A program made the position numbers and the translations under genes. A DNA stretch of 37,021 nt from a virus: IMG/VR virus record IMGVR_UViG_3300025131_000170, positions 1 to 37,021 of that record. The stretch is one strand, 5' to 3'. The notes below the pieces were generated by a model. That model did not search any database, had not been told where the DNA came from, and saw only the letters and a list, made by a program, of their open reading frames with translations. Numbering within the stretch: position 1 is the first letter of the stretch; each line of letters opens with the position of its first letter. Below are positions 1 to 37,021 of the stretch, one piece after another.

Positions 1-81
1 CTTGCTGCAATCGACGGTTGCACATGTGGTGATGCTCGTAGCCAACATTACAAGCATAACACATTTCAGCAGAGTTTTCAT
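1..81 (-). CDS. 5' part of a small exported protein or lipoprotein (cut by window edge)
   Basis: An open frame begins with ATG at 81-79, two bases after the TAG stop of the resolvase gene, and stays open to base 1 (27 codons). The visible residues begin MKTLLKC, followed by a hydrophobic stretch (residues 8-17) and then ITTC ending at Cys20. This is the shape of a signal peptide, and Cys20 could be a lipidated cysteine, although Thr at -1 of the lipobox is unusual. No clear Shine-Dalgarno is present; the tight coupling to the upstream stop suggests translational re-initiation. Short phage lipoproteins include Rz1-type spanins and exclusion proteins, but nothing here picks one of these. A competing ATG at 64-62 opens a different frame without a signal peptide and is less convincing. 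The rest of the gene lies outside the window. Confidence 0.45.
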   Translation of the reverse strand, partial: MKTLLKCVMLVMLATSITTCATVDCSK

Positions 82-83
82 TA

Positions 84-626
84 CTAATAATTAGTTTGCT
101 TTTTCCGAAGTTCCACCCCTGCGCGTGCAATAATAATGGCATCTGCCATGTCGAATGAACCAGGCTTTGGGTTGCCCTGTTTTGTGTACTTTATTTTGAA
201 GGCTGGTTCATTTTCTAACAGATGTTCCAGCACAACTTGTTTCGCTTTCTTCCCCCGCTCTACCTTAATCCCACAAAGTTTTCTAGCAGAGGAGGCGCCG
301 ATATATTCGGGCGTGATATCGTAGGTTCTCTTAACGATGTAAGATACGATCCCATTAAATTTGGCGAGAGTTAAAATGGTTTTGGCCGATGAAAATCCAG
401 GTCGGAAGGCCTGCAGTGATTGTTCTATGTAAACTCTTTCAACGATAAACTTCTTTCTCACCTGAAGGTCTCGTAATTTATTCTCAATAAAAGATGCCTT
501 TGCCCAAAGGTCTGGGAAATACCTTTTGTTTCGCATATCCCAGGCTTCATACAAAAGTATCTCACCATTCTTGTCGACAACGGAGATACCCGTTATCGAC
601 GTGCTCACGTCTAATCCTAATATCAT
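84..626 (-). CDS. RuvC-like Holliday junction resolvase (RNase H fold)
   Basis: This 180-aa protein has the layout of RuvC-type resolvases, which cut branched DNA such as Holliday junctions, here probably to resolve replication or packaging intermediates. The first strand carries MILGLDVSTSITG with the catalytic Asp6. A second acidic residue, Glu68, sits in VYIEQS. The C-terminal acidic pair is Asp159 and Asp162 in FDMADAIIIA, as expected for the RNase H-fold metal site. The length matches bacterial RuvC (about 170-190 aa). It lies 8 bp downstream of the preceding structural gene and 2 bp before a small exported protein, so it appears to be the first non-structural gene after the tail block. 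The start is the only ATG before the nucleotide-binding-like first strand. The Shine-Dalgarno is weak (AAAGAA). Family assignment is fairly safe; the exact substrate is inferred. Confidence 0.8.
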   Translation of the reverse strand: MILGLDVSTSITGISVVDKNGEILLYEAWDMRNKRYFPDLWAKASFIENKLRDLQVRKKFIVERVYIEQSLQAFRPGFSSAKTILTLAKFNGIVSYIVKRTYDITPEYIGASSARKLCGIKVERGKKAKQVVLEHLLENEPAFKIKYTKQGNPKPGSFDMADAIIIARAGVELRKKQTNY

Positions 627-634
627 TTTATTCT

Positions 635-1855
635 TTATATGTCTAACTTCAACTTGAAAGTGTAATCTCTTTCTTGAGTTTTCTTAACGGGGGTTGCAAG
701 CTTTGCAACTGCTATTAGTTTTTTATCTTCGTCGTAAACTCCGATTTGAGAAATATACGTCTCTTTTTCAAAACTCGCTGTTGGCGCTATAAATGAGCTA
801 GAAACTATGTTCTTTATTGCGGTATTCGTTGGTTCGCCATATCCGGTGGACCCACTCGAAAAGAATATTCTGTTCAAATTGTATTCTGGATAAGTTGGGT
901 TATTTGAATGGTTTAGTTCGCCTCGCGGGGCATGTGCTAGCATTGTTATTGTTGGCACGTAGTCCAGGCCCTCGTATGACATCTCAAAACTGGATGAGAG
1001 TGCCACTATTGTTCCAGATATATTTTGAGCAAAGTAGGCCCAACGCGGTGAGTCTGGGACTGTTACGCCCCCGTAGTTTTCAGTGAACGGCGTTGCTGTG
1101 GAACCGTAGGGGGTGCCTGCCGCTGCTAAGTCCCAGCTACCTGTCAAGACCAAGAACCCCTCATTATAGAGAGCGACGCCCGCAATTGAGCCAGAGTAAT
1201 TACTCCCTGGAGGGCCCACTTGAATAAGCTCTCCGTTTCTTCTCGAATCTTGAAGTTGCCCGACCAATGTTCCAGAGACATAGAATTTCAAATCTATAGA
1301 ACCTTTCTTTATCGAAGAGCCGTACAAAATCGACGGAATTGACAGAAGCCCAAGTCTTTGGATCTGCTTATTCCCAGCAGAAGAGCTATATTGATAGGCG
1401 GGGCTTAGCTTAGAGTGAAAATTTAAAGTGTTCTTTAGGGCCTGTATGCGATTGCGGTATCCCCCATCTACAAGAGGATCCCACGTAACGGGAACAGCGT
1501 TTAAGAGTAGCTTTGAAACGCTGGCAGAAAGCGGGTAAATCGACGAGATTGTGGCGCCAAATTCGTAGTCCGCGTTAAAACTAGAAGTCGTTACAGTCTT
1601 GAACGAGGTTCTGTCGCTGGTCTTAACAACAAACGGGTGAATCAATTGGTTGGTGGAACGATCGACATTCAATTCATAAAGACTAACATACCCAGAACTA
1701 AGCATGTTAGGAACATATGCAGCATGAGAGCCGGATTCGTTTACTAAATTGTTTAAAACACGAACAGTGTTAAGATAGAAAAGGAAAGTCTGCTTAGGAT
1801 TTACTTTTACTCGATTATAGAAAAGATCATTAGGCTTAAATTTATAAAAGGGCAT
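635..1855 (-). CDS. Phage structural protein, paralogue of the next gene (C-terminal module)
   Basis: This 406-aa protein is Ser/Thr/Gly/Tyr-rich and beta-strand-rich, as is common for phage virion appendage proteins. I do not recognise a named family. Its last 40 residues (IGVYDEDKKLIAVAKL, then a basic stretch and FKLKLDI at the end) match in pattern the last 40 residues of the upstream neighbour (VGLYSADNELLAVAKL ... RVRLDY). Both also carry an NPTY motif about 75-110 residues before the end (NHSNNPTYPEYN here). It has no signal peptide or membrane segment. It is the last of three smaller structural genes after the giant baseplate genes, separated from its neighbours by 13 and 8 bp. A role as a tail or baseplate component is inferred from location. 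It could equally be a head-decoration or fibre protein. Confidence 0.6.
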   Translation of the reverse strand: MPFYKFKPNDLFYNRVKVNPKQTFLFYLNTVRVLNNLVNESGSHAAYVPNMLSSGYVSLYELNVDRSTNQLIHPFVVKTSDRTSFKTVTTSSFNADYEFGATISSIYPLSASVSKLLLNAVPVTWDPLVDGGYRNRIQALKNTLNFHSKLSPAYQYSSSAGNKQIQRLGLLSIPSILYGSSIKKGSIDLKFYVSGTLVGQLQDSRRNGELIQVGPPGSNYSGSIAGVALYNEGFLVLTGSWDLAAAGTPYGSTATPFTENYGGVTVPDSPRWAYFAQNISGTIVALSSSFEMSYEGLDYVPTITMLAHAPRGELNHSNNPTYPEYNLNRIFFSSGSTGYGEPTNTAIKNIVSSSFIAPTASFEKETYISQIGVYDEDKKLIAVAKLATPVKKTQERDYTFKLKLDI

Positions 1856-1868
1856 ACTTGCATTTTAC

Positions 1869-2927
1869 CTAGTAGTCCAATCTGACCCTCAATGTCAATT
1901 CTTGATCGGGGCTCTTCTTCAGAGGTTCTGACAGTTTGGCGACCGCCAGGAGTTCATTGTCTGCCGAATAAAGACCAACAGTTGTGGGATAACTGATCGG
2001 TTGGTCGAGCTTTTGATCCTTAACCCGGATTTTACTAGCAGTGACATAAGTCGGGTTCGCACTATAATTAAATTCATTATGGTTTGCTCTACAGAAATAT
2101 ATGGTTGAGTTTAATTCGGTAGTGTTGTTGAAATTGTTATCATACCAACGGTTGCGGAAAGCCTCACAAGAGGAGGTGATTTGACTTCCGGTTATGCAGG
2201 CGTCGACATCAGTAAACCCTTTTGTAATGTTGGGTCCAAATCTGGTGGCGGCAGCGAACACTGAGGCAGTAACCACTGCCACGCCGGCCTGGTAATATAC
2301 TAGGCCGACGCCCGACGTACCATCCGGCTTGGGCGTCGCGGAACTGGTATATAGAATACCGTATTCGCCGGCTGGTGAGTTCGTTTTATATGCGCTAGCC
2401 GCTCCATAATCTCCGATGATTGCGTGGGTCGCCCTGGCTTTTATGGTACCGCCAACCAACATATTGAGAGTATACGATCCCTTCTTGACTTCGTCCTTGT
2501 TTAAGAGGCGAGCATAGTTGACAAAGAAAGCTTCATCAATCTTGTTGCCACCATCGGTAAAATCACCATTTTGGTCAAATCTTCTAACCGAACCAGTTTG
2601 ATCATATCCGGCCAAAACTTGAGCCATTTGATTGTAAATTTGAATCTTTTTAGAATTCTGTATGTTAGCTGATGCGGAGAGGTGAGACTTGTTAGAATAG
2701 CCTACGGTTAAATCAAAAATGTGATTAGCGGAAGAACTAAGATATGGATAATCATAAACGGACTCAAACATGCCATGGCTATATCTTTTAATATTTGTTT
2801 GTGTCTTGGAAGACTCAATATAGTAGGTACCCGACACTATCGTACCAGTCAAGGGAATAGCTTCGTGTAGTAATGTCCTTGTGTTCGTGGTGTCGTCGTT
2901 TAAAAAAGTTTTATATGTTGTTGCCAT
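1869..2927 (-). CDS. Phage structural protein with shared C-terminal module
   Basis: This 352-aa, beta-rich protein ends in a module also found at the end of the downstream 406-aa protein: VGLYSADNELLAVAKL followed by basic and acidic residues and a short strand RVRLDY. An NPTYV motif (NYSANPTYVTASKIR) lies about 60 residues before the end, in the same relative place as in the downstream protein. Full-length similarity between the two is not obvious by eye, so they probably share a C-terminal domain and carry different N-terminal parts. The start is well supported: AAGGA lies 8 bases before ATG at 2927. Five cysteines fall in the last third, including CITGS and SSCEAF. A virion role is inferred from the neighbourhood; the precise part is unknown. 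Confidence 0.6.
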   Translation of the reverse strand: MATTYKTFLNDDTTNTRTLLHEAIPLTGTIVSGTYYIESSKTQTNIKRYSHGMFESVYDYPYLSSSANHIFDLTVGYSNKSHLSASANIQNSKKIQIYNQMAQVLAGYDQTGSVRRFDQNGDFTDGGNKIDEAFFVNYARLLNKDEVKKGSYTLNMLVGGTIKARATHAIIGDYGAASAYKTNSPAGEYGILYTSSATPKPDGTSGVGLVYYQAGVAVVTASVFAAATRFGPNITKGFTDVDACITGSQITSSCEAFRNRWYDNNFNNTTELNSTIYFCRANHNEFNYSANPTYVTASKIRVKDQKLDQPISYPTTVGLYSADNELLAVAKLSEPLKKSPDQELTLRVRLDY

Positions 2928-2942
2928 TAGTTTAGTCCTTAA

Positions 2943-3875
2943 CTATTCCTTTCTAATAAAGCGGACGGGAATGTCAACTCGATATCCCGTTGTCAGTCCT
3001 GTTACTCGGACCTGCGTGTCAATGGTACTCACTGTTGCCGTTCCGCCGGCGGCCTTGGTAAAAGATTGACCCGTGCTCCCAAATTTGGTAAACAGAAAGT
3101 TACTAGTAGTCATATCTACGGATGAACCGATTCGAAACTTCAAAGACGTGCCGCGGGGGCCGCGAATCACTTGGGACGTTCCCTGTCCAACCCGAATTGT
3201 ATCTTCAATTGTCTTCACATATGTTGGATTCGTCCCTAGGCTGAGGCGGTAGTTGGCGATGTTGTCATCGTCAATAAAGGAGGGCGCAGCGAAGGCGCCG
3301 CCCAAGTTCGTGATTCTTCCAAACCTGTTGTCAATCTCAACAGAGTATTGTGTTTCCTTCAAATCAGCGTCCAAAGCTACTTCCGGGGAAATCTCAGAAG
3401 TGTCTAGGCCTTGGTCGCACTGTATGTGCGTCTGGTTAGGATCGTTAGGCGCCTGCCCAAACATCTCACCCTGGATCCCTATCCCCACATCTTCCACAGT
3501 CTCTTTGTTTGCGGCTACGATAAAGGAGCCTCTTGCCTGTGTCGCGGAATTATTACGGCCTGTCGTGGAGGCATTCTCTTCGTTGAGTTTGATAATTGGT
3601 AGAAACAATAAGTTTGTACGTGGAATTGTCAAAAGTCTCGAATTCATAGTGGAAGTGTTGTTTGTAAATGCTTCCAAAATAGGAGTTTGTAAAATCTCTA
3701 AGTCCTGCAGGCCGCTAGCGGCGGCCTTATTATACAGTCCATAATCGACTTCATCGTCCCCTAGGGCGAACTTGGCAATTCTAAAAGATCCATCGCCGCG
3801 GGCTAAGCGCAGGCGTCCGGTGTCTGTAAGTACTGCATCTAATATAATGTCGCCCGAGTTATCGAGGAAGGCCAT
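2943..3875 (-). CDS. Phage tail/baseplate structural protein with N-terminal LTxxGR...LARG motif
   Basis: This 310-aa protein begins with a compact motif (residues 9-47) that includes ILDAVLTDTGRLRLARG, then FRIAKFALGDDEVDYGLY. The same pattern opens the 338-aa protein at 11463-12479, so the two probably share an N-terminal fold. I recall this start as recurrent among structural proteins of large marine phages, but cannot confirm that here. The middle is mixed alpha/beta with a NPTYVKTIEDTI motif near residue 215. The C-terminal 60 residues are Ser/Thr/Gly-rich and look like a beta-sandwich or immunoglobulin-like domain. It follows the largest intergenic gap in the window (3876-3985) and has a good GGAG at 3884-3887, 8 bases before ATG, suggesting it can be expressed from its own start. 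No enzymatic residues are seen. Confidence 0.65.
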   Translation of the reverse strand: MAFLDNSGDIILDAVLTDTGRLRLARGDGSFRIAKFALGDDEVDYGLYNKAAASGLQDLEILQTPILEAFTNNTSTMNSRLLTIPRTNLLFLPIIKLNEENASTTGRNNSATQARGSFIVAANKETVEDVGIGIQGEMFGQAPNDPNQTHIQCDQGLDTSEISPEVALDADLKETQYSVEIDNRFGRITNLGGAFAAPSFIDDDNIANYRLSLGTNPTYVKTIEDTIRVGQGTSQVIRGPRGTSLKFRIGSSVDMTTSNFLFTKFGSTGQSFTKAAGGTATVSTIDTQVRVTGLTTGYRVDIPVRFIRKE

Positions 3876-3985
3876 GTGTATTTCTCCGTGTTATCAATTG
3901 TATAGAAAATTCTAAATTAATTAGTTAAAAAATTTCTTTTATTCCTTATAAATCAATCTTTTCAACCATTTAAAGTGTGCTGCAT
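3876..3985 (-). promoter_or_regulatory. AT-rich intergenic region with candidate promoter and RBS
   Basis: This is the longest gap in the window (110 bp), between the 1386-aa gene and the 310-aa gene. Read on the minus strand it is strongly AT-rich. It contains TATACAAT (complement of 3897-3904), preceded 18 bases upstream by TTAACT, a loose match to a sigma-70-type promoter. It also contains TTTATAAGGA, which only partly resembles a T4 late promoter (TATAAATA). The 11-mer ACTAATTAATT (complement of 3915-3925) recurs in the only other gap over 30 bp. GGAG at 3884-3887 is a good ribosome binding site for the gene starting at 3875. No convincing terminator hairpin followed by a T-run is visible. 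Promoter assignment is tentative. Confidence 0.4.
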
Positions 3986-6900
3986 CTAAATTCCTTCCCC
4001 GAAGTTACCACCGCCAGGGGAGGGATTCGGTAAGGGTTCGGGGTCCTGGGGAGTTCCGTTATCGTCCGCGGGTGCGCCGTCGCCAAGCCCGACCTGTATA
4101 TCGTCATAACTTCCACCAGCCGGTGCGAGATCCATAATCTGACCATATTGCTGAACTGGTTGGGCTCCTGGTGCATCGTTGTACAGGCTGTCGCCGGCGT
4201 TGTCCCTGATTTCCCCGGCGTACGCCTGGCCGCCGGCGGGGGGCGGGGGAGTCGGGCGGCGGCGCCACCTGGGTGCGGGCGGGGTCTCCGGTTCTTGAGG
4301 CAGGGGCGCTTCGAAACCAGGATCGCAACCCGAGTCTTGATTTATATCAGGCTCGGCTATTTGATTAACCTTAAAGTCAATGTTGATATCGATCTTCCTT
4401 CCCGTCTTTTTGGACATCAGCCTAAATTTGTACTTGCGGCCCCATGTAGATGGGGACGGTATTCCCAAATGAATCGTTTTGTTTTTAGCTGTTGCGGACG
4501 GTTCTCCTGACTCGTCCAATAACCCAGACCTTGGCATATTCACTAAAGATTGCGCAATGGCGGGAGCTAGCTTTAAATATCTTCTCACATTTTTAACGAG
4601 ATTTAAAGGAGTTTCTGGAAAATTATACACTTCAAACAGCATGAAGACAGCACTTCCGTCATTCACCAACTCGACCTGATATACGTCCGTCGGGTTTGAG
4701 GGCTGACCATGAGTATCCCTAATCCTGAATGTGTAGTAATATTTGCGATTAGGAATCAGAGCGTCTATCAAAGAAGCGGAACTGGCGAGCGGCTTTCCGT
4801 TCTCGTCAGTAAGCGAGGCAATGTGATGTAAGCCGCCCGCAAAATCAGCGTATGACTCGGGTGGTGTTTCAATCCTGTAAACTTCATAAGAGCTTGGAAA
4901 GTCGTCATTACCAAAAACAATCGGAATGTCAAGCGGTTCGAGAATGTTAGGATCCACGTCAATCCACTCGCTTAGATACTGGCTGCGAGTCAGGAACATA
5001 TGCGCGTCGATGTCCTCATTTTCAATGAACACGGGCGTTTGTGACCGGTGAGTGCTCGTTTGTTCGTTCATATTAATCAAGGCCTGATTGTCAATGGCTC
5101 GATATGGAACGATATCTATATCCGGAGAAGCTGGTGGCTTGTTGAAAATAGCAACGTCGGGTGCGTCGAAAATGGGTACCTGTATCAACTTCACTGACGG
5201 CAGGATATATGACAGGCACTTCACCTTTACCTGGAGTGTGCCCGCGGGATCTTTGTTTCCAAGAGAATCGAACGTAGCCACCTCGACGTCCATAGGGGGG
5301 GGAGGAGAATCAACTGCTCGGGCGTTGGGATCGGGAGTTCCGGGGGTCCTAGGGAAGGGGCGGTTTTCCGGTATCTTTTGAGCGGGTGGTAACGCCTGAA
5401 TCTGGTCAAGGGTTTGCTGGAAATTCTCCCGAATCTGGCGGAGGTCGTCATCCATATATTCCCATGCGCCGGCGTGCCAGATCGCGTTGACGGTGTAGTT
5501 GCCGCGAAGAAGCTTGGTGGGCCAGTCGGGGAGTTCTGGGGTTTGGTCCAAATAATTCATAATCGGGCCCCATGTGGACCGATCGTTGTTGAAAGATGTC
5601 TTGCGTAGAAATGCCGGGAAAGGGTGCGGGAGGCCTCCATGAGCCGGTAAATAATGGGACCGCGCAACCATGAGGGCCGAGTGATGGGTATTCAGATAAG
5701 TCTCCCATATAGCGATGTCCTCAGGCGACGGTTCGTCGAGCCAGCCGCCGCCCCACTTCGTGCCGCCCAGGGCGAGGACGATCGCGCCGCGGCTGGCGGG
5801 CGTCGACCACAAAAGTTCCGCAGCCTCAATCGCCCTAATTTGAGCGATGAGAGTCGATTCGGAGGGACGTGGCATACCCTCGACCGGCATGGAGTCGAGA
5901 CTTAAATCGCCCAGATGGGCTCTCACACCCTTGGGGGACAAATCGGCAGCGGTTGAGTCACCCTCCTCGGGAAGAGGGAAGCGGTGTTGCCACGCTATTC
6001 TCCAATCATCATCATACTCCCAACCAAGGTGCACCTCGTCCGGGTCGTCGTCGCGAGAAGGATTCCATGGCGGTGGCAAGCCGCAACGCTGCTGGTGCTC
6101 GACGCGGCTGACGCCAGTATCGCGATTCGCTACGTGCCACGGAAGACCGATGCAATCGGGATCGCCGCCGTGGGCCGGGGGCTCAGGTTCTGGCACGCCA
6201 AGAGCGAATCGGCCATACCTACTACCAATCACTAATTGGCCAGCATATATCCTATAATCATAAACGTTTAGGTCGTCAGCGTTGGAAAACTTTCCGTACA
6301 ATACTTGCGTATCAACGTATCTGAAAATATCCAAGTCTCCATCCGGAAGATTGTTTGGGACATAAAATTCTTGAACAAGCTGACCGTTCAACCTTTTTTC
6401 TATCCTGTAAAACACGGTCTCAGATCTTGCCAAGGAACCTCTCATCATATCCGAATAAGATCTCGTGGAGTTGTCACAAATCTCATTAAGTTTTTCACGA
6501 AACGTTTCTTTAAATAGCCGACGTCGTAGAAGCTTCTCCTCGTCATCGGCGCCGAAGAACGACAGGTTTGAGAGTTCGCCCCTATTGGCGCCCGGGGCGC
6601 CCAGCATGATCGCAAAGGGATCATCAAGAAGTTCCTGTTCTTCTGCTAAAAGCTCGCCGTCGTTGTCAATGCGGTTCCAGAATTCGTGAATATCAGTTGT
6701 TTTTAGCTCGGTGGGGTTCAAAACTGCATTTGTCGAAAACCAACCCAGGTCGCCGGCCGAGGCCGGATTGAGGAGGTGTGCGCCGTTGAAAGAGCGCGTA
6801 TAAGTATTATACGGTACAGGAGCACCGTACATGCTTTCTCTCATTATCAAACTAGAGAAGCTACTTTGTATAAAAAGATTGGCAAAATCTTTTCTCCCAT

Positions 6901-8146
6901 CAGTTTTAAATTGAATTTCATTAAACATGGGATAGGCTTCTTTCTGGTCATTTGCGAGTTTTATGAAATCCAACTGGTCCGGTGGGATTATAATTGAGAT
7001 AAAATTCCGGCCTGCTCTAAGGAAATTTCGCTCCGCGGTGGTGGCAGAACGCAGAGAATCCAGTGGTGCCAACCTATCAACCGCGGCGGTCCATTTACAA
7101 AAGTAGTTTTTTTGTGAGTAGGGGATGTGACCGGGGAGATTTTCATGATTGGGGCGAGGGCGCGCGCCTTGTATAAGGTTTCCGACAGTAACAAATTGTT
7201 TAAAATCCCTTTCCGGTTGTCCTATTAGAGAGAACCACTCATCAGGGGACTCCCCCTCCTCATTTGCAAGTTCAGATGTCAAGACATAAATGTTGGGGAT
7301 GACGCGCGTTTGGGCCGCTGGCTTCACAACAGACTCTAAAACCTGCTCGTAATCATGCAGCATATAGTTATACACAGGCTTAACCAAACCAAGGAAGTCT
7401 CCTTGTCTTAGCCGAGCCGCGGCCGATGACGCCTTCTCGGCTTTAGTTAATAAGAGCGGTACCTTAGTTGTGTGGTCCACAAATTCACGCAAGGGGGCAA
7501 GAGGGTCGCGGGTGGCGACGCCTAGGCCATATATGGCCGCCAATGCTCGCCTGAACTTGCTGTCTTGCGATATATTTGCGTCAGCGCCGATGGCCTCGAA
7601 GAAGGAGTAAAATTCTATTTCATTAAAGGTAATCCCATAAGCGGCGCCGTAAAGTTCTACGAATTCAGAGGCGTCGATCATCAAGTCAAAACGTTGGAAA
7701 GCGATGCCGAAGGCAACTTGAGGTTGAAGGTCGGAATGCATGGCGGCGGAGATGAGACCACGGCCGTCGGGTCCATAGAGGCCTAGCTCGCCGCGGGGGA
7801 CAAAGATGGGGTGGGTCCAGAAAAAATGATGGGCGCCGCCGTCGAGGGACGTAGGTCTAATTGGACCTTGGCCAAGGTCTTGGTTCGGAGTGAGAAAACT
7901 GGGTGGCCGATCCGGGACAGCGGATTCATCAAAATACGCAGGCCAGACAGCGCGTTGTTGATATCTTAGTCTGTCCACCGTGTTCATATCTGCACCATTA
8001 CCCCACGATTGGTCATTATCGAAAAGTGTAGTCGAGCCGACGGAGTCGACGTTGTCGTCGTTGTCGATCATCTGCTGGATCTCATCCTCCGTGAGGCCGG
8101 CGTAGGGGTCGCGTTGACCTCGTTCTGGATCGTCGTGGTTAGGCAT
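3986..8146 (-). CDS. Very large virion protein (1386 aa) with fibronectin-III-like domain and Pro-rich tail
   Basis: This 1386-aa protein has no family I can name. Residues 1-40 are acidic. Residues about 100-640 are mixed alpha/beta. Residues about 645-950 form a Trp/Pro/His-rich segment encoded by visibly more GC-rich DNA (about 5290-6215) than the flanks. Residues about 1075-1155 look like a fibronectin type III or similar beta-sandwich, with SSYEVYRIETPPESY and then IPNRKYYYTFRIRDTHG followed by a final strand YQVELV. The last 110 residues are Pro/Gly-rich (PETPPAPRWRRRPTPPPPAG) and probably disordered. GAGGGAG lies 9 bases before ATG at 8146, inside the end of the upstream gene, and the stop-to-start gap is 2 bp. 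A baseplate or tail-fibre attachment role is inferred from position among other giant structural genes. No signal peptide or catalytic motif is visible. Confidence 0.65.
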   Translation of the reverse strand: MPNHDDPERGQRDPYAGLTEDEIQQMIDNDDNVDSVGSTTLFDNDQSWGNGADMNTVDRLRYQQRAVWPAYFDESAVPDRPPSFLTPNQDLGQGPIRPTSLDGGAHHFFWTHPIFVPRGELGLYGPDGRGLISAAMHSDLQPQVAFGIAFQRFDLMIDASEFVELYGAAYGITFNEIEFYSFFEAIGADANISQDSKFRRALAAIYGLGVATRDPLAPLREFVDHTTKVPLLLTKAEKASSAAARLRQGDFLGLVKPVYNYMLHDYEQVLESVVKPAAQTRVIPNIYVLTSELANEEGESPDEWFSLIGQPERDFKQFVTVGNLIQGARPRPNHENLPGHIPYSQKNYFCKWTAAVDRLAPLDSLRSATTAERNFLRAGRNFISIIIPPDQLDFIKLANDQKEAYPMFNEIQFKTDGRKDFANLFIQSSFSSLIMRESMYGAPVPYNTYTRSFNGAHLLNPASAGDLGWFSTNAVLNPTELKTTDIHEFWNRIDNDGELLAEEQELLDDPFAIMLGAPGANRGELSNLSFFGADDEEKLLRRRLFKETFREKLNEICDNSTRSYSDMMRGSLARSETVFYRIEKRLNGQLVQEFYVPNNLPDGDLDIFRYVDTQVLYGKFSNADDLNVYDYRIYAGQLVIGSRYGRFALGVPEPEPPAHGGDPDCIGLPWHVANRDTGVSRVEHQQRCGLPPPWNPSRDDDPDEVHLGWEYDDDWRIAWQHRFPLPEEGDSTAADLSPKGVRAHLGDLSLDSMPVEGMPRPSESTLIAQIRAIEAAELLWSTPASRGAIVLALGGTKWGGGWLDEPSPEDIAIWETYLNTHHSALMVARSHYLPAHGGLPHPFPAFLRKTSFNNDRSTWGPIMNYLDQTPELPDWPTKLLRGNYTVNAIWHAGAWEYMDDDLRQIRENFQQTLDQIQALPPAQKIPENRPFPRTPGTPDPNARAVDSPPPPMDVEVATFDSLGNKDPAGTLQVKVKCLSYILPSVKLIQVPIFDAPDVAIFNKPPASPDIDIVPYRAIDNQALINMNEQTSTHRSQTPVFIENEDIDAHMFLTRSQYLSEWIDVDPNILEPLDIPIVFGNDDFPSSYEVYRIETPPESYADFAGGLHHIASLTDENGKPLASSASLIDALIPNRKYYYTFRIRDTHGQPSNPTDVYQVELVNDGSAVFMLFEVYNFPETPLNLVKNVRRYLKLAPAIAQSLVNMPRSGLLDESGEPSATAKNKTIHLGIPSPSTWGRKYKFRLMSKKTGRKIDINIDFKVNQIAEPDINQDSGCDPGFEAPLPQEPETPPAPRWRRRPTPPPPAGGQAYAGEIRDNAGDSLYNDAPGAQPVQQYGQIMDLAPAGGSYDDIQVGLGDGAPADDNGTPQDPEPLPNPSPGGGNFGEGI

Positions 8147-8148
8147 GA

Positions 8149-11100
8149 CTAATAGCTCCCTCTGGTGTTGTTCGATGATCGGGCAGTTGTACTAGTGGTC
8201 CGATCACTTGACTGTTCTTTTGTTGAACGACGTCTTGGCGCTCTCTTTTTCTTCGACGGCGGCGCATGCGGAATCGGGCGTTTTGTCGTGTATGCGTATT
8301 GTACCAATTCGGGAGATCCTTGTTCATCAGAAAGAGCAGAAGCTAAGGGAACACTTCTTTGCGGAGAAAGAACGGTTGTACCGGATTGTGTTACTTGAAT
8401 GATGAAGTACTCATTATAAATAGGAAGTTTAAGATTATTTGACATCCCCGACAAGTTAAAATCACTATTGTTATACGGTACAAGTCTGCACAACAAGCTT
8501 GTGCCGGCGGGGGCTGCCGATGTGATGCCGCGGCTTAGCGGAGCAAAGATTGGACTCTGCGCTAGACTCTTGTTGTCGTTAGAAACTTTAAAACCAACTA
8601 AGACTTGCACCTCACAAAGTGATTCAATTCCAAGACGATAAATTGGTCCAAGAAGCGGATCTTCAGTGGGACGCTCAGTGTTAAACCAATTCAAGTTGAC
8701 AACACCAGTGGATATGTTACCCAAGATCACTGACTTAATTTGGTTGGGCAACGATGCTAGAGAGGTTTGGGTACCTCCCGCTGTGAAAATCTTGTTGTAG
8801 GGTGCGAGGGAGTTGTATAAGTCAATTTGATTAGAGCAATCGTCTACACACTCTGGCTTGTCAATGTTGCTACCTAACACAAAAGATCTAAGGAGGCCAA
8901 ACAAAGCCGGCGGGGGCCTTTGGGGGCCCGGAGATTGCGCTAGGACGCCCGGGCTATAAGGAGGATCCGAGGTTGGAGGAGCCTTCACATCACAATCACC
9001 CTCTTCAACAAAAAATGGTTTGGATGCTTCAACATCCGCATTGGACAGAGTGTTTATGCCATAGAATTCAACTATTGAATTTTCGCGGAGAAGAGAGGAA
9101 TACTTCGTCGCAGCGGGTTCGTCCGAAGTCTCACCATCTAAATCGCTGGAAAGGGTGTGATACAAAGCCCCCTCCTCAGCTATTTTTGCCTGATCTGAGA
9201 TTATCTGAAGGCCATTAGACAAATCATAGCTCTGGTCATAAATTTTCACCGATGCAGGAGACAAATACCGCAAATCATTGTTAGACAACGAGTCTCCACT
9301 TGTATAGTTTTTTCCTTTTACAACAATATTAATATTTGCATCCACATTCTTATAATATTTGAGAGTCTCGGCTTGCGCTCTCTTAAAGTAGTTGTCTAGG
9401 CTGATTTTAGAAAGGCCCCCAGAGGAGTTGGAGGCGCCGCTGGTCGTTAAATAGTCGTAACCGACGCCCTTGGTAAAGTTTACATCAACCTGATTTTCAA
9501 AAAAGTTCTCCACAAGAATCCTTTTCAAGGATGCGTTCTTGGCCCGGGAAGTCCTGTCGTTAAATCCAGAATCAAGAGATGATATATCAGAGTTCACCAC
9601 CCCCTTTGTGTTTAAGCTGGCTAGCTTGGCTATCAACGAGTCAATTAAGGAGATGACAGCCTGCACGCTGTCCGGGTTGGCGCCGGCGGAACATATAAAT
9701 GGAGTCAAAGTTCGTATCGTGTCACTTACAGTCGTGAACCGGTTGTCGCTGGATATTAAAGAAGCCGCTGCAAGAACGGTAGAATAATCACTTAGTGCTC
9801 GGTACCACGGGCGCTTCGCGAGGGGGTGAAGTCCGGCGCCCATGCCACGCTCAAAAGCAATGAAAGAGTCGGTGAATCGGTTGATTTTGGAATTGTAACT
9901 TCTCTTTGAAGAGCCTCTCTGTAGATAACCGTCCAACGTGCCCTTCGCGCGGGACAGGATAGAAACCATATTACCGATGATTTCCCGGGAGCGATCAGTT
10001 ATTTCAATTTCGAGGGCGTACTGGTATGATCCGTATGTTTTATCCGTAAGGCTCGTGTCACGGCCGGTGAAATATCTAAAGCCGGCGGTCGTGTTCCAAC
10101 GGCTCTGCGGCCACGAGCGCGTGGCGCCGCGGAGCCCCCCGGGGATCTCATGCGCCTGCACCAGGCGGGGCGAGTGAGGGGTATGAACTTTTATCTCCTC
10201 GATACTTGCCAACAAGCCACTAGCATTTATGGCGGTGTGGGTGGAAGGCGCGACAGATAATAAAATTTCATCAAGCTCGTTATCATCAAATTTGTCATCG
10301 CTATTTATTTGCGAGGATAACTCATTAAACTCAGGATCTGGGCTTACGCGACGGCGTTTTAAAGTCATCCTGCTTATTTCGCTAATGCGGAAAAGAGACG
10401 CGTAAGCGGACGATCCTTCGAAATTAAAATTAGACAGACTACTGTGGGCCCTTCCAAGTTCAGTATTTTTTGCAAGCAGATTATTGTAATCTATTCCGAA
10501 AAAGAATTGAACAACATTATCTCTATCGATGTTTAAATACAAATCTGTAAATGAAGCGTTTCTGTTCACGACAGTTGTCGATGTCGGATTATTGAAAAGT
10601 AATTTTGGACCACCCTTGGGGGTGGAAAATTTACTCTGATCTGCTATAGAAAGATCGAAGGTAAATTTCTGCAAAGTTTTTAGGGCCCGCTCATCCTGAA
10701 TTTTCGTATTGTTGACTGCAGCGGACAGAAGGGCTCTAGACGTTTTGCTATGAGTGGCGCCTGTGTGAATCGCTCCATCAGGCATCATGTGCATGGGGCC
10801 GGCCCACACAACTCGGGGATCTTCTTTCACCATGTACAGGGTCCCGGTTCTCACAACTGAGCCATTACGTATAACTCCTTCAACATCGACGTCACCAACT
10901 AAACTTGGAGGGATGCGATGAATTAAGCCGAAATTATCATTTTTTGTATCGCAGTATGCGACTATAAAGTAGGTAAGGTGGTTTATGATCTTTGGTAGCG
11001 AACCATCCGAATACTGAAGGATATATTCGCGAACGCTCTGGCCGTCGCCGGCTAGCGATAGTTTTGATTTGTTTTTCAACTGATTAGTGGTTTTATCCGC

Positions 11101-11463
11101 TAATGAAATTTCCTCAACAAATAGATGCTCTTTAATCCTTGGACTTTCAATTGCATCCAATATTCGGTTTTGTGGCACACCAGCAAGAGCTTCGGTAACA
11201 GACGCGTCGAGGCTCCTAATGATTTTAATTCGGTACTTGTTGTACAGTTCCTTATTGCTTGCCCAACCAGAGGATGCCCCACCCACAACCTCTTTCATCG
11301 ACAGATCGAGAATGCACTCAGTGCCGGCTACATCGTTCGGAACAGACTCTGTTCTTCTATTTCTAGAGGTTAAAACTGTACTTTCTTTTAGGACAATTTT
11401 TCCCACGTACACGCTAGGCGTCACTGCTCCAACTAAGCTTTTTGGATCAACACTATTAGCCAT
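8149..11463 (-). CDS. Large virion structural protein (1104 aa) with basic C-terminal tail
   Basis: This 1104-aa protein is unrecognised but clearly coding and embedded in the baseplate operon. The first 300 residues look like a folded beta-rich domain (for example VGKIVLKESTVLTSRN and GTLYMVKEDPRVVWAG). Residues about 440-700 are more helical. The middle and end are Asn/Ser/Asp-rich. The last 43 residues (1062-1104) are basic and then Ser/Thr/Arg/Asn-rich (PPSKKKRAPRRRSTKEQ), with no sign of secondary structure; this tail may bind nucleic acid or an acidic partner. ATG at 11463 overlaps the TAA of the upstream gene by one base (TAATG), and GGAG lies about 11 bases upstream, which fits translational coupling. 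A role in the baseplate or tail tip is inferred only from its neighbours. Confidence 0.65.
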   Translation of the reverse strand: MANSVDPKSLVGAVTPSVYVGKIVLKESTVLTSRNRRTESVPNDVAGTECILDLSMKEVVGGASSGWASNKELYNKYRIKIIRSLDASVTEALAGVPQNRILDAIESPRIKEHLFVEEISLADKTTNQLKNKSKLSLAGDGQSVREYILQYSDGSLPKIINHLTYFIVAYCDTKNDNFGLIHRIPPSLVGDVDVEGVIRNGSVVRTGTLYMVKEDPRVVWAGPMHMMPDGAIHTGATHSKTSRALLSAAVNNTKIQDERALKTLQKFTFDLSIADQSKFSTPKGGPKLLFNNPTSTTVVNRNASFTDLYLNIDRDNVVQFFFGIDYNNLLAKNTELGRAHSSLSNFNFEGSSAYASLFRISEISRMTLKRRRVSPDPEFNELSSQINSDDKFDDNELDEILLSVAPSTHTAINASGLLASIEEIKVHTPHSPRLVQAHEIPGGLRGATRSWPQSRWNTTAGFRYFTGRDTSLTDKTYGSYQYALEIEITDRSREIIGNMVSILSRAKGTLDGYLQRGSSKRSYNSKINRFTDSFIAFERGMGAGLHPLAKRPWYRALSDYSTVLAAASLISSDNRFTTVSDTIRTLTPFICSAGANPDSVQAVISLIDSLIAKLASLNTKGVVNSDISSLDSGFNDRTSRAKNASLKRILVENFFENQVDVNFTKGVGYDYLTTSGASNSSGGLSKISLDNYFKRAQAETLKYYKNVDANINIVVKGKNYTSGDSLSNNDLRYLSPASVKIYDQSYDLSNGLQIISDQAKIAEEGALYHTLSSDLDGETSDEPAATKYSSLLRENSIVEFYGINTLSNADVEASKPFFVEEGDCDVKAPPTSDPPYSPGVLAQSPGPQRPPPALFGLLRSFVLGSNIDKPECVDDCSNQIDLYNSLAPYNKIFTAGGTQTSLASLPNQIKSVILGNISTGVVNLNWFNTERPTEDPLLGPIYRLGIESLCEVQVLVGFKVSNDNKSLAQSPIFAPLSRGITSAAPAGTSLLCRLVPYNNSDFNLSGMSNNLKLPIYNEYFIIQVTQSGTTVLSPQRSVPLASALSDEQGSPELVQYAYTTKRPIPHAPPSKKKRAPRRRSTKEQSSDRTTSTTARSSNNTRGSY

Positions 11464-12479
11464 TATTCGCAGTGCTCCGTTGGATCGATTACAGATTCAT
11501 AAATGTCGCGGCGCATTTTGTTTGCCTCAACGCTGCGCGCATTGCGAAGAAGTCCTTGGTCAAGATAAATATTCCCCACATTTTCCGTCGTTCTATTAAT
11601 CAATAGATCGGGGTCGATTTCATCATCAGTTTCACAAGATAAGAAGTACTCAACGTCGTTCTCAGTGACGCCGGCTCCGGGGTCTCCCAAAGAGAATGAA
11701 TCTTCAAGCTGCCCAGAAAAAGAAAGTTGGTATAGCTCTTCATCAGATGTGCCAGTGTTAGACGGAAGTATTTCAAACACTTCCATCTCGAAATTTTCCT
11801 TTGAGAAGGGGACATTGTTCTCTAAAATTTGAAGAAGAACGTGCTTTGTATTGACATCCACGTAAGAACCATCAGGATGGACCACTCTGAGGGCATCTTC
11901 GACGTCGATGATATCCTCCGTGTTGTCCCAGCCCGGCGGGAGTTCGTTGTTAGCGCGCTTCTCTAATTCAGTTTCGTTTCTAGTGTTTACAACCTGTAGC
12001 GGTCGATGCTTGATCCTGATATCATAAGTTATTGTCGCGTCCAGTTGCGGTATGAACGTATAATCCTCTGGGGTTGCTTCGGTGTAGTAGGATGCTGTAG
12101 TCATTGTACCATCGATGAAGGCTACACTCCAAGCAGGCAACTTATCACTCTGTGGCGAACTAGTTCCGAGAGGATACTTGAACGCCCTGTGTAATTCTGT
12201 TTCCGCGCGGATCCAACGTTCACTTCTGTTTAAGTCCCTGCCTATCTGAGATTCAACACCTTCAAAGTTGTATTGCGTGGAAATCCGAGGAGTTTCAATG
12301 ATTCGAGATGCGATATCGTTCTGCGTTTCCGAACCGCTCACATACCCAGAATCATACAATATATCATTATCATAAAACTGATAATATGTCGGTTTAAACT
12401 GCCCGCGAGAAAGGAGCCTCTTTCCGTGTTGGGTCATTTCCAATTCTAGAACTTGTTCTTTTCTATCGAAAAAACTCAT
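11463..12479 (-). CDS. Baseplate/tail structural protein with N-terminal MTQHGKRLLSRG motif
   Basis: This 338-aa protein starts with a segment containing EQVLELEMTQHGKRLLSRG, then PTYYQFYDNDILYDSGY. It lines up with the start of the 310-aa protein at 2943-3875 (LTDTGRLRLARG ... FALGDDEVDY). The shared pattern is hydrophobic strand, Thr-x-x-Gly, Leu, Arg-Gly, then strand, acidic pair and Tyr. The rest is acidic and mixed, with FSKENFEMEVFEILPSN near residue 225 and an acidic segment near residues 270-285. ATG at 12479 overlaps the TGA of the 3227-aa gene by four bases (ATGA), with GAGGG 9 bases upstream. The combination suggests a conserved tail or baseplate assembly protein made in step with its giant neighbour. 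No enzyme motif is visible. Confidence 0.65.
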   Translation of the reverse strand: MSFFDRKEQVLELEMTQHGKRLLSRGQFKPTYYQFYDNDILYDSGYVSGSETQNDIASRIIETPRISTQYNFEGVESQIGRDLNRSERWIRAETELHRAFKYPLGTSSPQSDKLPAWSVAFIDGTMTTASYYTEATPEDYTFIPQLDATITYDIRIKHRPLQVVNTRNETELEKRANNELPPGWDNTEDIIDVEDALRVVHPDGSYVDVNTKHVLLQILENNVPFSKENFEMEVFEILPSNTGTSDEELYQLSFSGQLEDSFSLGDPGAGVTENDVEYFLSCETDDEIDPDLLINRTTENVGNIYLDQGLLRNARSVEANKMRRDIYESVIDPTEHCE

Positions 12480-15400
12480 TCTTCATTACCCTCGATGCTT
12501 TTCAACTCGACACCACTCTCAATTTTTGCTAGCTCAACCAAGGAACAGAAGTCATAAGGCCAGTTGTAGCTAAAGTCGAATTCCACTTCGTTCCCTTGTG
12601 GATTGGTAATCCGTTGGCCGGTGTCAATCGCGCGGCGGCGAGCATTGTAATAATTATTGCTTGCACGACGTTTTACTTTAAAAACCATCCAACGGAGGTC
12701 GGGTGGGAGAGGCTTCCCGTGGAAAAACTCCTCTTTATTTAATTTGTGAACCAGGGAAGCGCTGTCTAATTCGGGTTTTAACGAAATGGACGGCTGGACT
12801 CCTTGCCAAATATCTCGTAAATCATCTTTGTCTAACTCTTGTTTAAATTCAAAAAGGTAAACAACGAACGGATTGCATATATTCTTGTTCTTAATAAAGT
12901 CTAAATGCGGAGGCATTACATAATTCGGTAAATTTTCCATCATCGCCGTTATGGATGTGTTTATTATCTTTTCATCAGGAATCGCATATCCGGTTTTGCG
13001 CTTATTACTCATTTGTTGTTTCAGAATATTCTGATTTATTCTGATAAACCGGTTAGATCCCTTGTTTTTGCCTCTTGTAATTTCGGTAAACGGTATCGCC
13101 ACAATCGCTTCAGAGATTTCTTTTTTAGCAGCAATTTCGCCAATCTTTTGTGGAGTAGTCTCAAACCCACAGATGTCTATTAGAGATTTGGCCTTCGGAT
13201 CGGTGGCAGCTATAACATCCGGATTTTCTTCTATTGCGACATAAATCCCCTGCTTACTAGTGGGATGTACACCACCAGGGCCCCACATTCCCCGGGACAA
13301 GAAAGGGCGCGCCGAAGCAGAGAAATTGAGCGTGGGACATTCCCACTTTGTCGCTATTGTCCAAACATCTAAATCAGTCTTATCGCTGTCTCCCTCGCTA
13401 ATTGTAATAGGGGTGCCGGAAGCATCATAAGTAATATTTTGTCGTCTAGTTCTCTCGAAAAGGTTGACACTACTGGTCACCTTCTGGCGGTTCGTATACA
13501 AAATACCCTGAGTGTCAATAACCTCTGGCAGGTCAGGGCCCACCTTGTTAGCAAAAGTGTGAGTCACAGATGCAGTTCCATGTATTTTGTCGATCGACAT
13601 CGGCATAAGCTGATCGACCTCGTCAGCGGTCACCCTTATGGTAGTGGTTTCTTTTCCATAAAAATAAGGAGGAGTATATAACGCGTAAAGAGGGTCCTGT
13701 TCCGCGGTGGCGGGGATGCTGGCGTTGTTCCAATTCCTTCCCATGAATCCGTAAGGGCTTCCGGCGGTCCACTCGCAAGAACCGGTGCCGCGAGGTCCCT
13801 CGGCCTGTACCATATCTGAAGTTTTCCATATCGAAACATCCATGGAATATGTAAAACCGCGCTTCATTCCATTCCAACGACTTCTTTCTTTCGAGTGGAA
13901 AACATTAAACGGTCTTTCCAGGAAAAACTCAGGTGTTGCGGCCAAAAAGTTACTCATCGCCAAACTGTAGTTTTGACTACCCAACTGGGTCAATTCGGCG
14001 TTCACCATCCTGTAAGTGTTATCGGCTGCGAAGACGCTACCTGTAATTTTTCGGCGTGGCATATACATTCGTTTGTTTAACGGATATCCGGCCAACAAGA
14101 GATCTTCGAACTTCAATCTTCCATCTGGTGGATCTTTGAGGACACTCAAAATCGGTGTATGTGAGGGCGGGCCCGTCCAGCCTTCCCAGGCGGGCTCGGA
14201 GCTTCCAAATGTAAGTTCGTCAAAATAGAGAGGCCACTCAACAGCCATACCGGACTTTATTGAGTTGTAGAGAAGGCCCGGGGAGAAAAGGGGTTGCGTC
14301 GCGGCGGCCAGAAAATCCCTGTACTGTTCGCCGACGGCGTAGGTCCCGGGAGAAGATCCTGTAATATACTTTCCGTGCGAAGAAGAGAACATGGTTCCCA
14401 ATTGCACACATCGGTTTACTGGGTAGAACCCTTGGTATGGTAGTAACTTCTTAATAACATCGCACTTCAAAGCAAGCTTGGAGGGCGTTGCCAATTCATC
14501 ATAATCAGACCTTATTTGGCCGAAGTGCTTCATAAAGTCGGTATGCGTATATGTCGTCATAAACAAGTTGTCATAAGGAGAAGTCTCAGTTAACGCACTT
14601 GCAGCCACCTCACTTGTGCTTGTCCCAAATCCTTCGCCAGTAAGAAACTTATTATTCTCGGCAAAGAATCCATTAGAGAGATAATAGTCCATGTGTTCGG
14701 ATATGCGGAATTCAGGCACCACCGTATGATCAACTCCCCGGCGCCGAATATTGTCAGAAAAATCCCCATAAGAATCCGTGGTTGGGTGCGTTGCCGTCCC
14801 GATAGCGGGGCCTCCGGGGTGTTGTGTGCCAGCGCCCGAGCCGGAGAGCCAATACGTCTGTCCCGGGACGCCGGCATTATTACCCGCCGGCGTCACCATG
14901 CCAGCTAATAAGCGAGTGTCCTGTAGCAATTCGCCGGCCTTGTAATCATCGCCCGCATCGGTTAAACTTATTGGATCCAGAGGGTACACACTACTTGCGC
15001 CCGTGGTGGCGCGTTGTGCCAACTGCATAGAGCCGGCGGGGATGATCGCTGAACCCGTGAAAGCTTGTAGCTGGTTAGGAATCGCAAATGAATTAAGGCC
15101 GCCGGCCGACATGGTCCAATTGCCGTACGGATTCCTCAAACGATTAGTCAACAAATCGCGCCACTGTAACCGCTGCTGGCCAAATACTTGAACTTTCGCC
15201 TCTGCTATGGTTTCATCGTATTGTAATCTGCCTCGTACTTTGGCCAAAGTAACATTGACCTCGCGTGGATATATGGTGTTTCTCAGGCTTAACCTTTTAA
15301 GTTCAAGCTGCCCGGGATCTTTGAATCCTTTAAGAAAAATTTCATATGATTCGGGCATCTTTGGCTGAATGTTCGAGTGAACTACCAACGAGTTATTTGC

Positions 15401-18400
15401 AAAAGTATCAAGAACGTTTACAACAGAAAAGGCGGACATGTGCGACTGACCCGTCCCCACATCAACATATTCCACTGTCAAGGGGGCACTGTTGAAGGCC
15501 ACGGGAGGTTCAATAGCAAAGTATGTTCTCTCTGTACGGCTGGTGATGTCCTTGGCGTGAATCGAATCTGGCCAACTATACGCCGAGAGGCCCTTGGCAG
15601 ATTCCCCCTTGTATAGAAAGCCGTCAACATTAAGGGTAGTCTCCATATATGTGTAGTAGTTGTTCGCCGCCAAATGTCTTGTAATTGGGTGTTCGCTTGT
15701 TCTAATTTGTTTCCAAGTAGAGAAACCACCCAAACCATTACGGCTTGTCATAAGTATGTTGAAATAGTCTGCCAAGTTGAGAGGTGCATTGTCTTCGCCG
15801 GGTTGTGTTAGACTCACATAATTGAGGTACAGCCATCCCGGAAACCCCCAAGGTGCGTAAAGCGTCGCAGGATGTTTGGCTGGGCTTCGGCCGGTCGGAG
15901 CGGTGGAACGGCCCAAGATCAGCGCATCGTCAAAAAACCCACGATTCAAATCATTCGCAGGCAATAATACTTCCTTAGCGAACACATCGTCGTGAACAAG
16001 GTTGTTGCTGTATATCCCCAAGGTCTCCAACGGAGAGGCTTCTCCAATACTCACAAATGTAATGTCATTCGACGCGGTGGCAAAGCCGAGAGCTTTTGTA
16101 GACTCATAAGAGTCCCTTATCCACCGATATTGCACATCGCTTCTAGGTAATGGGTGTGTGACATGCTCGTTATCGTAAGAAACTGTTTTAATGATTTCGC
16201 CGCCCGGGAAGGCCAAAGTAGCACCCCATTTGTGCGACTGGGCATATTCATAGCGCCAAACAGGATTACGGTTAGTTTTTTGAGCGGAGCCTGTAACAAG
16301 GCTCCGTTTTCTTCTCGGGACATCCGTAACAACTGTTGTATATCCATTAGTGGGATTGTTGTTCAAAATCGCAACATTGTTTCTTGCTGAGTCATGTACG
16401 ACAGAGACCTCATCACCCATGCGGAACCAGGCTTGCAAATTTGCAAGGGGTCCTGTGAGCTTCTTGAGATCGCCCGGGTCGCCCCCATTGTAGATTGACC
16501 CTACCTCAGTGGAGGAAAGAATTGTGTTCCAAACTGCTAGCTCATCTAGATCTCCGTTATAGTATTCAACACTCATAGGCCACCAGCCGTTCCAGTACCA
16601 CCGGTTGCCGATCCGGACCGTGTTTGAAGCAGCAAAGGTGACGGTTACAGTGTTCGGCGTGGGAGTAACATCCACCCCGTCTTTATAGATGTTAAGGACG
16701 CCAGCAGTAGTAACCGTAAACACATAATGGTGCCACTCGTTATCGGCGGCGCCGTAGGGAGTGGTCTCCTTGCGTTCAGTCCCCGTCGAGTCGGAGAACA
16801 TAAGCTTTCCATCAGTGTAGTCCATCTTGATAATGCCGATCGGAGTGGAGGCGCCAGTGGGCGACATGGCAAAAATTGCCATGTCGCCGGTGGTCACGTT
16901 GGCTTCCGGGACTCGAAGCCAAAAGGAAACTGAGTAATTGAGCATCGTGGCTCCGTTGGCGATTCCTAAAGCCGTGACGCTGTCTGAGGTGCCCGGGTTG
17001 ACCCCGATATAATCATAATTCCCCGAATATAGACCCACAAACCTTAACCCATATTGCTGATAAGGGTACGTGCCGAACTGGCCCGTGTGAACTGTCAACT
17101 CATCTTGCAGAGTTCTACGAACTACTCGATTCCTCCATGGAAGAGCGTTCCCTGCAGCGTACTCCTCAGAGGAAGGATTAAGAACGCCGCGGGAAGAGAC
17201 ATCTTTTCCGCCGGGCGCATTAAAGTGGTTGGCAATTACCGTTTTAGTGTACGTGCCATCTTCCAGAGCTTGGTCTGGCAACGCAAAATTGAGAGTCCCT
17301 GGGATGGGTCCTGAGTGTGAGAAAAAGTAATTCTCAGGAGTTGTTTGACTATAACCGCCGGCCTGCACAAAAGCAAGGTTGTTAGTTGTGCGCCCCGATG
17401 TCATGACGATTTGGTAATTCTTATTGTAATTTCCAATTCTAGCCGAGGCGGTGGTGTATCGGATATTTTTGATATTTAATGGTCGTTTTGCGCGGACTCC
17501 TCTAAAGAGTTTGCTTCTCGCATTACCCTTTGTTGAACCAGCAGTACCCATGACTGGGTCAGAGAAGATTATTTTCTTGTTGGTCTCCCCTCCAGTGAAG
17601 TCTGTTATATCCACGACAGGCACCCCGGAAACATCTGCTACTGCGGAAGAGATATTGCCATCAGCACCGACGGTATTCATTGTAAGAGTAATTTGGGTGT
17701 TGCTACTTCCCGCGGTCGCTGTTATCCCAGTCACACCTGTTTGGCCGCGGCCAGAGGAAGCAAAGGCTATGCGAGTGGGGTAGCTAGAAACGTCACCATT
17801 GATCGCATCAATTATAATAGCTGCGACATCGATGTCTGAAAAAAATTGTACACCGAGACCAATTTGATCAGGGCCGTTGTCCGGACTGACTCCGGGATCG
17901 TCGGCATCTAGTAAAATCGTGATGGCGCCTTCACCTCCCGTAGTATCACCACCCAGGGATCCTGGAATTGTGATTGTGAAGGAACAATCGGCCGCAGAGG
18001 CGGCGACGCCCGTTGTATCAATAGCATCTACAGCGGTAGCGGCAATTGAGGTTCCAAAATCAAACCTCCACGCTTCCGGCCTCTTTTCGCCTGCGTCCGC
18101 TTCTCCAGGAGTTACAGTTATATCCGCATGCCTGAATTGGCGGCCTCCAACCCAAGCATCTGTGAAGGGTCCCTGCATCGGAATTTCTTTCTGTTCTCCA
18201 TGCAAGTTCGTAACTATAACATTTGTTGCGAAGCCACTGTGAATTACAGAGTTGTAATCTCCTGAGATGACAGCGTTCTGATCTTCAACCAAATTGAACG
18301 GCGCAGCAACAGAACCCTTTGTCCCGTCAGGAGCGAGCGTTGTGATTGCTTGAAAATCAACTTTCGTTGTTCTATCTAAAACTGCAGAGTCTAGCAGTGA

Positions 18401-21400
18401 TGAAGAGCCGAGACTGCTTGCGGGGATGGAGGCCGCCGCGGCGTTGGATTGGAACGTGGTTGTTTGCGTAATATAGTCCAGTTTCTTATCTTCTGAGAAG
18501 TTTATTCCGCCATGAATAAACTGTCTAAGTTTCGCATTGTAACTAACCGGAGAGCCATCTTGGCGGCGAACCTGTTGAGTCCTTGCATTGATTATTCCCT
18601 GACGCAAGTCCAGGCCCGGAACGTCCGAGGTCCGTTGCCAATATGGGCCATGCACGTTTTCAGGCCTTGGGGAAAGTGGAACGGGACTCAGTTTATTACC
18701 ACCCATCTGGGGATCGTCATTGGGCTGTCCCTTTCCGCCGCCCTTGCGCAAACGGGGCGGGAGCGGCTTGCCGGCGGCATCGGAAGATACAATAGCGCTC
18801 TCAATCTCGTTTATATTGTGTTCCAATGTTGGAAACTTTGTCTTGTATTTGCTACGCTCTAATGCGTGACTTTCAACAACATTGCGCACGTCTTCTGCAA
18901 AATCAGAAGATGCGGGAACTAATTGGTTCAACATCGATCCAAGCGAAGAGTCAATCCATTTATAGAATTCAACATATTTGTCTAAACTTGGTGTGTTTTC
19001 TACTCTTTCGAAAAACAAGTTTCTAAGCTTAGTTAAATCCTTATAGCGGCCGCGATAGCGATTTACTGGATTGCCGACTAAATTGCTAAAATCTTTTACA
19101 GTGGAGAACATATCCAGCATTTCTTGTGAAATGGTGTCATACATGCTCTTTTCAAAGGCAAAGAAGTGTCTGACTGGTCGCGAGTCCCTTGTGAAAACTA
19201 TATCGTCGTTATCCAATATTTTAACCATATCAGAACTGTTGATATTTTCAGGAATAGTTTGCTTGGCAGACAGTCGATAATCGATGTCTACGACATTGGT
19301 ATCTGAGGCCGCAAAGTTATAACCAAATCCCGGGTGTTGTGCTTCCAGGACATTCCCCAAAAATCCATATTTTTGATTTATGAAATCTTGAGAGCCTGAT
19401 GAGAAGTCTGCTACCAAAAACTTGCCGCTAGAATTAGAGGAGGACACCTGTTGGAAATCCCAGTTCAGCGCCAAAGTGTCTTTTTGTGGAACACGAATTC
19501 GTAGTACATCGGTGATCAGCGGGTACGCGTCTCGGTAAGGGTGTTTGCGTCCGTAGTTTAAGGGATCCCTAGCATGCGCTTTAAGCTCCTCATCCGAAAG
19601 GTAGTCCATCCAATAACGAAGGGAGTCGATACGTACATCGGTCTGTTGTACAACTGCACCAGTGAAATTGGTAAGATGGGAGCCGGCGTATACGCGATGT
19701 GAAGAGCTTAGGAAGGTCCGGGCGCGGGCGTTAGTGCTCATGGTCCCGGTAAGTGCAAAAGAGTTATAAGTGATATCTAGGATATTATTATAACCAGCGA
19801 ACTCCACTTCAAAGTCTTCAGAAGAAAGCCCAGTCCCAAAAGCAAAATCAGAGACTGGGTATTTCGCCGACTTTATTCTCACGGAAATATTCCAAGACTG
19901 GTTATCGTAAACATCTTCAAACAAGGCGGTTGTCAACTCTGGAATTGCGCCGGCGATTGAGGAAGATAATTTGAATCTAACGGACTTCGATTCCTTTTCA
20001 TCTCTTATGGCATAAACTTGGAAATTTGCCCTGTCGGGAACTGCGTATGTTGTCTGTGCCGGATCGTCGGCCCGGGCCGTATGCATTCCGAAGAGGGATG
20101 CCGTAAGGAAGTTAGTCTCAAAATAACCTTTTTGTTTACTTTCGAGTTTTTTGGGAAAGAAGACGTTAGTTTCTATGGTCCTGGGGATGTAAATTGTCCC
20201 GGGCGAGCCGGTGATAAAAGATACAGAGTTTGCGTTAAGGCTCGAACTATGCTGGTATATCGTACCATTAAAGTTGTTTGTTGCGTTAAAGTTAATCGTG
20301 TTCTTCTTAACTGTAGTAGAATCGTAGTTATCCTCGTAATTATACGTTGAGTTATCGGCATATACGTTGAGTCTGACCAAATCATCGCCAATACCGTAGC
20401 AACGTATGAGATTTCGGAAGGCCTTCTCGGTGCCTTTTGATTTGTAAATATAGACTAAGTTATTATATATATTTTGATATATTAGATTCTTGATGTTGTG
20501 CAACTTTTCTTCGAAAAGTATCTTTTCAGTTCTAGAGCCCAACTGTTCTAACACGTCAGCATCAACAAACATCTCCGGAGAGACAAAACCTGCTGAATCA
20601 AGCAAATTTCCTGCATATGGTAGCGGCTTGAGATCGTCACCGACCAAATATTGCACGTCCTTTACTTTGGGAAGATTCTCAATCTGAAGATAAAGTGAAT
20701 CCAAATAGCTTGACATTATTTGTGTCAACTTCAACAGAGTTGTATCGTCTTCTGCTAGAATCCACTCTGGAATAGAGTTATATATGGACGAGTTGTTGGT
20801 TCGGTCGTGCATTGAGCCGCTTTCCTTCAATTGCACTTGTAGGGTTGCGACGTCCGGATGGGCTGCGTATATGATTGGATCTTCGATTTCAAAAGGAGAC
20901 GCGCTGGCAGATACAATTGCTGACCCAGTGTTTCGGCTATATACCGAATCGTAACCGGTCCAAGCGCCGTTTGTAACCCTTCCGGAGTAGTCTAAAGCAA
21001 CCGAGTCTATTACAGAGTTTCCAGTAATACCCTCGTTGAATTTATAATAAACGCCCAAATCAGTATTGGCATCATCAGTGTTGGAACCCCCGTTAACTTG
21101 AGTAAACCAATATTTGCCGACTTCTTCTGCGTTCCGTTCATCCTTCCAATAACGTACCTCGTCAATGGAACCGGACATTTTGCACCAGCCGGTGCCAAAT
21201 GTCGTAGCGGCTGGCGTCGTGCGCAATTCTTGAAAGAGAGCACCGACAGATGCTTGGAGAGAACCTGTGGTCGCCGGGGCGGGAATAACCGGGGGTGTCA
21301 CCAAAAAGTTCGTAACAAGTTTCCCGTCCATGTAAGTTTTGGCCCTCAAACCACCGGTATCATTTTTAAAGGAAAACGCATAGTGATGCCAGGAGTCGAC

Positions 21401-22159
21401 GGCCGGGAGACCGTGTGCGTGGTAGTAGAGGGGGAAGTCATGATCCGCCGCGGCGCCGGGTTGATATATTGACGCCGCGATGCCGGCGGCGTGGCGATAG
21501 ATCCACAACCTTCCATGACCTGGCAAGTCGCCTATATCATTGCCAAGGTGAAACAACGTTTGGAAGATGTTAAATCCACTAAGATCGCTCATTTTAGCCC
21601 AACACTCAAATGTCAAGCCTTGGTCAAAATCAAACTTAAGATTTGATTCGCGGTTTTGAGTTGTGTCATAAACGTTGGCACCAGTGAAATTTTCGGCTAA
21701 AGGCTTTCCGGATAACGCAACGGAGCCAGTGCCCGGGCCTCCAACAAAATGAATGTATTCTTTTATGTCTGGATTGTTTGCGCCGGCGGCCCAACCATTG
21801 TTTGGCGCGCCGTTAAAAGTTACATAACCAGTAGACTTTGGATATCTGGCTTTTAGAATCCAGCGGTCAAGATAAGACGAGCTATTTGCATATTCAAGTT
21901 TTTCAGCACCAGAGCCATCATACGGATAGGTTTTGTATACCTTCGTTACCGCGTCAACGTAGTAGTCTTTAGCAGATCCAAACTTGGCAAAGTTTGCAGG
22001 GTCATTAAAATCGACTGGGGGGATGAACCGAGATTTATCAGTTGTAAAGGCATCGACGTACTCGGCAGATTCAACGGAATCGCCAACAGAATTCAAGTCG
22101 TCGGAAGACAAAAATTGATTTGAGTTTACTTCAAAAAGGTTTTTTAAATTATCTGCCAT
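12476..22159 (-). CDS. Giant tail/baseplate protein (3227 aa) with LamG-like domains
   Basis: This is the largest gene in the window. Residues about 175-400 look like a LamG/concanavalin A-like sandwich: LTFECWAKMSDLSGFNIF, then DSWHHYAFSFKN, a YMDGK turn and SIDEVRYWKDERNAEEV. Residues about 465-600 are helical and include YKSKGTEKAFRNLIRCYGIG, which resembles the KGT...fG core of P2 gpI-type tail proteins. A second, more diverged LamG-like unit ends near residue 870 (VRIDSLRYWMDYLSDEEL). Residues about 1385-1525 carry a small domain ending ITLTMNTVGADGN ... DFTGGE, of a type I recall as mobile in phage proteins. A third LamG-like domain spans about 1725-1895 (YSVSFWLRV, DNEWHHYVFTV, DLDELAVWNT). 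The C-terminal third has no recognised domain. ATG at 22159 overlaps the upstream TAA by one base. LamG domains bind glycans or proteins, so host-surface contact is plausible but inferred. Confidence 0.75.
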   Translation of the reverse strand: MADNLKNLFEVNSNQFLSSDDLNSVGDSVESAEYVDAFTTDKSRFIPPVDFNDPANFAKFGSAKDYYVDAVTKVYKTYPYDGSGAEKLEYANSSSYLDRWILKARYPKSTGYVTFNGAPNNGWAAGANNPDIKEYIHFVGGPGTGSVALSGKPLAENFTGANVYDTTQNRESNLKFDFDQGLTFECWAKMSDLSGFNIFQTLFHLGNDIGDLPGHGRLWIYRHAAGIAASIYQPGAAADHDFPLYYHAHGLPAVDSWHHYAFSFKNDTGGLRAKTYMDGKLVTNFLVTPPVIPAPATTGSLQASVGALFQELRTTPAATTFGTGWCKMSGSIDEVRYWKDERNAEEVGKYWFTQVNGGSNTDDANTDLGVYYKFNEGITGNSVIDSVALDYSGRVTNGAWTGYDSVYSRNTGSAIVSASASPFEIEDPIIYAAHPDVATLQVQLKESGSMHDRTNNSSIYNSIPEWILAEDDTTLLKLTQIMSSYLDSLYLQIENLPKVKDVQYLVGDDLKPLPYAGNLLDSAGFVSPEMFVDADVLEQLGSRTEKILFEEKLHNIKNLIYQNIYNNLVYIYKSKGTEKAFRNLIRCYGIGDDLVRLNVYADNSTYNYEDNYDSTTVKKNTINFNATNNFNGTIYQHSSSLNANSVSFITGSPGTIYIPRTIETNVFFPKKLESKQKGYFETNFLTASLFGMHTARADDPAQTTYAVPDRANFQVYAIRDEKESKSVRFKLSSSIAGAIPELTTALFEDVYDNQSWNISVRIKSAKYPVSDFAFGTGLSSEDFEVEFAGYNNILDITYNSFALTGTMSTNARARTFLSSSHRVYAGSHLTNFTGAVVQQTDVRIDSLRYWMDYLSDEELKAHARDPLNYGRKHPYRDAYPLITDVLRIRVPQKDTLALNWDFQQVSSSNSSGKFLVADFSSGSQDFINQKYGFLGNVLEAQHPGFGYNFAASDTNVVDIDYRLSAKQTIPENINSSDMVKILDNDDIVFTRDSRPVRHFFAFEKSMYDTISQEMLDMFSTVKDFSNLVGNPVNRYRGRYKDLTKLRNLFFERVENTPSLDKYVEFYKWIDSSLGSMLNQLVPASSDFAEDVRNVVESHALERSKYKTKFPTLEHNINEIESAIVSSDAAGKPLPPRLRKGGGKGQPNDDPQMGGNKLSPVPLSPRPENVHGPYWQRTSDVPGLDLRQGIINARTQQVRRQDGSPVSYNAKLRQFIHGGINFSEDKKLDYITQTTTFQSNAAAASIPASSLGSSSLLDSAVLDRTTKVDFQAITTLAPDGTKGSVAAPFNLVEDQNAVISGDYNSVIHSGFATNVIVTNLHGEQKEIPMQGPFTDAWVGGRQFRHADITVTPGEADAGEKRPEAWRFDFGTSIAATAVDAIDTTGVAASAADCSFTITIPGSLGGDTTGGEGAITILLDADDPGVSPDNGPDQIGLGVQFFSDIDVAAIIIDAINGDVSSYPTRIAFASSGRGQTGVTGITATAGSSNTQITLTMNTVGADGNISSAVADVSGVPVVDITDFTGGETNKKIIFSDPVMGTAGSTKGNARSKLFRGVRAKRPLNIKNIRYTTASARIGNYNKNYQIVMTSGRTTNNLAFVQAGGYSQTTPENYFFSHSGPIPGTLNFALPDQALEDGTYTKTVIANHFNAPGGKDVSSRGVLNPSSEEYAAGNALPWRNRVVRRTLQDELTVHTGQFGTYPYQQYGLRFVGLYSGNYDYIGVNPGTSDSVTALGIANGATMLNYSVSFWLRVPEANVTTGDMAIFAMSPTGASTPIGIIKMDYTDGKLMFSDSTGTERKETTPYGAADNEWHHYVFTVTTAGVLNIYKDGVDVTPTPNTVTVTFAASNTVRIGNRWYWNGWWPMSVEYYNGDLDELAVWNTILSSTEVGSIYNGGDPGDLKKLTGPLANLQAWFRMGDEVSVVHDSARNNVAILNNNPTNGYTTVVTDVPRRKRSLVTGSAQKTNRNPVWRYEYAQSHKWGATLAFPGGEIIKTVSYDNEHVTHPLPRSDVQYRWIRDSYESTKALGFATASNDITFVSIGEASPLETLGIYSNNLVHDDVFAKEVLLPANDLNRGFFDDALILGRSTAPTGRSPAKHPATLYAPWGFPGWLYLNYVSLTQPGEDNAPLNLADYFNILMTSRNGLGGFSTWKQIRTSEHPITRHLAANNYYTYMETTLNVDGFLYKGESAKGLSAYSWPDSIHAKDITSRTERTYFAIEPPVAFNSAPLTVEYVDVGTGQSHMSAFSVVNVLDTFANNSLVVHSNIQPKMPESYEIFLKGFKDPGQLELKRLSLRNTIYPREVNVTLAKVRGRLQYDETIAEAKVQVFGQQRLQWRDLLTNRLRNPYGNWTMSAGGLNSFAIPNQLQAFTGSAIIPAGSMQLAQRATTGASSVYPLDPISLTDAGDDYKAGELLQDTRLLAGMVTPAGNNAGVPGQTYWLSGSGAGTQHPGGPAIGTATHPTTDSYGDFSDNIRRRGVDHTVVPEFRISEHMDYYLSNGFFAENNKFLTGEGFGTSTSEVAASALTETSPYDNLFMTTYTHTDFMKHFGQIRSDYDELATPSKLALKCDVIKKLLPYQGFYPVNRCVQLGTMFSSSHGKYITGSSPGTYAVGEQYRDFLAAATQPLFSPGLLYNSIKSGMAVEWPLYFDELTFGSSEPAWEGWTGPPSHTPILSVLKDPPDGRLKFEDLLLAGYPLNKRMYMPRRKITGSVFAADNTYRMVNAELTQLGSQNYSLAMSNFLAATPEFFLERPFNVFHSKERSRWNGMKRGFTYSMDVSIWKTSDMVQAEGPRGTGSCEWTAGSPYGFMGRNWNNASIPATAEQDPLYALYTPPYFYGKETTTIRVTADEVDQLMPMSIDKIHGTASVTHTFANKVGPDLPEVIDTQGILYTNRQKVTSSVNLFERTRRQNITYDASGTPITISEGDSDKTDLDVWTIATKWECPTLNFSASARPFLSRGMWGPGGVHPTSKQGIYVAIEENPDVIAATDPKAKSLIDICGFETTPQKIGEIAAKKEISEAIVAIPFTEITRGKNKGSNRFIRINQNILKQQMSNKRKTGYAIPDEKIINTSITAMMENLPNYVMPPHLDFIKNKNICNPFVVYLFEFKQELDKDDLRDIWQGVQPSISLKPELDSASLVHKLNKEEFFHGKPLPPDLRWMVFKVKRRASNNYYNARRRAIDTGQRITNPQGNEVEFDFSYNWPYDFCSLVELAKIESGVELKSIEGNEE

Positions 22160-23700
22160 TACTCAACTCTAAATTTAAAGATTGTTGGTTGCTCTCTGTA
22201 ACCGTTGTTATAAAAGTGCATAAATTGTAGCCCATATGCATACCCTGGCTCAAGGATGCTCATGTCAACGTCAATATAACTACCAGAAGCATCATACGAT
22301 AATCTCGTATAGGATTGTGCGTTCCCAACAGCCTGCGGAGTTGAAGAGCCTGTGGCAAATGGTACGATCTCCCAACCGTCTGTTACTCGAAATAGTTTGT
22401 AATAAACGTCATTTATTATCTCGCCATTTGCGGCCTTGGATGCAACCGTGTAGATTGTTGGACTCCAATCCTCTTTTCTGGTGAATAATCTGATCCTTGC
22501 GTCCTTTTCGCGCGTAGAGTAGACGTCTTTCAAGTTTGTTATGGATGTCACGAATGTAGGGTTGGGATTGTATTCAGAAGTTACAAAGGTCTTCGGGATA
22601 GACGAACCGGTAAAGAACTGAGTTCCACTCTTGTGCCAGACATCAAAGATCTTTGTCAAAGCGCTTGTTCCGGTAACCGCGAACGAGGCGGAGTATATAC
22701 CAGTAGAAACATAACCACCCGTAATATTTGTGTCCTCCGCGGCGACGATGCCGCCGCCAGGAGGCAACTTAAGCTTAGATTGGTCAGGAACTGTATTTGC
22801 TGGCCCCGAGCCTGAATACAAGCTCACCCACAGAATACCAGTTGCAACTGATGGAATATTTTGTAGCTGCCCATTAATCACATTGTAAAGATAGAAAGTG
22901 TTTAGATTATCAGCGGCCGGGGCGACAGAACTGCTAAAGTGGAAATTTCCCCTATCATCTCTCTTCGTGGAATCCCACCTAGCCTCGATCACTGGGCGTT
23001 TAAGGAAGAATTCCGATGTTCTTGAAAAGAATTTCTTTGTATAGTAGGATTTGGATGCGTCTTCTAAATCATTTCGAAGCTTGATCAACACACCATTGTT
23101 GCCTTTCGCGCCCAACACATTGCCAGCGCTGTCGAGCCATTGTTCAACAAGAGGAGTAATATCTAACTCTAGATCCTCTATTCCAGTTACAAAGGAGGCT
23201 GTAAAAGAAGAGGATACATCGATGTAATAATCTCCACCTTCAGATGTCCATGCGGTGGATCCTGCTCGCTCAATCCAGTTAGAACCGTCCACGTCATATG
23301 TGAGGTCCGTATAACCTTCCATGTCGAGGCCTGTGCCCTCTTCCCATGCGGTGGGCGCAACAGAACCATCCTGACCGCCTGAGATGGCCGAAATCACTAG
23401 ATCGAAATCGCGAGGGACTGTTTGTGAGTGCTTCGCGTTATACATCCGAAGATAGAAATCAACGCTGCCGCTGGCGGGAATGATTCCATCGTCCCTGCTG
23501 GTTGTGATATCCGAAACAGGAAACTGTATTACTATCCTCTCATCCTCCAAAGAAGATGTTGTCGCCTGTGCGTATATGTGGAACGTTTCAAGGATATCAG
23601 CCGCGCCCATGTTCGAGCCGGTACCTCTTGTCTTCAAGTTGGACTTGAAGGCATTCGTTATGGTGTTATCGGCAGTTGCCACATATCTCTTTACGCCCAT
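22159..23700 (-). CDS. Virion protein with DNRLRE-like N-terminal domain
   Basis: This 513-aa protein has a DNRLRE-like domain in its first 245 residues. It opens with ATADNTITNAFKSN, continues with RIVIQFPVSDI and SGSVDFYLRMYNAK, and ends with LELDITPLVEQWLDSAGN and then FFLKRPVIEARWDS. DNRLRE domains are beta-sandwich modules of extracellular surface proteins. The second half has beta-rich segments with VTGGYVSTGIYSASF-like repeats, an EYNPNPTFVTSITNLK motif and EDWSPTIYTVAS. I recall closely similar proteins in uncultured marine phage contigs, but cannot verify this here. ATG at 23700 overlaps the gp6 TAA by one base, with AGAGGA about 12 bases upstream. Position directly after gp6 and before the LamG giant suggests a baseplate-periphery or tail-fibre adaptor. 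No enzymatic motif is seen. Confidence 0.65.
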   Translation of the reverse strand: MGVKRYVATADNTITNAFKSNLKTRGTGSNMGAADILETFHIYAQATTSSLEDERIVIQFPVSDITTSRDDGIIPASGSVDFYLRMYNAKHSQTVPRDFDLVISAISGGQDGSVAPTAWEEGTGLDMEGYTDLTYDVDGSNWIERAGSTAWTSEGGDYYIDVSSSFTASFVTGIEDLELDITPLVEQWLDSAGNVLGAKGNNGVLIKLRNDLEDASKSYYTKKFFSRTSEFFLKRPVIEARWDSTKRDDRGNFHFSSSVAPAADNLNTFYLYNVINGQLQNIPSVATGILWVSLYSGSGPANTVPDQSKLKLPPGGGIVAAEDTNITGGYVSTGIYSASFAVTGTSALTKIFDVWHKSGTQFFTGSSIPKTFVTSEYNPNPTFVTSITNLKDVYSTREKDARIRLFTRKEDWSPTIYTVASKAANGEIINDVYYKLFRVTDGWEIVPFATGSSTPQAVGNAQSYTRLSYDASGSYIDVDMSILEPGYAYGLQFMHFYNNGYREQPTIFKFRVE

Positions 23701-25493
23701 TACTGAATTGATCCTCTAATGTCAGAAAGCGGTATTTTAATTTCCCAGATAAAATCTTCCGGGAATTCCACAAAGCGGCCGTCGGCAGATAAATTACCCA
23801 ATATATCATAACTAATGTCTGAATAAAGGCCGCCTGTCTTGTTGACAATCGTAACATCGACTGTATCTACCACTCCCGCAATATTGTTTAATGTGCTGTA
23901 TACACTACTGATGGTAAGAGACTCCCCTATGTCTGGAAGTATCTTAAACAAACTTACGAGCTTCGTGGTCGCTGTATCTAGAATGTCAAACTTGTTAGCA
24001 GACTTATCAATAACAACTCGGAAGTCGATGCCTACGTTAATTATGTTTCCATCAAGTATATCAACCGTGTCATGAATCATCTTATTCTTAACCAACCATG
24101 TCTTTAGATTTTGTTTAATTGAGCTATTCGTTGCTACCAAAGTGCCATCAAGTCCCTCCGAAAGGACGTAGAGATTCAAATTTCTCTTAAAGGAGTCAGT
24201 ATCCTTGATTATTGCAGCGCGTTTTACTCCTCCGAACTTTTCGGGCATTGCGTATACGTAACTAATATAGTCATTTTCTGTGACAATCCGGTTTTGAGTA
24301 GCAAAATAGTCAAGAGCACGAGTCTTTATTTCGGTCGAGGAGGGATACGATATATCCCCCACTATCATGTTGTCGTTATTTACCTCTAAAGAGGCGATGA
24401 CATCTCTTACTTTTGTATTGCTCAAAGTCGTAACATCATTAAAGACTATTACAGGATTTGCGACAGTTGAGAGACCCCCGACAGCAACATTCGTATTTGC
24501 TGCGCCGTTTTGTCTTGACGTTACAAACAGTGTTGTGTTTGATGGGACGATACCAAATTTATCAGTTCGATTAAGATTCGAAGGATCGAATGTCTCGTCG
24601 GTAACATAGTCTCGCGCATGTTGTTGAAGTACCACAGTTGCGGGATCGACTACTGAATCGTTCTTGCGCTCATTTTCGGAGCCATAACCAAATTGAATCG
24701 TCATGCCCGACGTCGTATTTTGTGAAATAAAGCGTCGCGGAACAGCGGTTGGTTTAAGTATACTCCTCACGGAGTCGATGTTGGCTGTTCTGTTTGGGAT
24801 TTCACGATATACAACATCTTGCGACAAATAATCAACTTCAAAGTACTCATGGCCTTCTGTATCGAACACGCTAACAACCTCAGCGATATTTGAGCCTGGG
24901 ACATCTAACGACCTGAATCGTTTGTGGGCGCCAACTATAAAGGAATTTTGTACTATCTCGCCAGATATGACATTACCTAAGGCTTTCACCGCATAATAGG
25001 TTGGAACGCCTGTGGTCGGGTTGACGCGAGCAACGACTATTTCATTGTTAGATTTTGCAAAATTCACATCCTCAGAGAGCATGAAAACTCCACCGTTCTG
25101 AGCCGAGAACGAAGAACCCTTCCTAAGAATCGGCATGTAAGTTGTGTCAGGAGCATTCGAAGCAGCGTTAGCTGGTACCAAGATATATAAAGACACAATT
25201 CCGTATGAAGTCGGATTCGGCTGAAACTCATACCCAAGTTGTCTTGCCAGCCTGATAACGTTGTCATATTCAACTGCCGAACTCAGCAAAGATTCGTTGG
25301 CCTGATAATCAAGATAGAAAGACAGAATGTCCCCCACATAGGCAACAGTATCCAACATTAGGGAGCCGAAGCCGGCTTCGCTAAAGTCTCGATAACTATC
25401 TGGATAGTACCTTTTCGCGTAATCAACTAGGTCTTGCTTGATTGAGGCGAAATCCCTACTTGTGTATTTTATTGGTAAGTTTTTTTTAGCCAT
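23700..25493 (-). CDS. T4 gp6-like baseplate wedge protein (baseplate J family)
   Basis: This 597-aa protein resembles gp6/gpJ baseplate proteins, which form the ring joining the baseplate wedges and trigger the conformational change on tail contraction. The N-terminus has YTSRDFASIKQDLVDYAK followed by FSEAGFGSLMLDTVAYVGD and FYLDYQANESLL, which parallels the start of T4 gp6. A core J-like segment near residues 395-425 (TRALDYFATQNRIVTENDYI) fits the arginine/valine-threonine/tyrosine pattern of the family. The length is close to T4 gp6 (about 660 aa). It follows gp25, the same order as in many contractile tails. It has its own upstream gap of 58 bp; the Shine-Dalgarno near ATG 25493 is weak, with a GAAGGA about 30 bases upstream. 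Assignment to the family is strong; equivalence to T4 gp6 rather than another J-like protein is inferred from gene order. Confidence 0.85.
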   Translation of the reverse strand: MAKKNLPIKYTSRDFASIKQDLVDYAKRYYPDSYRDFSEAGFGSLMLDTVAYVGDILSFYLDYQANESLLSSAVEYDNVIRLARQLGYEFQPNPTSYGIVSLYILVPANAASNAPDTTYMPILRKGSSFSAQNGGVFMLSEDVNFAKSNNEIVVARVNPTTGVPTYYAVKALGNVISGEIVQNSFIVGAHKRFRSLDVPGSNIAEVVSVFDTEGHEYFEVDYLSQDVVYREIPNRTANIDSVRSILKPTAVPRRFISQNTTSGMTIQFGYGSENERKNDSVVDPATVVLQQHARDYVTDETFDPSNLNRTDKFGIVPSNTTLFVTSRQNGAANTNVAVGGLSTVANPVIVFNDVTTLSNTKVRDVIASLEVNNDNMIVGDISYPSSTEIKTRALDYFATQNRIVTENDYISYVYAMPEKFGGVKRAAIIKDTDSFKRNLNLYVLSEGLDGTLVATNSSIKQNLKTWLVKNKMIHDTVDILDGNIINVGIDFRVVIDKSANKFDILDTATTKLVSLFKILPDIGESLTISSVYSTLNNIAGVVDTVDVTIVNKTGGLYSDISYDILGNLSADGRFVEFPEDFIWEIKIPLSDIRGSIQ

Positions 25494-25551
25494 AAGTTAA
25501 ATTTTTGCTTTGTTAATTAATTAGTCCTTCGTTAAAATATTGAAAACACTA
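25494..25551 (-). promoter_or_regulatory. AT-rich gap before gp6-like gene with shared 11-mer
   Basis: This 58-bp gap lies between the gp25-like stop and the gp6-like start. On the minus strand it contains ACTAATTAATT (complement of 25515-25525), identical to an 11-mer in the 3876-3985 gap, the only other gap over 30 bp. Here the motif ends 21 bases before ATG, compared with 39 bases there. The rest is AT-rich without a hairpin. It could be a late-promoter element or a processing signal; chance similarity between AT-rich gaps cannot be excluded. Confidence 0.3.
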
Positions 25552-25965
25552 TTAAAACAAGCCGGCTGCTCGACGAAGAGGCATAATGGAAACTCGGTCG
25601 GAGACACTTAGCGGCACGATCTCATAAGTTATCGAAACTGATAGAAAGTTTTCATCCGAGGCCTCGTCATCTGGTACCGTGAAATCTATTCCTTGTATTT
25701 GAATGAACGGCATATACTTCTCAACCTGTTTGTTTATCCTTGCAGCAATGTCGTCATACACCACTTCGCTTTGTGGTTCAAATAGAAATCTACGTAAACC
25801 TACTCCAAAATCAGTATCCATCATTCTTTCGCCAGGGATGGTTAAAACTAGATTTTTCATATTCTGTTTTACCATCTCGGGATATGTGGTGTTCATCAGG
25901 AACCCACTTTTGCCTGCTCGGCGAGCGGGCAATTTAGGTGAAATTCCAATTATAGAACTCGCCAT
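25552..25965 (-). CDS. T4 gp25-like baseplate wedge protein (GPW/gp25 family)
   Basis: This 137-aa protein matches the gp25/GpW family, which sits at the tube-sheath-baseplate junction in contractile tails and acts as the sheath initiator in T4. The family core is clear: NLVLTIPGERMMDTDFGVGL at residues 38-57, followed by RRFLFEP and then an amphipathic helix DDIAARINKQVEKYMPF. The C-terminus has the strand SVSITYEIVP typical of the fold. The length is near the usual 120-140 aa. I place the start at ATG 25965 (MASSIIGIS), whose first base overlaps the TAA of the upstream gene (TAATG) and which has GAGGA about 9 bases before it. A longer reading to 25998 would begin inside the upstream gene and has no better signal. 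Despite the old lysozyme label of the family, no lysozyme active site is needed or seen. Confidence 0.88.
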   Translation of the reverse strand: MASSIIGISPKLPARRAGKSGFLMNTTYPEMVKQNMKNLVLTIPGERMMDTDFGVGLRRFLFEPQSEVVYDDIAARINKQVEKYMPFIQIQGIDFTVPDDEASDENFLSVSITYEIVPLSVSDRVSIMPLRRAAGLF

Positions 25966-28900
25966 TATTCGTCTTCCTCGGGAACAACTTCTCCACACTT
26001 GTTGCTTTCAGACGCGGCGGATGGAGGCGGCATGCCTTGGGCGCCGGATGTCCTCTCGCTATACGGGACATTTTCACCAGGAAGTTTCCCTAACGCGTAT
26101 GCTGAAAGGCCCAAATTGGTGACTGGTGGGAGGGGGCTCCCTAGTATCATGTTAGCTGGTGCCGCAACGGCCAAGGCGGTGGGCCCTAGGCCGCCAGGGA
26201 GGAGTCCAATCTTGTCAAGTGCCGCGGCATATGCGTAGGATGGATCCTGATATTCTGCGAGGCCCTTGATAATGAAGGGGACCGTCTTGGCGGCCGCATT
26301 TCCACTTTGGCCAGATGTCGAAGCAAATCTATTTTGATTCTTAAGAAGGCCCTGCGGACCACCAACGGCAGCCAAGTTTGGATCCTCATATTTATAGAAC
26401 TCCTCTATCGGGAGATCTGGTTGTGCGGCGAACATTGCAGCAATCAATGATTGTTTGGTTCTAAAAAACGCGCTATCAAGAGACTTGTTTGTAAACGTCC
26501 CAGTTTGCATACAGTAAATAGCTAACAAAGAAGTTAATCTTGAACTTCCTAATGCGAAATCAAACAAGATTTGAAAATCTGGATTGTTGCGAATAAGTCT
26601 CTCTTTTAGCCTCGTTATATTTGGGTTGAATATCCTTTGGCGAGACCAGCCGCCGAAGCCGGCTTCGACACTCCAATCCTCCCCGGGCCTCAGGGCTTCA
26701 GAGCCATAAAAATTAGCAATCGTTATTCCAGGATCCTTAGTTAGTATATCCACTGTCTCTTCTAGTACAGGTATTGTACACATGGTTTGGTGAGGGAAGA
26801 TTTCTGTAGAGTCCCCTTCATTCCGCTCGTCGGCTGGGCGCATGTTAGTTTGAATTTTTATCTTATAGGCTTTTTTAATTTCAGCAAGGTCACTAAACCT
26901 GTGGTCATCAACATCGGGGTCGTTGGGGTCGACGCCATTGAGATTGGCTATTCCCTCGACGACAGTATCCCACTCGCGCCACTCCTGGCCCGGGAGGTCA
27001 GAGACGAACATCTCGGGGAACACCTCATCCACGTTTCTTGGAATCACATATGTTAACCGGACTCCGTATTTCAAACTTGCAAAATATTCGCTAAGTTTCC
27101 TTTGTCCGAACTGGGCCACAGCATCCAGTTGGCCGCGGACATACCTGTAGTTTTCGGCGCGGCGCCGGCGGACAGTGTCCCAGACGCGTAGGTCGGAAAT
27201 GACTGGGGTGAAGAACACTCTCTCTATCTCGATCGCAGTCGAGCCGGCCGATGGGGCCGCGGCGATCGCAAGGGCGTCAGAACCTGGGGTGAAAACATTG
27301 TCAGGAGGAGTGTCGCTATCCGGGTTGTTCTCGCGCCACAGTTTCTCTTTAGCCTTCGGCGTGATGGGGGTGCTGCCGTCGCCGGCGAGGCCGTCTCGTC
27401 GCAGGCGGGCCGGGAAGGAGGGGTCCATGTGAGCCGCTTGAGCGTAACCTTTGATAGGTGATTGAAGCCAAATTGGCGCGCCCTCGTCGTCGTCGCCCTG
27501 GATGCCTCGAAATTGGTGCAAGTATTCCGATTCAACAAAGACTCTTACTGCGCTCCTAAAATATTCTTTAAAGGCTTCAAGGTTTTCTACTTGCTTTGTA
27601 GAATACTCCCAATTCTGCAAATTGCCTTCGAACATCGTCAGGAATATATCGTTATGTGGTACATCATCGCCGCGTAAAGGTTCATACTCAATGAAATATT
27701 CGAAAACAAAGTGGCCTCCATCTAGATGTTGAAACCGAGGGTTAAGGGCTGGGACGTCGTACTTCGGACCCAACTGAACACGTACCCAGTTGTCCATGTC
27801 CTCCGGGGCGCCGAGGTTTGGATCGTGGACAATATCGCCGTGCTCGGGGTCAGAGGTGCGAGGGGACGATAAAAGTATTCTTTTGGCGTGCCGGCCGGCG
27901 AACTGGGCGTGCTCGGGGGCCATGGGCATCGTCGAGTTGGACGCTCCCCAATAGTGCGTTTCGTTTCTGAGGTATGCACCAGCATCAGGGTCTGTCGGAT
28001 CAAGAACTGGGCGTTGGGTCGAAGGACGGAATGGAAACGTAACGCCTGCGTCCCCGACCCCAAGTAGTGTTGACTCTGGTACCGGGGCGATCCCAATCGA
28101 ATCCCCGAGCGCTTGCATTAGAGGCGGGCGGCTTTCATCTGGAATTTCGCGACTCATGGTTTTACCAATTTCTTCAAAAACGCCGGAAGAGACCTCAACA
28201 ATGACGTCCTCCAAATTTCCAAGACCTGATTTTATCAGTTGGTCTTCAAAATTCCGAACAGGATCGTCGGAGGGGCCCAACTTCGCGAAAGCCGCAACAT
28301 TGAAATTGATGAACTCCTTCAAGCTGGCTATTGTGTAATCTTTTGTATATTTCAGCAATATGTTATCTTTGAATATAGCGCTACTTCCCTTGAACATGGA
28401 TAGTGCAAATATGTTTCGAACAGCAATATCTGCGACGTGAATTCTAACAATACTTCTCAAAATAGACGGTATGCTTGCCTCCTGAAGAGGGCGCGCCTTG
28501 GGGAGTTCCGCGTCTGGATTTCGGGCAATCATAGCCTCCCTTTCTTTTATTATTTGACTATATTTTAGTTCAGTCTGTTTTTTCTCATAACCTGTTCTCA
28601 TTATATTATCGTGACTTTGGGTGCCCGGGGGACACGTAATACTCTGGTTCAAATAAATATCAAATAGACCCTTAAGGGGTGATTCTTGGTGAACTTCAAA
28701 CAACGGTGACGAGGCGATAAGGCTTGCTATGAGATCAAGTTGAGTTGTTAAAGAGTTGATGTACAAAGAGCTAGCACCATCAGAGGCGCGCCCGACCACG
28801 TTGGCGGCGGGCTCGCCGGGAAGAACCAAGTTTGACATCGGGATATCAAAGGTAGAAGCGATAGAACTAGCAATATAGTTTGAAAACATCAATTGCTGCG

Positions 28901-31900
28901 GCGTGCGCCAGAGGGGACCCGCAGAATCTTTAAGAAATTCGGAACGATTTTGTTCCAAATGTTGGATCAACCCTTCGTCAAGGACTGGAAAGTCGCTCAC
29001 ATTGTTGCTAGAAACTATAACTGTCGATATGTCATCTCGGTCGATCCCATCTGAACCAATCCGCATTGGTATTTGTGCCATATATCTCTTTTGATAAAAG
29101 TTTATATTCGGGACCGGGCGAGGTGAATCCGCAGGGGCAACAGCGTAAGTAGTGTAGGACATCGATCCCAATGTGCTTGAATCTGCGCCGGCGAAAGACA
29201 CAAATTTAAAATCAACGACTGGACCATGGTGCCCCATGTCAGCAGGGTGAGCAGGGATGACTGATAGGGTAGGAGTTTCATCTGAGGAGGTTACATTTGA
29301 AAGAGACCTTTGTAAACCCGGGAGGACTGCGCTGTAAACCACAGTGGAATCTGGGGTTTCGTCGGCAGCAATCTGCTCTCTGGTCATCTCATGAATACGG
29401 GCGTCGGTCGCACCATCGGCGAAGGCGCTAAGGTTGTGAAAAATGAATTGATATTGAGGGTCCCCCTTCTGTGCTAGCCTAGACTCTTGTACCGTTAACA
29501 ATCGCGGGAAAGAAGAAAGCTCTTGGCTGAAACTATTGTCTATTCCGGCAAACTGTGAATCAACAGCCGCATTGGTCATGAAAGAGTTCGAAGGATCTTG
29601 TGGTGGAGTGGCAGCTACACCACAATCGGTGAACATCTGATCGTAAGGAGAGTTCATCAAGGACGCTAGATTGCGAAGTTTTTCAGCAGTAATCCGCCTC
29701 TCAGCCGCTAACATCCTTTCTATTTCTTCAGGAGTAGCTCGATCTGCATATGAATTTCTAAAATTTTCTTCAAATTTTAGAGCGTTGATTTCGTCACAAA
29801 CATACTGTCCCACGTCAAAGCGAGTGCGTTCATCTAAATTGCGTAAGTCTGCATTGCGCGCCGAATGAGCGAGGACATCCATAGCATCGCTTGGATCTAG
29901 ACCAACTAAATGTTCTCCGGCGGCTCGTTCGATAACTTCTGAATTCTTGCCAAGCTCTTCGCCAGAGAGGGCAGCCCGAAGTTCACCAGGGTTGAGACAC
30001 TGACTAACCTCGTCCATGAAATTGGTTATATGTTCGGCCGGCGACGTGCCTGGTTTTGCTGGATTGAGAAGAGCTTCAGCATCAATTCCCCAGTCATATA
30101 AAGCACTTTTAAACTGGTCGACAGGAACTTGCTTAGAATCCTCCCAGATACTCTGCACCCTATCCTTTCCAAAACTTCTTAGATCGCTCCAGTTACAAAG
30201 TATATTTTCAAAGTTTTTCAGCAGAAGTGCTAAAATTTCTTTAATAGTTCCAACGACTAACTCGTCCGTTGTAAGTCTTAAAGCTTTGAGAAAGCTATCC
30301 CAAATTCCCACGCTGACGTCCGTAATGGAGGGGAGTGTTGGGAACTTTATGGTTGGGATCTCCCACGGAGAATCTTCGCCATCCTTTTTGGGTTCTGGGC
30401 ACAAGTTTTCCCGATCGTAGGCCAAAAAGGTGCTAGTATTCTTTTCTAGGAAATTCTCAACATGGCCTCGCCAACCAAACAGGCGCGCAGGAGTGGGGCA
30501 CACTTTCTCAAGAGCGCGACCCATGCATTCGTTATCCGCATGACCGTCTGCGACTAGTTGTGCAATCTTGGAGGCGGCGGCAGTAACGTCTTCGGGGCAA
30601 CTGCTATCCACATCGTCAAACGCGCCGGAATCGGCGAGGATGCTCGGGTCTATACACTCGGTGGCCACCTGATTCAACTCAATATAATCTAGAACTGTGA
30701 GGGAGGCCTCGAACAGTGCCTTGTTGAAGTCCTCTTGAAAAGTTTCCGATGTCAACATGCGCATTCCGACACCTGCCAGATATTTCATATCAACTTTATT
30801 TAATATCTTATCATACGCTTCTTTTGAGGTGCTGATAGAGTCCATCACCTCTTTGGTGGCGCCGGCGGACAGAAGGAGATTTCCTACAAAGTTGGTTTCC
30901 TCTTTTCTTTTGTCAGCAGCTTTTATTTTTCTCTCGGCAGTTAAGGCGCGCTGGTCCTCCCTTGCCTCATCAGCCGTTTTAACTGTCTTTGCATCCTTGA
31001 AGATCTTTTTGACATCCCCTATTATTTCTCGGCCGCGGCGTGAGTTTGAGAAACGGTCAATAACATAAGCTGATTTGTGGGAATACTCGGTGATGAACTC
31101 ATACCATGGCGGTGGGGTGGGACACTCAAACGCTTCTTTCATTTGTTTTAAAGTCGCGACGTACCTTCGAGTCCTCACAAACTTCATCGGGAAAGTGCGA
31201 TTAAAACTCGCAAAACCTATATTTAATTTCCGAGCTATATTGTTAGGAGGGCCCTCTCCTCGTATACCTATACTGTCTAAAGTATAATCTTCTGTAAAAC
31301 TAAGTTGCAACACTTGGCCGCCAGGTAGAATCTCTATGTTGTTGAACAAGAGCATCTTCTGCAAATTAGGGTAAACAGCGCGGAGACGCTTAGCCTCACG
31401 GGCGAGGTTTAAGTCGGGACTTACATTTCCGTCTTGATGACTGCTTATTTCACCAGAATATTCATCCAACTTTTCTGCTGTTGAATTCAACAAACTTTGT
31501 AGAGTAGATAAATTATAATTTACCACAGAAGCGATCGGAGCTTTAGGTACCGGAAGGAGGTATCGATCCGGGTTGTGCGGAATAGAATCCCAAAGATCGG
31601 CGTTAACACAAACTAGGAACCTAAGTGTGGAACAAGGCCTAGAGTCTAAGTGATATTTCGTGGCCCGGGCCGTTTGTAACACAGCGGCAGGACCATAACC
31701 AGAGCCAATGTCTTTGTTGTAAAATTTATAAAGGTTTTGGACACCTTTACCCAAAGCTGCCGGGCGTCCTTCGCGGATTACCTCTTCGCTTGCAAAAGTC
31801 GCATCAGTTGCAACTACAATGCAATATTGGTTCGTGACAGAATCATAGAAAGGCTGATCCTCATTCAAATCCCGCCAATCTGGAATAGAGAGCCTAGTGC

Positions 31901-31937
31901 TAAGCGCTCTTGAGGGTCTTCGTATTCTTTGAGTCAT
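25965..31937 (-). CDS. Very large baseplate/tail-associated protein (about 1990 aa)
   Basis: This protein is not assigned to a named family. The first 300 residues are mixed alpha/beta (for example SIPDWRDLNEDQPFYD and LQLSFTEDYTLDSIGI). Residues about 330-380 are charged and helical (KTADEAREDQRALTAERK). Residues about 440-620 carry several cysteines and a long amphipathic helix (LVVGTIKEILALLLKNFEN). A helical Asp/Glu-rich region follows to about 800. Residues about 1270-1400 and 1490-1620 are encoded by more GC-rich DNA and are Pro/Asp-rich. The C-terminal 150 residues are Ala/Gly/Pro-rich. I choose ATG 31937, 2 bp after the upstream TAA; a TTG at 31967 would extend it by 10 residues. Neither start has a clear Shine-Dalgarno. 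Position between the spike-like gene and gp25 suggests a baseplate hub or tape-measure-like role, but a tape measure usually has more uniform helical content. Confidence 0.65.
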   Translation of the reverse strand: MTQRIRRPSRALSTRLSIPDWRDLNEDQPFYDSVTNQYCIVVATDATFASEEVIREGRPAALGKGVQNLYKFYNKDIGSGYGPAAVLQTARATKYHLDSRPCSTLRFLVCVNADLWDSIPHNPDRYLLPVPKAPIASVVNYNLSTLQSLLNSTAEKLDEYSGEISSHQDGNVSPDLNLAREAKRLRAVYPNLQKMLLFNNIEILPGGQVLQLSFTEDYTLDSIGIRGEGPPNNIARKLNIGFASFNRTFPMKFVRTRRYVATLKQMKEAFECPTPPPWYEFITEYSHKSAYVIDRFSNSRRGREIIGDVKKIFKDAKTVKTADEAREDQRALTAERKIKAADKRKEETNFVGNLLLSAGATKEVMDSISTSKEAYDKILNKVDMKYLAGVGMRMLTSETFQEDFNKALFEASLTVLDYIELNQVATECIDPSILADSGAFDDVDSSCPEDVTAAASKIAQLVADGHADNECMGRALEKVCPTPARLFGWRGHVENFLEKNTSTFLAYDRENLCPEPKKDGEDSPWEIPTIKFPTLPSITDVSVGIWDSFLKALRLTTDELVVGTIKEILALLLKNFENILCNWSDLRSFGKDRVQSIWEDSKQVPVDQFKSALYDWGIDAEALLNPAKPGTSPAEHITNFMDEVSQCLNPGELRAALSGEELGKNSEVIERAAGEHLVGLDPSDAMDVLAHSARNADLRNLDERTRFDVGQYVCDEINALKFEENFRNSYADRATPEEIERMLAAERRITAEKLRNLASLMNSPYDQMFTDCGVAATPPQDPSNSFMTNAAVDSQFAGIDNSFSQELSSFPRLLTVQESRLAQKGDPQYQFIFHNLSAFADGATDARIHEMTREQIAADETPDSTVVYSAVLPGLQRSLSNVTSSDETPTLSVIPAHPADMGHHGPVVDFKFVSFAGADSSTLGSMSYTTYAVAPADSPRPVPNINFYQKRYMAQIPMRIGSDGIDRDDISTVIVSSNNVSDFPVLDEGLIQHLEQNRSEFLKDSAGPLWRTPQQLMFSNYIASSIASTFDIPMSNLVLPGEPAANVVGRASDGASSLYINSLTTQLDLIASLIASSPLFEVHQESPLKGLFDIYLNQSITCPPGTQSHDNIMRTGYEKKQTELKYSQIIKEREAMIARNPDAELPKARPLQEASIPSILRSIVRIHVADIAVRNIFALSMFKGSSAIFKDNILLKYTKDYTIASLKEFINFNVAAFAKLGPSDDPVRNFEDQLIKSGLGNLEDVIVEVSSGVFEEIGKTMSREIPDESRPPLMQALGDSIGIAPVPESTLLGVGDAGVTFPFRPSTQRPVLDPTDPDAGAYLRNETHYWGASNSTMPMAPEHAQFAGRHAKRILLSSPRTSDPEHGDIVHDPNLGAPEDMDNWVRVQLGPKYDVPALNPRFQHLDGGHFVFEYFIEYEPLRGDDVPHNDIFLTMFEGNLQNWEYSTKQVENLEAFKEYFRSAVRVFVESEYLHQFRGIQGDDDEGAPIWLQSPIKGYAQAAHMDPSFPARLRRDGLAGDGSTPITPKAKEKLWRENNPDSDTPPDNVFTPGSDALAIAAAPSAGSTAIEIERVFFTPVISDLRVWDTVRRRRAENYRYVRGQLDAVAQFGQRKLSEYFASLKYGVRLTYVIPRNVDEVFPEMFVSDLPGQEWREWDTVVEGIANLNGVDPNDPDVDDHRFSDLAEIKKAYKIKIQTNMRPADERNEGDSTEIFPHQTMCTIPVLEETVDILTKDPGITIANFYGSEALRPGEDWSVEAGFGGWSRQRIFNPNITRLKERLIRNNPDFQILFDFALGSSRLTSLLAIYCMQTGTFTNKSLDSAFFRTKQSLIAAMFAAQPDLPIEEFYKYEDPNLAAVGGPQGLLKNQNRFASTSGQSGNAAAKTVPFIIKGLAEYQDPSYAYAAALDKIGLLPGGLGPTALAVAAPANMILGSPLPPVTNLGLSAYALGKLPGENVPYSERTSGAQGMPPPSAASESNKCGEVVPEEDE

Positions 31938-31939
31938 AA

Positions 31940-32881
31940 TTAGGTGGTGTTGTTGTGCCGACTGCAAATGTAGTCATAACTTCGAACATCCGTTAGGTAT
32001 TTTTCCCTCCACTTGCCTAAGCTCTTCCTTACGGTATCGATGTCTGGCGACGTGATCTCTGCATGTGCCGTAAGAGTACGAGGGCCCACTATCTCAGCAA
32101 CAATCGATGTGGTGGTTGGCATCTCGAAAAAGGGTGATTGATGAAAATGCTGAACAAAAGCCTTATTCAATTTTGTCTGCGCGGTTAACATACCCTTGAC
32201 AACAGCAGCCAACTTATCCACTTCTTCCGATAAAGATTCGAGGCACCCCATTAAATTTTCACCTTTAACAAGAGGTTGTAGTAAGTAGTCTTGTCCGTAA
32301 ACAATTAAATCTATCCCTACTAATTCGCTAATTTTTGCATTTTGCGAATTGATCGGATCCCCTCCAGAAACGATTTTAACCCCCTCTCTTCCCACGATTC
32401 TCACTCCATCGGCTTTTATACCAACGCCAGATCGATTTTCCAAATTGCCGCTGCCTCGGGCATATTTCTCCAAGTCAAAGTTCTTGTCGATATCTGTTAA
32501 CTGGCTGAGATATATCCGAGCAGCGTCTCTTTTGAAGTCAGGATCAACATAGATGTCTTCATCGTCTTTAGTTTTGGCTATCGGGTTCGCTGACAAGCGA
32601 CCGACAACCAAGTCGATGCTTGCTGCGCCAGTGTCACCAGATCCGCCATGGCCAGAAACAAGATTGGCGGGCCTGTCTCGGCCCAAGACGATCCAAGAAT
32701 TCTGCCCGTTTGTTAAAACGTTTTCGCTTGAAGCTTGAATAAACTTTGGAATTGGCTCAAGGGATTTATCACCCCCTATGCCTAAAACGTTGGCGCGCTG
32801 GCCTGGGTTTGCGCGTTCAAGAGCCTCAGTAGCTTTTTTACCAATCCCTCTTCTATTTACGGCTGGTCTTTTATCTGCCAT
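31940..32881 (-). CDS. Spike-like baseplate protein with short beta-helix-like segment
   Basis: This 313-aa protein lies directly after the two peptidoglycan hydrolases and before the baseplate core. Residues 60-95 contain NSWIVLGRDRPANLVSG and then GAASIDLVVGR. Residues 150-175 (SGVGIKADGVRIVGREGVKI) have alternating strands with Gly turns, like the rungs of phage spike beta-helices. A coiled-coil-like helix follows at about 207-242. It ends with QHFHQSPFF at 244-252; HxH motifs bind metal at the tip of some phage spikes, though here the motif follows a helix and may be unrelated. AGAGGGATGT precedes ATG 32881 and gives a good ribosome site. In T4 the gp5 protein combines OB-fold, lysozyme and beta-helix; here the enzyme and spike parts seem to be on separate genes. 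The spike role is inferred. I recall similar proteins next to gp25 in marine phages. Confidence 0.55.
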   Translation of the reverse strand: MADKRPAVNRRGIGKKATEALERANPGQRANVLGIGGDKSLEPIPKFIQASSENVLTNGQNSWIVLGRDRPANLVSGHGGSGDTGAASIDLVVGRLSANPIAKTKDDEDIYVDPDFKRDAARIYLSQLTDIDKNFDLEKYARGSGNLENRSGVGIKADGVRIVGREGVKIVSGGDPINSQNAKISELVGIDLIVYGQDYLLQPLVKGENLMGCLESLSEEVDKLAAVVKGMLTAQTKLNKAFVQHFHQSPFFEMPTTTSIVAEIVGPRTLTAHAEITSPDIDTVRKSLGKWREKYLTDVRSYDYICSRHNNTT

Positions 32882-32890
32882 ACATCCCTC

Positions 32891-34177
32891 TTATGCAAAA
32901 ACCTCTTTTGCAAAAATTACGTTGCGCGTTAATCTTTGAGTCTCATTACTTTTTTCTTCAACATACACAGATAAATCACTTGTGAACTCTTCGCCAGAGT
33001 TCCAATTATCGCGAGGCATTTGCACTTCCCAGTGCCATGGCTCATTGCCATATGGAGAAAACCCGTATTTATAGGCGTTGTGCTGTAACCAGCGATAGGC
33101 CGGCTCCCTCAACATTCTTGAAATTTGAGCCTTTTTTGGGGTCAGCCCATTGTTACCAAAATCAATAGCCAGCCCTGTTTCATGCGGAGACGCGTATGCC
33201 ATCCACTTGCGCCCCTCACGAAGACTGCCGTAACCCCTTGGTGGAGGTGCTTCCATCCTGTCAACATACTGCTTGTAGCTTCTCCATTTGTGACGACGCC
33301 AGCCGGAGGCGGCTTTAAAGGGAGCCTTTCCCGGGTTGGCAGCAACCCAGGCCCGATTCATTGCTTCCAACCTCTTGGCCACCAAGGTATGCACCTTTCT
33401 CGTGGTGCCAACACTTGGAATCGGTACTAACAGGGGAGAATCTGAAGGAAGGGCACCAAACGCGTTCCGACGAACTCGATTTTCTGTGAACGGGGCGCCC
33501 TCTTTCAAAGTAACAGTTGTGTCGCGTGACTGAAAGGTTTCAAGCACAGTATTTAGGGCGCCGGGGTCACCATGTGGGGCGGCAGGGGTCGCTGCGCGTG
33601 TAGTAGGGCCTAGGCGGGATCCCGGGGCGGAGGAGTTAGGCTTTGCTGACACAGGTTCAAGCAAAATACCATTCGTTGCATTCACCGAATCAACGTATTT
33701 TATCCAAACCCAATCGCCCGGGGTGAGTTCACCAACCCTGATTCCAGCCGAAGAGGCAACCGTAACTTTGGCAGAAGAGTCGGGTAGCAACGTATCAACG
33801 AGAGCCTGCCAATCGGGATCAACCTGATTAATCGTTATATCCCTCTGGTCGGCAACTATCCATGGATCCGGGATCCCAGAATGAACTATCGGCACATATA
33901 CAATGGCAGACGTCAAGGCGGGCGCACTAGCACCAAAAAAACTACCTGCCCAACCCAAGAAGCTTCCATTATCAGCATCTGAGGAAAGTTCGTAACAAAC
34001 TTTTGCCAATTGGCGGCCGCGAATGTCTATATTGGCATTTTTTTCAATCTTGTCAATAGTTGTATGCACACTTCCGCCTAAAAATCCAGTGGTGCGAGGA
34101 TCTAATGTCCGATTTGGGATCATTGGACGCGTGGCGCTAGTATCTAAAATCTTCGCTATTTTGTCATCAACTGCCAT
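32891..34177 (-). CDS. Virion-associated M15 peptidase (D-Ala-D-Ala carboxypeptidase-like) with shared N-terminal domain
   Basis: This 428-aa protein has two parts. Residues 1-175 are about half identical by eye to the same region of the upstream amidase gene (TLDPRTTGF, GSFLGW, LLPDSSAK, VDSVNATNGILLEPV). The pattern YVPIVHSGIPDP ... LTPGDWVWIKYVDS suggests an OB-fold-like virion-anchoring domain. Residues about 250-395 form an M15/VanY-type zinc peptidase: ASPHETGLAIDFG supplies His332 and Asp339, and NEPWHWEVQ supplies His382, the three expected zinc ligands; Glu379 precedes PWH. Such enzymes cut peptide bonds in peptidoglycan stems. Residues 395-428 are a charged tail. A Pro/Ala/Ser-rich linker joins the domains. 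CAGGAG lies about 12 bases before ATG 34177. The enzyme probably opens the cell wall during injection rather than acting as the lysis endolysin, but both uses are possible. Confidence 0.85.
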   Translation of the reverse strand: MAVDDKIAKILDTSATRPMIPNRTLDPRTTGFLGGSVHTTIDKIEKNANIDIRGRQLAKVCYELSSDADNGSFLGWAGSFFGASAPALTSAIVYVPIVHSGIPDPWIVADQRDITINQVDPDWQALVDTLLPDSSAKVTVASSAGIRVGELTPGDWVWIKYVDSVNATNGILLEPVSAKPNSSAPGSRLGPTTRAATPAAPHGDPGALNTVLETFQSRDTTVTLKEGAPFTENRVRRNAFGALPSDSPLLVPIPSVGTTRKVHTLVAKRLEAMNRAWVAANPGKAPFKAASGWRRHKWRSYKQYVDRMEAPPPRGYGSLREGRKWMAYASPHETGLAIDFGNNGLTPKKAQISRMLREPAYRWLQHNAYKYGFSPYGNEPWHWEVQMPRDNWNSGEEFTSDLSVYVEEKSNETQRLTRNVIFAKEVFA

Positions 34178-34197
34178 TTTATCTCAACTCCTGTATC
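33653..34197 (-). repeat. Tandem-duplicated N-terminal domain, copy 2 (with leader)
   Basis: This is the second copy of a segment that also lies at 34970-35515. It covers about 20 bases of leader plus roughly 175 codons. The DNA similarity is visible around the start (GCAGT[TC]GATGACAA/GAG) and the protein similarity extends to NATNGILLEPV. The copy also contains a short vestige of the end of the small gene found upstream of copy 1 (ATA CAG GAG TTG AGA TAA, 34196-34179), which shows that the duplication took in the junction. Confidence 0.75.
34179..34196 (-). pseudogene. Vestigial last codons of the duplicated 35496-35798 gene
   Basis: On the minus strand these 18 bases read ATA CAG GAG TTG AGA TAA. 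The true end of the small gene upstream of the amidase reads ATA CAG GGG TCA AAA TAG. In both places one base separates the stop from the start codon of the following hydrolase (TAA A ATG here, TAG G GTG there). The simplest reading is that duplication of the hydrolase N-terminus carried along the tail of the preceding gene, which now serves only as leader and ribosome binding site (CAGGAG). Confidence 0.65.
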
Positions 34198-34201
34198 GAA
34201 C

Positions 34202-35494
34202 TCACGTCGTCTTCGTGTCGCTACTTTTAATCAAGGAAGCCATTCTGGGCCCATTGTGCTCTCGGTGATCGTATTGAAGGTTGTTGACACGGAGCCACTT
34301 AAAGTCTGGCAGCGGATCGTTGTGGTGTCCCTTTACTACTTCAAAATGTGCAAGTATGTGCTTATCGTCGCGGGGGATACCCCTTCTCGCAGATATATCC
34401 TCAATCAAAAGATTGAGGGCGTCATATTGCGCATCGGTATACTTTCCATTTTTCCCTTCTGGGTGTGGTATTTTCTTCTTCTTCTTTCCGCCGGCTGTGG
34501 TTATCGTTTTCTTCTCGGGGGAGATGTGCACATTTCTTAACTCTATACCTATCGATCTAGTGTTTGGGGCCTTGATAGCCGGCTTCGCGGCGCCGGCATG
34601 CCTCCCCGCGGTTGACTCCGCCATCAACTGATAGATGGTGCCGTCTCCATCGATAAAGTAATGGGAAGAGAGTTTTTTCAAGTTAAAATGCCCAATAAGA
34701 CTCGCCACCGAGGCCGGGCCCGACTTGAGTTGTCCTCCGGATTTGTCCTTCCCCATGAAAGACCAGCGGCCGCCGTCGTGCAGGATGATCATGTCATATG
34801 CTTTGCGTTTCAATCTGGATTGATATTTCTGCATACCAAAATATTTCATGTTGGCAGCCGCGTAGTCGCCGGCTGCTGCGGGATCTTGAGGAGTCGTGGG
34901 ATTACCGGCTTCGAATTCGGCCCTCGTGCGGGGGGGAGCAGCACCTTCGAGATCTGCAGTAGATTCAACTGATTCAAGTAAAACACCGTTCGTCATGTTC
35001 ACAGAATCAATATATTCGACCCAAGCCCATTGTCCCGGGTCGAGATCTGTAGCCCCAAATTGGACTGAGGAGGCTGCGGTAAACTTGGCAGAAGAGTCAG
35101 GCAACAGCGTATTGACAAGAGAAACCCACTCCGGGTTGGTTCGGTGCACTTCTATATTCCTCTGGGCAGCTACGGAGAACGGATCGGGAATACAAGAGTG
35201 AACCATCGGCACATATGCGATGACGGTTTGTAGGTCCCCGAAGCGGGCGCCAAAAAAGTCCTCAACCCAGCCAAGAAAACTTCCCCCGTTGTCGCTAGGA
35301 AAGAGTGAGTAACAAATTTTTGCCATTTGGGGGCCCGAAACATCTATATCAGCATTGCTTTGGATTGCGTCAATAGTTGTGTGCACACTTTCCTGCAAAA
35401 ATCCAGTAGTGCGAGGATCCAGTGTTCGGTCGGGTATCAATGGACGCTCGGCACACGTACTCAGAATCCTTGCTACCTCGTCATCGACTGCCAC
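34202..35494 (-). CDS. Virion-associated N-acetylmuramoyl-L-alanine amidase (Amidase_2) with shared N-terminal domain
   Basis: This 430-aa protein joins the same N-terminal domain as its downstream neighbour (residues 1-175) to a zinc amidase of the Amidase_2/T7 lysozyme-PGRP type (about 230-400). The enzyme cuts between N-acetylmuramic acid and L-alanine. Key parts are MIILHDGG (zinc ligand His239), SHYFIDGDGTIYQL, TAGRHAG, RSIGIELRN, and LAHFEVVKGHHNDPLPDF with His383 and probably Asp393 as ligands and Lys388 nearby. A Lys-rich loop (GGKKKKKIPHPEGKNG) lies near 336-350. The linker (177-215) is Ala/Pro/Glu-rich. Translation probably starts at GTG 35494, one base after the upstream TAG, with AGGGG about 9 bases before. 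The arrangement suggests a baseplate-borne wall-degrading enzyme acting at entry. A lysis role is possible, but the N-terminal domain shared with the peptidase favours a virion location. Confidence 0.87.
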   Translation of the reverse strand: MAVDDEVARILSTCAERPLIPDRTLDPRTTGFLQESVHTTIDAIQSNADIDVSGPQMAKICYSLFPSDNGGSFLGWVEDFFGARFGDLQTVIAYVPMVHSCIPDPFSVAAQRNIEVHRTNPEWVSLVNTLLPDSSAKFTAASSVQFGATDLDPGQWAWVEYIDSVNMTNGVLLESVESTADLEGAAPPRTRAEFEAGNPTTPQDPAAAGDYAAANMKYFGMQKYQSRLKRKAYDMIILHDGGRWSFMGKDKSGGQLKSGPASVASLIGHFNLKKLSSHYFIDGDGTIYQLMAESTAGRHAGAAKPAIKAPNTRSIGIELRNVHISPEKKTITTAGGKKKKKIPHPEGKNGKYTDAQYDALNLLIEDISARRGIPRDDKHILAHFEVVKGHHNDPLPDFKWLRVNNLQYDHREHNGPRMASLIKSSDTKTT

Positions 35495-35515
35495 CCTATT
35501 TTGACCCCTGTATCA
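34970..35515 (-). repeat. Tandem-duplicated N-terminal domain, copy 1 (with leader)
   Basis: This copy includes the end of the 100-aa gene, the GTG start of the amidase gene and about 175 codons. Its leader shares about 14 of 20 bases with that of copy 2 at 33653-34197, including GATACAGG. Since here the leader is also living coding sequence (the end of the small gene), this copy keeps the older gene junction. Confidence 0.75.
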
Positions 35516-35798
35516 TGTCAAACAGTTCGTCTTTGTCTGTTTCCGACAAGGCGGCTGGGGAGGATCCCTGTTTATGCAGAATAGTACACACCTTGACCAA
35601 CTGCTCATTTGACCTTTGTAGGGTTTCCACATATTTTGCCGCAATAGTGCCCATCTCCTTGTGGTTCATTTCGTTCCTCTTTAATAGAATCACAACATCG
35701 GCCAACAACGAATTTGTCACGGCGCGATCAGAGTTTATATTTTTTACGGCATCCGCTAAGTGCTTTTCTAAGTCACCTAGATCTCGCCCTTGTTCCAT
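35496..35798 (-). CDS. Small helical/coiled-coil protein downstream of late sigma factor
   Basis: This 100-aa protein is predicted to be nearly all helical: heptad-like hydrophobics run through DLEKHLADAVKNIN, NSLLADVVILLKRN and YVETLQRSNEQLVKVCTIL. The end is acidic and hydrophobic (SETDKDELFDMIQGSK). It has no signal peptide or membrane segment. I choose ATG 35798 because GGAAG at 35808-35804 lies 5 bases before it; the ATG at 35810 is part of that same GGAAG context and has only a distant GAGG. Either start overlaps the end of the sigma factor gene. Its last codons form the leader of the amidase gene. Function is unknown. Its place next to a gp55-like factor raises the idea of a gp33-like late co-activator, but a tail chaperone or structural adaptor is as likely. 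Confidence 0.65.
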   Translation of the reverse strand: MEQGRDLGDLEKHLADAVKNINSDRAVTNSLLADVVILLKRNEMNHKEMGTIAAKYVETLQRSNEQLVKVCTILHKQGSSPAALSETDKDELFDMIQGSK

Positions 35799-36469
35799 TT
35801 TATCTTCCATGTTCTGTATCTAAACCTCATCTTGTTTAAATTGTTGACAACCTGTTTCGTATTGAGACCGGTTAACTCTCTTATGTACAGATAAATAGCT
35901 TTTTTATTAAAAATTTCGATATCATTAGTACTCTCAAAAAGAACCATCACGGCCTTATAAACTTTCTCTTCATTCGTTTTCATGTTATTTGAATTCCAAG
36001 AGTTTATCTCTTCATATAAGAATTTCCAAAACTCTCCCGACTCCCTACTTTTCACATAGGATTCATCGGTCATAACATATTTGGATTCCAAGTCTTTGTT
36101 GAGATCATCATAGTAAATCTCCCTCCGGACTTGGACAGAGTTCTTCTTGACCTTATGAATGAACCAGTTCTTGGTGACAACACTGAAATATGAAAAGGCT
36201 TTTGAGCCTTTGCTTTGATCGTACTTCTCCAATATGGTGGTTAACCAAATCTTGCATTCGTCTCTCAACGAATCGATGTTCGGAAGAGTTGTAAATTTAT
36301 ACGTATATACAATCTTATCAACTAACTCGTCAAAGGCTGGTCCTATGTACTCTCGATATAGTTCCTCGCGCCGGTCGAGGTCATCAGAGGCCACATATTC
36401 CACAATAGCATTCTCATGCACTTTTGTGAAATAGTGATTAGAATTCCGCTTCTTCTTTTTCTTTTCCAT
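35777..36469 (-). CDS. T4 gp55-like late transcription sigma factor
   Basis: This 230-aa protein resembles the short sigma factors of T4-type phages that direct host RNA polymerase to late promoters. The best match is residues 80-109 (KYDQSKGSKAFSYFSVVTKN followed by WFIHKVKKN), a sigma region 2-like segment with the aromatic run used in promoter melting. A helix-turn-helix-like end (YIRELTGLNTKQVVNNLNKM, about 195-214) may be region 4-like. I start it at ATG 36469 (MEKKKKKRNSNHYF), with GGA 7 bases upstream; a longer frame to 36556 would lie wholly inside the upstream gene. It overlaps that gene by 32 bp. T4 gp55 is 185 aa, so this one is somewhat longer. In T4 gp55 works with gp33 and the gp45 clamp; neither is identifiable here. 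Alternative reading: another small phage sigma factor of the same superfamily. Confidence 0.7.
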   Translation of the reverse strand: MEKKKKKRNSNHYFTKVHENAIVEYVASDDLDRREELYREYIGPAFDELVDKIVYTYKFTTLPNIDSLRDECKIWLTTILEKYDQSKGSKAFSYFSVVTKNWFIHKVKKNSVQVRREIYYDDLNKDLESKYVMTDESYVKSRESGEFWKFLYEEINSWNSNNMKTNEEKVYKAVMVLFESTNDIEIFNKKAIYLYIRELTGLNTKQVVNNLNKMRFRYRTWKIKWNKGEI

Positions 36470-36794
36470 ATTGTTCCAATTCGTGTAAAGGCTCTTCAAA
36501 CTCGTCGTCGGTGAGAGGCAGCGAGTTAGAGAACTCGAACGTCCTAAAAACCTCATCCATCTGTTTTGAGTGCTTAAGCAATTCAGATAAAGTGGGGTCT
36601 CCGTAAAACGTTTCCAACTCGTATACTTGCTTAAGGTGAGCCGTGTAAGCGGTACTAATCGACCTCAAATCAGAGACGTCATCGACAATCATTCGTATAC
36701 GGCTAATAAGTTGCTTACAGTACCAAACAAGCAAAAGCACAATGGCTGTCAAGACAAACGCCAGCGAGTAAACAAAATAAATATTATTTAACAC
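36438..36794 (-). CDS. Small membrane-anchored coiled-coil protein
   Basis: This 118-aa protein has one N-terminal membrane segment (residues about 5-27, FVYSLAFVLTAIVLLLVWYC), then a basic flank and a helical region with VSDLRSISTAYTAHLKQVYE, the compact motif LETFYGDPTLSELLKHSKQM and an acidic C-terminus (EYGKEKEEAEF-like). I recall similar small proteins with a YELE-FYGDETL-type motif next to sigma or zinc-ribbon genes in marine T4-like phages; I cannot check this. The start is GTG 36794, with GGGAG 8 bases upstream, overlapping the end of the preceding gene by 11 bp. The topology suggests a short tail in the periplasm or a cytoplasmic domain tethered to the inner membrane; the side is uncertain. 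Function is unknown. Confidence 0.65.
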   Translation of the reverse strand: MLNNIYFVYSLAFVLTAIVLLLVWYCKQLISRIRMIVDDVSDLRSISTAYTAHLKQVYELETFYGDPTLSELLKHSKQMDEVFRTFEFSNSLPLTDDEFEEPLHELEQYGKEKEEAEF

Positions 36795-37021
36795 CGGGGA
36801 CTCCCTTCGAGGCCAATTCTTTTTTATATTGCTTAACGTCCTCTTTTGTATCTTTTATGTAGTCTCTCACAAGCTTACCATCACCACTTTTTGAAGTAAT
36901 TGTCAAAATCTGACTCGGCACCCGCTGGAGTGATCCTGATACGCCGCTTGTAATACAACCACCACAATCAGTCAAAGTAATCTTGATAGAATGGAATTCT
37001 TCGCGGACTTCAGGACAATTC
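36784..37021 (-). CDS. Partial zinc-ribbon protein, FmdB-like (5' end outside window)
   Basis: The frame is open from the right edge to a TAA at 36786-36784, giving about 79 residues. A TTG at 36975 could start a 63-aa version, but the frame continues upstream without a stop, and the preceding residues (NCPEVREEFHSIKITLT) fit a zinc ribbon, so the true start is probably beyond base 37021. A DCGGC pair and an upstream Cys suggest a metal-binding knuckle. LQRVPSQ after the second pair is like the R-V/I-x-S end of FmdB-type ribbons. The C-terminal half is a charged helix (DYIKDTKEDVKQYKKEL). Such small ribbons are common in phages and their role is not established. Confidence in the gene is moderate, in the family lower. 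Confidence 0.5.
   Translation of the reverse strand, partial: NCPEVREEFHSIKITLTDCGGCITSGVSGSLQRVPSQILTITSKSGDGKLVRDYIKDTKEDVKQYKKELASKGVPGVK

Follow-up and report, generated by a model that had tools for sequence, protein, structure and literature searches.

Why should one phage carry, side by side, two different wall-cutting enzymes on what appears to be the same base, when the tail tip of T4 is the textbook homotrimer with one lysozyme? The question is raised by an uncultured T4-like phage known from the 37-kb virus fragment IMGVR_UViG_3300025131_000170 (hereafter the window, i.e., the whole analysed stretch of 37,021 nucleotides). The two genes and their domains are as follows.

34202–35494, minus strand: putative hub gene copy 1, OB domain and N-acetylmuramoyl-L-alanine amidase, 430 aa, GTG start
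34967–35494, minus strand: predicted OB domain (gp5 N-terminal type) of copy 1, residues 1–176
34313–34798, minus strand: Amidase_2 domain of copy 1 (Pfam PF01510), residues 233–394, with H239, E318, H383 and D393
32891–34177, minus strand: putative hub gene copy 2, OB domain and M15/VanY-type peptidase, 428 aa
33650–34177, minus strand: predicted OB domain (gp5 N-terminal type) of copy 2, residues 1–176
33026–33397, minus strand: VanY/M15 domain of copy 2 (Pfam PF02557), residues 261–384, with H332, D339, E379 and H382

The two products are paralogous at their N-termini (BLASTP, 57% identity over 197 residues, E 8e-74), and their C-terminal parts are unrelated to each other. The preliminary description of the locus, made from the sequence alone, had correctly recognised adjacent genes sharing residues 1–175, but its estimate of roughly half identity was too low, the value being 60% over residues 1–176. 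The divergence into an amidase and an M15 peptidase, which it had also proposed, was borne out by Pfam matches to Amidase_2 in copy 1 (E 4e-20, 72.9 bits against a curated cut-off of 26) and to VanY in copy 2 (E 1.4e-7, 31.8 bits against a cut-off of 25), so that the duplicated base indeed bears two enzymes of different families. The zinc residues named in it (H239, H383 and D393; H332, D339 and H382) all lie at their predicted positions, and E318 and E379 can be added to them. Both open reading frames and all these catalytic residues are intact, with zinc ligands present in each enzyme; no further copies of the shared domain were found in the 37-kb record. An assembly artefact was considered as the source of the twins and judged unlikely, since the copies are merely 60% identical and two other twin loci (L111 and L115, see below) recur identically in other metagenomes.

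As to the nature of the shared part, its OB-like look, already remarked upon in the preliminary description, is backed by a profile-profile comparison of 85 N-domains with 12 T4-like gp5 OB domains, which gave a probability of 82.5% and an E-value of 9.8e-6 (for a single pairwise comparison) over 71 columns; 100 column-shuffled profiles reached at most 2.1%, and the reversed profile 1.1%. When the N-domain was compared by hhalign with individual gp5 proteins, each a single sequence only, no clear match emerged, although the best alignments obtained with the T4 and the P-HM1 protein fell on the OB regions of these. Fold searches gave weaker support. The structure prediction and fold search suggested earlier as a check did list OB folds and gp5/VgrG-named proteins, but the model was of low confidence (pLDDT 58, pTM 0.51) and the matches were weak: in the PDB, OB folds were abundant, together with baseplate proteins of PVC, P1 and phi812, all individually weak and none below E 0.2, and the viral fold search returned matches at E 6e-4 and 1e-3, followed by an uncultured marine virus's M23 peptidase (4e-3) and, at lower ranks, several OB proteins named gp5 or VgrG. 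Neither Pfam Gp5_OB nor, with the OB profile, any PDB sequence matched the twins' N-terminal domain, and direct searches and tblastn against an annotated phage collection found no homologs of the M15 protein, the OB domain or the spike; weak pentapeptide-repeat matches from that collection were taken as chance. Judging from the profiles, what the twins share at their N-termini is very probably an OB domain of the gp5 type that has diverged.

Endolysins often have Amidase_2 or M15 domains, and several PHROG matches of the amidase are endolysin families; one might accordingly take both twins for soluble lysins that release the progeny, with the shared part as a wall-binding domain. This we consider very improbable: the N-terminal part matches gp5 OB and, in Pfam, none of the wall-binding families, and the gene neighbourhood, given below, argues in the same direction.

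35777–36556, minus strand: late sigma factor, gp55-like (phrog_234, E 1e-4)
35496–35810, minus strand: conserved 104-aa gene with the VETLQRSNEQ motif, adjoining the hub slot on its upstream side
31940–32881, minus strand: spike-like protein of 313 aa in a gene of its own, probable counterpart of the gp5 C-terminal part
25552–25998, minus strand: gp25 baseplate wedge protein (PF04965, E 1.6e-11)
23700–25493, minus strand: gp6-type baseplate wedge protein (phrog_219, phrog_10646)

In the order of transcription, the gp55-like late sigma factor and the 104-aa gene are followed by the amidase hub gene, the M15 hub gene, the genes of the 313-aa and 2000-aa proteins, gp25 and gp6. The hub genes are part of a run of baseplate genes, gp25 and gp6 lying downstream of them, and their slot is conserved in about 100 loci. 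One relative, L058, has an OB-like part and the spike family fused in a single 503-aa protein (97.5% for the spike part, hhalign). Both this fusion and the place of the slot, flanked by a conserved gene and the spike gene, speak against lysins acting in solution. Several neighbours deserve a remark of their own. The VETLQRSNEQ motif of the 104-aa gene is almost invariant, and the gene adjoins the hub slot upstream in relatives too. The fold search with the spike model gave no useful match, and the spike alignment was too divergent for a collection scan; an H-x-H motif, QHFHQSP in the window, is frequent near the C-terminal part of the spike family and is reminiscent of metal-binding spike tips. 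The 2000-aa protein between spike and gp25 (25965–31967, minus strand) has no PHROG match and is conserved in L004. A 3227-aa protein (12476–22159, minus strand) matches Laminin_G_3, a concanavalin-like lectin family, with E 6.5e-26, and probably serves in adhesion as part of the tail or baseplate.

The relatives were gathered by two scans, one with the gp6 alignment and the other with the 104-aa gene; the sample consists of the nearest 80 matches per scan, and slot frequencies given here are therefore not unbiased. The order 104-aa gene, hub, 313-aa homolog was found in about 100 loci among the matches listed. Run against 6,340 ORFs, the N-domain HMM detects 84 of the 101 non-redundant slot genes and, apart from these, just four hub genes from truncated or mis-bounded loci. 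The gp6 relatives include Microcystis phage Mel-JY01, Flavobacterium phage immuto and large uncultured phages, which have one larger protein at the corresponding place, with no enzyme recognised in it. Very large hub proteins (1277–1524 aa) with a single OB domain occur in L097, L113, L132, L156, L159, L173 and L178, and in L125, L145, L146 and L152 a separate gene, which resembles the enzyme or bears an extra one, comes after the OB-type gene.

Among the matches listed, the only close relative is L004. It shares the block, its flanking proteins being 93–95% identical, but has just one hub gene, which encodes an SLT-like enzyme (PF01464, E 4e-5). At the DNA level its homology with the window ends at about residue 173 of both OB domains and returns at the start of the spike gene. 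Its OB domain is 72% identical to that of the M15 copy and 63% to that of the amidase copy. Since the OB domain of the M15 copy is closer to L004 than to its own twin (60%), the history of the pair must go beyond one simple within-phage duplication. The greater divergence of the amidase copy's OB domain could also be taken to mean that one twin is a functionless spare, either in decay or acquired recently. We find this improbable, as neither copy has a broken reading frame or lacks any of the named catalytic residues, and the two-copy state of L111 and L115 was common to them throughout their divergence, with one enzyme type kept and the other changed, which indicates that two copies can be kept.

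How widespread such multiplication is can be seen from 88 non-redundant slots in IMG/VR loci. A single recognisable OB copy is present in 74 of them, two copies in four (the window, L111, L115 and L134) and three copies in two (L123 and L091, the copies of the latter recognised solely through mutual similarity); in the remaining eight the profile detected no OB copy. More than three copies were found in none of the 88 slots, within the sample of the nearest 80 matches per scan. On the spike tree the multi-copy slots are scattered over no fewer than five parts. In L123 the three OB copies carry Amidase_2, M15 and a third domain; the C-terminal domains of this third copy and of L115 copy 1 gave no usable family match. 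The copies of L091 are M23-like, GDSL and bare, and L134 has one copy with an enzyme and one bare. In the L134 region 7266–10318 the enzyme domain also occurs as a stand-alone gene behind the bare OB copy, its product sharing 29.5% identity with the enzyme part of the first copy. L111 and L115 go back to a common older duplication, after which the SGNH-type copy was kept and the enzyme of the other copy came to differ; copy 2 of L115 matches Lipase_GDSL, copy 2 of L111 is assigned to the SGNH type only through similarity to it, and copy 1 of L111 is tentatively SleB-like, an assignment made by eye (the Hydrolase_2 match has an E-value of only 0.055). With the exception of L111 and L115, hub copies cluster by phage, a pattern that recombination between copies could imitate. 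The twin pair of the window is not isolated; it represents one of the states that this slot takes, its enzymes being exchangeable and its copies numbering one to three.

The enzymes themselves vary broadly. Among 91 hub-slot proteins Pfam recognised VanY in 11, M23 in 10, Amidase_2 in nine, M74 in four, M15_4, DUF2272 and SLT in three each, Lipase_GDSL_2 in two, and Lipase_GDSL, GH25, M15_3 and Phage_lysozyme2 in one each. The spike tree covers 88 slots, of which 51 have an enzyme label, assigned by clustering with members confirmed in Pfam. It requires a minimum of 18 changes of enzyme class, the least possible number being five, although the classes are still more clustered than random (at least 18 changes against 26.7); the "SGNH" cluster label of the bare L091 copy, an artefact of the shared N-domain, was taken out before this count. 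The M15 domain of the window has a homolog in the single-copy hub L094 (E 7e-27), so that the same type of enzyme is found on more than one OB base. Flanked by the 104-aa gene and the spike gene, the slot appears to work as a cassette, in which the OB domain is kept, the enzyme is swapped and the number of copies ranges from one to three.

The observations on the twins, namely their paralogy, OB-type profile, catalytic residues, baseplate synteny, enzyme exchange and repeated multiplication, lead us to suppose, with good though not full confidence, that they are paralogous, exchangeable tail-hub lysins of the T4 gp5* type, which would be located in the virion, form trimers and serve for entry. 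The OB domain would dock each twin on the hub, above the spike encoded by the next gene, and tail contraction would bring the enzymes to the cell wall. There the amidase copy would cut the MurNAc-L-Ala amide bond and the peptidase copy a stem-peptide bond, and these complementary cuts by two wall enzymes on paralogous adapters may open a hole for DNA entry.

In T4, gp5* (OB domain and lysozyme) is cut from the beta-helix gp5C by proteolysis, the OB domain is the adapter between hub and spike, and the enzyme works on the wall once the spike has dissociated (PMC3004832). The window resembles this system in having an OB adapter followed by a wall hydrolase within a baseplate block, the OB-enzyme and the spike being separate chains in mature T4 as well; it differs in that spike and OB-enzyme are encoded by separate genes, that the enzymes are an amidase and a peptidase rather than a lysozyme, and that the OB-enzyme unit is present twice. 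The Prochlorococcus phage P-HM1 likewise has its OB and spike parts split between nearby genes, PHM1_022 and PHM1_024 (Gp5_OB, E 1e-4; Gp5_trimer_C, E 7e-4), but it has a single OB gene, in which no wall-enzyme family was matched; a VanY peptidase is encoded by another nearby gene, PHM1_019. The VgrG proteins of type VI secretion form a related OB/spike machine. As for phage P1, its gp5 matches the OB domain and beta-helix of T4 gp5 (PMC9024508) but is devoid of lysozyme, the wall enzyme of P1 sitting on the tape measure protein. In marine T4-like phages gp5 is highly divergent, which was read as adaptation to the host wall (PMC7029224). No description of tandem, multi-enzyme hubs was found in the open-access literature.

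Whether the two copies meet in one hub is a further matter. That they do so as a heterotrimer, the "two-enzyme drill" of the preliminary description, seems to us a possibility not far short of even. A mixed trimer is plausible because copies number one to three and never more in the sample, bare copies stand beside armed ones, and a mixed VgrG trimer is on record. The paralogous VgrG1, VgrG2 and VgrG3 of V. cholerae are reported to work as a mixed trimer of two extended subunits and one bare (PMC8668125), although they belong to a bacterial secretion system and their extensions have functions besides wall cutting, whereas the window is that of a phage with tandem paralogs bearing wall enzymes; for its own species the same work stresses the need for multiple effectors rather than mixing itself (PMC8668125). 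It is less likely, though by no means far-fetched, that the twins never share a hub, each forming homotrimers, so that virions carry either enzyme as a bet-hedging between host walls. T4 gp5 is a homotrimer (PMC3004832), and the single-copy relatives, 74 of the 88 slots, must homotrimerise if the hub is trimeric. However, the limit of three copies, like the V. cholerae precedent, fits poorly with this reading, and the bare copies of L091 and L134 look like filler subunits rather than stand-alone lysins.

Returning to the mixed trimer, we would extend it to the family with somewhat more reserve still: a hub of these phages may be one trimer on one spike, composed of as many as three OB paralogs that bear a wall enzyme of their own or lack one, so that several chemistries would act at one spot and phages would adapt to host walls by swapping or adding subunits; L123, with its triplicated base, would be an example. 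The freely exchanged enzymes and the one, two or three copies in related phages point to tail tips that can be assembled from mixed parts. A mixed hub, if true, would be a phage counterpart of mixed VgrG spikes. The slot loci also constitute a large natural set of adapter-enzyme pairs. If related marine phages do swap and multiply the enzyme-bearing subunit of the hub, the wall-drilling part of their tail would be a fast-evolving device for matching the host, comparable in this respect to tail fibres.
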